From positions 1 through 45,204 of the forward strand of contig JANQPM010000045.1 of the NCBI GenBank assembly GCA_028289465.1: 45,204 nucleotides of DNA, in the 5' to 3' direction. Below are positions 1-45,204 of the stretch, piece by piece. A model generated the notes under the pieces. That model did no database searches, was not told where the DNA came from, and worked only from the letters and a program-made list of their open reading frames with translations. The stretch is from Lysobacterales bacterium (GTDB taxonomy: Bacteria; Pseudomonadota; Gammaproteobacteria; Xanthomonadales; SZUA-36). Numbering within the stretch: the first letter of the stretch is position 1; each line of letters begins with the position of its first letter. A program made the position numbers and the translations under genes.

Positions 1-226
1 AGGCCCCAAAGGAGAAAAACGTCCGGCTGACGTGATCGGCAACGCCGTTAAGGTGATGCAGGTGGCCACCGGTGAGGCTGAGGAAGAATATACCTCAGAT
101 GGGAAGAACAAGGCTGCTGCCGAACTTGGTCAAAAGGGTGGTAAAGCCAGGGCTGCCAAATTAAGCAAGGAGCAGCGCTCGGAAATTGCGAAAAAAGCGG
201 CTAAAGCGCGTTGGCGAAGCGATTAA
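1..226 (+). CDS. KGG-motif small basic protein, 5'-truncated by window edge
   Basis: The frame is open from base 2 and ends at the TAA at 224-226. The N-terminus is missing: the visible protein starts PKGEKRPADVIGNAV, and the in-frame GTG at 32 lies inside the conserved part, so it is not the real start. It is a short, very basic protein with a GQKGGKARAAKLS segment and a C-terminal EIAKKAAKARW segment. This layout belongs to a common family of about 80-residue bacterial proteins of unknown function, probably nucleic-acid binding from its Lys/Ala/Gly-rich composition. Function is not established. It is followed after 7 bp by the convergent end of the next gene. Confidence 0.6.
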   Translation, partial: GPKGEKRPADVIGNAVKVMQVATGEAEEEYTSDGKNKAAAELGQKGGKARAAKLSKEQRSEIAKKAAKARWRSD

Positions 227-233
227 TAAATGT

Positions 234-1217
234 CTATGATTCTTCCGCTCTTTCTATTCTTGATGCACTAACCAGGGTCGCAGAGGTAATCTGCCCCCTT
301 AATTCTTTAGCGTTAATTTCTAACAACACCGGTTTCTTAGCCCACTCATTGTCTTTCAGGATGTTTTTCTGTTCTGATGAGAGGGTTCCCGGAGGGATGG
401 TTACATGAATTGACGTGTCATCTAGCACCCGTTTGACTTTCAGTCTAAACCCTTTTGTGTCACCTGAAATCACAGAAAGAATCGTAAATTCTCCGTCGAT
501 TCGTTTTTCCACTGATTTCTCTCGCGGCTTATGTGTAATCTCAGCTGCATACCGGCCATCTACGTCAATCTCTGAGTCCGGAACGGAAAACGTATCGTTG
601 GGTTTCATCTTGTGAAGGCTATCATTCCGGAAATCATCTACGCCTTTTGATAGGTCCTTGATGTAATGAATTTCTCTTTGTGACTTAGATAAAATTTCCA
701 ATTTTTCTTTTTCTAATTCGGACATCCTAATCCGAGACTCAACTTCTTTATCCCTTTCCTTTTTTTGTAGCCAATTCTTCCAAGCCACATTACTTGCCCA
801 CATCAAGCCAACAGATAAAGAAGCTATTAAAATATGAACTGAATCCATGTTTGATACCGCTGACTTTATTGCTTCATTCAAGACATCTGATAAGTTTGTA
901 CTGTAATCAGATGAACCCTTTTCAACCCTAATGTTTAACTCAAGACGATCCCTGTCTTCATTGGTGAGCTTCCTTAAGTTCTGTTGACCATAAGCTAATT
1001 GACAGTAAAGCCTATGTATTTCCCTTTGTGCATCCAACAAGGGAGGCATAACCCTCGTTGGTACTGATTGATCAAAATCATGGCCAGTGAACTTTAAATC
1101 TAAAGTGGGCCATCCATCAAAGCGAATATTGATAGGCTCGTCAGTGTCGATTTCACCCTCAAGACCTCGATTTAACCACTCCCAAGCTTCTGCTTCATTG
1201 CGAATAACGATGTCCAT
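234..1217 (-). CDS. AT-rich single-helix membrane protein, unknown function
   Basis: This 327-residue protein has no recognised family. Residues 1-120 are soluble and Trp/Asp-rich at the N-terminus. One hydrophobic segment follows (VHILIASLSVGLMWASNVAW, about 128-147), then a charged, probably coiled-coil stretch (about 150-190) and a C-terminal soluble domain rich in beta-forming residues. The ATG at 1217 has a GGGGGT ribosome site just upstream. Base composition is visibly more AT-rich than the core genes to the right, and a transposase remnant lies next to it, so acquisition by transfer is plausible. The topology (small soluble part, helix, coiled coil, beta domain) would suit a membrane-anchored sensor or scaffold, but that is inference. 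Confidence 0.6.
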   Translation of the reverse strand: MDIVIRNEAEAWEWLNRGLEGEIDTDEPINIRFDGWPTLDLKFTGHDFDQSVPTRVMPPLLDAQREIHRLYCQLAYGQQNLRKLTNEDRDRLELNIRVEKGSSDYSTNLSDVLNEAIKSAVSNMDSVHILIASLSVGLMWASNVAWKNWLQKKERDKEVESRIRMSELEKEKLEILSKSQREIHYIKDLSKGVDDFRNDSLHKMKPNDTFSVPDSEIDVDGRYAAEITHKPREKSVEKRIDGEFTILSVISGDTKGFRLKVKRVLDDTSIHVTIPPGTLSSEQKNILKDNEWAKKPVLLEINAKELRGQITSATLVSASRIERAEES

Positions 1218-1253
1218 GAGACCCCCTGCATTAGTATTCTTTATTCACATATT

Positions 1254-1283
1254 ATCATATCCTGAGAGTGCATAAATTGACAA
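1254..1283 (-). promoter_or_regulatory. Candidate sigma-70 promoter for the 234-1217 gene
   Basis: On the minus strand TTGTCA (1278-1283) and TATGAT (1254-1259) are separated by 18 bp, each with one mismatch to consensus. The start codon lies about 37 bp downstream. Read by eye. Confidence 0.5.
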
Positions 1284-1340
1284 AAAATTTGCCAAAAGTA
1301 ACAACAAATCAATAGGTTATTGTTTAATTCGTTTTTGGGC

Positions 1341-1661
1341 GGCAACCCTGATCCAGTTCATATCAGCGCCAGCTATGCCGAACGGCTGAATCTGTCTCTG
1401 AGAATGGGTATGAGGCGTTATACCCGGTTAACTAATGCCTTTAGTAAGAAGTTCCAGAACCACGTCCATATGGTCGCCATCTACACCGTGTTCTATAACT
1501 GGATACGGATACACAAATCACTGAAGGTTACCCCAGCCATGGAAGCGGGTCTGGCTGACTCTACCATGGAGTGGGCGGATATCCTGGAAGCCATGGATTT
1601 AGAGAGCCCGCCAAAGAAGCGCGGACCCTACAAAAAACGACAAACCGAAATTTCAAACTGA
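1341..1661 (+). pseudogene. C-terminal remnant of an IS1-like transposase
   Basis: The translation from about 1341 (GNPDPVHISASYAERLNLS) through RMGMRRYTRLTNAFSKKFQN, YNWIRIHKSLKVTPAM and the basic tail PKKRGPYKKR is the C-terminal third of a widespread IS1-family-type DDE transposase. The in-frame TTG at 1320 only adds a few unrelated residues. The N-terminal zinc-finger and DDE portions are absent and no terminal inverted repeats were recognised, so it cannot transpose. It marks an old insertion beside the AT-rich gene at 234-1217. The family assignment comes from recalled motifs, not a search. Nothing else was seen from 1662 to 1794. Confidence 0.65.
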
Positions 1662-1794
1662 CGCACTACCAAAGGACGGAAACCGATAGGCTTGCAGTGC
1701 AGTATCGGCTGCTCATAGCGGCTACCCGCGGCTGTTACCCGAGACAGTTACCCAAGGCAATCGCTCGGAATGTTTCTCCGAACGGGCCGGCGCA

Positions 1795-3354
1795 CTAACC
1801 GGCACCTCGCTTCAGGTCCGCCGGACGCAGCCCGGCCGTTAACGCAGCCAGCAGATAAGTCCCCAGGCCGGCAAACACCAGCAGCCCGAGCCAGCCCAGC
1901 CGCGATGCGGCCTGCCATTCCACCCAGCTCGGCAAATTCGGCGTCAGCCACCACAACAGCCCGCCCATCACAGCACAGCCGAAAAGCACCGCCGCACCCA
2001 GCCTCAGCCAGCCGGGTTCAGGCCGGTAGATGCCGTCCTTGCGCAGTACCCAGTACAGCAAACCGGCATTGATGTACGCTGACGCAGCGCTGGCCAGCGC
2101 CAACCCGGCATGCGCTGCCGGAAACCGAAGCCACAGCATGCTGCCGACAAATACCAGGTTCAGCACCATATTGGCCAGCATCGCAATCACAGCTATCCTG
2201 ACCGGCGTGCGGGTATTCTGCCGGGCATAGAACCCGGGAGCCAGCACCTTGACCGCAATAAAGGCCGGCAGACCGCTGGCGTATGCGACCAGCGCATAGG
2301 ACGACATCCGCACATCTTCCGGCGTATACGCCTGATACTGAAAAAAACTGCTGAGCAGCGGTACGGCGAGCAGCATCAGACCGACAGCCGCCGGAAGGGT
2401 AACAAACAGCGCCAGCCGCAGCGCCCAGTCCATGGTCTCGGAAAACGCCTGCCCGCTTTGCCGGGCATGTTTTTGCGACAGGCTGGGCAGAATCACCGTC
2501 GACAACGCGACGCCAAAGACGCCAATCGGAAATTCCAGCAAACGATCCGAATAATTCAGCCACGACACACTGCCGGCAATCAAAAACGATGCGATCAGAG
2601 TGTCAAACAGCAAGTTGATTTGCGCGACACCGGAGCCGATCAGCGTCGGCACCATTAACTTTAATATTCGCCTGACGCCGGGGTGCTTCCAGCCCCAGCG
2701 CGGCCGCGGCAGCAGTCCGTGGCGCATCAGTGCCGGTATCTGGAACAGCAGTTGCAATACACCGGCCGCGAGCACCGCCCAGGCCAGTACCATCACCGGC
2801 GGGTCGAAGTGGGTTTGAAAGGCGATGGCGGCAACGATGAATGACACATTCAACAGCGCCGGAGTCAGCGCCGGGATCAGAAAACGCTCAAAGGTATTCA
2901 GAATGCCGCCGGCCAGTGCCGTCAGCGAAATCAATAAAATGTACGGGAAAGTCACGCGCAGCATATTGGCTGACAGATCGAATGCCGGCCGCCCGTCTGC
3001 ATACCAGCCGGGCGCGAATACCGCCAGGATGAACGGTGCCGCAAAAACGCCGATCGCCGTGACAATAAATAGAACGCCCATCAGCGTCCCCGCAGCGGCA
3101 TCGATCAGCGACTTCAGCGCCGCGCGGTCGCCGCGCTCTCGGTATTCGGCCAGCACCGGAACGAAAGCCAGAGAAAACGACCCCTCGGCGAACAGCCGGC
3201 GCAGAAAATTCGGTATCTTGAACGCGACGAAGAACGCATCGGTATTTCCACTCGCGCCAAAGAAACGGGCAAACACCACCTCGCGGATCAAGCCGAGGAC
3301 CCGTGAAATGACCGTCATCGAACCGACAAGCATGGTTGATTTTAACAGCTTCAA
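1795..3354 (-). CDS. murJ: Lipid II flippase MurJ
   Basis: This 519-residue polytopic inner-membrane protein of the MOP exporter superfamily has the usual MurJ length with about 14 predicted helices. It moves lipid II across the inner membrane for peptidoglycan synthesis. The N-terminus (LLKSTMLVGSMTVISRVLGL, then REVVFARFFGAS, then FKIPNFLRRLFAEGSFSLAF) is diagnostic of the family, including the Arg-rich central-cavity region. The ATG at 3354 opens the family-typical N-terminus. It is divergent from rpsT, the usual gammaproteobacterial arrangement, with 228 bp between the starts. The end lies about 130 bp from the transposase remnant, so this is where core chromosome begins on the left. Confidence 0.97.
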   Translation of the reverse strand: MKLLKSTMLVGSMTVISRVLGLIREVVFARFFGASGNTDAFFVAFKIPNFLRRLFAEGSFSLAFVPVLAEYRERGDRAALKSLIDAAAGTLMGVLFIVTAIGVFAAPFILAVFAPGWYADGRPAFDLSANMLRVTFPYILLISLTALAGGILNTFERFLIPALTPALLNVSFIVAAIAFQTHFDPPVMVLAWAVLAAGVLQLLFQIPALMRHGLLPRPRWGWKHPGVRRILKLMVPTLIGSGVAQINLLFDTLIASFLIAGSVSWLNYSDRLLEFPIGVFGVALSTVILPSLSQKHARQSGQAFSETMDWALRLALFVTLPAAVGLMLLAVPLLSSFFQYQAYTPEDVRMSSYALVAYASGLPAFIAVKVLAPGFYARQNTRTPVRIAVIAMLANMVLNLVFVGSMLWLRFPAAHAGLALASAASAYINAGLLYWVLRKDGIYRPEPGWLRLGAAVLFGCAVMGGLLWWLTPNLPSWVEWQAASRLGWLGLLVFAGLGTYLLAALTAGLRPADLKRGAG

Positions 3355-3513
3355 ACTTAACCCTTTGTTTTTATTCTAGTTATCAAGATATTATCAACAT
3401 CGCCCGCGAAGCATGCCATCTGCTCACCACTTAAGATAAGGCAAGAATCGGGCAATCACCGGGCACAGCGCCCTGCAGCCTGGGTTCGGCCCGCTCAAAC
3501 CACGCCAAATCAG

Positions 3514-3542
3514 TTGACCCCGCCGGGCAAAAATAAGACAAT
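3514..3542 (+). promoter_or_regulatory. Candidate sigma-70 promoter of rpsT
   Basis: TTGACC (3514-3519) and GACAAT (3537-3542) are separated by 17 bp, about 40 bp before the rpsT start. A GGAG ribosome site lies just before the GTG start. Confidence 0.5.
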
Positions 3543-3582
3543 ACGCGGCTATTTTTGAACCTATTTATGTTTGGAGTGAACT

Positions 3583-3843
3583 GTGGCCAACAGTGTATCA
3601 GCCCGCAAACGGGCCCGTCAGGCAGAACGCCACCGCAGGCACAACGCATCGCTGCGCTCGCATGTGCGCACCGCGATCAAGAAGGTCTTGGGTGCGATCG
3701 AAGCCGGCGATAAATCTGCTGCAGAAGCCGCGTACAAGGCCGTAGTGCCCGCACTGGACCGCTCAGTGTCCAAGGGCATCATGCATCGCAACAAGGCTGC
3801 GCGCCATAAATCGCGTCTGAATACCCAGGTCCGTGCGATGTAG
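3583..3843 (+). CDS. rpsT: 30S ribosomal protein S20
   Basis: An 86-residue basic protein that binds 16S rRNA early in 30S assembly. The N-terminus [19 protein letters not shown] and the C-terminal [18 protein letters not shown] are characteristic. It starts with GTG, preceded by a TGGAGTGA ribosome site. S20 genes often use non-AUG starts (UUG in E. coli), a feature linked to autogenous control in that organism. It is single-gene, divergent from murJ, and followed by a strong hairpin terminator shared with the convergent obgE. Confidence 0.97.
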
Positions 3844-3912
3844 TCAGCCGCTGAAGGCAACTTTAAGCCGGCCGTCTGCGATGCTCGCGACAACCGGCTC
3901 GAAGCGAATATG

Positions 3913-3938
3913 AAAACCCCGGCGATGCCGGGGTTTTT
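3913..3938. terminator. Bidirectional terminator between rpsT and obgE
   Basis: AAAACCCCGGC (3913-3923), a 3-base loop, then GCCGGGGTTTTT (3927-3938). The T-run serves rpsT and the A-run on the other side gives a shorter U-run for obgE transcripts. Confidence 0.85.
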
Positions 3939-3967
3939 ATTTATCTGCAATCCGCCGGGGCTGCCGG

Positions 3968-4990
<1,023 letters not shown>

Positions 4991-5027
4991 CTACTCCGCT
5001 GCCCGGAAGTATCGGCGGTCCGGGCTG

Positions 5028-5057
5028 TAACAAAATCGGCCACCCGAAGGTGGCCGA
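5028..5057 (-). terminator. Terminator-like hairpin between rpmA and obgE
   Basis: Read on the minus strand: TCGGCCACC, tetraloop TTCG, GGTGGCCGA, then TTTTGTTA. A 9-bp GC-rich stem with a UUCG loop and short U-run sits just after rpmA. This should drop transcription before obgE, making ribosomal protein mRNA more abundant than obgE mRNA. Confidence 0.75.
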
Positions 5058-5111
5058 CTATACAATCTGCATCCTGTCCGAAGCCAGGACCGAGCACCGC
5101 TGTACCCGGGC

Positions 5112-5369
5112 TCAGGCTTCCTCTACGCTAACATACTTGCGCTTCGGGCTGCCCTTGGTTTCGAACTTGACCTTGCCGTCCTTCAACGCAAACAAGGTAT
5201 GGTCGCGACCAACGCCTACATTGACGCCGGCGTGGAACCGCGTGCCCCGCTGACGAACCAGAATATTGCCGGCCAATACCGCTTCGCCGCCATAGCGCTT
5301 CACGCCCAGATATTTCGGGTTCGAATCGCGACCGTTACGGGTACTACCACCTGCTTTCTTATGTGCCAT
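5112..5369 (-). CDS. rpmA: 50S ribosomal protein L27
   Basis: An 85-residue basic protein near the peptidyl-transferase centre. [19 protein letters not shown] at the N-terminus and [18 protein letters not shown] in the middle are diagnostic. The N-terminus starts directly with the mature AHKK form, so there is no N-terminal extension of the Firmicute type. It lies 41 bp downstream of rplU in the conserved rplU-rpmA-obgE operon. Confidence 0.97.
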
Positions 5370-5410
5370 GACTAATACTCCAACTAACCCGAGCCCTTAA
5401 GCCCAGGTTC

Positions 5411-6013
5411 CTATTCTTCTTCCTGAGCGGCAGCGGTCAGTTCGCGCGCCTGCTGCTGCCAGTTATCACGTTCGATACGGCCTTTGAAGTTCAGCGCTTC
5501 ATCGACCTGGGCAATCTGCTCGTCAGTGAACTCGATGATCTGGGCATAATGGAAAATCCCCAGCTCGTTGAGCTTTTTCTCCAGCACCGGTCCGACGCCG
5601 GATATTTTCTTCAGGTCGTCTGCAGAACCTTGCGGCGCATCCAGGAACTTGACGGCCGGCTTCGCCTCGGTCTTGGGCTTGGCAGTCTTCTTACCAGCAC
5701 CTTTGGCTGCCACGTCGGTAATCTCAATGGTGGTGAAATACTGACGGTGCCCCATCTGCTTGCGATGGTGCTTGCGGCGCCGGAATTTGATGATGCGTAT
5801 TTTTTTGCCGCGGCCATGGTCCAGAACCTTGGCCGTGACGACGCCGCCATCCAGATACGGGCTGCCGACCTGTACGTCTTCGCCTTCACCGACCATCAAT
5901 ACCTGGTCAAGCTGAACGGTCGAGCCTTTCTCGGCATCAATTTTTTCAATTCTTAGAATGTCCCCGGTGGTTGCACGATACTGCTTGCCACCGGTTGCGA
6001 ATACAGCGTACAT
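5411..6013 (-). CDS. rplU: Ribosomal protein L21 with C-terminal helix-hairpin-helix domain
   Basis: Residues 1 to about 103 are a normal L21 (MYAVFATGGKQYRATTGD, RRRKHHRKQMGHRQYFT), a 23S rRNA-binding protein. The protein is 200 residues, about twice the usual gammaproteobacterial length. After a Lys/Ala/Pro linker (GAGKKTAKPKTEAKPA) comes a helix-hairpin-helix type domain (DDLKKISGVGPVLEKKLNEL, then FHYAQIIEFTDEQIAQVDEA, then FKGRIERDNW). Similar tails are known on L21 of many alphaproteobacteria. Because the frame is continuous without an internal stop, it is a real fusion in this sequence. The role of the tail is unknown; extra RNA contact is a guess. First gene of the rplU-rpmA-obgE operon. 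Confidence 0.95.
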   Translation of the reverse strand: MYAVFATGGKQYRATTGDILRIEKIDAEKGSTVQLDQVLMVGEGEDVQVGSPYLDGGVVTAKVLDHGRGKKIRIIKFRRRKHHRKQMGHRQYFTTIEITDVAAKGAGKKTAKPKTEAKPAVKFLDAPQGSADDLKKISGVGPVLEKKLNELGIFHYAQIIEFTDEQIAQVDEALNFKGRIERDNWQQQARELTAAAQEEE

Positions 6014-6215
6014 GGGTACCAGCTCCGAAATTGATTCGTTAACGCTTTAGTCAGCCGGAAAGGTCCGGCAATCCGGCACGAAAAATCCCCGCGCCAAAGC
6101 GGTTTCACAAAAGGGCGAGAATGTTAGCGGCTTTGGCGGTCCAGGTCAATACTTCAGACCCACAACCCAGGGCTTGCGAACGGCTCCTGAATCGAACGTT
6201 GGCCTTCAGTTGTGG
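6014..6215 (-). promoter_or_regulatory. Structured 5' leader of the rplU operon
   Basis: The roughly 200-nt leader between the candidate promoter and rplU contains two inverted repeats. One is CGCCAAAGC (6130-6138, minus strand) paired with GCTTTGGCG (6092-6100), followed on the RNA by GGGGATTTTT. The other is a shorter hairpin GCCGGA/TCCGGC (6054-6069) about 40 nt before the start codon. The first with its U-run looks attenuator-like. L21 leader RNAs with regulatory roles are described in other bacteria; whether this is related is not tested. Confidence 0.4.
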
Positions 6216-6244
6216 CTTATACTATCTGGTTGATTATTCAGCAA
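6216..6244 (-). promoter_or_regulatory. Candidate sigma-70 promoter of rplU-rpmA-obgE
   Basis: On the minus strand TTGCTG (6239-6244), a 17-bp spacer, and TATAAG (6216-6221). Good spacing and -10, moderate -35. The remaining bases from 6245 to 6422 show no gene and no clear signal for the neighbouring oxygenase. Confidence 0.55.
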
Positions 6245-6422
6245 ATTATTCGGCAATCCTAAAGATACCCCAGAACTCGGACCGCAAACGCAGCAGATTG
6301 ACATAAATCTTATTCGGGCGATGCTCTGCGGGAGTCCGCGGCGGCGCGTCCCGAATCCGGCGTGTCAACGGCGCGAGGCCGCCAATCATTTCACGCAGGC
6401 GCAGCCTCGAATGGTCGGTCTT

Positions 6423-7169
6423 TTAAGTTCGCAGCCAGCCGGTCACCGCGTACCTTGCACTGCTTGCGAACTCGGCAACCGGCGACACGCAATGTTCGGC
6501 CGGCACGGAAAACAAGGTGATGGTATTGAAACGCGGCATAAAGGTCTGCTCCACCTCGCCGTTCTCGTCCAGAAACTGCAGCAACCCGCCCCAATGCGCC
6601 TCCCAGTTCCGGGTCAGGTTCAGCACATAGGCGGCAACGCGGCCCTCTTCGTGCTGTATGTCATTGTGCATTTTCAGGAAATGGCCGGCAATATAGCGCG
6701 TTGCCTGGGCATCCGAGCGCCGAATCTCCGATCGGCCAGTGATGCGCCGCATCGCGTTCAGCCACGGGCTGGTATTGATCTGCTCGACCATCCGGTGCAA
6801 CACCAGGTCCGGGTCGCGCTTTTCCTTGTATGCGGTAACCATCATGTAGCTGTCGTAGCGAAACTGAAACTGCTCTCTGGCGATATCCAGAATGCGCGTA
6901 TTCATCGCTTCAGACTCCGCCTCGGTCATTGCTGCCAGCTCTTCTGCCCACAACTTCCGCGGGCCGTCACGGTCGCGAAAGGCCAGCGACCACGGTACCT
7001 GATGGTGCAAACACTGATATAACAACTCGGCGACTTCCGGACGCAGCGCGTCCTCGATCTGCAGCCGCCCCTCGTCCTGAAAAGCGGTGGCCAGTGCGCC
7101 GATATCCAGTTCGGGATTCAGCAGGCCCCGGCGCAGGACCTCATGTTGGTTTGATACGCTTGATGTCAC
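6423..7169 (-). CDS. 2-oxoglutarate/Fe(II)-dependent oxygenase
   Basis: A 248-residue soluble protein of the prolyl-4-hydroxylase-like 2OG-Fe(II) oxygenase superfamily. The iron triad is visible: His168 and Asp170 in FLKMHNDIQ and distal His226 in PAEHCVSPV, with Arg239 in RYAVTGW as the 2-oxoglutarate carboxylate ligand. The family uses O2 and 2-oxoglutarate to hydroxylate proteins or small molecules. The substrate cannot be read from sequence. Related bacterial proteins have been compared with Ofd1/Tpa1-type translation-factor hydroxylases, and the position next to ribosomal protein genes fits that weakly. It is transcribed away from uvrA, sharing a 156-bp intergenic region. Confidence 0.85.
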   Translation of the reverse strand: MTSSVSNQHEVLRRGLLNPELDIGALATAFQDEGRLQIEDALRPEVAELLYQCLHHQVPWSLAFRDRDGPRKLWAEELAAMTEAESEAMNTRILDIAREQFQFRYDSYMMVTAYKEKRDPDLVLHRMVEQINTSPWLNAMRRITGRSEIRRSDAQATRYIAGHFLKMHNDIQHEEGRVAAYVLNLTRNWEAHWGGLLQFLDENGEVEQTFMPRFNTITLFSVPAEHCVSPVAEFASSARYAVTGWLRT

Positions 7170-7264
7170 GGCGTCACCCCGGTAATAAATGTCCCAAAAT
7201 CGAACCTCGCAAGCATAGCAAGCGGCATTCCGGCCGGCACAGCAAAAATCCGTTGAAAGTCACT

Positions 7265-7294
7265 TTGCTTGATGTAAGTCAGGCGCTGTATAGT
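7265..7294 (+). promoter_or_regulatory. Candidate promoter of uvrA
   Basis: TTGCTT (7265-7270) and TATAGT (7289-7294) with an 18-bp spacer. A CTGT half-site at 7286-7289 overlaps the -10, but there is no matching ACAG half, so LexA control is not supported here. Confidence 0.4.
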
Positions 7295-7325
7295 AACCGG
7301 TTTAGCACGGGGTTTCTGAAACGCG

Positions 7326-10151
7326 ATGGACACCATCCGCATCCGCGGCGCTCGCACTCATAATCTGGCCAATGTCGACCTCGATCTGCCCCGCGATCAG
7401 CTCATCGTGATCACCGGATTGTCGGGTTCCGGAAAGTCGTCCCTGGCCTTCGACACCATCTACGCCGAAGGCCAGCGGCGTTACGTGGAATCGCTGTCCG
7501 CTTATGCCCGTCAGTTTCTTTCGATGATGGAAAAACCGGATGTCGACCATATCGAAGGGCTGTCGCCGGCAATATCCATCGAGCAAAAATCCACATCGCA
7601 CAATCCGCGTTCGACGGTCGGAACCATCACCGAGATCTATGATTACCTGCGATTGATGTTCGCCCGGGTCGGTACGCCGCAGTGCCCGAACCATCATTTG
7701 CCGCTGGATGCGCAGACTGTCAGCCAGATGGTTGACCATGTGCTGAACCTGCCCGAAGGCAGCAAAGCCATGCTGCTGGCGCCAGTCGTACGCAACCGCA
7801 AAGGCGAGCATGCACAATTGTTTGAAGAGCTGCGCAGCCAGGGCTATGTGCGCGCCAGGGTCGACGGCAGGGTATACGAGCTGGACGATGTGCCGACGCT
7901 GGAATTGCGCAAAAAGCACACTATCGAAGTGGTGGTCGATCGCTTCAGGGTCCGGCCCGATATTAAGCAGCGCCTTGCCGAATCGTTCGAAACCGCACTA
8001 TACCTGACCGATGGACTGGCCTCGGTACACCCGCTGGACGACGGCAGCGACATCAAACCGATTCTGTTCAGTTCCCGGTATTCCTGCCCCGAATGCGACT
8101 ACAGCCTGCAGGAACTGGAACCGCGCATGTTTTCGTTTAACAACCCGAATGGCGCATGCCAGGACTGCGACGGGCTTGGCGTCACGCAATATTTCGATCC
8201 GGGCCGGGTAGTCAGCAATCCGCATCTAAGCCTGGCCGGCGGTGCGGTACGCGGCTGGGACCGGCGCAACGCGTATTATTTTCAGATCATCCAGTCACTG
8301 GCCAAACACTATCAATTTGACCCCGAAACGCCATTTGAAGAACTGCCGAAGACCGTCCGCAAAGTCATTCTTTACGGCAGCGGCGAGGAGGTCATCGCGT
8401 TCCGGTATCTGAACGATGGCAACGGCACCGTGCGCAAGCACCCGTTTGCCGGCGTTATTCCAAACCTGGAACGCCGCTACCGTGAAACCGACTCCCGCAT
8501 CGTCCGCGAGGAGCTGGCCAAATACATTAACCAGCAGCCCTGCCCGGCCTGCCGCGGCCAGCGCCTTAATCAGGCCGCCCGCCATGTATTCGTTCAGGAC
8601 ACGGACCTGCCGGCCATCGTTGGCTGGCCGATCGCAAAGTGCCTGGATTTCTTCGCCAATCTGAGGCTGACCGGCAAGCGCGGAGAAATTGCAGAGAAGA
8701 TCGTCAAAGAGGTCAGCGAACGCCTCCGCTTTCTGGTCAATGTCGGGCTCGACTACCTGACGCTGGAACGCCAGGCCGATACCTTGTCCGGTGGCGAGGC
8801 GCAGCGCATTCGGCTGGCCAGCCAGATCGGCGCCGGGCTGGTCGGCGTGATGTACATTCTCGACGAGCCCTCTATCGGACTGCATCAGCGCGACAATGAG
8901 CGGCTGCTGGCCACCCTGACCCGGCTGCGGGACCTCGGTAACACCGTGATTGTGGTGGAACATGACGAAGATGCGATACGCAGCGCCAATCATGTGGTCG
9001 ATATCGGGCCGGGCGCCGGGGTGCACGGCGGCCAGATACTGTTCTCCGGCCAGCCCGATTCCCTGGCGCAGCACGAAAACTCCCTGACCGGCCAGTATTT
9101 ATCCGGACGGCGCCGGATTCCGATACCCGGCAAGCGCACCACGCCGGACCCGGAACGGACCTTTCGCCTGTTCGGCGCCAAGGGAAACAACCTGCAAAAG
9201 GTGGATCTGGAAATACCGGCCGGACTGTTTACCTGCGTGACCGGAGTATCCGGCTCCGGCAAATCGACCCTGATCAACGACACGCTGCACCGGCTGGCCG
9301 CGCGGCATCTGTACGGCAGCAACCTGAACCCGGCGGCCTATGACCGCTACGAGGGAATCGAGTTGTTCGACAAAGTGGTCGACATTGACCAGAGCCCGAT
9401 CGGCCGCACGCCGCGTTCGAATCCGGCGACCTATACCGGTCTGTTCACCCCGATCAGAGAATTGTTTTCCGGAACCCAGGAAGCCCGCGCCCGGGGCTAC
9501 AAGCCGGGCCGCTTCAGCTTCAATGTGAAAGGCGGTCGCTGCGAAGCCTGCCAGGGTGACGGGCTGATCCGCGTGGAAATGCACTTTTTGCCGGATATCT
9601 ACGTGCCCTGCGACGTCTGCCAGGGCAAACGCTACAACCGGGAAACGCTGAGCGTGACCTACAAGGGCAAGAATATCCACGAAGTGCTGCAGATGACGGT
9701 GGAAGATGCAATGGCGTTCTTCGAGCCGGTGCCGGCCGTGGCCCGCAAGCTGCGGACCCTGATGGATGTCGGCCTGAGCTATATTCAGCTCGGACAGAGC
9801 GCAACTACTCTGTCCGGCGGCGAAGCACAGCGTATCAAGCTGGCCAAGGAACTTTCCAAGCGCGATACCGGCAAGACCCTGTATATCCTGGACGAGCCGA
9901 CTACCGGTCTGCATTTCCACGATATCGAACAACTACTCGGTGTGCTGCACCGTCTGCGTGATCACGGTAATACCGTAGTGGTTATCGAGCACAATCTGGA
10001 TGTAATCAAGACCGCCGACTGGATTATCGACCTCGGCCCGGAAGGCGGCAACCGCGGTGGCCAGATCATCGCCAAAGGCAGCCCGGAAGTCGTTGCGAAA
10101 AACCGCAAGTCCTATACCGGCCAGTTCCTGAGCAAGACACTGGCACGATGA
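7326..10151 (+). CDS. uvrA: Excinuclease ABC subunit A
   Basis: A 941-residue full-length UvrA, the damage-recognition ATPase of nucleotide excision repair. Two ABC ATPase modules are visible, with Walker [10 protein letters not shown] (Lys37) and GVSGSGKST, two signatures [10 protein letters not shown], and Walker B YILDEPS/YILDEPT. Both zinc modules are intact: CPECDYSLQ...ACQDCDG in the first half and CEACQGDG...CDVCQGK in the second. ATG at 7326. The stop overlaps the start of the thioesterase gene by 4 bp (ATGA), so the two are translationally coupled. Confidence 0.98.
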
Positions 10152-10564
10152 CAGATAAGCTGCATTCATCGCCGATGCGCAAGACGCTGCAAGTCCGCTG
10201 GGGCGACCTGGATGCATTGAATCATGTCAACAACACCCGCTTTCTCCGTTATATCGAAGAGGTTCGGGTGGACTGGTTCGAGTCGCTTGCGTTCGGCTGG
10301 GCCGAGGACGGCATCGGACCGGTGGTCGCGAACATCAACATCAATTTCCGCCGGCCGATTCTGTGGCCGGCCACCCTGTGCGTGGACTTGCAGGCCCGCT
10401 GGTCGGGCGGTAAAAGCATCGTACTGATGCATGAGATTCGAGACCGGGACGATCCGAGCATTCTCTATGGCGATGCCGAAGTCACCGTCGTCTGGGTGGA
10501 CTACGACGCCGGAAAAACCGTTCCGCTGCCGCCAGCCATCCGCCGAGGCTTTGCTACCGGCTAG
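10148..10564 (+). CDS. Hotdog-fold acyl-CoA thioesterase (4HBT family)
   Basis: A 138-residue single-hotdog protein. The motif [21 protein letters not shown] near residues 18-38 holds the Asp and the H-V-N-N segment typical of 4-hydroxybenzoyl-CoA thioesterase/YbgC-like enzymes, which hydrolyse acyl-CoA thioesters. The substrate cannot be predicted. Its start codon overlaps the uvrA stop, an arrangement that suggests co-expression but no obvious functional link. Confidence 0.85.
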
Positions 10565-10712
10565 CGCATCGAAAAAATACACCGTGCCAGAATTGCTACC
10601 ATAGGCCGGTCATATCCACCAGGCGAAAACGGTTGCCAAGCGATTAATAGACAGATTATTCTTAAATACGAAAGTTTACGTTGATCCGCGGAGCGCACTA
10701 GCGATATTAGTA

Positions 10713-12260
10713 ATGCACCAACCCAAGCACCGGTTCCCGCTTTTATTGATGGCTTTCATGCTGACTGGATTCGGTCCGGCACTATCTGCCCAGAGCGCTG
10801 ACAGCGGCGCATCCAATGAAGCGCAAACCCCATCAGGTACCGAGGCGGCTACTGAAACAGTCATCGACGTAGATGGTATGGCAGCCGAACCCGAAAGTCC
10901 GTTGGACACCGCGGAATCCATCGCCAATGAGCCATCTCCGAATACCGCTGCGACCGATGCCGGCGAAGCAGCGGAAGCGGAACTGATGCTGCAAATGGAC
11001 CGCATTGAAGCCAAGGCCACCTACGAGGCGCTGATTCGCGAAGAGAAGTATCACGAGGCTATCGCGGTCGCCGGCCAAACGCTGGAAATGACCGAACAGG
11101 AACTGGGTCGAGCGAGTTTCGAACTGGTGCCGATATTAAACGACCTCGGCTTAACGCTGATCGAAGCCGGCCAGCCCGAAGCCTCGCTGCAGCACTTCGA
11201 ACGCAGCGTTAAGCTGGTTGAAGACCATCATGGAATATTCAGCAGCGACCTGGTCACGCCGCTGCAGGGCACGGGGCTGGCCCTGCAGAAACTCGGCAAC
11301 CACGCCGGCGCGGTCAATCATTTTCACCGCGCACAGCATGTGACGCACCGCAATGAAGGTGTCGGCAATTTTTCGCAACTGCCGATCATGCAGATGGTGT
11401 CGGAAAGCCTGGAGGCGCAGCAATTGTATTCCGACGCCGAGCGGGTGCAGCGCGGCATGCTGAAAATCAATCGTATGAAATGGGGTGAAGACTCCCTGCA
11501 AATGGTTGATCCGTTAAAGGATCTGTCGGAATGGTACTACCGTTTCGCCGACTTCAATCAGGCCCGCTTTACTTATCGGAAAGCGGCCGAAATCCAGCTC
11601 GGCCATTTGCACCCCGATGTAGAGGACATGCGGTCGCTGCTGCATGAAATGGCCCTGGATTACTTTGATAAATTCGGTGGCTATTGGCTGAACGGTCGAC
11701 GCCTGAATGATCGGATTCTGTCCAAGACCCTGATCCATAACGGCACCACCGACGCGCATCGCGCGTATGCATTCGTCGCGATGGGCGATTTCTTTATCCA
11801 GGTGGACAAATCCAGGAATGCAGCAACCGCCTATCAGAAAGCATGGCAGCTCGCGCAGGCCTATAACATTGATTTCGCGTCTATGGATGTGGATCTGAGC
11901 AAACCTGAACAGCTTCATTTCGGACCGTCGCTGGTTTTCAATGAAAATGCGATCGAGAGCGGTACCGGGGAACCCTATTGCGAGTTCAACTTTTCAGTTG
12001 GCAGTGACGGCCGCCCGCGGCGAATCAAAGTCATCGAATGCAATCTGAAACCCAATGTACAGCGTTTTGCCATTCAGAATTTCAACCGCGCCCGGTTTCG
12101 GCCGATGATCGAAGACGGCACACCGGTGACCCGTGACAACGTCCATGTTCGGCGTGTCTACGTTCCGCGCGAGCTGATTAACAGTAAGCTGGACCAGGCC
12201 ATTCCGGCCCGCCCGATCGAACAGGAGGCTGTCGTCCCGGTCAAGGAACCGACGCCTTAG
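10713..12260 (+). CDS. Secreted TPR protein with TonB-like C-terminal domain
   Basis: This 515-residue protein begins with a signal peptide (LLLMAFMLTGFGPALSA, cleavage likely before QS). A Glu/Ala/Ser-rich linker covers about 30-95. A helical tetratricopeptide-type region follows (about 105-390), with repeats such as LIEAGQPEASLQHFERSV and LQKLGNHAGAVNHFHRAQ. The last part (about 420-495) matches the TonB C-terminal fold: YCEFNFSVGSDGRPRRIKVI, then FNRARFRPMIEDGTPV. The pair of cysteines at YCEF and IECN could form a disulfide. It lacks the N-terminal helix of true TonB, so it is probably free in the periplasm. It precedes the channel/vWA cluster and could be a partner, which is inference. 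Confidence 0.75.
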   Translation: MHQPKHRFPLLLMAFMLTGFGPALSAQSADSGASNEAQTPSGTEAATETVIDVDGMAAEPESPLDTAESIANEPSPNTAATDAGEAAEAELMLQMDRIEAKATYEALIREEKYHEAIAVAGQTLEMTEQELGRASFELVPILNDLGLTLIEAGQPEASLQHFERSVKLVEDHHGIFSSDLVTPLQGTGLALQKLGNHAGAVNHFHRAQHVTHRNEGVGNFSQLPIMQMVSESLEAQQLYSDAERVQRGMLKINRMKWGEDSLQMVDPLKDLSEWYYRFADFNQARFTYRKAAEIQLGHLHPDVEDMRSLLHEMALDYFDKFGGYWLNGRRLNDRILSKTLIHNGTTDAHRAYAFVAMGDFFIQVDKSRNAATAYQKAWQLAQAYNIDFASMDVDLSKPEQLHFGPSLVFNENAIESGTGEPYCEFNFSVGSDGRPRRIKVIECNLKPNVQRFAIQNFNRARFRPMIEDGTPVTRDNVHVRRVYVPRELINSKLDQAIPARPIEQEAVVPVKEPTP

Positions 12261-12282
12261 CGCAACAGCGAAGGAAACCGGC

Positions 12283-12942
12283 CTACGAGGACGACAGTAC
12301 GTTGCGCAACTGATCGCCCAGGCTCTTGCAGGATGCGCTCTTGGTTCGTGCCAGCACCGGTATCGGTACGACGATGGCCGTGACTACCGAGGTGCCGGTC
12401 GCCTCAGAACTGATGACACCGAGGGACCGGGACTCCTGCAAATCCCAAATGGTCGCTTCGTAGTCGGAATTGTTGTCCCAACTGAGCACGCCAAAGCAGC
12501 CACCACCTGCCGCGCTGAATGAACACGTCATATTCCCCTGCTTGTTAACGACCGCGGACTCGCCATGAATCCAGATCAGATAGCGTACGCCCAGCTCTTC
12601 GGTTTTTCCGGCGATTCGCGGGTCTTCTAGCAGCAGGCTCACGGCCTCCGGACGGCTCGGCGCCAGACGGGGCTCGAACCACGGAAACAGTGCGTCTTTG
12701 AACTGTTCCTCGTCGATCAGCACGATATCCTTTTTCAGCGGCTGCAGCCGGCTGTACAAACACTCGGTAAAACTCTTTTCCGCTTCGACCACCGCATCCT
12801 GCCGGTTGGTCAGCACGACCACCGCCTCACCGTCGCCAACAATCGGTGCCACAGTCATAAACTCTTCCACCGTGGTTGTCACACAACCGCAGAGCAAAGC
12901 CGGCGTTAAAAGCAGTGAAAATCTAATGGCATTCAAATTCAT
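12283..12942 (-). CDS. Predicted lipoprotein, unknown function
   Basis: A 219-residue protein with a lipoprotein signal (SLLLTPALLCGC, Cys about 20). The mature part starts VTTTVEEFMTVAPIVGDGE and contains GDGEAVVVLTNRQ and a cysteine-containing Gly-rich segment AAGGGCFGVLSWDNNSDYEA. The C-terminal hydrophobic stretch GTSVVTAIVVPIPVL may be a membrane hairpin or buried strand. I do not recognise the family. Its ATG overlaps the stop of the upstream lipoprotein gene (TAATG), so both are one transcript. That transcript diverges from the 13866 cluster, sharing its control region. Confidence 0.7.
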   Translation of the reverse strand: MNLNAIRFSLLLTPALLCGCVTTTVEEFMTVAPIVGDGEAVVVLTNRQDAVVEAEKSFTECLYSRLQPLKKDIVLIDEEQFKDALFPWFEPRLAPSRPEAVSLLLEDPRIAGKTEELGVRYLIWIHGESAVVNKQGNMTCSFSAAGGGCFGVLSWDNNSDYEATIWDLQESRSLGVISSEATGTSVVTAIVVPIPVLARTKSASCKSLGDQLRNVLSSS

Positions 12943-13574
12943 TATTCAGTCTCTCGCGCAACGGCTTCCGGCGGCCGCCACTCTTCTTTCAGTACGGCGG
13001 AATGGAATTCGCTGACCAGTGCCGCCGCGACATCTCTAAGCGCCATATTCGTCGCGTCGCTCAGCGGTTCCTTTTTGCTGACCAGTGCGCCGCGGTTCTT
13101 GCCGAACGCCACGAACGGCCAGTATCCGACCAGCCGGGTGTTTTCGTCATACACGCGAATATGGTACTTCAACGATACAGAGTAGAAATTGGTTGCGGTT
13201 TCGCCCGGCGTCAGGAAGGCGAAGTCCTCAAGCACCGGCACCAGTACCAGGTCCAAACCCGGCTGCGGAGCTTGCGAATCCGGATTTTCCACCAGCGACT
13301 TGGTCGTGAACATCGAGCTGAAAACCAGATCGAAAAGCCGCCGCTGTTCCACGCCCAGGCTGACGACAATATCTTCTTCGGCATAAGCGAAGCTGGAAAA
13401 ATCGGGGCTGTAGTGAACTCCCACATCGTAAGGCAGCCGCTCGACCAGCGGCTGTGGAAAATCTTCGCGCAACGCCAAAGTGGTCGAACCGCAAGCGGTG
13501 AGCAGCAGCATCGCGCAGATTGCCCAGGCCAGTCGAAGAAAGTAGTAGTGATTGTTGGCTATGCCGTTTTTCAA
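12942..13574 (-). CDS. Predicted lipoprotein, unknown function
   Basis: A 210-residue protein with signal peptide and lipobox LLLTACGST. The mature part starts with ALREDFPQPLVERLPYDVGV and has a central segment LDLVLVPVLEDFAFLTPGE followed by a beta-like region ending near GYWPFVAFGK. This pattern of an outer-membrane lipoprotein with alternating strands resembles small auxiliary lipoproteins of envelope complexes, but I cannot assign a named family. It is first in a two-gene operon with the 12283 gene. The start lies 291 bp from that of the divergent cluster gene at 13866. Confidence 0.7.
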   Translation of the reverse strand: MKNGIANNHYYFLRLAWAICAMLLLTACGSTTLALREDFPQPLVERLPYDVGVHYSPDFSSFAYAEEDIVVSLGVEQRRLFDLVFSSMFTTKSLVENPDSQAPQPGLDLVLVPVLEDFAFLTPGETATNFYSVSLKYHIRVYDENTRLVGYWPFVAFGKNRGALVSKKEPLSDATNMALRDVAAALVSEFHSAVLKEEWRPPEAVARETE

Positions 13575-13708
13575 AATTCGCTCCGGTTTTTTATCGGACC
13601 AGAATGGGCTGGTTCTGATTGCTAATTTACCGTAAATTCAGTGTCTGCCGGTGTTGCAATTCGTCTTATCGCAAGCTTGGCCCGCGGCAGCATCATGCTA
13701 ATACATTT

Positions 13709-13736
13709 TTAACAACAAAAGTACGAAAAATATAGT
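13709..13736 (+). promoter_or_regulatory. Strong candidate sigma-70 promoter of the central cluster
   Basis: TTAACA (13709-13714), a 16-bp spacer, and TATAGT (13731-13736), each one mismatch from consensus, inside an AT-rich tract that continues to about 13770. This leaves a leader of roughly 120 nt before the 13866 start. It is the best promoter seen for the cluster. The rest of 13575-13865 shows no gene. Confidence 0.6.
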
Positions 13737-13865
13737 ATATTAAACAAATTCAAGCAGATTGAAACAAATAGGGTCAATTCAGGGTCGTAATATCTAGGTC
13801 GGTAAACTGCCGCTCGGCGAAGACGAAAACGCCGTTCCCAGCGGGTCGCAACTGGAGCACGCAAC

Positions 13866-15002
13866 ATGCTGAAAAGAGGGAAAACCCATCTAACTCTCTG
13901 TATCTTGGGCGCATCTGCGCTGATATACGGCTGCGCAACACCTCAGATGTCAAGTTCGAGTACACCACCCAGCCCGCCGTCTCCAAGCGGTTCGCCAAGT
14001 TCGGCACCGCCATCGCCACCCAGCAGCCCGTCCTCGGGCTCACCGAGTTCCGCGCCGCCAAGTCCAAGCAGCGGCTCTTCAAGCAGTTCGGGCAATCCCA
14101 ACCCAAGTAATCCCAGCTCAGGTAATCCTAGCTCAAGTTCGGGTAGCCCCGGCAGCAGTTCACCCGGCGGCACCAGCCAGCCCGGTGGAACCGGTTCGGC
14201 GGGCGGCGCATCTTCCGATCCGGGGGCCAGCGGAATGCCGGGCGAATCAGCATCGGACTCCTCCGCCAATAGCGGCCAGACCGGCGGTAATGAGACAGAA
14301 TTGGATGTACTGGAACCCGAACCGGTGACCAGCGACAGCGACAACGCGATGGCGGACGCCAGCGATGCCGCCGGTGGATCTTCGGGCGGCGGCGCTGAAG
14401 GCGGCGGCAGCGATGGTGGCGGCGCCGATGGTGGCGGCCAGGAATCCAACGGTGCAATGGCCGATGCCGGCGGTGCGGCCGGCGGCGGCAGTGCCGGTGG
14501 TCAGGGATCGCTGGACGATCGTCTGAATGATTCCGTTCAGATATTCGAAAACGGCATGATGGAGCAGATTATCGTCATTGCGTCCTCCATTCCGGGCGGT
14601 GACTCGGACAGCCAGGGCGGCGACGATGAATTGCAGCCCGGCGAGGCGCCGCAGAACGGCAATGGCACCGCCGGTGGCGGCAGGGGCCTGGTCATCGTCG
14701 AAGGCGATGTATCGCAGCTTCCGTCAGCGGCAGGCAGCGCCCCGGGAGGCGGTGAAGACAATGCCAGCGGGGTTGTCGACCCGACCCAGTCTTCGGACGG
14801 CAGCACCGTGGAAAGCAGCCGTGAAGGCGATAACGCGGTACGCAGAATTCTGCTCGCGAAAATTCCCGACGACGTCGGTGACGGTTCGGACGACGATGTC
14901 GTCGCCCGGCAGATCAGAGAAGCGGCTATCAATGAAGAAGATCCGGCCCTCAGAGAAAAATTGTGGGAGGAATACCGCAATTACAAGAAATCGCTCAATT
15001 AA
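13866..15002 (+). CDS. Ser/Pro/Gly-rich low-complexity lipoprotein
   Basis: A 378-residue predicted lipoprotein: the signal ends in SALIYGC with Cys23. Residues about 28-115 are almost only Ser and Pro, then Ser/Gly/Asn, and a Gly-rich acidic segment follows to about 215. Such a stretch should be disordered and long enough to reach far through the periplasm or outside the cell. An ordered-looking part follows (LDDRLNDSVQIFENGMMEQI, IVIASSIPGG) and the protein ends in a charged helix, REAAINEEDPALREKLWEEY. The helix is a plausible docking element. Family not recognised. First gene of the collinear eight-gene cluster, downstream of the candidate promoter. Confidence 0.75.
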   Translation: MLKRGKTHLTLCILGASALIYGCATPQMSSSSTPPSPPSPSGSPSSAPPSPPSSPSSGSPSSAPPSPSSGSSSSSGNPNPSNPSSGNPSSSSGSPGSSSPGGTSQPGGTGSAGGASSDPGASGMPGESASDSSANSGQTGGNETELDVLEPEPVTSDSDNAMADASDAAGGSSGGGAEGGGSDGGGADGGGQESNGAMADAGGAAGGGSAGGQGSLDDRLNDSVQIFENGMMEQIIVIASSIPGGDSDSQGGDDELQPGEAPQNGNGTAGGGRGLVIVEGDVSQLPSAAGSAPGGGEDNASGVVDPTQSSDGSTVESSREGDNAVRRILLAKIPDDVGDGSDDDVVARQIREAAINEEDPALREKLWEEYRNYKKSLN

Positions 15003-15053
15003 GCGCGTAACCCGGTGCATCGCAGAGCAGCTGACACCGAAAGCGAGTTGTAG

Positions 15054-16295
15054 ATGACAGGAAAATCCAAAATACTGACCATTACCGCGCTGTTGCTGGT
15101 GGCTGGCAACATCGCATTCGCCGGCACCACGATAAAGAAGGTTAACGCCGTGCCGCTGGAATACGCCACCAGCGAACTGCCTGCCGAGGCGCTGCTGGAT
15201 ATCGGTCTAGGTGTGTTGGACCCAGGCGTTTCCGGTGATCTCGAAGACATCGAAAAACTACAGGAAAAGAATATCTACCCGAAAGTCCGGGAAGCGGAAG
15301 CGCGCTATATCCCCTATATGCTGCGCAACACGATCGAGCAAAGCAATCTCTGGGGTGCGGTACGCATGGTACCGGAGCAGGACCCGCTGAGCGAGGTCTA
15401 CCTCAACGGCCGCATTGTGAAATCCGACGGGACCGAGCTTCAGGTAGAAATCAGCGCCAGAGATGCGACCGGCCGACATTGGTTTACCAAGACTTACGAC
15501 GACATCGCGAGCAAATTCGCCTACCGCGATGACCTGCAGTATCCCGGGGATGTGTTTCAGGACATCTACAACCAGGTTGCCAACGACCTGTACCACTACC
15601 GGCAGAAACTCAACTCCGACCAATTGCACGAAATCCGTACCATCGCCAATTTGCGCTATGCCGCCGCGTTGTCTCCCGATGCGTTCGGCGAGCACCTGAA
15701 AACTGACAAGCGCGGCAATCTGAGAATCAATCGCCTGCCGGCGGATGATGACCCGATGATGCAGCGGGTGCAACGCATTCGGGAGAGCGAATATCTCTTC
15801 ATCGACACGGTGGATCAGCAGTTCGCGCGGTTTTTCCATGAGATGGATCCGTCCTATGACAACTGGCGCCGTTTCAGCTACGAGGAAATCATCGCCGAAC
15901 GGGAACTCAAGCGATCCTCCCGTATGCGCATGCTGGCTGGCGCTGCCGCCGTGGTCGGCGGAGCGGTAACCAGCAGCAAGGCGCGCACCCGAGTCGGCCA
16001 GGTAGTTGGCAATGCGGGCATCTTAGGCGGCGTCAGCGCACTCAGGCAGGGTTATGACGTGCGCAAGCAAGCGAAAATACACCAGACCGCGTTGCAGGAG
16101 CTGGCCGCGTCCTTCGATGCAGAAATCGAACCCATTGTGATTGATGTCCAGGGAGAAGTCGTGAAACTCAACGGCACGCTGGATGCGCAATACAAGGAAT
16201 GGCGTGACATTCTGCGTCAGATCTATGCCGAAGAACTGGGGTTGCCGCAAGGCACATCAGTCAATGAGGAATTCACTAGCCAACTTGAACAGTAG
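15054..16295 (+). CDS. Periplasmic protein of the cluster, unknown function
   Basis: A 413-residue protein with a cleavable signal peptide (ILTITALLLVAGNIAFA, then GTTIKK). The N-terminal half (about 25-190) alternates strands and helices, with motifs YIPYMLRNTIEQSNLWGAVR and EVYLNGRIVKSDGTELQVEI. A Gly/Ala-rich stretch (MLAGAAAVVGGAVTSSKA and VVGNAGILGGVSAL, about 290-335) could be a hydrophobic hairpin. The C-terminal helix includes LQELAASFDAEIEPIVIDVQ. No family recognised. It follows the lipoprotein gene by 51 bp and is followed by a GC hairpin without a T-run (16303-16321), so read-through into the pseudokinase gene is likely. Confidence 0.7.
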   Translation: MTGKSKILTITALLLVAGNIAFAGTTIKKVNAVPLEYATSELPAEALLDIGLGVLDPGVSGDLEDIEKLQEKNIYPKVREAEARYIPYMLRNTIEQSNLWGAVRMVPEQDPLSEVYLNGRIVKSDGTELQVEISARDATGRHWFTKTYDDIASKFAYRDDLQYPGDVFQDIYNQVANDLYHYRQKLNSDQLHEIRTIANLRYAAALSPDAFGEHLKTDKRGNLRINRLPADDDPMMQRVQRIRESEYLFIDTVDQQFARFFHEMDPSYDNWRRFSYEEIIAERELKRSSRMRMLAGAAAVVGGAVTSSKARTRVGQVVGNAGILGGVSALRQGYDVRKQAKIHQTALQELAASFDAEIEPIVIDVQGEVVKLNGTLDAQYKEWRDILRQIYAEELGLPQGTSVNEEFTSQLEQ

Positions 16296-16360
16296 CAATC
16301 CGGGGCCGAAGCGCGGCCCCGTCCGTTCTCATCCCAAACACGAACCTAGTGGAGGTCTGC

Positions 16361-18589
16361 GTGGCTGCAGCAGAGCCGGGCACGCTTAAGCCCGGAAAAA
16401 CCATCGACCGCTACCGGCTGGTACAGAACCTGTCCGGCACCGGCCTGTGGACCAGCTGGCTCGCCACGGATAGCAGCGACGGACAGCAGTATGTGGTCAA
16501 GCTGACCGCAGCCGAGCGGGACGATCGCCGGCTGGTTGGTTATCGCGAACGGCTGGAAACGCTGACAAACCTCGCTCATCCCGCGCTGGCCTTGCCGTCA
16601 AGAGTCTTTTACGATCAGGGTTTCCTGGCCTATGCAAGGTGCTACCAGGAACAGGACGGTCTGTCCGAAGCCCCGGCTGCCGATCTGCACGAACGCATCA
16701 ACCACGCCATTCGCATCGCCGAGGCGCTGCATGTACTGCACCGCAGCGATCTCACGCACGGTGCGGTAAGCAGTGCCAATATTCGTATCGGCGACAACGT
16801 TCGGCTGGTGGATATTCGGCTTGACAGTCACGGCGGCGAGCGCGACGACCTGACCGGTTTTGCCGAAGTGATCACACAATGGCTGCAGGACCTGCCCGAC
16901 GACCACCCCCGCTACGCCGACGGCCTGCTGCAGTTGCCGCCGCGGCTGTCGCAGTTGCAGGCCGCATTCACCAACGCATTGGAAAACCAGGCGCCTCTGC
17001 CGTCCGCACTGCAAATCCGGGACGCACTGGAGGATGCCAAACTGCAGTGGCAGCGCATGCGCACCGAGACAGTCATTCCCACGACCCCTGAGGACCATGA
17101 CCTCGATGCGCTGCCGTGGGCAAACCCGCCCGCCGCCACTGCAGCCACAAGCGCTGCGCCGGCAACCGGCCGTCGCCGGACGGGTGTGATCGCCGGTCTC
17201 GGCCTGTTGCTGGTCGGTGCCCTGCTGGCGGTGGTGGTGTGGCTGCCGAAGCTGGTCGAACAACCGACCGCGCCGACAGTATCCAGCCCGCCCGTCCAGA
17301 AAACGGCTGCCGAAGAACCGGCCGAACCGGAACCGCTGACCGAAGAACAACTCGCGCAATTGTTTAATGAACGGGAAGAGGCGCAGGCGGTACTGGACGA
17401 TTTGATTCAACTTCGTCTGGAACTGGACGCGCGAAAGGTAACGCTGTGGGCAAACAAGGCATTCGAACAGGCGCTGACCGTGAAGGCAGCCGGCGATCAG
17501 GCATTCCGGGATCAGCAGTTCGTCGATGCGAGCCAGCACTACCGGCAGGCGCTGGACCAGATGACTGCGATTCAAGACCGTACGCAGGCCGTCATCGACA
17601 CCGCACTGGCCGATGGCTGGGCCGCGTTTGACCGCGGCGATGCCGAAGCGGCCAAACGCCATTTCGGTCTGGTGCTGGAAATTGATGCGGAACATTCAGA
17701 TGCGCTGAACGGGATGCGGCGTGCAGAAACCCTGGACCAGGTGCTTGAACTGGCCGAGCAGGCACAACGCGCCGAAAAGGAAGAGCTGTGGGCAGACGCG
17801 CGAAGCTACTATCGAGACATCATGAACTTGGATCCGGATACCGACGGCGTTGAAGCTGCGATTGAGCGCCTGACCGGCATTATCAACAACATCGCTTTCC
17901 AGGATCATATGTCGGATGGCTTGTCGGCACTGGATGCGGGGCGGCTGGCAGCGGCCGAAAGCGCATTCCTGGCCGCACGGCGCCTCAAGCCGGGCAGTGC
18001 CGGGCCGTCAGAAGGCCTGCAGGAAATCAACCGCCGGCGCAAGGAATCCGGACTGCAGCAGCACAGATCCCAGATTCTGACCCTGGAGCGCGAAGAGAAC
18101 TGGGCCGAAGCCACGGCCGGTTATCAACGCCTGCTGGACAAGGATCCAAACCTGCAATTCGCCAAAGACGGTATCGTCGAAGCGAGAGAGAGAGCCGCAT
18201 TGGATGCCGCTTTGCAAAACCGGCTGCAGCTCCCCGAACGCTGGTGGAACGCCGAAGGGCGCAACGAGGTCAGCGCCCTGCTGGCCGAAGCCAGGGCGAT
18301 TCGCAGCGGCGGTCCGAAGCTGCAGCGGCAGATCACAGAACTGGACCGCGCGCTGGACCAGGCAAAGCGCCAGGTCAGCCTGTACCTGCAGTCCGACACG
18401 TTATGCGATGTGGTCGTTTACAAAGTCGCCCGGCTGGGTCAGTTCGAAAGTACCGAATTGCAACTGTACCCGGGGCGCTACACCGTGGTCGGCACCCGAG
18501 ACGGCTTTCGCGATGTGCGCAAGGACGTGCTGGTTTCGCCTTCACCCGGCCAGCAGTCCGTGGAAATACGATGCAATGATGAAGTCTGA
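16361..18589 (+). CDS. Membrane pseudokinase with TPR-like and PEGA-like periplasmic part
   Basis: GTG at 16361 follows the GGAGG ribosome site at 16351-16355 with 5-bp spacing; the earlier GTG at 16349 overlaps that site, so the protein is 742 residues. Residues about 15-240 have a Ser/Thr-kinase fold layout: IDRYRLVQNLSGTG in place of the Gly loop, Lys47 in YVVKL, and HGAVSSANIRI (133-143) in place of the HRDLKPxN loop. The catalytic Asp is Ala135, while Asn140 is kept, and DFG is DIR (151-153). It should bind without phosphorylating. One helix (about 275-297) leads to a periplasmic coiled-coil/TPR-like region (about 310-640) and a C-terminal PEGA-like domain (LYLQSDTLCDVVVYKV, YPGRYTVVGTRDGFRDVR). 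Confidence 0.75.
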   Translation: MAAAEPGTLKPGKTIDRYRLVQNLSGTGLWTSWLATDSSDGQQYVVKLTAAERDDRRLVGYRERLETLTNLAHPALALPSRVFYDQGFLAYARCYQEQDGLSEAPAADLHERINHAIRIAEALHVLHRSDLTHGAVSSANIRIGDNVRLVDIRLDSHGGERDDLTGFAEVITQWLQDLPDDHPRYADGLLQLPPRLSQLQAAFTNALENQAPLPSALQIRDALEDAKLQWQRMRTETVIPTTPEDHDLDALPWANPPAATAATSAAPATGRRRTGVIAGLGLLLVGALLAVVVWLPKLVEQPTAPTVSSPPVQKTAAEEPAEPEPLTEEQLAQLFNEREEAQAVLDDLIQLRLELDARKVTLWANKAFEQALTVKAAGDQAFRDQQFVDASQHYRQALDQMTAIQDRTQAVIDTALADGWAAFDRGDAEAAKRHFGLVLEIDAEHSDALNGMRRAETLDQVLELAEQAQRAEKEELWADARSYYRDIMNLDPDTDGVEAAIERLTGIINNIAFQDHMSDGLSALDAGRLAAAESAFLAARRLKPGSAGPSEGLQEINRRRKESGLQQHRSQILTLEREENWAEATAGYQRLLDKDPNLQFAKDGIVEARERAALDAALQNRLQLPERWWNAEGRNEVSALLAEARAIRSGGPKLQRQITELDRALDQAKRQVSLYLQSDTLCDVVVYKVARLGQFESTELQLYPGRYTVVGTRDGFRDVRKDVLVSPSPGQQSVEIRCNDEV

Positions 18590-18633
18590 AACGATGCGGT
18601 GGCCAATCATCGGTGAATGACCAAAGGCAGCGA

Positions 18634-20733
18634 ATGACAGAACAGCCACAAGAATACACGGCGCCATCCAGCAGTACCTCGTCGGCCAACCCGGTTATTA
18701 CACCGGTTGCGTTCGAACCGCGCTCGGGCGCTCACCGCCGCCGCAGCCCGCAGCGCTGGCTTACTTTCGGCGCGTTGGGATTGCTGCTGCTGCTGGGCAC
18801 CGCCGCGGTGTATCTGTTCACCGGGCAATCGGTGCTGATCGAATTCGATCCGAGAGCGGACAATATTGAAGTCGACGGCGCGCTGATCACTTTCAAGCTG
18901 GGCGATCGCTGGCTGCTGCATTCAGGGGAATATACGGTCGGCGCGGAAAAAGCCGGTTACCACCCGTTCGAAAATACGATTACGGTCACCGATGCCGGCG
19001 AGCAGGAGTTTCTGTTCAGCCTGGACAAACTGCCCGGTTATCTTTTCGTCAGCACCGATCCCGAGACAACCGCCGAGATTCGGGTCGACGGTCAGAGCCT
19101 GGGGGCCGCTCCGCTGCAAAACCACGAGCTGCCCACCGGCAGCTACCAGCTCGAAATTCGAGCCGAGCGCTATCAGCCCTACGCTGCGGATATCGACATC
19201 GAAGGGCTCGGCAAAACGCATGAAATCGTCGCCCAACTGGAACCCGGCTGGTCCGAGGTCACGTTGAATTCCAACCCGGAAGGCGCGCAGCTATGGGTGG
19301 CTGACGAAAATCTCGGCACTACGCCGCTGACTGCCGAGGTGCTGATGGGTTCGCGCACGCTGGAATTGCGTCTGCCCGGTTACAAAACCTGGACAACGGA
19401 ACTCCTGGTATCCGACAACCAGCCGCGGCTGTTGCCGTCGGTGAATCTGGAAAAAGCCGACAATCTGGTCCGGCTCAGCAGCCGGCCAAGCCAGGCCAGC
19501 GTGTCAGTGAACGGCGACTACCGCGGCCAGACACCGCTGGAACTGGAACTACCGCCCGGCCGTGAATACCAGTTCCGATTCAGCAAGGCGGGATACCAGT
19601 CGGCGCGCCGCAGCTTGCTGGTCGAAGAAGCCAGCGATGCCCGCCTGAGCGTCAATCTGACGCCGATTCTGGGCCAGGTGCTGGTCAACGGCAGCCCGGC
19701 GGATGCAGATGTCTATATCGAAGGCGTGCGGCGCGGCAACTTGAACCAGACTTACGAACTGCCGGCCCGGCCACACCGCATTGAAGTCCGCAAACCGGGC
19801 TATCTGAGCTATTCCACATCGCTGACCCCGAACCCCGATCTCGCGCAACGCATCGACGTCAAGCTGACCAGCGAAGAAGCCGCCCGACAGGCCAGAACCC
19901 CGAGCCTGGTTACTGCGGCTAACGGGTATGCAATGCAGTTGATTCGGCCATCCGGACGCATTGTGCTGGGCAGCCCGCGACGGGAACAGGGCAGGCAGGC
20001 CAACGAAGTACAGCGCCAGGTCGAGCTGCGGCGGGCGTTTTATATCGGCGTGCGCGAAATCAGCAACGCGCAGATCAAAGCCTACCGCACCAGTCACGAT
20101 TCCGGTGTGGCCGGCGAGCAGACACTGTCGCTGGATGAACAGCCGGCGGTGCGGATATCCTGGGATGACGCCGCACGATTTGCAAACTGGCTCAGCGGTA
20201 TGGACGGCCTGCCCTTCGCCTATCAGGAAAAAGACGGTGTGATGCAGGCTGTACAGCCGATGACCACCGGCTACCGGCTGCCGACAGAAGCAGAATGGGT
20301 GCTGGCAGCCCGTTACGAGGGCGACACCAACAACCGGGCGGCCAAACGCTATCCCTGGGGTAGTGCACTGCCGCCGCCTTCCGGGGCCGGTAATTTCGCC
20401 GGTTCGGAGAGTACCGATCTGGTGCAGCGGGTGATCAGCAACTACCGGGACGGCCAGCCGGCATCCGCACCGGTCGGGCAATTTAACAGCAATAATCTCG
20501 GTCTTTATGATCTGGGTGGCAATGTGCGAGAGTGGATTCATGATTACTACAGCGTCGGCGGTGTCAGTGGCGTGCCGGTCGACCCGCTGGGCCCGAAAAA
20601 CGGCAGCGCACACGTGGTGCGTGGATCCAGCTGGCGCAGCGGCGCAATCACCGATCTGAGGCTGGCCTGGCGCGGCCAGGGCAGCGACGGGCGTGACGAT
20701 ATCGGCTTCCGGCTGGTCCGGTACGCCGAATGA
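18634..20733 (+). CDS. Membrane PEGA-repeat protein with SUMF1-type domain lacking cysteine
   Basis: ATG at 18634 has AAAGG 6-7 bp upstream; a GTG at 18613 is an alternative. The protein is about 699 residues: a short Ser-rich cytoplasmic tail, one helix (WLTFGALGLLLLLGTAAVYL, about 43-62), then about five PEGA-type repeats. Examples are IRVDGQSLGAAPL, LWVADENLGTTPL and VSVNGDYRGQTPL, each ending in a GY-like turn. The C-terminal ~230 residues are a formylglycine-generating-enzyme (SUMF1) fold: GYRLPTEAEWVLAARYEG, LYDLGGNVREWIHDYY, VVRGSSWRSG, DIGFRLVR. The catalytic cysteine pair is absent and the whole protein has no cysteine, so it is probably a ligand- or protein-binding domain exposed to the periplasm. 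Confidence 0.85.
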   Translation: MTEQPQEYTAPSSSTSSANPVITPVAFEPRSGAHRRRSPQRWLTFGALGLLLLLGTAAVYLFTGQSVLIEFDPRADNIEVDGALITFKLGDRWLLHSGEYTVGAEKAGYHPFENTITVTDAGEQEFLFSLDKLPGYLFVSTDPETTAEIRVDGQSLGAAPLQNHELPTGSYQLEIRAERYQPYAADIDIEGLGKTHEIVAQLEPGWSEVTLNSNPEGAQLWVADENLGTTPLTAEVLMGSRTLELRLPGYKTWTTELLVSDNQPRLLPSVNLEKADNLVRLSSRPSQASVSVNGDYRGQTPLELELPPGREYQFRFSKAGYQSARRSLLVEEASDARLSVNLTPILGQVLVNGSPADADVYIEGVRRGNLNQTYELPARPHRIEVRKPGYLSYSTSLTPNPDLAQRIDVKLTSEEAARQARTPSLVTAANGYAMQLIRPSGRIVLGSPRREQGRQANEVQRQVELRRAFYIGVREISNAQIKAYRTSHDSGVAGEQTLSLDEQPAVRISWDDAARFANWLSGMDGLPFAYQEKDGVMQAVQPMTTGYRLPTEAEWVLAARYEGDTNNRAAKRYPWGSALPPPSGAGNFAGSESTDLVQRVISNYRDGQPASAPVGQFNSNNLGLYDLGGNVREWIHDYYSVGGVSGVPVDPLGPKNGSAHVVRGSSWRSGAITDLRLAWRGQGSDGRDDIGFRLVRYAE

Positions 20734-20742
20734 GGGAATACG

Positions 20743-21045
20743 ATGAACACTAGATATCTGCTGGTACTGTTGGCTTTATTCGGCACCGTGGCGGCACAGG
20801 AAAACCCGCCGACGGATGAGCAGAATACCGAAACCGCTGACCAGGCACCGCCAGCACCTGTGGAAGAAGATGGGCTGGAAAGCCTGACTGGCGAGGAAAC
20901 CGATGCGGAAGTGACAGCCGGAGAAGTGACCACCGGAGAAGCAACCGCCGGAAATGAACAGCAGCGTCAGGGCAACCTGGAACGCTTTAAGCCGTCAGAA
21001 GAAATTTCGCTGGACCGGTCAGTGGCGTTTCCTAACGACATTTAA
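20743..21045 (+). CDS. Small secreted acidic protein of the cluster
   Basis: A 100-residue protein with signal peptide (YLLVLLALFGTVAAQ). The mature part is acidic and Thr/Glu/Ala-rich (disordered), with a distinctive C-terminal end FKPSEEISLDRSVAFPNDI. The GAGGGA ribosome site lies close before its ATG. It follows the PEGA-SUMF1 gene by 9 bp and is then separated from the channel gene by the repeat block. I recognise no family. Its conserved-looking tail suggests a short docking peptide, which is inference. Confidence 0.65.
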   Translation: MNTRYLLVLLALFGTVAAQENPPTDEQNTETADQAPPAPVEEDGLESLTGEETDAEVTAGEVTTGEATAGNEQQRQGNLERFKPSEEISLDRSVAFPNDI

Positions 21046-21050
21046 TGGGA

Positions 21051-21375
21051 GTGGTTTTTGGCGCTTCTTACGCCTGCGGCGTAAACCGCACCAAAAACCA
21101 CGGCATAAATTTGCGCTGGCGCGCAGCGGAGTTTATGAGGTGAAGCCGTTGAGAGATGGTGGCAGTGGTTTGAGGTTGACGGGCGCTTCTTACGCCTGCG
21201 ATGTAAACCGCACCAAGAACCACGGCATAAATTTGCGCTGGCGCGCAGCGGAGTTTTATGAGGTGAAACCGTTGAGAGACGGTGGCAGTGGTTTGAGGTT
21301 GACGGGCGCTTCTTACGCCTGCGGTGTAAACCGCACCAAAAACCACCGCGTAAATTTACGCGCAGCGGAGACATG
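21051..21375 (+). repeat. 2.6-copy tandem repeat of about 122 bp with nested hairpins
   Basis: Units start at 21061, 21183 and 21306 (122 and 123 bp, then a partial copy of about 65 bp). Copies differ by a few bases (for example GCGGC, GCGAT and GCGGT in the same spot). The first copy begins with an 11-bp perfect stem: GTGGTTTTTGG (21051-21061) with CCAAAAACCAC (21091-21101). It encloses TTACGCC-TGC-GGCGTAA (21068-21084). The block fills most of the gap between the small secreted protein gene and the channel gene. Open frames through it repeat with the DNA and are not credible genes. It may be a structured mRNA element or the footprint of a dispersed repeat family. Confidence 0.85.
21347..21362. 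promoter_or_regulatory. 16-bp perfect palindrome upstream of the channel gene
   Basis: CGCGTAAATTTACGCG, in the diverged last partial repeat, 90 bp before the 21452 start. Its symmetry suits a dimeric repressor or activator site, but no regulator gene is nearby. The 21376-21451 stretch contains no clear promoter. Confidence 0.35.
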
Positions 21376-21451
21376 AAGGATTTTAAGTGTCGCGGTTAAG
21401 TGCGGCTGCGAGGATTTTGAAAAAGATTTAGGCTATTCGGGAATTTATGAT

Positions 21452-22279
21452 ATGGCTGCAACTATGGAAACACACTCGGCGCTGAGGAAAACTTTTCCGT
21501 TTGAGTTTTTCTATCAGATATTTGCGCTGATCGTCTCGTTCATCGCCGTGCATACGGTATATGTCACGCTGGTACGGCCGTCCGCCAGCCGGCTGCTGCA
21601 GGAACAGGCGGTGAAGATTGCGGAGGATCCGACCTTTGTGCCGGAGCGCTCGGTCTTTGTGCTGATCAAGGACTTCGAGCAGGAGGCATGCTTCGTACTG
21701 CTGTTCTGGGCCATTGCAATCATGGCCTACAAAGCCGTACAGGCCTATCGGGAACGCAGCCTGCTCGAGCGGGACCTGATTCCGCTTAGCGAAGGCATCA
21801 GCATTCTTCCCGAGGACAGCCGGGAGTATTCCCGGCCGATTCAGGCATTGGGCACAAAAGAACGTGACTATCTACTGCCGCGCACCCTGCTGACTTCCCT
21901 GCACCGGTTCCGTTCGACGCGGGATATCCAAAGCGTCGCATCCACTGCCCGCGAGATGAGCGAATCGGAATCGGAAAGGCTGGAGTCCGAGCTGTCGATG
22001 GTGCGCTATATCGCATGGGCGATTCCATCCATTGGATTTATCGGCACGGTAAGAGGCATCGGCGCGGCGCTGGCTCAGGCGCATAAAGCCGTCGAGGGCG
22101 ATATCACCGGCGTTACCTCCAACCTGGGGGTTGCGTTTAACTCCACCTTCATTGCACTGGTGCTGTCTATTATTCTGATGTTTCTGCTGCATCAGCTTCA
22201 GTTAATGCAAGAACGCCTGGTACTGGACAATCAGGAGTACGTGGAAGAACACCTGATAGCCAAGTTGCGCGAAGACTAG
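21452..22279 (+). CDS. MotA/TolQ/ExbB-type proton channel subunit
   Basis: A 275-residue inner-membrane protein. Helices are at about 16-41, 77-97, 186-206 and 222-247, with a cytoplasmic region between the second and third. The family signature GFIGTVRGIGAALAQ (195-209) and the last helix FNSTFIALVLSIILMFLLHQL mark the MotA/TolQ/ExbB superfamily, whose pentamers use the proton gradient to move a dimeric partner helix. ATG at 21452 has only a weak ribosome site. The two vWA proteins downstream have ExbD-like first helices and are the likely partners. Canonical tonB and exbD genes are absent nearby. Confidence 0.9.
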   Translation: MAATMETHSALRKTFPFEFFYQIFALIVSFIAVHTVYVTLVRPSASRLLQEQAVKIAEDPTFVPERSVFVLIKDFEQEACFVLLFWAIAIMAYKAVQAYRERSLLERDLIPLSEGISILPEDSREYSRPIQALGTKERDYLLPRTLLTSLHRFRSTRDIQSVASTAREMSESESERLESELSMVRYIAWAIPSIGFIGTVRGIGAALAQAHKAVEGDITGVTSNLGVAFNSTFIALVLSIILMFLLHQLQLMQERLVLDNQEYVEEHLIAKLRED

Positions 22280-22288
22280 TGCGCTCAT

Positions 22289-22327
22289 TTCAATGAACCC
22301 GCTTCAGTAACCCTGCTTCAATGACCC
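22289..22327 (+). repeat. Threefold microrepeat at the 22321 start codon
   Basis: TTCAATGAACCC, TTCAGTAACCC and TTCAATGACCC occur in series about 14 bp apart, the last containing the start codon of the 22321 gene. Probably a local slippage duplication; it leaves no strong ribosome site. Confidence 0.4.
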
Positions 22328-23661
22328 TCATACTGGACATTAATGACACTGGACTGCGGCTGTTCCGCGGCCAGGATCTGCTGCAGGTCAGTCCGGGGTT
22401 TGTCACCGTGCTGAACAAGACCGCCGCAACCGGGCATGAAGCGCAGCAGCAGGCCAGGCGACATCCAATTCAGACCGAATCCCGTTTCTGGGATCAATTC
22501 TCTCAGGACCGGCTGGCACAACCCAATCGCCTGGCGCTGACACATGCCGATCTGGCCTATCACCATCTGAATGCGCTGTCGGCGGATATCGGCGATGCAC
22601 CGGTGGCGCTGGCCGTGCCGGGCGACTGGTCCACCGAACAGCTCGGTTTGATCGCCGGCATATGCCAGGCGCTGAACTGGAACCTCGCAGCCATGGTCGA
22701 TCAGGCAATCGCGGCCGCTGACCGGCCCTACCCCGGCCGGCAACTGTTTTATCTTGATCTGCATCTGCATCGCGCGGTGTTAACCGCTTTGGAACAGGGC
22801 CAGCAGTTGATTCGACAACAGGTCGTCAGCAGCCGCGAGATGGGCCTGACACGGCTGCGGGAAGCGTGCGCCGAAGCGATTACCCGGCTGTTCATTCAGC
22901 GTACCCGATTTGATCCGCTGCACGACGCCGAGGTCGAGCAGCAACTGCATGACAAGCTGGAAACCTGGCTGGACGAAGTTCAGCATAGCGATTCGCTGGA
23001 ACTGGAGCTGACTCAGCACGACAACCGCTTTACCACCCGACTCAACCTGGACCAGGTGATTAACGCGGCCAGACCGCATTACCGGCGCCTGGCGCGTTTC
23101 TTAAACGCCAATCTGCCGGCCGACCGGCCCTGTACGCTGCTGGTGTCGCAGCGCATGGCCCGCCTGCCGGGCATGATGGCCCGTCTGACCGCTCTGCCGC
23201 AGACCGATGTGGTCATCGCGGCCGAAGACGCGGTAGCGGTCGGTGCGGCCGAAGCAATTGCCAATGCCGGTGCCGACGGCCCGATCACGCATATACTGCA
23301 CCGCCCATGGTTGCAGGATACCGATCTCGAGGCGCACCAAAGCCGCCTGCGGGCCTTTCACCGTGAGCAGCCGACCCATATTCTGTACCGCAATCGAGCC
23401 TACCCGCTGAGCCGACAAGGGCTGTGGATCGGCAATGGCAGCGCGGACATCTCGCTGGGCGAAGGCATTGCCGACGTCGACGAGCGCCATTGCCGCTTGA
23501 GCCTGAACGCCGGTCAGGCGGTGATTACTGACGCCAGCGACGGCAAGACCCGCATCAACCGCCAGCCGTTGGAAGGCGAACTCGAAGTGGGGGTCGGAGA
23601 TCGCATCGGTATCGGCCGGCCGCAAGTGGAATTGCTGCTGATTCGAGTGGAAGGAAGCTAG
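22321..23661 (+). CDS. Actin/Hsp70-like ATPase-fold protein with C-terminal FHA-like domain
   Basis: This 446-residue cytoplasmic protein starts LILDINDTGLRLFRG, which resembles the first phosphate loop of the actin/Hsp70/PilM fold in weakened form. It continues with a second-phosphate-loop-like segment (LFYLDLHLHRAVLTAL, about 140-155) and AVPGDWSTEQLGLIAGICQALN, typical of the fold. From about 355 the sequence YPLSRQGLWIGNGSADISLG, DERHCRLSLNAGQAVITDAS and TRINRQPLEGE looks like an FHA domain, which binds phosphothreonine peptides. Nucleotide-binding residues look degenerate, so ATPase activity is uncertain. No strong ribosome site. It sits 41 bp after the channel gene and 3 bp before the first vWA gene. 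Confidence 0.65.
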   Translation: MTLILDINDTGLRLFRGQDLLQVSPGFVTVLNKTAATGHEAQQQARRHPIQTESRFWDQFSQDRLAQPNRLALTHADLAYHHLNALSADIGDAPVALAVPGDWSTEQLGLIAGICQALNWNLAAMVDQAIAAADRPYPGRQLFYLDLHLHRAVLTALEQGQQLIRQQVVSSREMGLTRLREACAEAITRLFIQRTRFDPLHDAEVEQQLHDKLETWLDEVQHSDSLELELTQHDNRFTTRLNLDQVINAARPHYRRLARFLNANLPADRPCTLLVSQRMARLPGMMARLTALPQTDVVIAAEDAVAVGAAEAIANAGADGPITHILHRPWLQDTDLEAHQSRLRAFHREQPTHILYRNRAYPLSRQGLWIGNGSADISLGEGIADVDERHCRLSLNAGQAVITDASDGKTRINRQPLEGELEVGVGDRIGIGRPQVELLLIRVEGS

Positions 23662-23664
23662 GCC

Positions 23665-24756
23665 GTGGCCCGCAGAAAGCGCGAAACCAATGTCTACAGT
23701 ATGTCCTTTCTGGACATCATGGCCTGCGGTTTCGGCGCGATCATTCTGTTCTTTGTAATCATCCAGCATGCGACCGAAGACCGCACCGACGATCTGACGG
23801 CCGACCTGTCCGGCGAGGTCAACCGGCTGGAAACCGAAGTGGCGCTGGAAGAGCTGAACCGGGCCAAACTGCAACAATCCATCGATGAAATTGAACAGGA
23901 AATCGTCACCTCGCAGGCAGAAGCCGACCGCATGCTTGAAGAAGTGACCGACAGCCAGGACGCACTGACCGAACAGGAACAGGAAACCGCCGCGCGGCGC
24001 GAACACTTCAATCAACTGGTGACCGATATCCAGGCCATCGAGGAGCGGCTGAAGGAAATACAGGCCGAGCAGGAACTGGGCGGCGAGGACGTGCGCAACT
24101 TTTACGGCAGCGGCGATCGGCAGTACCTGACCGGCGTCAACGTCGGCGGCCAGCGCATAATGATACTGCTGGACGCGTCCGCCTCGATGCTGGATGAGAC
24201 CATCGTCAATATCATTCGCCGGCGGCACCTGCCGGACCGGCAGAAGCGCCGGGCCGACAAATGGCAGCGAGCCCTGCTGACCGTGGAGTGGATCACCACG
24301 CAGTTCCCGGAAACCTCCGAATTTCAGATTTACACCTTCAACACCCGCGCCGACCCGGTGTTGAAAGATACGCGCGGCGAGTGGCTCAAGGTCGATCAGG
24401 GCCGCCTGCTGGACAACGCAGTCGACGCACTGCGCGAACGCGTGCCCGAAAACGGCACCCGCCTGCATGCGGTGGTTGAAGCAATCAACGACATGAATCC
24501 GCTGCCGGATAATATTTTCCTGATCATCGACAGCCTGCCGACCCAGGGCGAATCGCCGCCACGCGGGCCGGGCACGGTCGACAGCCGGCGCCGGCAGCGT
24601 TTTTTTGACGACGCCGTGCGGGAGCTGCCCCGGGGCGTGCCGATCAATGTCGTACTGTTTCCGATGGAAGGCGATCCGCTGGCCTCCAGCGAGTACTGGA
24701 AACTGGCGGTCCGTACCGGCGGTTCGTTTATGAGCCCGTCCAAGGACTGGCCGTAA
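23665..24756 (+). CDS. vWA protein with ExbD-like N-terminal helix (first copy)
   Basis: A 363-residue protein with GTG start, GGAAGGAAG ribosome site and almost no gap to the preceding gene. Residues 13-35 (MSFLDIMACGFGAIILFFVI) form one helix with Asp17 at the position of the essential ExbD aspartate (TPFIDVMLV in E. coli ExbD). Residues about 40-135 are a Glu-rich coiled coil. The vWA domain follows (about 160-350), with the metal-site motifs DASAS (170-174), a Thr in GTRLHAVVEAI and the Asp in LIIDSLPTQG. No signal peptide other than the helix, so the vWA head is in the periplasm. Proposed channel stator; metal-ligand binding is inferred. Confidence 0.8.
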   Translation: MARRKRETNVYSMSFLDIMACGFGAIILFFVIIQHATEDRTDDLTADLSGEVNRLETEVALEELNRAKLQQSIDEIEQEIVTSQAEADRMLEEVTDSQDALTEQEQETAARREHFNQLVTDIQAIEERLKEIQAEQELGGEDVRNFYGSGDRQYLTGVNVGGQRIMILLDASASMLDETIVNIIRRRHLPDRQKRRADKWQRALLTVEWITTQFPETSEFQIYTFNTRADPVLKDTRGEWLKVDQGRLLDNAVDALRERVPENGTRLHAVVEAINDMNPLPDNIFLIIDSLPTQGESPPRGPGTVDSRRRQRFFDDAVRELPRGVPINVVLFPMEGDPLASSEYWKLAVRTGGSFMSPSKDWP

Positions 24757-24786
24757 ACAGCGGATCAAACGAGGTGAGTTAATGCG

Positions 24787-25785
24787 GTGAAAAAGAAAAA
24801 ACGCACAGTAGAAACAACCAGCCTATCGTTCCTGGACGCGATAGCCTGTGGTTTCGGCGCGATTATTCTGTTGCTGGTCATCGTCAAAACCGCGCAGCCG
24901 ATGATTCTGGAGCAGACGCGCGTAGACCTGGAAGGCATCGTCGCACAGTTGCAGCAGCAATTGGTCAAAATCCGCGGTGAAACCACGGTATTGGACCGTA
25001 CCCTGAACACCGTCGAACAGGAACAGCTGACGCTGGAAGAACGCGTGGCCCGTATGCGTCGCCTGCTGGAACAACTACGCGGGCAATTCGATTCCTCCGG
25101 TGACGATAACCGGGCGATCGCGGCACTGGAAAAACAACTGGAGGCGGCGCGTCAGGAACTGAACGAGGCGCAGCAGCGCTTCGAATACAAGAAACCGTTT
25201 GAAGACACCACGGTCGGCGGCATTCCGGTCGACAGCGAATACATCATCTTCATCATCGACACCTCCGGCAGCATGTATAACTTTGCCTGGGATCTGGTAC
25301 TGAAGAAAATCGAAGAGACGCTGGACGTACACCCGACCGTGCTCGGTATCCAGGTACTAAACGACATGGGTGAATATATGTTCCCGCGCTTTGCCAACCG
25401 CTGGATACCCGATACGCCGGCGCGCCGGCAGGCCATCATTCAGCGCTTAAGAACCTGGAATGCGTTTTCCAACTCCAGCCCGGTGGAAGGCATCAACAAG
25501 GCCATCAGTACCTTCTATGCCGCGGACAAGAAAATCAGCCTGTACGTGTTCGGCGACGAATTCACCGGCCATTCCATCGACGAAGTGGTCGGCACCGTGG
25601 ATAAGATCAACCGCGTTACCGCCCGTGGCGAGCGCCTGGTGCGGATTCATGCCGTCGGCTTTCCGGTGCAGTTCATGCGCCCGGCGCCGCAGCAAACCAC
25701 CGGCATCCGCTTCGCAACGCTGATGCGCATCCTCAGTCAGCGTAACGGCGGCACCTTTGTCGGGCTGAATTCGCACCGGCCTTAG
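24787..25785 (+). CDS. vWA protein with ExbD-like N-terminal helix (second copy)
   Basis: A 332-residue protein with GTG start preceded by GAGGTGA, 9 bp away; the earlier ATG at 24782 runs into a stop. The layout matches the first copy: helix 13-35 (LSFLDAIACGFGAIILLLVI) with Asp17, coiled coil about 40-135, and a vWA domain with DTSGS (158-162). The second metal-site Thr position looks like Ser (FSNSSPVEGINKA); the last Asp may be in YVFGDEFTG. Two paralogous stators of the same channel suggest a heterodimer, since ExbBD and MotAB complexes use a dimer in a pentamer. Last gene of the cluster. No terminator seen downstream; 25786-25866 is empty. Confidence 0.8.
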   Translation: MKKKKRTVETTSLSFLDAIACGFGAIILLLVIVKTAQPMILEQTRVDLEGIVAQLQQQLVKIRGETTVLDRTLNTVEQEQLTLEERVARMRRLLEQLRGQFDSSGDDNRAIAALEKQLEAARQELNEAQQRFEYKKPFEDTTVGGIPVDSEYIIFIIDTSGSMYNFAWDLVLKKIEETLDVHPTVLGIQVLNDMGEYMFPRFANRWIPDTPARRQAIIQRLRTWNAFSNSSPVEGINKAISTFYAADKKISLYVFGDEFTGHSIDEVVGTVDKINRVTARGERLVRIHAVGFPVQFMRPAPQQTTGIRFATLMRILSQRNGGTFVGLNSHRP

Positions 25786-25866
25786 GCCCTATCCGTAGCG
25801 AAAGCAAAGAATCTAAGCACCCAACTCTGCTTGCACGGCCAATCTATGATCACACAATGAAGATTG

Positions 25867-26253
25867 TTAGATATTCTCTATTACAAACCAAACAAACAGA
25901 ATAAAAGCCAATGCAAACAGTATTTGCTGCCCTTGCAAAAAAAACTTTGTCCATTTAGCCTCAATATCATATTTTGAGTTCGCATGTGCGGTATTTGCCA
26001 CAGAACCAAATGCCAAGAACCCACACGCAAGGCTTAAAATAATACTGATCCAACAACCTATAATCATCCAAAATGCGATCAGTTGTCCGTTTTCATTAGG
26101 CAGTAGTACTTTTAGGAGTGCAACACTGATAACGAGAAAACCACTCGCAATCGTTACAAGCTGTTTTGCCACATCGAGCATCGTCTCTGTCGCAAATCTC
26201 TTATAACTATTATTCGTGTCACAATTCACTATCTGGCATCCAATTATTACCAA
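25867..26253 (-). CDS. Small AT-rich polytopic membrane protein, unknown
   Basis: A protein of up to 128 residues from a TTG at 26253; an internal ATG gives a start at MLDVAKQ and is equally possible. Three hydrophobic segments are seen (LVTIASGFLVISVALLKVLL, FWMIIGCWISIILSLACGFL, ILFALAFILFVWFVI). No family recognised. Composition is clearly more AT-rich than the vWA cluster or the antiporter, and it is paired with the next gene (4-bp gap). A small two-gene accessory insertion is likely. Confidence 0.5.
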   Translation of the reverse strand: MVIIGCQIVNCDTNNSYKRFATETMLDVAKQLVTIASGFLVISVALLKVLLPNENGQLIAFWMIIGCWISIILSLACGFLAFGSVANTAHANSKYDIEAKWTKFFLQGQQILFALAFILFVWFVIENI

Positions 26254-26256
26254 TTC

Positions 26257-26610
26257 TTAGCACCACGGTTGGGGGCACCTGTATTCCCTCAGTGCTCTGA
26301 CCAAAGCCGCCTTAGAAACCAGATCTTCTACAGTTCTATGGCGCTCTATATGTTCGAAAAACTCTTGCAATACCTCCATAGCCCTTGCAGCAGATATGTT
26401 CTCATTGCTCTCACTATCCCGCACTTCGCCTAGTAGGTATTTCAGAGCCTCCCTAGTGAACTTAATTCGCCTCTCACATGCATAGCCAACGAGCTGAGCG
26501 ATCACAGGCTGTTGAAGCTCATTCGGCATTGGATATTCAGATGACAGATAGGCTTCTATCCTTCGCGGCAGAATATGGCTCTTCTTATTCCTGGACTTAC
26601 CAATTCTCAC
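26257..26610 (-). CDS. Small soluble protein, unknown
   Basis: A 117-residue protein starting at GTG (26608-26610), with GGGGAG upstream at good spacing. A basic N-terminus (RIGKSRNKKSHILPRR) is followed by a helical region (LQQPVIAQLVGYACERRIKF, REALKYLLGEVRDSES) ending in a Cys-Pro tail. No family recognised. It has the same AT-rich composition as its downstream partner and ends 4 bp before it, so they form one transcript. The helical basic protein plus small membrane protein pair resembles accessory modules, but nothing specific supports a toxin/antitoxin or defence call. Confidence 0.5.
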   Translation of the reverse strand: MRIGKSRNKKSHILPRRIEAYLSSEYPMPNELQQPVIAQLVGYACERRIKFTREALKYLLGEVRDSESNENISAARAMEVLQEFFEHIERHRTVEDLVSKAALVRALREYRCPQPWC

Positions 26611-26700
26611 TTTAATGATCTCCCCACTATTCCCGGCTTCTCGCTAATAACGATTCATATTTCCAATAAAACCCCCAAAGCTTCATTGGCCGCCCTAAAC

Positions 26701-27087
26701 TTACAAATGCACCTTATCCACCACGTACTTGCAATCCGAATTTGGAATGTTTGCACCCAGGTCGTAAATCTTGTCCCAGCCGTCCTTGTCTTCGGCCCGG
26801 GTTTGAACGCGCGTGCGCAATATTTTGCTGTCGCGGTCGATCCAGACCACATTGGCGCCTAGCGGGCTGCTTCGAGTATCGGTCGCAACGCTGTGTACGA
26901 TGGCCTCGTCCGGTATGTCCAGATAGTCGCACAAATCCATGGTGACATAGAGCCGGGTATGGCCTTTCTTTGCGCTGCGCCCGAGCAGCCCGACCAGCGC
27001 ACGCAGGTTCGGCGGCTGCGCCGGGTCGGCAACCAGCGCCTCGACGACTTCGTTATACCGGCGGCGGCCGGAAGACTGCTTCGACAC
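26701..27087 (-). CDS. Conserved-looking hypothetical protein
   Basis: GTG at 27087 has GGGAGGG 6 bp upstream, better than the GTG at 27135, giving 128 residues. The N-terminal helix-rich part (SGRRRYNEVVEALVADPAQP, LRALVGLLGRSAKKGHTRLY) is followed by VTMDLCDYLDIPDEAIVHSV, a beta-like segment with GANVVWIDRDSKILRTRVQT, and a C-terminal end YVVDKVHL. Composition is like the core genome, unlike the two genes beyond it. No named domain recognised. It ends 90 bp before the AT-rich pair, which may mark the insertion edge. Confidence 0.55.
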   Translation of the reverse strand: MSKQSSGRRRYNEVVEALVADPAQPPNLRALVGLLGRSAKKGHTRLYVTMDLCDYLDIPDEAIVHSVATDTRSSPLGANVVWIDRDSKILRTRVQTRAEDKDGWDKIYDLGANIPNSDCKYVVDKVHL

Positions 27088-27233
27088 TTGCTTCCCTCCC
27101 TTGTCCCGGCCCACTGCCCGGGCCTGCGGTTCCACTTGGTGGATGTCTGATTAATAGCAAATATCGCCCGTTCGTGCTGAACGGACAGGCATTGGCCGGC
27201 TGCCGGCCGCTTCGGTGCGGGCGATTCGCCGCA

Positions 27234-27261
27234 TTCCTGATACACTCTTCACAATCAGGAA
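27234..27261 (+). promoter_or_regulatory. 8-bp inverted repeat before the antiporter
   Basis: TTCCTGAT (27234-27241) and ATCAGGAA (27254-27261), loop 12, ending 12 bp before the 27274 start and overlapping the AGGA ribosome-site candidate. It could be an operator or a hairpin hiding the ribosome site. Weak. Confidence 0.3.
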
Positions 27262-27273
27262 ATCCGTTGGTTC

Positions 27274-28443
27274 ATGCAGCCCGAAAATATCGTCTTCACC
27301 ATCTTTGTGATTTTTACCGGTGCCGCGCTGCTGGCAACCTTAACGCTGTATCTGCGCCAATCCATGATTCTGGCGTATATTCTGCTCGGCGGCCTGGTCG
27401 GGCCGGCCGGTCTGGGCCTGGTCAGAGACACGCAACTGGTCACCAATATCGCGGAAATCGGCATCGTATTCCTGCTCTATCTGCTGGGCCTGAACCTGTA
27501 CCCGCAGAAGCTGTTCAAAATGTTACAGGAAGCGCTGCGGGTGACCCTGTGGAGCACGCTGATTTTCTTTGCACTGGGTTTCGGTTTCGCGTGGGTCTTC
27601 GGGCTGAGCGTCATCGACTGCCTGATCGTCGGTGCGGCCACTACGTTTTCCAGCACCATTCTCGGTCTGAAGCTGCTGCCGACCACCGCGCTGCACCACA
27701 AACACGCCGGAGAGATCATTATTTCAATCCTGCTGCTGCAGGATCTGCTGGCTATCGTGGTGCTGGTGAGCCTTCGAACCGCCGCACCGGAGACCCCGGT
27801 GCTGCAGGGTATTCTGAGCGCGCTGATCGCGCTGCCGCTGCTGGTCGCCGGCGCCTATCTGGCCGGCCGCTACCTGCTGCCCCGGCTGCTGCACCGCTTC
27901 GACCGGATTCAGGAATATACGTTCCTGCTGGCCATCGGCTGGTGCCTCGGTATGGCCGAACTGGCGTCGACCATCGGCCTGTCCTATGAGACCGGTGCGT
28001 TTATCGCCGGTGTCGCAGTCGCGACCAATCCGATTTCCCGGGTGATTGCCGAGCACTTAAAGCCGCTGCGCGACTTCTTTCTGGTGATTTTCTTCTTCGC
28101 GCTGGGCGCGCGGCTGGAAGTGGAACCGGTACGACAGGCACTGCTGCCCGGCGCGGCGCTGGCCGCCCTGGTGCTCGCGGTCAAGCCGTGGGTGTTCAAA
28201 AAACTGCTGGTGGCCGAGAGGGAAACGCCGCTATTGTCCCGGGAAATCGGTTTCCGCATGGGCCAGATCAGCGAATTCTCGCTATTGATCGCGCTGATGG
28301 CCATACAATCCGGCGTGCTCAGCGAGCAGGCTTCTTATCTGATTCAGGTTGCCACGATGCTGTGTTTTATCGGCTCCAGCTTCCTGATCGTGCGGATGTA
28401 CCCGACCCCGATCGCGGTTTCCGACCGTCTGCGGCGCGACTGA
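27274..28443 (+). CDS. Cation:proton antiporter, CPA2/Kef type, membrane domain only
   Basis: A 389-residue polytopic inner-membrane protein of the CPA2 sodium/proton exchanger family. The N-terminal half has repeats of about six helices including LGGLVGPAGLGLVRDTQLV and FLLYLLGLNLYPQKLFKML. The second half has ISILLLQDLLAIVVLVSL and SYETGAFIAGVAVATNPIS. The family-typical FLxxLGLxL and GAFxAGVxxAT motifs are present. Unlike KefB/KefC, no RCK regulatory domain follows, so regulation by nucleotides or glutathione is unlikely. It is convergent with the next gene with 3 bp between stops. Confidence 0.88.
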   Translation: MQPENIVFTIFVIFTGAALLATLTLYLRQSMILAYILLGGLVGPAGLGLVRDTQLVTNIAEIGIVFLLYLLGLNLYPQKLFKMLQEALRVTLWSTLIFFALGFGFAWVFGLSVIDCLIVGAATTFSSTILGLKLLPTTALHHKHAGEIIISILLLQDLLAIVVLVSLRTAAPETPVLQGILSALIALPLLVAGAYLAGRYLLPRLLHRFDRIQEYTFLLAIGWCLGMAELASTIGLSYETGAFIAGVAVATNPISRVIAEHLKPLRDFFLVIFFFALGARLEVEPVRQALLPGAALAALVLAVKPWVFKKLLVAERETPLLSREIGFRMGQISEFSLLIALMAIQSGVLSEQASYLIQVATMLCFIGSSFLIVRMYPTPIAVSDRLRRD

Positions 28444-28446
28444 GGC

Positions 28447-28872
28447 CTATTCGGTTGCGCGCCGCACCGGAAACACCGCATGAAACCTGCCCGCAGTCCC
28501 GGTCTCCACGCTGATTTCAACGGCGTCAGTCGAATCCGCTTTGGCGCCGATCAGCATCAGGTGGTAACCGCCGGGTTCCAGCACCAGACTTTCACCCGGC
28601 AGAATAACCGCCTCGGGGACTGCGCGCATTCGGCTCACGCCGTCAACCACCACGCTCTGGTGCAACTCCACCGATGCATACTGCGGGCTGGCGAAACCGG
28701 TCAGTGCAATAGGTTGCGTGCTGCGATTGCGAAAGTGTGCGTAGGCGGCCGTCATGCTAGCGCCCGGCGGCATTCCGCGCACCCACGATTTCTCGATCGT
28801 CAGCGCGGCTGACGGCGAATTGTCACAACCGGATACCATCAGGCAAAAAACGATATATGCCAGCGGCCGCAT
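28447..28872 (-). CDS. PCu(A)C copper-binding lipoprotein
   Basis: The ATG at 28872 gives a short N-terminus with lipoprotein signal (RPLAYIVFCLMVSGC); the upstream ATG at 28911 adds only a tail. The domain has the canonical periplasmic copper motif exactly spaced: His, 10 residues, Met (HQSVVVDGVSRM), 21 residues, then His-x-Met (YHLM). PCu(A)C proteins carry Cu(I), often to cytochrome oxidase Cu-A sites. No oxidase gene or SenC/Sco protein is nearby here. Alone in its transcript. Confidence 0.9.
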   Translation of the reverse strand: MRPLAYIVFCLMVSGCDNSPSAALTIEKSWVRGMPPGASMTAAYAHFRNRSTQPIALTGFASPQYASVELHQSVVVDGVSRMRAVPEAVILPGESLVLEPGGYHLMLIGAKADSTDAVEISVETGTAGRFHAVFPVRRATE

Positions 28873-29008
28873 GCTAGGATGGAACTGGAACGGCAGTAAT
28901 GATCTGAACATAAACTAACCCTGTTTCACGCTGTACTGCGTTATGTTTTTACGGTTTTTGGTTAACCCGTACCGGCACCGGAGCCCGGACGGAAAAAGGA
29001 GCGATGTA

Positions 29009-30502
29009 ATGCGGCAGCTAATTCTCATCAGTGTCATTGTTGGAGCTTGTAGTATGACAAATGCGGAATCGGAAAACTCCGTAACGATTTACTCCCGCGC
29101 TCAACCGGGTGCGGTCCCGGCAGAATTGTACCGGCCCGTTGCCGGGCGCAACCGTTATGGCGGACAGATCCCGGGTTTTGCAATGGTGCGGCACGAGCGC
29201 GACTATACCATCGACAAAGGGCTCTCGCAGTTGCGCGTAACCGACGTGGCTGCACTGATTGACCCGACGACGGTCGCGTTCCAATCCTTGTCCGACCCGT
29301 CCACCCGGGTATTGGAACAGAGTTTTGAATACGACCTGGTCGGCAACGACAAGCTGCTGGAACGCTATCTGGGCGAAACCATCGTGGTCGAACAAACCCG
29401 CGGCGATCAGGTCGATACGGTCGAAGGCCGGCTGCTCGGTACCGGCGGAGGACTGATTATCCAACTGGCGGACGGCAGCATTCAGACGCTGAACCACTAC
29501 AGCGCGATTCGCTTCCCGCAGCTACCGGGCGGGCTGATTACCAAACCGACCCTGGTGTGGCTGTTGAATTCGCGCGCGAGCGGCGAGCAGCGTACGCGTA
29601 TCAGCTACCAGACCGATGGCATGACCTGGTGGGCGGACTACAACGCGGTGCTGGATGAGTCCGATGGCTGCCGCGTAGACCTCAGCGCATGGGTCAGCAT
29701 CATTAACCAATCCGGTACCGGCTACCCGAAAGCCAAGCTGAAATTGATCGCCGGGGACGTGCACCGGGCCCAGCCCAACATAAAGCATGACCGCCGAATG
29801 GTCGCCAGGATGGAAATCGCCGAAATGGACGCCGGCGGATTCAGCGAAAAAGAGTTCTTTGAGTATCATTTGTACACTCTGAGCCGGCCGACCGACCTGC
29901 CCGACCGCTCGACCAAACAGCTCGAACTGTTCCCTACCGCGCAGAACGTGCGCTGCGACAAGGAACTGGTATTCGCACCGAGCCGGCAGATACGCTACTA
30001 CGGCGGCACCTCGCTGGACCAGAACTACGGCCGCAGCCTGCAATCGGATATCGGTGTTTTTCTGCGCTTTAAGAATGAAAAAGACAACAAGCTCGGCGTG
30101 CCGCTGCCGGCCGGCCGTGTGCGGGTCAGTCAGCTAGACGACGATGACGGCAGCCTGGAGTTTATCGGTGAAGACATTATCGACCATACGCCGAAGGACG
30201 AAACTATTCTGATCGAACTAGGCAATGCCTTCGACGTCGTTGGCGAGCGCCGGCAAACCGATTTCCGCATCGACACCCGGACCCGGCAACTGTGGGAGTC
30301 TTTCGAGGTGAAACTCAGAAATCACAAGTCCGAGGACGTAACGGTCGCAGTGATCGAATCGCTATTCCGGGCCGCGAACTGGGAAATCCAGTCACCCAGC
30401 CAGTCCTTTACGAAACTGGATGCGCATACGATTCGATTTGATGCCGACATTCCGAAAGACGGCGAAACGACCATCACCTTCACCGTGCATTACACCTGGT
30501 AA
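29009..30502 (+). CDS. DUF4139-type secreted protein
   Basis: The ATG at 29009 follows an AAAAAGGA ribosome site and opens a signal peptide (LILISVIVGACSMTNA), giving 497 residues; the ATG at 28943 upstream is disfavoured because it buries the signal. The protein is beta-rich, with segments ERYLGETIVVEQTRGDQVDT, LVWLLNSRASGEQRTRISYQ, TDGMTWWADYNAVLDESDGC and HKSEDVTVAVIESLFRAANW typical of the DUF4139 family. Function is unknown; other members are periplasmic or exported. It stands alone and is closed by a strong terminator at 30538-30561. Confidence 0.75.
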   Translation: MRQLILISVIVGACSMTNAESENSVTIYSRAQPGAVPAELYRPVAGRNRYGGQIPGFAMVRHERDYTIDKGLSQLRVTDVAALIDPTTVAFQSLSDPSTRVLEQSFEYDLVGNDKLLERYLGETIVVEQTRGDQVDTVEGRLLGTGGGLIIQLADGSIQTLNHYSAIRFPQLPGGLITKPTLVWLLNSRASGEQRTRISYQTDGMTWWADYNAVLDESDGCRVDLSAWVSIINQSGTGYPKAKLKLIAGDVHRAQPNIKHDRRMVARMEIAEMDAGGFSEKEFFEYHLYTLSRPTDLPDRSTKQLELFPTAQNVRCDKELVFAPSRQIRYYGGTSLDQNYGRSLQSDIGVFLRFKNEKDNKLGVPLPAGRVRVSQLDDDDGSLEFIGEDIIDHTPKDETILIELGNAFDVVGERRQTDFRIDTRTRQLWESFEVKLRNHKSEDVTVAVIESLFRAANWEIQSPSQSFTKLDAHTIRFDADIPKDGETTITFTVHYTW

Positions 30503-30537
30503 TCCACTTGGCGATTTGGCGGCTGACTACCCCACAA

Positions 30538-30561
30538 GCGGGGCTTTGCAGCCCCGTTTTT
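30538..30561 (+). terminator. Rho-independent terminator after the DUF4139 gene
   Basis: CGGGGCT (30539-30545), loop TTGC, AGCCCCG (30550-30556), then TTTTT. Confidence 0.85.
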
Positions 30562-30653
30562 ATATGAAACCAAAAGCTGCAGGTGTCAGGCAGACACCGT
30601 GGAGCGAGGCTCCTCACGGCAGCGAGACCGCCATTTGAAAATACCGCGATCCG

Positions 30654-30752
30654 CAGGAGCGCCTCTAGGCGCGATAACCGGGTTTCGCTAATAGGCCATG
30701 ATTAACGTTAACCGATGACGCTAAAGACATTCGCGCCTAAAGGCGCTCCTAC
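30654..30752. repeat. REPIN-like inverted pair of 21-bp palindromes
   Basis: CAGGAGCGCCTCTAGGCGCGA (30654-30674) and the reverse-complement form TCGCGCCTAAAGGCGCTCCTAC (30731-30752) face each other over about 56 bp. A second pair is at 37659-37736. The form resembles dispersed gammaproteobacterial REP elements moved by RAYT transposases. It occupies most of the gap up to 30785, where nothing else is seen. Confidence 0.75.
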
Positions 30753-30785
30753 GTCACGACAAAGCGGACACAAGACGCCTTTAAA

Positions 30786-31214
30786 TCAATAACCTCCGTG
30801 CCACGTCAGGTAGCTGTGATGGCCGATCGGAACCGTCAGACTGATTCCGGAATGCCCGTAGCGACCGTACCGGCGGTAGTGGTGGCGATGATGGTGACGG
30901 TAATACGGGCGCAGATCACGCCGGTAGTCATAAATATAGCGAATCGGGCGATAGCGCCTTTTCGGATAGCCGTAGTGGTGCGTGCGGTGATGCCCGCGGT
31001 AGTGGCGTGCGCCGCGATGATGCCCGCGGTAATGGCGTGCGCCGCGGTGATGCCGGCGCTGATGGCGGTAGTGTTTACCGTGCGAGTGATGGCCATGGTA
31101 CCCGCCATGATGGCCATGACGGTGCTTATGCCCGGCCATCGCAGGACCGCTAACCGCCAGTGCGGCAGCGATAATCACGCCGGCCAGCAAGGCTTTGTGC
31201 CGGTGGTTACTCAT
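30786..31214 (-). CDS. Secreted histidine-rich basic protein
   Basis: A 142-residue protein with signal peptide (AGVIIAAALAVSGPAMA, cleavage near AMA-GHKH). The mature part is dominated by His, Arg, Tyr and Gly: GHKHRHGHHGGYHGHHSH, repeated RGARHYRGHH units, then YRRDLRPYYRHHHRHHYRR. It ends in a short ordered segment SGISLTVPIGHHSYLTWHGG. Such secreted proteins usually bind divalent metals such as Ni, Zn or Cu or act as metal buffers, but the metal is not deducible. The HYRGHH repeats suggest replication slippage. Divergent from the 31293 gene, 78 bp away. Frames on the opposite strand are a shadow of the repeats. Confidence 0.8.
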   Translation of the reverse strand: MSNHRHKALLAGVIIAAALAVSGPAMAGHKHRHGHHGGYHGHHSHGKHYRHQRRHHRGARHYRGHHRGARHYRGHHRTHHYGYPKRRYRPIRYIYDYRRDLRPYYRHHHRHHYRRYGRYGHSGISLTVPIGHHSYLTWHGGY

Positions 31215-31292
31215 CGTTAAACAACCTCCTTTGCCGAGAATTGCCGGTACGATACACTGGGTCTACTGAACAGCGACTGAATAACGCAGCGA

Positions 31293-32045
31293 ATGATTAA
31301 CAAAATCCAACACGAGCAAATACTGGAAATCAACCTGGCCCGCCCGCCGGTCAACGCACTCAACGGGGCGTTGGTGAACGCGCTGACGGAAGCGGTCAAA
31401 CAGGCGCCGAACGAGGGCTACCGGGCCATTGTGCTGTCCGGCAGTCCGGGCATTTTCTCCGCCGGTCTGGACGTTCCCGAACTGCTGCAACTCGACCGCT
31501 GCGGACTGTCGGCTTTCTGGCAGGATTTCTTCGCTATGCTGGAAACGGTAGCCCGGTCGGCGATTCCGGTTGTTGCGGCCATTACCGGCCACAGCCCCGC
31601 AGGCGGCGCGGTCCTGAGCCTGTTTTGCGACTACCGCATCATGAGCCGGGGCGATTTCAAAGTCGGCCTGAATGAAGTACAGGTCGGTCTGGTAGTGCCG
31701 ATGGTGATACAAAAGGCGCTGATGCGCCTGATCGGCCGTCACCAGGCCGAACGTCTGCTGGTCGCCGGCGCTATGCTGAATCCGGATCAGGCCCACGCCA
31801 TCGGTCTGGTCGACAGACTGACCGACGCAGATTCCACCATCGAGGAAGCATTGCAGTGGTGCCGTCAACATGCGGGGCTGCCGCAGCTGGCGATGCTGAC
31901 CACCCGCCAGATGGCACGTGGCAACCTGACCTTGCTGTTCGATGACGCCAGTCTGCTCCGCGTGGAAGAGTTCGTATCGCACTGGTTCAAGCCGGAAACC
32001 CAGAACGTGCTGCAGAATCTGGTAGCACGGCTCAAGGGCAAGTAA
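31293..32045 (+). CDS. Enoyl-CoA isomerase/hydratase family protein
   Basis: A 250-residue crotonase-fold protein. FSAGLDVPELLQLDRCGLSA, the oxyanion-hole region HSPAGGAVLSLFCDYRIM and GLNEVQVGLVVPMVIQ resemble delta3,delta2-enoyl-CoA isomerases (the Glu of NEVQVG aligns with the catalytic Glu of the mitochondrial ECI1 enzyme). The hydratase-type first Glu is missing (AGGAVLSL instead of GGGCELAL). An isomerase role in unsaturated fatty-acid beta-oxidation is more likely than hydration. The window's second crotonase (36854) has both hydratase glutamates. Single gene. Confidence 0.75.
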   Translation: MINKIQHEQILEINLARPPVNALNGALVNALTEAVKQAPNEGYRAIVLSGSPGIFSAGLDVPELLQLDRCGLSAFWQDFFAMLETVARSAIPVVAAITGHSPAGGAVLSLFCDYRIMSRGDFKVGLNEVQVGLVVPMVIQKALMRLIGRHQAERLLVAGAMLNPDQAHAIGLVDRLTDADSTIEEALQWCRQHAGLPQLAMLTTRQMARGNLTLLFDDASLLRVEEFVSHWFKPETQNVLQNLVARLKGK

Positions 32046-32186
32046 GTCAACCGCTTGCAGCCGATTCAGAATCTATTGAGAAGCTCCGCAGCGCCCTGAA
32101 CTGCAAGCGGTTTGGTTTCATGCTATATTTACGTAAGGATTCGTACTACGGCGTGAACGACGCCCGCCTGATCGAGTATAGGCAAC

Positions 32187-32507
32187 ATGAAACCCAGCAC
32201 CGCGATATACACTTTGGCCGGCTCAAGCTTACTGCTGGCGGCCTGTGCGCACAAAGCCCCGGTCGCCGACCCCGACAACGATGCCAAACACGACGTGGAC
32301 GTCGTCAGTCCGGGCGTTGCGCTTATCATCAAGCGCGAAGGCCAGGTAGCGCTGGACGACCCCCGCCTGTCCTGTGCCAAAGAGCGTCCGATCGGCAGCA
32401 ATATGATCCAGCATGTCTGTATGACCAAGAAAGAACGCAAGCAAATCGCTCGCCAGGCTCAGCAGGCACTGATGGATATTCAGGACCGCCAGCGGGTGCT
32501 GCCGTGA
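32187..32507 (+). CDS. Small lipoprotein, twin of the 32631 gene
   Basis: A 106-residue protein with lipobox LLLAACAHK. The mature part contains DVDVVSPGVALIIKREGQVA, then a cysteine-bearing motif CAKERPIGSNMIQHVCMTKKER that repeats in the next gene (CKREKKLGTNISHRVCMTKAER). The two cysteines are likely to be paired. Short charged C-terminal helix. No named family; many gammaproteobacteria carry such C-x(n)-CMTKxE proteins. It is separated by 123 bp from its paralogue. Confidence 0.75.
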   Translation: MKPSTAIYTLAGSSLLLAACAHKAPVADPDNDAKHDVDVVSPGVALIIKREGQVALDDPRLSCAKERPIGSNMIQHVCMTKKERKQIARQAQQALMDIQDRQRVLP

Positions 32508-32630
32508 AAGGTCCGGGTTGAAGTAGTTCTAGGCGAAAGCCGCTCAACCTGATATAAAGTGCCCTGCAACTCGTTATGCCCTGCCACAGGATTGGCGGAA
32601 TTCCAGCTTGATAGAAGGACTCAATAACCC

Positions 32631-32978
32631 ATGAAAACCAACAAAATCGGCGGCTGGTCAGCCGTTATCAGCTTCTCCTTGTTCCTCGGCGCGTGCGCGT
32701 CAAACGAACAACCGCTGCCTGACAGAAGGGCCGCTGTCGATGAAGTAACCCCCGGAGTTGCTTCTATCGTGAAATCCGAAGGCCAGGTGGCAACGGATGA
32801 CAACCGTATTGTTTGTAAACGGGAAAAGAAGCTGGGTACCAATATCAGCCACCGGGTCTGCATGACCAAGGCCGAACGGGATGCGCTGGCTGAAGACACC
32901 CAGCGCGGTTTGCGTGAGCTCAACGAACGCGCCATCAACAGCAGCCTGCCAACCGGAGAAAGCGGCGCCGGCAACTGA
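32631..32978 (+). CDS. Small lipoprotein, twin of the 32187 gene
   Basis: A 115-residue lipoprotein (lipobox FLGACASN). It shares with the preceding gene the order DEVTPGVASIVKSEGQVATD, CKREKKLGTN and VCMTKAERDAL. It differs at the N-terminus and in the C-terminal helix, LRELNERAINSSLPTG. The paralogy and adjacency show an old tandem duplication. Function unknown. The two cysteines are conserved in both copies. Confidence 0.75.
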   Translation: MKTNKIGGWSAVISFSLFLGACASNEQPLPDRRAAVDEVTPGVASIVKSEGQVATDDNRIVCKREKKLGTNISHRVCMTKAERDALAEDTQRGLRELNERAINSSLPTGESGAGN

Positions 32979-33029
32979 CCACGTCATTGACCGCCCGGCC
33001 CGCCTCCGGTGCCGGGCATTATCCGCAAG

Positions 33030-33629
33030 CTACAGGCGGCCGATTAAATCCAGCGTGATTTCCGCGGTCACTCCCCAGATATTGTGTTCGCCATGCCGAT
33101 AACTGTGGTAGTGATAGCGCCGGCCGTCGCGCACTACCTCATAGCGTTGAAACCGCTCAGGCTGCTGCAAGTCGGATAAGGGCACCTGAAACACCACATC
33201 GACTTCCTGCATATCCGGTGCGATGTCGGCGCGCGGATCCACCAGCGCGACCACCGGCAATACCCGGAAATTAGAAACCGTGTCAAAAAAATCCAGCAGG
33301 CCCAGCGGTGTGACGAAACCGGGGTCCAGACCGATTTCTTCCTGCGATTCCCGTAACGCGGTATCAATACCGGTCCGGTCGCCGGCTTCAATGCTGCCGC
33401 CCGGAAAGCTCACCTGGCCGGCATGCAGGTTCAGTGCACCGCTGCGGCGGGTAAACAATACAGACAGACTTTGCGACCGGTTGACAATAGGCACCAGTAC
33501 CGCGGCCTTGCGGCCCGGCTGATAGTCGCTACCGGCATTCGGCGGCTGGTAGCCGCGAACCGGAATATCGGCCCGGTTCATGGTCAGCGGAAACAGGCCT
33601 TTACCCAGCCGTGTCAGCACCTCGCTCAT
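33030..33629 (-). CDS. CoA-type Nudix pyrophosphatase
   Basis: The ATG at 33629 overlaps the stop of the upstream DUF1289 gene by 4 bp (ATGA), which makes it the better start than the ATG at 33641. The Nudix box is complete: GGSIEAGDRTGIDTALRESQ followed by EEIGL. The upstream segment FTRRSGALNLHAGQVSFPGG is the UPF0035/NudL signature that assigns CoA pyrophosphatase activity, cutting CoA to 4'-phosphopantetheine and 3',5'-ADP in related enzymes. Coupled with the DUF1289 gene. Confidence 0.88.
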   Translation of the reverse strand: MSEVLTRLGKGLFPLTMNRADIPVRGYQPPNAGSDYQPGRKAAVLVPIVNRSQSLSVLFTRRSGALNLHAGQVSFPGGSIEAGDRTGIDTALRESQEEIGLDPGFVTPLGLLDFFDTVSNFRVLPVVALVDPRADIAPDMQEVDVVFQVPLSDLQQPERFQRYEVVRDGRRYHYHSYRHGEHNIWGVTAEITLDLIGRL

Positions 33630-33853
33630 GTGGCAAACCATGTCGCCTTGCGGTCATCCAGTTCGCTCATGATTTGCCGCCGCTGCGACTCAGACAACCG
33701 GGACCAGGCCGCGATTTCATCCTGATGCCTGAAACAGCCGATGCAATAGCCGTCGATATCAAGCGTGCAGATATCGATGCAGGGCGTGGAACATCCGGGC
33801 GGCCCTGAATCCGGCATGTGATCGGAAAAGTCCGGTTTGTCGCGCTCGGCCAT
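33626..33853 (-). CDS. DUF1289 family Cys-rich protein
   Basis: A 75-residue protein from ATG 33853, after discarding an N-terminal extension from 33943 that would cross the fkpA-type terminator hairpin. The family core is complete: CSTPCIDICTLDIDGYCIGC, then FRHQDEIAAWSRLSESQRRQ. The four cysteines suggest a small metal site. Function unknown. Its stop overlaps the Nudix gene start, an arrangement seen widely in proteobacteria. Confidence 0.85.
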   Translation of the reverse strand: MAERDKPDFSDHMPDSGPPGCSTPCIDICTLDIDGYCIGCFRHQDEIAAWSRLSESQRRQIMSELDDRKATWFAT

Positions 33854-33887
33854 GATTGTGGTTTCGCTATAGGCAAGCAGATTTGTG

Positions 33888-33916
33888 AAAAACAACGGGG
33901 CAGCCATGCTGCCCCG
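33888..33916 (-). terminator. Terminator downstream of the FKBP gene
   Basis: On the minus strand CGGGGCAGC, loop ATG, GCTGCCCCG, then TTGTTTTT; 9-bp stem. Confidence 0.85.
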
Positions 33917-33949
33917 TCTGCATCCCATTGCCCGGGTTGTCAAGACATG

Positions 33950-34636
33950 CTATTCAGCGTTGATTTCAACGAGCTCCAGGTCAAACTTCAATGCCTCATT
34001 CGGACCAACCAGCGGCGGCTGCCCGCGTACGCCGAACGCCAGTTCGGGCGGCACAAATACCTGCCAGGTCGACCCGACCTTCATCAGCGGCAGGACTTCC
34101 TGCCAGCCGAGCGGTACCGAATTGACCTTTACTTTCTCGGGTACGCCCCGGGCGAATGAGCTGTCGAATTCGCGGCCGTCCATTTTGGAACCACGGTAGT
34201 TTATCGTGACCGTGTCTTCCAATTTGGGAAGTGGGCCGCTGCCGTTCTCAATCACGCGGTACAGCACGCCGCTCGGCAGCGCCACAATACCGGTCTTGGT
34301 ACGGTTATCGGCCAGGAACTGATCGCTTTTCGTTTTGTTTTCGTCAGCGAGTTGCCTATAGGCATCAATTCGTTCCTGCTGAATTTTCTGATTGAATTCA
34401 CGCAGTTTGGCAACCATTTCCGGTGCCGGAACTTTTGGGTCCCTGCCCGCTGCTGCATCACGAATCGCGGCAATCACCGCCTCCGGATCAATTTCATCTG
34501 CACGGGATTTAATATCGGCACCCATATCCCAGCCGATGGCGTAGCTCAGCTTGCCCTTATCCGTCGTTGTGTCCTGTGCCGACACCGCGCTGACGGTAAG
34601 CAAAACCGTTGCGCCGATGACCAATCTCAACAGCAT
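33950..34636 (-). CDS. Periplasmic FKBP-type peptidyl-prolyl isomerase
   Basis: A 228-residue protein with signal peptide (LVIGATVLLTVSAVSAQ). The N-terminal dimerisation helices are of FkpA/Mip type (KLSYAIGWDMGADIKSRADE, KLREFNQKIQQERIDAYRQL). The C-terminal FKBP domain (about 125-226) has TVTINYRGSKMDGREFDSSF, VPLGWQEVLPLMKVGS and VPPELAFGVRG. These proteins fold exported proteins around Xaa-Pro bonds. It stands alone with a good terminator and is divergent from the psp operon over a 369-bp gap. Confidence 0.92.
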   Translation of the reverse strand: MLLRLVIGATVLLTVSAVSAQDTTTDKGKLSYAIGWDMGADIKSRADEIDPEAVIAAIRDAAAGRDPKVPAPEMVAKLREFNQKIQQERIDAYRQLADENKTKSDQFLADNRTKTGIVALPSGVLYRVIENGSGPLPKLEDTVTINYRGSKMDGREFDSSFARGVPEKVKVNSVPLGWQEVLPLMKVGSTWQVFVPPELAFGVRGQPPLVGPNEALKFDLELVEINAE

Positions 34637-34859
34637 TCAGTGTTCCTCCTTGCCCTGAGGCAGTATTCGTTTCCGGCACCAAGCGTCAACCGGCCCCAAA
34701 ACCGCAGTATTTTACCGGAGCGAAGCATGGCTTTCCATCGAAAAGCGTCCGCTTTTTCTAAACGGACGCTGCTTGGATCGTTCGCCAGAGCCTGGTCATC
34801 CGATATCCGCTAGGCTAAGACTTACGACACCGCAACAAGTTTCCACCAACTATTGGATG

Positions 34860-34907
34860 AATTCGCCAACCACGGCCGAAAACGCCGCCGACCGGACTCG
34901 GCGAATT
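34860..34907 (+). promoter_or_regulatory. Possible enhancer sites upstream of psp
   Basis: AATTCGCC (34860-34867) and its complement GGCGAATT (34900-34907) are placed about 70-118 bp before the expected start. That matches the usual enhancer distance for a sigma-54 activator such as PspF. A further 8-bp inverted repeat (AGCGTCCG/CGGACGCT, 34744-34770) lies upstream. No pspF gene is in the window. The rest of 34637-34860 shows no gene. Confidence 0.35.
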
Positions 34908-34923
34908 TATGATTTCAACTATA

Positions 34924-34936
34924 AATCATTTACTTA
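34924..34936 (+). promoter_or_regulatory. Candidate IHF site
   Basis: AATCATTTACTTA fits WATCAANNNNTTR with one mismatch, placed between the possible enhancers and the sigma-54 promoter, where IHF bends DNA in E. coli psp. Confidence 0.45.
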
Positions 34937-34951
34937 CGGGAGAATTCAGGG

Positions 34952-34967
34952 TGGCACGAAACCTGCA
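34952..34967 (+). promoter_or_regulatory. Sigma-54 promoter of pspABC
   Basis: TGGCACG-AAAC-CTGCA matches the sigma-54 consensus TGGCACG-N4-TTGCW with one mismatch, GG and GC 12 bp apart, and 40 bp before pspA. This fits control by PspF-like activators. Confidence 0.85.
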
Positions 34968-35005
34968 TAACTGTATTTGTGAATTTGTATGACAGGAGCT
35001 GACCA

Positions 35006-35710
35006 ATGGGAATCTTCTCCCGCCTAAGTGACATTATCAATGCCAATATTAATTCCGTCCTGGAAAAAGCGGAAAATCCGGAAAAGATCATTCGGCTGAT
35101 GATCCAGGAAATGGAAGACACTCTGGTAGAAATCCGCTCGGCGGCCGCCAAATGTATCGCCGAGAAAAAGGAACGCCAGCGCCATATCCAGCATCTGGAA
35201 CGGGAACAATTGGAATGGGAGCGCAAGGCGGAACTGGCGCTGAGCAAAGACCGCGAAGATTTGGCCCGCGCGGCGCTGGCCGAGAAAGCCAATATCAATG
35301 ACCAAATTGACGCGTTGCGCGAAGAATTGCAGCTTATCGACGAGCAATTGAAGAAATTCAACGCTGATATCACCCAGTTGCAGACCAAGCTGAACGATGC
35401 GAAGAAGCGCCAGCGCAGTATTGTGATGCGGCATAAAACGGCGACTTCGCAACTGAACGCAAAGCGCCACATCCACGCCGATACGCTGGATGAAATGATG
35501 TTTCGGTTTGAAACCGCCGAGCAGCGTATCGACCGAATGGAATCGGAAGCGGAGTCATTGGACATCGGACGGCGGCGCAGCCTGTCAGACGAGATTGCCG
35601 GCCTGGAAGACGATGATCGGGTCGATCAGGAACTGGAAGCCTTGAGGGCCAAGGTAAAGGGTCAGGCCAAGCCGAAATCCGCCGACAAGAGCAGCAAGAA
35701 GGAATCCTGA
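35006..35710 (+). CDS. pspA: Phage shock protein A
   Basis: A 234-residue PspA/IM30 family protein, helical throughout, beginning with the amphipathic MGIFSRLSDIINANINSVLE. It continues with PEKIIRLMIQEMEDTLVEIR and long coiled coils. It binds stressed membranes and in E. coli inhibits PspF. CAGGAG ribosome site. The end is 1 bp from pspB, so the operon is tightly coupled. Confidence 0.96.
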   Translation: MGIFSRLSDIINANINSVLEKAENPEKIIRLMIQEMEDTLVEIRSAAAKCIAEKKERQRHIQHLEREQLEWERKAELALSKDREDLARAALAEKANINDQIDALREELQLIDEQLKKFNADITQLQTKLNDAKKRQRSIVMRHKTATSQLNAKRHIHADTLDEMMFRFETAEQRIDRMESEAESLDIGRRRSLSDEIAGLEDDDRVDQELEALRAKVKGQAKPKSADKSSKKES

Positions 35711-35711
35711 C

Positions 35712-35930
35712 ATGTCAGACCTTATCCCGATTCTATTAATCACGGTTTGTGCGCCGATCTGGATCGTCTTCCATTACATCGCGAAGATCAAAACATCCAA
35801 AGGCCTGTCACCGGAAGACGAGCAAATGCTGAGCGAAGTGTGGGAAAACTCCCGCAAGATGCAGGATCGGATTGAGACCCTGGAACGCATACTGGATTCG
35901 CAGGCTCCGTCGTGGAGGCGCCATTCATGA
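35712..35930 (+). CDS. pspB: Phage shock protein B
   Basis: A 72-residue protein. Membrane helix IPILLITVCAPIWIVFHYIA (about 5-24) then a coiled coil PEDEQMLSEVWENSRKMQDR with the leucine-zipper-like segment typical of PspB. It signals envelope stress to PspA together with PspC. Stop overlaps the pspC start. Confidence 0.94.
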   Translation: MSDLIPILLITVCAPIWIVFHYIAKIKTSKGLSPEDEQMLSEVWENSRKMQDRIETLERILDSQAPSWRRHS

Positions 35931-36313
35931 GCCGCCTCGCACCCAGAAAGAATCCACACCGCCTGTATCGCGACAAGCAAAATGGAATCCTGGCGGGCGT
36001 CTGTGCCGGGCTGGCGCATTATTTCGGCTTCAACCGCACAGCCATACGTGTTGTGTTCGGTTTCAGCTTTCTGTTTATCTGGCCGATCGTGATCTACATT
36101 ATTCTGGCACTGACTATCCCGGCCAGGCCGGAAAGCCTGTACGAGAGCCAGGAACAGGAGAACTTCTGGCGCGGAGTCAGCAATGCACCGCGGGATATCT
36201 TCGGCGAGCTACGCCACCGCTCGCGTGACCTGGAAATGCGCCTGCAGCGCATGGAAGCCTATATCACTTCACGGGAGTTCGAGATTGATCGCGAGCTGCA
36301 ACAAACCGAATAA
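35927..36313 (+). CDS. pspC: Phage shock protein C
   Basis: The ATG at 35927 overlaps the pspB stop (ATGA) with GGAGG upstream; the ATG at 35912 lies inside pspB and adds only five residues. The 128-residue product has the PspC domain RLYRDKQNGILAGVCAGLAH, a helix VVFGFSFLFIWPIVIYIILA and a C-terminal coiled tail (LEMRLQRMEAYITSREFEID). It is a polarised inner-membrane sensor of envelope stress. A pspD gene is not recognised; the following small ORF is different. Confidence 0.94.
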   Translation: MSRLAPRKNPHRLYRDKQNGILAGVCAGLAHYFGFNRTAIRVVFGFSFLFIWPIVIYIILALTIPARPESLYESQEQENFWRGVSNAPRDIFGELRHRSRDLEMRLQRMEAYITSREFEIDRELQQTE

Positions 36314-36475
36314 ATCGGCCGCAACTGCGACGAAACGAGTGGGAGAAACGTCTTTCTGTAACAGAAACCAAGGAATACCGTTAAACCAATTAAACGCCGG
36401 TGAAGTCTGACTAGGTATAGCCTGACTAAGCGGACCAGATCAATCAGCAACAGGCAAAACGGCCATCACCGAGAA

Positions 36476-36526
36476 GGTAAATATCCCGAAAAGGGAAATA
36501 TCGAATTAAGGTAAATATCATGGAAG
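36476..36526 (+). repeat. Three 17-bp iteron-like repeats
   Basis: GGTAAATATC occurs at 36476-36485 and 36510-36519, and GGGAAATATC at 36493-36502, each start exactly 17 bp apart. The last core ends one base before the ATG of the 36520 ORF. This phasing suggests slippage or a cooperative binding array. The rest of 36314-36475 shows no gene. Confidence 0.6.
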
Positions 36527-36690
36527 CGTACGAAAACCCAGCAAGCGGTCCGAAACCGGCAGAAACGCCGCCGGTGTTTGCCTCACCCTGGTTTGCCCTG
36601 TATTTGGCCTTCAGAAACGGCATGCGCCGGGTGGACGTAGACAGCAACGAAGATAAATCATCGGAAACGCTTCGCTCGAAGGAACATTAG
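36520..36690 (+). CDS. Small ORF downstream of pspC
   Basis: A 56-residue ORF. A Pro-rich start (ASGPKPAETPPV) leads to FASPWFALYLAFRNGMRRVD and an acidic/basic tail. It has AAGG 6-10 bases before the ATG, and its position after pspABC would suit a small Psp accessory such as PspD, but no similarity to PspD can be claimed. It may also be a chance frame. The preceding iterons are the main reason to note it. Confidence 0.4.
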   Translation: MEAYENPASGPKPAETPPVFASPWFALYLAFRNGMRRVDVDSNEDKSSETLRSKEH

Positions 36691-36853
36691 ACCTGCGATT
36701 CAGCCCGACCGGACGGGACTTCCCGCCACCGGCCCGTCAGCGGGCATTTCCATCCACATCAAACTGACATACCATATGCCGCTCTCCAGCTAGCCGCTGC
36801 CGGCACTCGTCCCGGCGTACGATGCGTGGGTTAATAAACAGCGAGAGCACAAA

Positions 36854-37636
36854 ATGCCTTATCAGAATATCCAGGTGCTGCAGGACGGCGCCGTCGAGAC
36901 CATCACCATCAATCGTCCTGACAAGCTCAACGCGTTGAACCAGCAAACCTTGCTGGAACTGTCCGACGCGTTCAGTGCCGCGGCCGTTAACGACGCGACA
37001 CGCGTTGTCGTTATTACCGGCAGCGGCAATAAGGCCTTTGTCGCCGGTGCCGATATCGGCGAGATTCAGGAACTGAGCCCGATAGACGCGCATGCGTTCT
37101 CGGAACTCGGCCAGCAGGTCATGCTCGGCATCCAGCATCTGGACAAACCGGTCATTGCGGCAATCAACGGCTACGCCTTGGGCGGCGGTTGCGAACTGGC
37201 CCTGGCCTGCAACCTGCGCATCGCCGGGGACAACGCATTGCTGGGTCTGCCTGAGATCAAGCTGGGCATCATGCCGGGGTTCGGCGGCAGCCAGCGTCTG
37301 ACGCGCCTGATCGGCGCCGGCCGGGCGCTGGAAATGATGCTGACCGGTGAACCGGTAGCGGCCGGCCGGGCAGAACAAATCGGCCTGGTCAATCAGGTGG
37401 TTGAAGCGGGTGCTCTGCGAGATACGGTCTCCGACTATGCCGAACGCCTGGCACGGGCCGCACCGCACGCGCTGCACGGCATATTAGACGCGGTAAACAA
37501 AGGCGCCGATCTACCGCTGGAAGCGGGCCTGGAGCTGGAAACCGACCGTTTCGCGCTGTGTTGCGCAACCGAGGACATGCGCGAAGGCACCAGCGCGTTT
37601 CTGGAAAAGCGCAAACCGGAATTTCGCGGCTGCTGA
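36854..37636 (+). CDS. Enoyl-CoA hydratase
   Basis: A 260-residue crotonase. Oxyanion-hole motif FVAGADIGEI, first catalytic Glu in LGGGCELALACNLRI and second in GLPEIKLGIMPGFGG are both present. This matches hydration of trans-2-enoyl-CoA in beta-oxidation. Single gene; a REPIN follows at 37659-37736. Confidence 0.93.
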   Translation: MPYQNIQVLQDGAVETITINRPDKLNALNQQTLLELSDAFSAAAVNDATRVVVITGSGNKAFVAGADIGEIQELSPIDAHAFSELGQQVMLGIQHLDKPVIAAINGYALGGGCELALACNLRIAGDNALLGLPEIKLGIMPGFGGSQRLTRLIGAGRALEMMLTGEPVAAGRAEQIGLVNQVVEAGALRDTVSDYAERLARAAPHALHGILDAVNKGADLPLEAGLELETDRFALCCATEDMREGTSAFLEKRKPEFRGC

Positions 37637-37658
37637 ACCTGCGCTGGACAAGGTCTGC

Positions 37659-37736
37659 AGAAGTGCCTTTAGTCGCGAAAGCGGGTTCTTGATACCTAGC
37701 GACTCAACTTGCCATTACGCCTAGAGGCGCTCCTAC
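37659..37736. repeat. Second REPIN-like element
   Basis: A degenerate copy AGAAGTGCCTTTAGTCGCGA (37659-37678) faces TTACGCCTAGAGGCGCTCCTAC (37715-37736). It shares the core with the element at 30654-30752. Confidence 0.6.
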
Positions 37737-37769
37737 GGCGAATCCATTGGTCTCAGCGCGGGTGGCTGT

Positions 37770-38723
37770 CTAGTGGGTTTGCCAGTCGACCTGGTGGCCC
37801 GGACCGTAGTACATCTTCTCGCCGGCCAGAATCGCTTCGGCGACCCGGTTTTCCGGCGGCGGCAGCGGACAGGTCGAGTATTCGTTAAATACGCAGGGCG
37901 GATTATACGATTTGTTGAAATCCAGGATTATCTTGCCGTTCTCCGGCAAACCGGTATACATAAAGCGACCAGCGCCATAGGTCTGACGGCCGTTGGTCTT
38001 GTCGGCGAAAATAAAGAACAAGCTCTTTGAATCCTGATCACCCACCGCGGCCAGACGATACGTGCGTTCGCCGAGTGTAAATACGGCCGTGCCATACTTC
38101 GGATTGTCATTAAGCTGCCCCAGCACGTTGCCGATCGGAATGGTCTCGCCCGCCTCAGCGGGCTCGAAATGCGCTTCGATACGCCATTTCGGAGTTATCG
38201 GGAAATATTCCAGACCGGTAAAATTCAGCCGGCTGGGCGCTTCGCTGTCCTTGACCCGCAACGCGAACGAGCCGCGGTCAATCACATAGAACTGCGTGGT
38301 TCCGCTGCTGACCACCGTTACCTCCCCCTGAGAGTCCGGGACCAGTGGCACACTAGTCGCCAGCGGCTGACCGGCTGCTGTCACATCGGCATCTGCTACC
38401 GGCGTAAATCGAATCTCATCGCCGTTCAGATAGATCGTTCCCCAATGCGCCGCGCCGCCATACAGCACGATGTCATTGTCAGCAGCCGACCCAACCCGGT
38501 TTTCTCCGGGTTGCAGCCAATGCAAACCGACCAGGCTCAGCCAGCCGGTCGGGCGCTGCAGAGACTCGCTGCGGCTTTCGCGCCAGTCGCGAATTTCCTG
38601 TCCGTGATCGAACGCGGTGGGTTCGGGTTTCGCTACCGGCGCTTCGTGCGGGCCGGCACAACCGGCCAGTGCGATGCACAGACCCAGCAGCATAGAGAGG
38701 TTTGGAATGGTCCTGTTGGTCAT
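37770..38723 (-). CDS. DUF1684 lipoprotein
   Basis: A 317-residue protein with lipoprotein signal (LLGLCIALAGCAGP). The family core is present: QRPTGWLSLVGLHWLQPGEN near residue 57, YGAGRFMYTGLPENGKIILD, FNKSYNPPCVFNEYSTCPLP and the ending AILAGEKMYY. Function unknown. It is 36 bp downstream of manC on the same strand and may be the last gene of the sugar operon. Confidence 0.9.
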   Translation of the reverse strand: MTNRTIPNLSMLLGLCIALAGCAGPHEAPVAKPEPTAFDHGQEIRDWRESRSESLQRPTGWLSLVGLHWLQPGENRVGSAADNDIVLYGGAAHWGTIYLNGDEIRFTPVADADVTAAGQPLATSVPLVPDSQGEVTVVSSGTTQFYVIDRGSFALRVKDSEAPSRLNFTGLEYFPITPKWRIEAHFEPAEAGETIPIGNVLGQLNDNPKYGTAVFTLGERTYRLAAVGDQDSKSLFFIFADKTNGRQTYGAGRFMYTGLPENGKIILDFNKSYNPPCVFNEYSTCPLPPPENRVAEAILAGEKMYYGPGHQVDWQTH

Positions 38724-38759
38724 CGGGTTTTCATCTCCATTTTCCGTATCGGCAACGGT

Positions 38760-40178
38760 TCAAGCGCGCCCGTAAATATCTTCAAACCGTTCGATATCGT
38801 CTTCGCCGAAATAATCGCCGGTCTGTACTTCGATCAGATGTACATCTTCAGTGCCCGGATTTTCCAGCCGGTGCAGGGTCTCCACCGGAATATAGGTGGA
38901 TTCATTGGCATTCAGTAAAAACTCCTCATCGCCGAGGCGGACTTTCGCGGTACCTTGTACCACGGTCCAGTGCTCGGCCCGGCGATGATGCAATTGCAAA
39001 GACAGCACCTGCCCGGGTTTGACGACCAGGCGCTTGACTTTGCAATCGTCCGCGTCTTCCAAAATGGTATAGCTGCCCCAGGGGCGATGCACGGTCTGAT
39101 GATAGGTCGCGGCATCATGGTCGCGGTCGGTCAGATGGTCCACGACCTGTTTCACTTCCTGGGCCCGCTCCTTGTCGGCTACCAGCACCGCATCGCCGGT
39201 ATCCACGATAACCAGATCGTCAACGCCGACCGCGGCGACCAGCCGGTTTTCGCCTTGAACAAAGCAGTTTTTGGCTTCCACCAGAACCGCCTTGCCACGT
39301 ATCTGATTGCCGGTGCTGTCCGATTCGTATAGTTCGCTGATCGCTTTCCATGAACCGATATCGCTCCAGCCGAAATCGCCGGAAACCACAGCGCAATTGT
39401 CCGCTTTCTCCATCACCGCGTAGTCGATGGAAATGCCGGGGCAATCTGCGAATAGCTCGGCCGGTATCTCCATCGGATCATCGGCAGCGTCCATGCCGTT
39501 CCAGCACTGATCGACCGCCTGCATGACTTCCGGCGCGTGGCTTTGCACCGCATTCAGCAGTGTGTCGGCACGGAAACAGAACATGCCGGAATTCCAGTGG
39601 TATTCGCCCGATGCCAGGTACGCCTTGGCGGTCTCCATATCCGGTTTCTCGACAAAGGCTGCGACGCGCCGTCCGGGGCTGTCATCGAATGCGTCACCGC
39701 TGCGAATATAGCCGTAGCCGGTTTCCGCATGCGTCGGATAGACGCCGAAAGTCACCAGATAGCCTTTGTTCGCCAGTTGTTCGGCGTCCTGCACAGCTTG
39801 CTGGAAATTCTGTTGATTGGCGATCAAATGGTCGGCCGGCATCATTAACAGTACCGCGTCACCGCCGCAGGTGGCTTCGACCCATTTCGCGGCCAGCGCG
39901 ATTGCCGGTGCGGTGTTGCGGCCGAACGGTTCGAGCAGAAAGCTGAAACGGTCATCGGCAGCCGCGGAACGGTAGAGATCACGGGTATAGAAATAGTAAT
40001 CGCGGCTGGTCACGGTCAGTACGCGGCCGCCGGTACCGACCCGGCTTGCGCGATCGACGGTTTTTTCCGCCAGTGTCTGGCCGTCCGCCAGGTGCATAAA
40101 CGGCTTCGGGTGTGCTTTTCTCGACACCGGCCAAAGCCGTGTGCCGGCACCGCCAGACAGAATTACCGGAATAATCAT
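38760..40178 (-). CDS. manC: Mannose-1-phosphate guanylyltransferase / mannose-6-phosphate isomerase
   Basis: A 472-residue bifunctional enzyme that makes GDP-mannose. The N-terminal nucleotidyltransferase has GGAGTRLWPVSRKAHPKPF and LMMPADHLI, then FVEKPDMETAKAYLASGEYH. The C-terminal type-II isomerase cupin (about 355-470) has RPWGSYTILEDADDCKVKRL, KPGQVLSLQLHHRRAEHWTV and FLLNANESTYIPVETLHRLE. It lies 32 bp after rfbD, extending the dTDP-rhamnose operon to two nucleotide sugars for surface polysaccharide. No glycosyltransferase gene is in the window. Confidence 0.94.
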   Translation of the reverse strand: MIIPVILSGGAGTRLWPVSRKAHPKPFMHLADGQTLAEKTVDRASRVGTGGRVLTVTSRDYYFYTRDLYRSAAADDRFSFLLEPFGRNTAPAIALAAKWVEATCGGDAVLLMMPADHLIANQQNFQQAVQDAEQLANKGYLVTFGVYPTHAETGYGYIRSGDAFDDSPGRRVAAFVEKPDMETAKAYLASGEYHWNSGMFCFRADTLLNAVQSHAPEVMQAVDQCWNGMDAADDPMEIPAELFADCPGISIDYAVMEKADNCAVVSGDFGWSDIGSWKAISELYESDSTGNQIRGKAVLVEAKNCFVQGENRLVAAVGVDDLVIVDTGDAVLVADKERAQEVKQVVDHLTDRDHDAATYHQTVHRPWGSYTILEDADDCKVKRLVVKPGQVLSLQLHHRRAEHWTVVQGTAKVRLGDEEFLLNANESTYIPVETLHRLENPGTEDVHLIEVQTGDYFGEDDIERFEDIYGRA

Positions 40179-40210
40179 TCGGTCAAATACTCCCTTTTAA
40201 ATGTTCCCTT

Positions 40211-41107
40211 TCAAATATCGTGTTCTTGAAGCCAGGCAAGGCACGCCTCCAAAGCGGTCTGAAATTCACCAGACCGGATATTAAATTGTTGCTGAATCCG
40301 CTCGCTGTTCAGTACGGAATATACCGGTCGCGTCGCGTCCTGCGGAAAATCCTCAGACGGAATAGCGGTGATCTCAGGCGGCTTGATCAGCAGTTCCCGT
40401 TGCACCGCTGATTCAACAATATGCACCGCAAAATCATACCAGTTCATGGTCGTATTGTCTGAATAGTGATAAAGCCCGCCGCGCACCCTGGCATCCTGCC
40501 GGCACAGCGATTCGGTCACACCGGCCAGCGATAGGGCACTGGTCGGGTTGCCCCACTGATCGTTGACGACCGTTAGCCGGGGCCGTTCGCGGGCCAGGCG
40601 CAATATGGTCTTTACAAAATTACCGGACCATGGCGAATACACCCAGCCGGTTCGCAAAATGAAATAGTCGCATCCGGTATTCTGCACCGCGGTCTCGCCG
40701 GCCAGCTTGCTCGCCCCGTAAACGCTTTGCGGTGCCGGCGTATCGGTTTCGCGATAAGGCTCGCGGCGGCTGCCGTCAAAGACATAGTCGGTGGAGTAGT
40801 GGATCAGGCGCGCCTGGTGGTCGCGGCACCAGGATGCGATCAATTCAGGTGCCTCTGCGTTAATGCGGAAAACCTTTTCGGGCTCGCTCTCCGCCCGATC
40901 CACCGCGGTATAGGCGGCCGTATTGATCACGACTTCCGGATGGACACGCGAGAGTTGTTTTTCCAGACTGGAAAAATCGCCGATATCCAGCCTGTCTGCC
41001 TCGTTTCGGGCTTTCCTGGAGCCGTATAAGACCTGACCCGGCAAGCTACCCGTGTGTCTCAACGCACTGCCGATCTGACCGCTGCTGCCGGTGATCAGAA
41101 TCCTCAT
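40211..41107 (-). CDS. rfbD: dTDP-4-dehydrorhamnose reductase
   Basis: A 298-residue short-chain reductase: last step to dTDP-L-rhamnose with NADPH. N-terminal GSSGQIGSAL nucleotide loop, YSTDYVFDGSRREPYRETD and the active-site YGASKLAGE with Tyr/Lys. Start overlaps the rfbC stop by 4 bp. Confidence 0.95.
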   Translation of the reverse strand: MRILITGSSGQIGSALRHTGSLPGQVLYGSRKARNEADRLDIGDFSSLEKQLSRVHPEVVINTAAYTAVDRAESEPEKVFRINAEAPELIASWCRDHQARLIHYSTDYVFDGSRREPYRETDTPAPQSVYGASKLAGETAVQNTGCDYFILRTGWVYSPWSGNFVKTILRLARERPRLTVVNDQWGNPTSALSLAGVTESLCRQDARVRGGLYHYSDNTTMNWYDFAVHIVESAVQRELLIKPPEITAIPSEDFPQDATRPVYSVLNSERIQQQFNIRSGEFQTALEACLAWLQEHDI

Positions 41108-41673
41108 TCGGGAGTAGCGGCGCTGAAGCTCGGCAGGCGGTTGGCCGGCACCTGCGCCAGCCGGGGGGCGGCAGCATCTTTGGCTGAAATCTCGCTTGGC
41201 TCGATACGCCAGTCTATGCCGATATCCGGGTCATTCCACGCGATACCGGCATCTGCATCCGGGTTGTACTCGCGGGTACAGAGATAGTTGATCATCGCGT
41301 AATCGGACAGCACGATAAACCCGTGCGCAAAGCCTTCCGGGATATAGATCTGCGAGAATTCATCGGCTTTCAGTTCAAACGACTCCCACTGTGCGAAAGT
41401 CGGTGAGTCCGGACGGATATCCACCGCGACATCCAGTATCGTACCCTGAAGTACCGATACCAACTTGCCCTGTGGATTGGGTTCCTGGTAATGCAGGCCC
41501 CGCAGCACGCCGCGGACCGAACGCGAAATATTAAACTGAACGAATTCCACGTTCACGCCGGCATCGGCGTAGCTGGTCCGCTTCCAGCTTTCAAAGAAGA
41601 AACCGCGGTCATCTCTGAATACGCGCGGCGATATTCTTAACACGCCTGGCAGCCGGGTCGTTTCAATACGCAT
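41104..41673 (-). CDS. rfbC: dTDP-4-dehydrorhamnose 3,5-epimerase
   Basis: A 189-residue cupin. RDDRGFFFESWKRTSYADAG, GVLRGLHYQEPNPQGKLVSV (with the active-site His) and YIPEGFAHGFIVLSDYAMIN are diagnostic. It converts the 4-keto-6-deoxyglucose nucleotide to its rhamno form. Within the rfbBACD block; 4 bp after rfbA. Confidence 0.95.
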   Translation of the reverse strand: MRIETTRLPGVLRISPRVFRDDRGFFFESWKRTSYADAGVNVEFVQFNISRSVRGVLRGLHYQEPNPQGKLVSVLQGTILDVAVDIRPDSPTFAQWESFELKADEFSQIYIPEGFAHGFIVLSDYAMINYLCTREYNPDADAGIAWNDPDIGIDWRIEPSEISAKDAAAPRLAQVPANRLPSFSAATPE

Positions 41674-41677
41674 CCAG

Positions 41678-42550
41678 CTACCCGCCGGCTACCTGCATCA
41701 GGTACTCGCCATAACCGCTTTTTCGTAGCGGTTCGGCCAGATTCAGTAACTGCCCGTGGTCAATCCAACCCTGCAGATACGCGATTTCTTCCGGGCAAGC
41801 GATTTTCAGCCCCTGGCGGTTTTCGATGGTTTCGATAAAGCTGGACGCCTGCTGCAGAGAGGCATGGGTTCCGGTATCCAGCCAGGCGTAGCCTCTCCCC
41901 ATCAGTTCCACATGAAGAGACGACTCGCGCAGATAACATTTATTGAGATCGGTAATTTCCAATTCCCCGCGCGGCGAAGGTTGCAGCTGCCTGGCAAACT
42001 GGCTGGCCCGTCCGTCATAGAAGTACAGCCCGGTAACCGCGTAATTCGATTTAGGTTCGGCGGGCTTTTCTTCCAGGCTGATCACTTTGTCCCCGCCTTC
42101 CATTTCCACCACACCATAGCGCTCCGGGTCATTCACCCAGTAGCCGAATACGGTCGCACCCGACTCCCGGGCGGCCGCCCTGTCCAGCAGTTCCTTTAAG
42201 TGGCTGCCGTGGAATATGTTGTCACCCAGAATCAGGCAGGAAGGGCCGCCGTCGACAAACTCCTCGCCGATCAGATAGGCCTGTGCCAGCCCGCCGGGAT
42301 GCGGCTGCACCGCATAGCTGATCGCCATGCCCCAGGCCTGACCGTCGCCGAGAAGCTGTTCGAACAGCGCCTGTTCGTGCGGGGTGGTGATAATCAGCAC
42401 TTCCCGAATACCGGCGAACATCAGGGTACTCAGCGGGTAATAGATCATCGGCTTGTCGTAGATCGGGAGCAGTTGCTTGCTGATCACCCGGGTCAGGGGA
42501 TACAGGCGCGTGCCGCTGCCGCCGGCCAGAATAATCCCTTTACGCTTCAT
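41678..42550 (-). CDS. rfbA: Glucose-1-phosphate thymidylyltransferase
   Basis: A 290-residue enzyme making dTDP-glucose. N-terminal [20 protein letters not shown], then [20 protein letters not shown] and [20 protein letters not shown], match RmlA. 12 bp after rfbB. Confidence 0.96.
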
Positions 42551-42562
42551 TGGCTGCCTCCC

Positions 42563-43618
42563 TTACCCCACTCCCAGGCCGAGCCGTTCGCCGCGGTAGC
42601 TGCCGTCGCGAACCCGCTGGACCCATTCCGTATTCTCCAGATACCAATCGATGGTATGCGCCAGCCCCGCTTCGAAGTCAACGGTCGGCGTCCAGCCCAG
42701 TTCGTCCTGCAGCTTGCTGAAATCGATCGCATAGCGCCGGTCGTGTCCGGGACGGTCGGTCACATGCGTGATCTGTTCCCGATAGGAACCGCCGCCCGAC
42801 TTCGGCCGGCGGTCGTCCAATATCGCACAGATAGCGTTCACCACATCCAGGTTGGTGCACTCTGCATCGCCGCCGACGTTATATACCTGCCCCGGCCGGC
42901 CGCGATCCAGCACGCATGCAATCGCATCGCAGTGATCCTGCACGAACAGCCAGTCGCGAATCTGCTGGCCATCGCCATATACCGGCAGCGGCTTGCCCTC
43001 GAGGGCCGACAAAATCATCAGCGGTATCAATTTTTCCGGGAACTGGTAAGGGCCATAGTTATTGGAGCAATTGGTTGTCAGCGTCGGCAGGCCGTAGGTC
43101 TTGTAAAAAGCCCTTACCAGGTGGTCGGAAGCAGCCTTCGAGGCCGCATAAGGGGAATTCGGGGCATAGGGTGTCGTTTCGGTGAATGCGCCCTCGGCAC
43201 CCAGAGAACCATAGACCTCGTCGGTCGAGACATGCAGGAAACGAAACGGGCGCCGGTCTTTGATGCCTTTCCAGTACTTCAACGCCTGTTCCAGCAAATT
43301 CAGCGTGCCGTTGACATTGGTCTGAACAAACTGCGCAGGACCGTCGATGGACCGGTCCACATGACTCTCAGCGGCGAAATTAACGATTGCAACCGGTTCG
43401 AAATCGGCCAGCAGCCGTGCGACCAGGTCCGCATCACCGATATCGCCATGAACGAATTCATGCTGCGCCGAGCCGTCAAGGCTCTTCAGCGTATCCAAAT
43501 TGCCGGCGTAAGTGAGTAAATCCAGGTTGACGATACGGACCTGACGCTTACCCAGTATCCGCAGCACAAAATTGCCGCCGATGAAACCGGCGCCGCCGGT
43601 TACCAGTACTGTATCCAC
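42563..43618 (-). CDS. rfbB: dTDP-glucose 4,6-dehydratase
   Basis: A 351-residue SDR enzyme. NAD loop GGAGFIGGNFV, VSTDEVYGSLGAEGAFTE with the catalytic Asp/Glu, and YAASKAASDH with Tyr/Lys. It performs the second dTDP-rhamnose step. It starts only 14 bp after the ssb stop, with no promoter visible between. Confidence 0.96.
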   Translation of the reverse strand: MDTVLVTGGAGFIGGNFVLRILGKRQVRIVNLDLLTYAGNLDTLKSLDGSAQHEFVHGDIGDADLVARLLADFEPVAIVNFAAESHVDRSIDGPAQFVQTNVNGTLNLLEQALKYWKGIKDRRPFRFLHVSTDEVYGSLGAEGAFTETTPYAPNSPYAASKAASDHLVRAFYKTYGLPTLTTNCSNNYGPYQFPEKLIPLMILSALEGKPLPVYGDGQQIRDWLFVQDHCDAIACVLDRGRPGQVYNVGGDAECTNLDVVNAICAILDDRRPKSGGGSYREQITHVTDRPGHDRRYAIDFSKLQDELGWTPTVDFEAGLAHTIDWYLENTEWVQRVRDGSYRGERLGLGVG

Positions 43619-43632
43619 AGATGTACCTTTAC

Positions 43633-44088
43633 TTAGAACGGAATATCGTCGTCGAAATCGTCACCGGCCGGCGGTGCGTCGGCGCCGGCCGGTTCGCGTG
43701 CGGGTGCCTGCGAGGCTCCCATGCCGCCGCTCATGTTGGCCGTGCCGCCCGGACGGCCGCCCAGCATCTGCATTTCGTTGGCAACCACCTCGGTGGTGTA
43801 GCGGTCCTGCCCGCTTTGATCCTGCCACTTGCGGGTCTGCAGCTTGCCTTCGATATAGACCTGCGAGCCCTTACGCAGATACTCGCCGGCGATTTCGGCC
43901 AGCCGGTTAAAAAACACTATCCGGTGCCACTCGGTCCGTTCCTGGTTTTCCCCGGACTGGCGGTCGCGCCACGATTCCGTCGTTGCCAGACGTATGTTCG
44001 TCACCGCCGAACCGGATGGGGTATAGCGGGTTTCCGGGTCCGCACCCAGATTGCCGACCAAGATCACTTTGTTAATACCGCGGGCCAT
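43633..44088 (-). CDS. ssb: Single-stranded DNA-binding protein
   Basis: A 151-residue protein. OB-fold [40 protein letters not shown] and [20 protein letters not shown], then a Gly/Pro/Ala-rich tail ending DDFDDDIPF, the conserved protein-interaction tip. It binds and protects single-stranded DNA in replication and repair. The dTDP-rhamnose genes follow 14 bp later, and ispB diverges with 293 bp between the starts. No clear LexA box was found upstream. Confidence 0.97.
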
Positions 44089-44330
44089 GAATTCCTCCGT
44101 CCAACGCGTAAATATCCCGGTAATGGAGATAAATCAGCAAATTTTTGCAGTTTAGCATAATCGTCCTCGGCAGCACTCCGATTGTCAGCCAAATACCGGT
44201 AAATTCTAGCCGCTCCCAGCATAGTGCTGTCAGACCGGCCGTTCGTCGGCAAACCGCCCTGGCCGAGGGTACGAAATCGACGCGGTCAGACCGACGCTGT
44301 CGGCCGCTTTTCCGTAAACCCGCGCCGCCG

Positions 44331-44336
44331 TATAAT
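44331..44336 (+). promoter_or_regulatory. Candidate -10 of ispB
   Basis: TATAAT, perfect -10, about 45 bp before the ispB start; the upstream -35 is poor (TTTTCC region 44308-44313). Nothing else is clear in 44089-44330. Confidence 0.45.
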
Positions 44337-44381
44337 GCCGATGATTTTGAACGATCTTCTTTATCGAGACGAGGACTGCCC

Positions 44382-45204
44382 TTGAACCGACCCGTGGCGG
44401 TAAGTCGAGTACCGGCTGATACCGGTCCAGCCATCAGCGACGTCATTCAGCTAGTCGATACGGAAATGCAGCAACTGGACGATTGCATCCGTGGGCGGCT
44501 GCGCTCGGACGTTTCGCTAATCAATCAGATCGCGGAATACATCATCTACAGCGGTGGCAAGCGTATTCGGCCGCTGCTGCTGATCCTGTGCGCCAAAGCC
44601 TGCCGCTACCAGGGACAGCTCCACATCCTGCTGGCTGCAGTGGTCGAATTTATTCATACCGCGACGCTGCTGCATGATGACGTGGTCGACGAATCCGAAC
44701 TGCGGCGCGGACAGAAGACCGCACACGCGCTTTGGGGCAACGCCGCCAGCGTGCTGGTCGGCGATTTTCTGTATTCGCGCAGCTTCCAGATGATGGTCGA
44801 AATGAAATCCATGCGGGTGATGCGGATTCTGGCCGAGACCACCAACAACATCGCCGAAGGCGAAGTGATGCAGCTGCTGAACCTCGGTGACCCCGAGGTC
44901 GATGAAGAGCGGTATATGGACGTGATCCGCAACAAGACGGCACGGCTGTTCGAAGCCGCCTGCCAGCTTGCCGCGGTGATCGGTAAACAGCCATTCGCAA
45001 TCGAGCAAGGGGTGCGCGCCTATGGCAATGCGCTGGGGCGGGCGTTTCAGATCGCCGACGATATACTCGATTATGAGTCGGACGCCGACACCATCGGCAA
45101 GAATATCGGCGACGATCTGGCCGAAGGCAAACCTACCCTGCCATTGATTTATGCGCGAATGCGGGCCGGCGACGCCGGTCGACGCATTATCGACCAGGCT
45201 ATTC
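44382..45204 (+). CDS. ispB: Octaprenyl diphosphate synthase, 3'-truncated by window edge
   Basis: Open to the end of the window (about 274 codons). Start TTG at 44382 has GAGG 7 bp upstream and gives an IspB-like N-terminus; the first ATG is 84 bp further in. The first aspartate-rich motif LLHDDVVDES and FIHTATLL before it, GGKRIRPLLL, SVLVGDFLYSRSFQMM, NKTARLFEAACQLAAV and the second motif QIADDILDYESDADT are present. It makes the polyprenyl chain of ubiquinone. In many gammaproteobacteria ispB is divergent from rplU; here rplU is about 38 kb away with the same relative orientation. Confidence 0.95.
   Translation, partial: MNRPVAVSRVPADTGPAISDVIQLVDTEMQQLDDCIRGRLRSDVSLINQIAEYIIYSGGKRIRPLLLILCAKACRYQGQLHILLAAVVEFIHTATLLHDDVVDESELRRGQKTAHALWGNAASVLVGDFLYSRSFQMMVEMKSMRVMRILAETTNNIAEGEVMQLLNLGDPEVDEERYMDVIRNKTARLFEAACQLAAVIGKQPFAIEQGVRAYGNALGRAFQIADDILDYESDADTIGKNIGDDLAEGKPTLPLIYARMRAGDAGRRIIDQAI

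Follow-up and report, generated by a model that had tools for sequence, protein, structure and literature searches.

In the present study, an operon and three genes upstream of it, which together span positions 10713-25785 of a 45,204-nucleotide stretch of DNA from a Lysobacterales bacterium (the window), were found to encode a conserved chromosomal machine of approximately 12 proteins, which is neither Zorya nor Tol-Pal. The operon probably specifies a trans-envelope machine that is driven by ions and belongs to the 5:2 class, in which an inner-membrane motor would use paired vWA arms to do mechanical work on the envelope. Known 5:2 motors power flagella, Tol, Ton, T9SS, gliding and Zorya. 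The motor core of the operon, namely a channel and a vWA pair, has been known since 2025, with its function given as unknown (PMC12204202). Relative to the available text of that paper, several findings are new. First, a wider operon surrounds the motor core. Second, the FGE domain encoded there has its closest match in PorK/GldK, a ring protein of T9SS. Third, a CsgG/FlgT-like fold and an Hsp70-FHA fold are predicted by modelling. Fourth, a disordered lipoprotein carries a conserved C-terminal motif, and the operon has phosphatase/kinase-linked cousins. In the open-access full-text literature, preprints excluded, the whole operon was not found, and the motor-vWA pair was found in that one paper, as far as its available text extends.

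A preliminary description of this DNA had proposed that the cluster is native and specifies an envelope machine powered by ions and equipped with vWA heads, apart from Zorya and Tol/Ton, and the present results support this proposal. Its statement that the combination is not described in any system has to be narrowed, as the motor core was published in 2025, whereas the rest of the operon goes unmentioned in the available text of that publication (PMC12204202).

Gene order, conservation and inheritance

The genes follow one another in the order lipoprotein, CsgG/FlgT-like protein, (kinase-)TPR protein, PEGA/FGE protein, small secreted protein, TolQ-like channel, Hsp70-FHA protein, vWA1 and vWA2 (Table 1). 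All of them had been named in the preliminary description and lie on the + strand, the stated starts being exact or within 21 bases; the starts at 16361 and 18634 become 16349 and 18613 when upstream GTG codons are used, and the cluster, titled as one of eight genes, had nine in its own list. Its extent had been drawn too narrowly, as a TPR-TonB_C gene and two lipoprotein genes upstream of the gene at 13866 were overlooked.

Table 1. Features of the operon and its upstream genes in the window
Feature	Length	Position	Strand	Characteristics
Exported TPR protein with TonB C-terminal-like domain	515 aa	10713..12260	+	Pfam TPR_12 7e-13, TonB_C 1e-4
Lipoprotein D2	219 aa	12283..12942	-	divergent in window; immediately 3' of D1 in most relatives
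Lipoprotein D1	210 aa	12942..13574	-	divergent in window; immediately 3' of vWA2 in most relatives
Disordered lipoprotein	378 aa	13866..15002	+	lipobox LIYGC; Gly/Ser/Ala-rich variable middle
CsgG/FlgT/PelC/TolB-N-like protein, periplasmic or OM-anchored	413 aa	15054..16295	+	AF2 pLDDT 86
Membrane protein	746 aa	16349..18589	+	kinase-like N domain, one TM helix, periplasmic TPR
Membrane-anchored PEGA stalk with C-terminal FGE/SUMF1 domain	706 aa	18613..20733	+	PEGA 1e-48, FGE 1e-37
Small secreted protein	100 aa	20743..21045	+	C-terminal peptide F.PSE.IS.D.SV.FP.DI-COOH
Tandem repeat, three copies of ~122 bp		21060..21379	+	gap 5' of channel gene
MotA/TolQ/ExbB-type channel subunit	275 aa	21452..22279	+	Pfam 7e-15; three hydrophobic segments (hydropathy)
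Cytoplasmic Hsp70-type nucleotide-binding fold with C-terminal FHA	446 aa	22321..23661	+	AF2, Pfam, profile
vWA1	363 aa	23665..24756	+	Asp17 at TM helix start, coiled coil, vWA domain
vWA2	332 aa	24787..25785	+	Asp17, coiled coil, vWA-like domain

Of 58 complete loci of other genomes, 57 contained the seven core families in a single order and orientation, and the clustering of these genes is therefore far above chance expectation. The channel, both vWAs, the PEGA-FGE, the TPR protein and the lipoprotein are invariable, whereas the kinase domain and the Hsp70-FHA protein (47 of 58 loci) are optional; the seven-gene core without accessories was also found in a second class of the phylum. At least 579 relatives of vWA1 were found. 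The co-occurrence of channel and vWA genes, whose rarity the preliminary description had taken as a sign against its reading, was confirmed in a class-wide search, strong matches to the channel and strong matches to vWA1 falling in the identical 20 of 274 genomes (genome-level statements are based on targeted searches). The distance matrices of six core genes gave correlations of 0.79-0.94, whereas permutations did not exceed 0.33; shared species history contributes in part to these high values. The operon is kept fixed across successive species, its inheritance is correlated, and its neighbours, judged by sequence, are uvrA, obg and a murJ/mviN-like gene. Loci of the relatives include those of the cultured marine Microbulbifer, Chromatocurvus and Parahaliea. 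An origin from a mobile element was considered and dropped, since searches for relatives of vWA2 were negative in collections of plasmids, phages and viral contigs, as they were in E. coli genomes (blastn). No Rfam family was detected within the window, and the ~122-bp repeat has no further copy anywhere in the genome.

The channel and its pair of vWA proteins

The channel domain (MotA_ExbB, PF01618) scored 55.3 bits against a cut-off of 22.9. T199, T222 and T232, invariant threonines of the pore type, and a FIGTVRGIG-type motif are kept across 21 channel homologues. Identity with TolQ/ExbB as defined by curated models was rejected because the scores were far under the cut-off.

In vWA1, residues D17, D170, S172, S174 and D289 are invariant (Asp17 codon at 23713-23715; MIDAS motif DASAS at 24172-24186), as are D17, D158, S160 and S162 in vWA2 (Asp17 codon at 24835-24837; DTSGS at 25258-25272). 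The invariant Asp17 opens the sole transmembrane helix of both proteins, and in the ExbD/TolR-type proteins examined the Asp of the helix (LIDIV/MLDIV/LIDMV/YIDVM) occupies the position of that in FLDIM/FLDAI of the vWA helices. A VWA_3 match at E 4e-5 was obtained for vWA1, and VWA_2 and VWA_3 were detected in 16 and 12, respectively, of 18 members of its family. Two vWA proteins had been claimed; vWA2 lacks a Pfam match (none of 31 vWA2 members matched a Pfam vWA family at E<=0.001), yet its profile aligned over the full length with that of vWA1 (hhalign 99.7%, E 2e-26) and DxSxS is retained, so the claim stands. The two proteins form sister clades, each with full support, indicating that the pair predates all sampled lineages. 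Against PDB sequences, the profiles of vWA1 and vWA2 matched coiled coils only, and that of the channel nothing meaningful. No tolR or exbD gene adjoins the channel gene, and the five ExbD matches of the genome all lie on other contigs. The invariant Asp17, the invariant channel threonines and the absence of ExbD/TolR from the contig suggest that vWA1 and vWA2 are most likely the heterologous axle of a 5:2 ion motor. The majority of known motors of this class have two identical axle subunits, from which the vWA1/vWA2 pair differs. The AglRQS/Glt system of Myxococcus combines an ion motor having two different small partners, AglR and AglS, with FHA and TPR parts in the wider complex; however, the gliding-family matches of the operon were unconvincing, save those of the FGE domain to GldK/GldJ of Bacteroidota, and the vWA protein of Myxococcus is the surface adhesin CglB and not an axle.

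These results are consistent with a report (Mol Biol Evol 2025) whose available text describes a TolQ-like channel with heterologous vWA pairs whose Asp helix resembles that of TolR/ExbD, no tolR/exbD being present, and AF3 models of this family in which the Asp pair lies within a threonine ring (PMC12204202). The TPH-vWA/TolQ-like pairs, identified from an Idiomarina query, are spread across Proteobacteria, and their function is called unknown there (PMC12204202). Several traits given for this family in the text available are also those of the operon, i.e. a TolQ-like gene tightly linked to vWA genes, a heterologous vWA pair forming two sister clades, the Asp of the TM helix, the channel threonines and no adjoining tolR/exbD, the likeness being judged by these shared traits (PMC12204202). 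The PEGA-FGE, TPR/kinase, Hsp70-FHA, CsgG/FlgT-like, lipoprotein and small-protein genes are not named for the family in that text (PMC12204202).

Putative envelope and phosphorylation-type partners

The C-terminal motif of the disordered lipoprotein, DDDVVARQIREAA..EEDP.LREKLWEEYRNYK, was found by strict pattern in 63 of 67 homologues, approximately 36 residues before the C terminus, with a close variant in three of the other four, and it is present in another class too. In the AF2 model of the 15054 protein, for which no Pfam family was found, a domain at residues ~30-190 is followed by a long hairpin of helices (234-357), whose tip is rich in Gly. Residues 30-190 gave VIA Z scores of 8.5-6.5 to the LPHT ring, FlgT, PelC, CsgG and the TolB N-domain, and the best Foldseek E was about 3e-3 (not below 2.8e-3), so that the CsgG/FlgT likeness is a moderate match. 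Most relatives of this protein have a lipobox. Its profile, as well as those of D1 and D2, which also lack Pfam families, matched nothing meaningful among PDB sequences. The D1 family occupies 48 loci, 45 of them downstream on the same strand, with an invariant lipobox Cys28 (window profile E 5e-58), and the D2 family 32 loci at 34-42% identity with 32 invariant columns including the lipobox Cys20. The TPR-TonB_C family also has 32 loci (window profile E 6e-54); in 30 of these the gene lies 5' of the operon and shares its strand. An M48 metalloprotease adjoins this protein in 32 loci.

The channel, PEGA, FGE/SUMF1 and FHA domains of the preliminary description were all recovered (Table 1; FHA, Pfam 1.3e-5). 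The top NCBIfam match of the FGE protein, as of three relatives, is PorK/GldK (3.5e-23), at equivalog scores of 82.6 bits (relatives 99.1 and 116.9) against a cut-off of 350. The catalytic FGE Cys pair near the C terminus is missing (RGSSW....I..LR without Cys), and the domain is predicted to be non-catalytic. The FGE fold of PorK/GldK has been characterized as a non-enzymatic docking hub by cryo-EM (PMC12421860). T9SS identity, which the GldK matches had prompted, was rejected because the scores were far under the cut-off and the other T9SS families were unconvincing in the operon. In 21 of 84 loci, a strict pattern located the peptide of the small secreted protein at the very end of the chain.

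For the 16349..18589 protein, Pfam gave TPR at 4e-5 and no kinase match, PADLOC gave kinase-type matches at 7e-9, and hydropathy placed the TM helix at ~276-305. The catalytic VAIK Lys, HRD Asp and DFG Asp are not all present, HGAVSSAN standing in place of HRD....N. The name pseudokinase thus suits the window protein. Among 80 homologues, 19 bear the kinase-like domain, which is an optional N-terminal extension, and the HRD Asp is retained in nine of them; some relatives matched Pkinase clearly (E 1e-39). The suggested Hsp70/actin-like fold was borne out by an AF2 model (pLDDT 93), which superimposed on the DnaK nucleotide-binding domain over 319 residues (VIA Z 29.5, rmsd 3.0), and the FHA profile matched FHA structures at 5.5e-6. 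The channel gene and a vWA gene of distant cousins stand next to genes for PP2C and for true Ser/Thr kinases.

Rival readings and proposed mechanism

The operon shares with Tol-Pal/ExbBD-TonB the channel family, the Asp-bearing helix, trans-envelope lipoproteins and a TolB-N-like fold. Its TolQ-type channel, the TolB-N-like domain among the fold matches of the 15054 protein, the multiple OM-type lipoproteins and the TonB_C-domain TPR protein with its M48 neighbour would suit a machine akin to Tol-Pal and partially redundant with it, by which the outer membrane is stabilised or constricted. However, the genome has a separate ybgC-tolQ-tolR-tolA...pal cluster, the operon lacks TolA/TonB- and Pal-like genes, its hetero-pair axle bears vWA heads instead of TolR/ExbD domains, and the channel, which scored 28.8 bits against the TolQ model cut-off of 221, is missing at strong E from most of the class; this reading is possible, if rather unlikely. 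A Zorya-type anti-phage defence motor is extremely improbable. The channel class is of the 5:2 type, ZorA-model matches were obtained at E 4e-5, and defence systems stable on chromosomes exist; however, ZorB, ZorC, ZorD and ZorE were unmatched in the nine operon proteins (PADLOC), vWA replaces the ZorB head, and the fixed, co-inherited operon beside uvrA and obg has no mobile-element association. Zorya membership was rejected on the weak ZorA-model matches and the missing partner genes.

The operon could also be a gammaproteobacterial counterpart of the T9SS/gliding drive of Bacteroidota, with the motor pushing an FGE-type PEGA ring or track and thereby moving or exporting surface proteins. 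An ion motor alongside a non-catalytic FGE fold is the combination of T9SS PorLM/PorKN (PMC12421860), the FGE domain is nearest to PorK/GldK, and ring formers typically show a CsgG/FlgT-like fold. Nevertheless, this reading is unlikely, as PorL, PorM, PorN and Sov were unmatched among the operon proteins, none of these proteins scored convincingly for a T9SS family besides the GldK/GldJ-type FGE matches, the axle heads are vWA, the FGE protein sits on an inner-membrane PEGA stalk and is not an OM lipoprotein, and no conserved exported-substrate gene was seen among the neighbours. Even less probable is an ion-gated sensor, in which the channel would signal the energy state of the membrane, or contact with the envelope, to the kinase/FHA proteins without exerting force; the kinase-like and FHA parts and the phosphatase- and kinase-bearing cousins are in its favour, but these parts are optional in the operon, whereas the channel, vWA, PEGA-FGE, TPR and lipoprotein genes are fixed.

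Herein, we return to the ion-driven trans-envelope motor. The data above show its gene set and gene order, the co-inheritance, the conserved residues and the folds of single chains, and from here on we infer stoichiometry, rotation, partners and cell function as follows. Five TolQ-like channel subunits would ring one vWA1 and one vWA2 helix, the two Asp17 residues would bind ions facing the threonine ring of the channel, and ion flow would rotate or pull the mixed axle. The axle may continue as approximately 100 residues of coiled coil into two vWA heads reaching the periplasm, which would take the place that peptidoglycan-binding or ExbD-type heads have in known motors and act on partners from the same operon, i.e. 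the PEGA stalk with its PorK/GldK-like FGE head, the CsgG/FlgT-like protein and the outer-membrane lipoproteins. As a guess, the MIDAS sites of the vWA heads might hold the disordered lipoprotein by its acidic conserved C-terminal helix. At the inner membrane, the kinase/TPR and Hsp70-FHA proteins may serve assembly or phospho-regulation, and the outcome is likely to be chromosomal housekeeping on the outer membrane, e.g. tethering, moving or assembling components. A more far-reaching hypothesis, offered tentatively, is that of a separate class of ion-driven trans-envelope machine, whose seven-gene core would have existed before at least two proteobacterial classes diverged. In this class, the heterodimeric vWA axle would grip the acidic C-terminal helix of the lipoprotein via metal sites, the PorK-like FGE head and the CsgG/FlgT-like lipoprotein would form a periplasmic ring, and phosphorylation-type proteins would provide cytoplasmic control.

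Each known 5:2 motor solved a long-standing puzzle once its partners were identified. The operon provides what is missing, as far as the available text on the 2025 motor-vWA pair goes, from the parts list of that pair, namely envelope lipoproteins, an FGE head, a CsgG/FlgT-like protein and conserved docking peptides, and these parts surrounding the motor core could reveal the role of the machine. It would also be a clean example of a motor whose axle is an obligate hetero-pair and whose heads are vWA domains. Moreover, the parts list makes the function testable in cultured marine Microbulbifer, Chromatocurvus and Parahaliea.

Extent and inheritance of the operon

The window carries a collinear run of nine genes. 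The first two encode a disordered lipoprotein and an exported protein; then come two membrane proteins, one kinase-like/TPR and one PEGA-FGE, followed by a small secreted protein, the TolQ-type channel, the Hsp70-FHA protein and, last, two vWA proteins (vWA1 and vWA2). Pfam directly supports the channel, PEGA, FGE, FHA and vWA1. The intergenic gaps are 3 to 53 bases, except for 406 bases upstream of the channel gene. A ~122-bp repeat, present there in three tandem copies and possibly a regulatory element or a recent expansion, separates the small-protein and channel genes, and no further copies were found across the genome. G+C content is 47% over the first 2 kb of the window versus 51-62% elsewhere.

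Relatives were gathered via the channel and vWA1 by genome searches and from complete regions. A further 80 loci, from named organisms or MAGs, were drawn from at least 579 matches and include Chromatocurvus, Microbulbifer, Pseudohaliea, Parahaliea, Kineobactrum, Woeseia and many Halieaceae. Neighbour clustering revealed four additional families. Upstream of the operon lies the gene for an exported TPR protein that has a TonB_C-like domain (32 loci). Downstream of vWA2 are the D1 (48 loci) and D2 (32 loci) lipoproteins and, after them, a BepA-like M48 metalloprotease lipoprotein (Pfam; 32 loci), often the last gene of the extended operon. No M48 gene was detected next to the operon in the window, and the best genomic match elsewhere is 35% identical. 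The nine genes initially delimited were confirmed, and the operon is larger than that stretch. Several loci (L092, L096, L097, L114, L141, L118 and L137) are labelled as Acidobacteria, Myxococcales, Vicinamibacteria, Desulfatiglandales or Klebsiella MAGs, and these carriers may be misbinned or misnamed gammaproteobacteria. L097, one of the MAGs labelled Myxococcales, has its operon broken into two halves that converge, with channel-FHA-vWA1-vWA2 on one side and PEGA-kinase-exported protein-lipoprotein on the other.

Features of the operon, its surroundings and its relatives
Feature	Coordinates	Strand	Remark
327-aa protein	234-1217	-	no Pfam family; AT-rich window start
TPR-TonB_C protein	10713-12260		immediately upstream of operon; profile match 6e-54
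D2 lipoprotein	in 12283-13574	divergent	immediately upstream; profile match 5e-79
D1 lipoprotein	in 12283-13574	divergent	immediately upstream; profile match 5e-58
Nine-gene run	13866-25785	+
Repeat, three copies	21060-21379
Channel	21452-22279	+
vWA1	23665-24756	+
vWA2	24787-25785	+
M48 metalloprotease, relative	L152:13592-15043
Split operon, relative	L097:7779-19791
Distant channel regions	L086:9494-18952; L087:7513-10750
PEGA-FGE with extra N-terminal domain	L106:6510-8912; L122:6488-8893; L095:5064-7526		several relatives

Seven families (lipoprotein, exported protein, TPR, PEGA-FGE, channel, vWA1 and vWA2) keep one order and strand in 57 of the 58 loci with sufficient flanking sequence, and the Hsp70-FHA gene is present in 47; these loci were chosen mostly via vWA1, and the independent test is genome-wide co-occurrence. 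Across 274 genomes of the class, the channel (E<1e-50) and vWA1 (E<1e-80) were detected in the identical 20, in agreement with the co-occurrence expected in the preliminary description; in one of these genomes the genes lie on separate contigs (L081, L195). Outside the class, the channel was also found in 13 genomes that belong to a single family of another class in the phylum, and six regions read there hold the bare seven-gene core without accessory genes. For the six core genes tested, between-locus distances show correlations of 0.79-0.94 (permutation at most 0.33), and shared ancestry contributes to these values. The clustering is not due to chance.

Probable motor core and distant relatives

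The channel conserves T199, T222, T232 and a GTVRGIG-type motif. At the start of both vWA proteins, a basic tail precedes the only hydrophobic helix, which contains the invariant Asp17 (FLD...CG.GA). The genome has five ExbD-family genes, none on this contig, and in those read a helix Asp occupies the corresponding place. The MIDAS series of vWA1 is intact (D170, S172, S174 and D289 invariant, T265 nearly so), and vWA2 retains DxSxS and D257. The two form fully supported sister clades; therefore, the mixed pair is ancestral. One vWA1 and one vWA2 probably act together as the axle in a motor of the 5:2 type.

The combination had been considered undescribed in any system. This holds for the whole operon, for which no description was found in the open-access literature, but not for its core: PMC12204202 presents AF3 models of a paired vWA-TolQ core whose function it gives as unknown. 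The operon shows every feature of that family tested, kinship with its Idiomarina query being judged by these features.

Two distant channels with 25-26% identity (L086, L087) adjoin vWA and PP2C phosphatase genes, and L086 additionally holds FHA-protease genes and a Ser/Thr kinase gene with a PEGA domain. These loci represent a phospho-regulated relative, suggesting that motors of this kind have long been accompanied by phospho-control; the FHA and kinase-like parts in the window would be remnants of it.

Other parts and likely function

The predicted model of the exported protein, whose gene starts at 15054 (pLDDT 86), shows a domain moderately resembling FlgT, PelC, CsgG and TolB-N (VIA Z 8.5-6.5) and a long hairpin of helices whose tip is rich in Gly. 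The catalytic Cys pair is missing from the FGE domain, which scores highest with PorK/GldK, whose FGE fold is a docking hub (PMC12421860). Several relatives have a PEGA-FGE protein with an additional N-terminal domain that looks FHA-like (Pfam E 0.05 in one), and L106 and L122 have no separate Hsp70-FHA gene. In the window, the Hsp70-FHA protein (gene start 22321) joins FHA to a fold that is clearly of the Hsp70 nucleotide-binding type (Z 29.5); by our reading, the Gly-rich phosphate loops are not retained, and therefore ATP use appears doubtful. Of 80 homologues of the TPR membrane protein, 19 carry a kinase-like domain, which in some relatives is clearly a kinase; that in the window lacks the HRD Asp, supporting its earlier designation as a pseudokinase. 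The disordered lipoprotein varies in length, but 63 of 67 homologues keep its C-terminal motif and three others show a close variant. For the conserved C-terminal peptide of the small secreted protein, 21 of 84 loci match a strict pattern.

A role in defence is argued against by the chromosomal fixity of the operon, by its housekeeping neighbours and by searches of plasmid, phage and viral collections, in which no mobile relatives were found. Replacement of Tol-Pal is ruled out, because the same genome also encodes Tol-Pal. The operon most likely serves to act mechanically on the outer membrane.

Follow-up and report, generated by a model that had tools for sequence, protein, structure and literature searches.

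The window considered here, a stretch of 45,204 nucleotides comprising positions 1 to 45,204 of contig JANQPM010000045.1 from a Lysobacterales bacterium (assembly GCA_028289465.1), encodes two adjacent vWA proteins, each of which carries an aspartate in its membrane helix where ExbD has its essential Asp. A first-pass annotation drew attention to this aspartate and suggested that the two proteins form a heterodimeric stator inside an ExbB-like pentamer. The locus therefore raises the question of whether these proteins are the axle of a proton-driven motor and, if so, what such a motor acts on. The genes referred to below are numbered in order:

13866 to 15002, + strand: g1, predicted lipoprotein, rich in Ser, Gly and Pro, C-terminal ~60 residues conserved (lipobox-like ALIYGC, by eye)
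15054 to 16295, + strand: g2, exported protein with an N-terminal hydrophobic segment (residues 7-25), present in 72/97 loci and in the other class described below
16349 to 18589, + strand: g3, degenerate cytoplasmic kinase domain, transmembrane segment 279-297 and periplasmic TPR region (TPR and weak kinase-like matches)
18613 to 20733, + strand: g4, transmembrane segment 50-68, at least four PEGA repeats and a Cys-free FGE-like domain at the C-terminus (PEGA 1.3e-48, FGE-sulfatase 1.3e-37)
20743 to 21045, + strand: g5, small exported acidic protein, poorly conserved
21452 to 22279, + strand: g6, MotA/TolQ/ExbB-like channel subunit with Thr199 and Thr232 (PF01618, 7.4e-15)
22321 to 23661, + strand: g7, cytoplasmic protein with a C-terminal FHA domain (1.3e-5) and a possible HSP70/actin-like N-terminal part
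23665 to 24756, + strand: g8, vWA1, transmembrane helix with Asp17, coiled coil and vWA domain (DASAS)
24787 to 25785, + strand: g9, vWA2, transmembrane helix with Asp17, coiled coil and vWA domain (DTSGS)

Architecture of vWA1 and vWA2

Both reading frames lie at these coordinates, and residue counting located Asp17 in the transmembrane segment of each protein. The N-termini, with the aspartate numbered from the sequence, read MARRKRETNVYSMSFLD17IMACGFGAI in vWA1 (363 aa) and MKKKKRTVETTSLSFLD17AIACGFGAI in vWA2 (332 aa). Each protein has a single hydrophobic segment (residues 15-33) preceded by a basic N-terminus, from which the N-terminus is predicted to lie inside and the C-terminus in the periplasm. 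AF2 models of the single chains (mean pLDDT 82.7 for vWA1 with 53 sequences and 81.7 for vWA2 with 49 sequences) have one continuous helix that includes the membrane segment and goes on as the coiled coil (residues 11-107 of vWA1 and 15-103 of vWA2) and a vWA domain that is mostly above 90 pLDDT, while confidence is low over approximately residues 1-20, that is, around Asp17. The segment had been described as the only helix of each protein, which is correct in that it is the sole transmembrane helix but not in the wider sense, as the models contain, besides the long helix, another short one and those that belong to the vWA fold.

Pfam placed vWA1 slightly below the vWA cut-off and gave no vWA match for vWA2, so that a structure-based test of the fold was needed for the latter. 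In Foldseek searches the models of vWA1 and vWA2 each matched many vWA domains with a probability of 1.00, and together with the AF2 models these matches establish the layout of helix, coiled coil and vWA domain that had been read from the sequences. MIDAS-type residues are conserved in vWA1 (D170, S172, S174, T265 and D289) and in vWA2 (D158, S160, S162, S230 and D257), in agreement with the earlier assignment of vWA heads from the DASAS and DTSGS motifs. Searches by sequence for solved structures related to vWA1, vWA2 or g6 returned mostly coiled-coil matches or nothing. The profile for the ExbD periplasmic domain (PF02472) matched neither vWA protein, and inspection of the two helices showed no SHLS motor-binding motif. 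The conserved Cys21 was considered as a possible lipoprotein cysteine, an assignment that was rejected because a hydrophobic helix follows it and diverged relatives lose the Cys and keep the Asp.

Conservation of Asp17 and age of the pair

Asp17 is invariant in two alignments of 18 homologues, one for vWA1 and one for vWA2. Across a larger set of 97 loci, which includes at least three contigs that occur twice, Asp17 is retained by 97/97 vWA1 and 96/96 vWA2 homologues; the vWA1 count is biased for loci L041-L120, since the pattern used in the contig scan contained FLD for vWA1, while the vWA1 loci from the genome search, all of the vWA2 proteins and the loci from the other class were not selected on this residue. 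This conservation, which the first-pass annotation had left to be checked and which extends to diverged relatives, excludes a chance occurrence of the aspartate.

In the other proteobacterial class (family f210), vWA1 reads FN[VI]AFLDIMASGLGAI and vWA2 reads ISFLDIISSAFAAV; the Cys and Gly of the helices are changed and the Asp is unchanged. The vWA1 gene of this class has an apparent CTG start that seems to be conserved (L163:12570-12640, L164 and L165), and gene finding limited to ATG, GTG and TTG begins the protein at or after the Asp, which would hide the feature.

The first-pass annotation regarded the two copies as clearly different in sequence, and they are indeed ancient paralogues. 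In a tree, vWA1 and vWA2 fall into separate groups with good support, one on either side of a branch, from which it follows that the pair is old and that the gene was duplicated before the family spread. The two genes are adjacent in 96/97 loci. The retention of an old paralogue pair side by side favours a heterodimer over homodimers.

The channel subunit g6

An ExbB-like pentamer was part of the original proposal, and g6, with its pair of threonines, is an ExbB-like channel gene beside the vWA pair in a locus that has no ExbD or TolR. From its hydrophobicity, g6 appears to have three to four membrane segments. Its T199 and T232 do not vary in an alignment of 18 members and are conserved in a wider set; they lie 33 residues apart, a spacing shared by the ExbB proteins of this genome, and their equivalents in E. 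coli are T148 and T181. The genome has seven PF01618 genes and five PF02472 (ExbD/TolR) genes, and a genome profile search found none of the latter on the contig of the window and all five on other contigs. With the exception of contig C62, the contigs with ExbD/TolR genes also carry their own MotA/ExbB genes.

Between g5 and g6 the window contains a tandem array (21060-21361; 2.5 copies of a 123-bp unit, 93% matches) which occurs nowhere else in the genome and matches no Rfam family. The array may influence how the motor genes are expressed.

A conserved operon

The gene order g1-g2-g3-g4-(g5)-g6-(g7)-vWA1-vWA2 holds in 97 loci with zero exceptions, and g2, g3, g4, g6, vWA1 and vWA2 occur together in 71 of them; many of the remaining loci are incomplete because of contig ends. 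Homologues of g1 open the operon in 64/97 loci and in the other class, where a seven-gene core that lacks g7 recurs in the same order (family f210). No Pfam family matched g2 above the cut-off. vWA1 is present in about 9% of the sampled genomes of the gammaproteobacterial class (32/369), and loci also occur in MAGs labelled Acidobacteriota, Gemmatimonadetes and Desulfatiglandales. Cultured bacteria with the operon include Haliea, Microbulbifer, Pseudohalioglobus and Chromatocurvus. Plasmid and phage searches gave no matches to the system.

The operon seems to be extended in many gammaproteobacteria, including Halieaceae, by a TPR protein upstream of g1, whose C-terminus is TonB-C-like by eye, and, on the downstream side of vWA2, by an M48 peptidase and two putative lipoproteins (examples are L066, L069, L086, L103 and L114); these extension genes were not seen beside the operon of the window. 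Two loci (L074 and L093) come from MAG records titled Klebsiella pneumoniae. These labels are probably wrong, the operon being found otherwise in marine-type gammaproteobacteria.

The PEGA-FGE protein g4

The solved structures closest to the FGE domain of g4 are PorK/GldK (3e-15), within a large FGE superfamily, and g4 matches the NCBIfam GldK model at 3.5e-23 with 82.6 bits, where the cut-off is 350. A role for g4 as a sulfatase-activating enzyme was considered and rejected, since the window protein contains no Cys and the FGE region has at most one Cys in 83/84 proteins. The FGE-like fold of PorK serves as a docking hub without enzyme activity in a ring that is contacted by PorM and driven by the PorLM proton motor (PMC12421860), so that an FGE-fold partner next to a 5:2 motor is a pattern that has been seen before. 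No operon protein matched the NCBIfam models for GldL, GldM or GldN (PorL/M/N), and the searches made found no GldN/PorN-like or Sov-like gene in the operon. The resemblance of g4 to PorK is thus an analogy and does not indicate membership of the type IX secretion system (T9SS).

The kinase and FHA proteins g3 and g7

In the g3 protein of the window, HRD is replaced by HGA and DFG is absent. The kinase domain is likewise degenerate in eleven other loci and absent in 57. It is intact in four loci (L043, L050, L051 and L077), all of which have an intact FHA motif in g7; Pfam Pkinase matched g3 of L043 (E 3.5e-39) and L077 (8.6e-30), and Pfam confirmed the FHA domain in L077. The g7 profile matches FHA structures and, weakly, the nucleotide-binding domain of HSP70 (SSB1, 0.0045), and the gene is missing in 14/91 loci, in some clades. 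The g3 kinase domain and the g7 FHA motif tend to be retained together (Fisher p 4e-4, from regex-based calls and with phylogeny ignored). Outside the four loci, kinase and FHA are mostly decayed or lost, and in the organism of the window this input is degenerate.

A diverged variant

Three loci from the same bacterial family (L037-L039, approximately 9.5-17.5 kb) contain a vWA pair that stands apart from both vWA1 and vWA2 in the tree. Both helices read S-A-[VI]-D-L-F-A-S, with the neighbouring Cys21 and Gly22 lost and the Asp retained. The second vWA protein lacks the MIDAS pattern and has DMNKF, DLNRF or DMNAY in place of DxSxS, which indicates that the two heads need not be equivalent. These loci also encode a Gly-rich exported protein and an intact-looking kinase fused to an FGE domain, with an FHA protein (two hydrophobic segments in L038) upstream of the fusion. 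Two of the three, L038 and L039, were seen to encode a TolQ-like protein as well.

Published vWA partners of TolQ-like channels

The first-pass annotation knew of no described case of vWA domains as stator heads, a claim that does not stand, as vWA proteins with pore helices have already been reported as partners of TolQ-like pentamers (Mol Biol Evol 2025; PMC12204202). That study describes vWA proteins which are tethered by a transmembrane helix and encoded with tolQ homologues where tolR/exbD is absent. Most of them come in heterologous pairs, a transpore helix (TPH) carries a conserved Asp that binds protons, and AF3 models put the aspartates within the threonine ring of the pentamer. A first vWA family of the same study docks on the outside of the pentamer in the manner of TonB/TolA (PMC12204202). 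By their shared sequence features, vWA1, vWA2 and g6 are placed in the TPH-vWA/TolQ-like kind predicted in 2025.

Proposed mechanism and alternatives

It is probable that g6 and the vWA pair constitute a proton-driven 5:2 motor that turns a heterodimer against a periplasmic PEGA-FGE partner. The three proteins would assemble in the manner of MotA-MotB, ExbB-ExbD or TolQ-TolR, with five g6 subunits encircling a pair of pore helices to which vWA1 and vWA2 contribute one each, and each Asp17 would be protonated and deprotonated as it faces the ring of g6 threonines. Proton flow would turn or rock the pair, the coiled coils would transmit this motion to the periplasm, and the vWA heads may hold partners through putative MIDAS-type metal sites. 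The likeliest partners would be products of the same operon, namely the inner-membrane PEGA-FGE protein, the TPR protein and the lipoprotein(s); with the latter among them, the force would extend as far as the outer membrane. Where a lineage has both the g3 kinase and the g7 FHA domain intact, phosphorylation may gate the motor. We infer the pore placement, the heterodimer, the metal binding, the partners and the purpose from the features described above.

To our knowledge, all well-studied MotB/ExbD/TolR axles are homodimers, and vWA1 and vWA2 could likewise each dimerise with themselves in g6 pentamers of their own, so that there would be two kinds of motor, differing in cargo. Sequence conservation fits such an arrangement equally well, but a single g6 gene serves both vWA proteins in the loci seen, and the genes are paired in nearly all loci, in the second class and again in the diverged variant, which makes two homodimeric motors rather unlikely. 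In a sensor or channel gate that is not a motor, the vWA heads and the PEGA-FGE protein would sense the envelope and g6 would signal to the kinase and FHA proteins. The co-occurrence of intact kinase and FHA in some relatives and the kinase-FGE fusion of the variant loci are in line with this scheme, which is nonetheless improbable, given that most loci, the window included, lack kinase and FHA or have degenerate forms of them, while the motor genes persist and the Asp and Thr residues of the ion path are invariant.

Binding of the vWA helices to the outside of the pentamer, with another ExbD/TolR protein as the axle, has a precedent in the docking vWA family (PMC12204202), and five ExbD/TolR genes elsewhere in the genome could supply the axle. 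That the Asp is invariant and the SHLS motif missing from both helices argues against it, as does the want of an ExbD gene in the locus and the presence of MotA/ExbB genes on the ExbD contigs other than C62, and such side binding is accordingly quite improbable. The weak ZorA matches of g6 (4e-5) bring to mind phage defence of the Zorya type, in which a ZorA-ZorB proton channel acts with effectors; ZorB-, ZorC- or ZorD-like proteins are absent, phage and plasmid matches are lacking, and a long conserved chromosomal operon without nucleases is hardly compatible with this explanation, to which we attach very little weight.

The proton-driven heterodimeric motor thus remains the preferred reading, and a motor family that was predicted and unstudied now has a defined gene set, of which the remainder of the operon is the most informative on what the motor acts on. 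With conserved partners and cultured hosts, the purpose of vWA-headed proton motors becomes testable through deletion of the genes and pull-down assays. If true, a heterodimeric axle that occurs in nature would provide a handle on two-fold axles inside five-fold rings.

Comparison with known systems

Zorya ZorA-ZorB shares a distant PF01618 relationship with the system of the window, which differs in having neither the peptidoglycan-binding ZorB nor ZorC/ZorD, none of which was detected in a PADLOC scan. ExbB-ExbD and TolQ-TolR have in common with it the PF01618 channel, the Asp at the start of the pore helix and the Thr spacing of 33, but here the axle has vWA heads on a coiled coil in place of the ExbD/TolR periplasmic domain and is encoded by two different genes, and TonB/TolA was not found in the locus. 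The T9SS (PorKLMN/GldKLMN) resembles it as a proton-motor operon with a cysteine-poor FGE-like protein. In contrast to PorK/GldK, an outer-membrane lipoprotein, g4 is a PEGA protein of the inner membrane; the axle is vWA here and PorM in the T9SS, and PorN and Sov were not found. It is conceivable, if doubtful, that the system adds to Tol/Ton and the type IX motor a third class of machines that work across the envelope and are powered by protons. In this class vWA1 and vWA2 would be an obligate heterodimer, serving as the axle of an ExbB-like pentamer and driving a PorK-like FGE hub that is held by a PEGA protein of the inner membrane; the kinase/FHA switch would be optional and lost in most lineages.

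When compared by described features, the TPH-vWA proteins (PMC12204202; Idiomarina loihiensis family) revealed no clear difference from the system of the window. Both have a heterologous vWA gene pair beside a tolQ/exbB-like gene, a conserved pore-helix Asp, a conserved channel Thr ring and no SHLS motif, and neither has a tolR, exbD or motB gene in the locus. The text of that study makes no relevant mention of kinase, PEGA or FHA, so that the operon context was apparently not discussed. What is new relative to it is the conserved operon, the PorK-like FGE partner and the kinase/FHA pattern.
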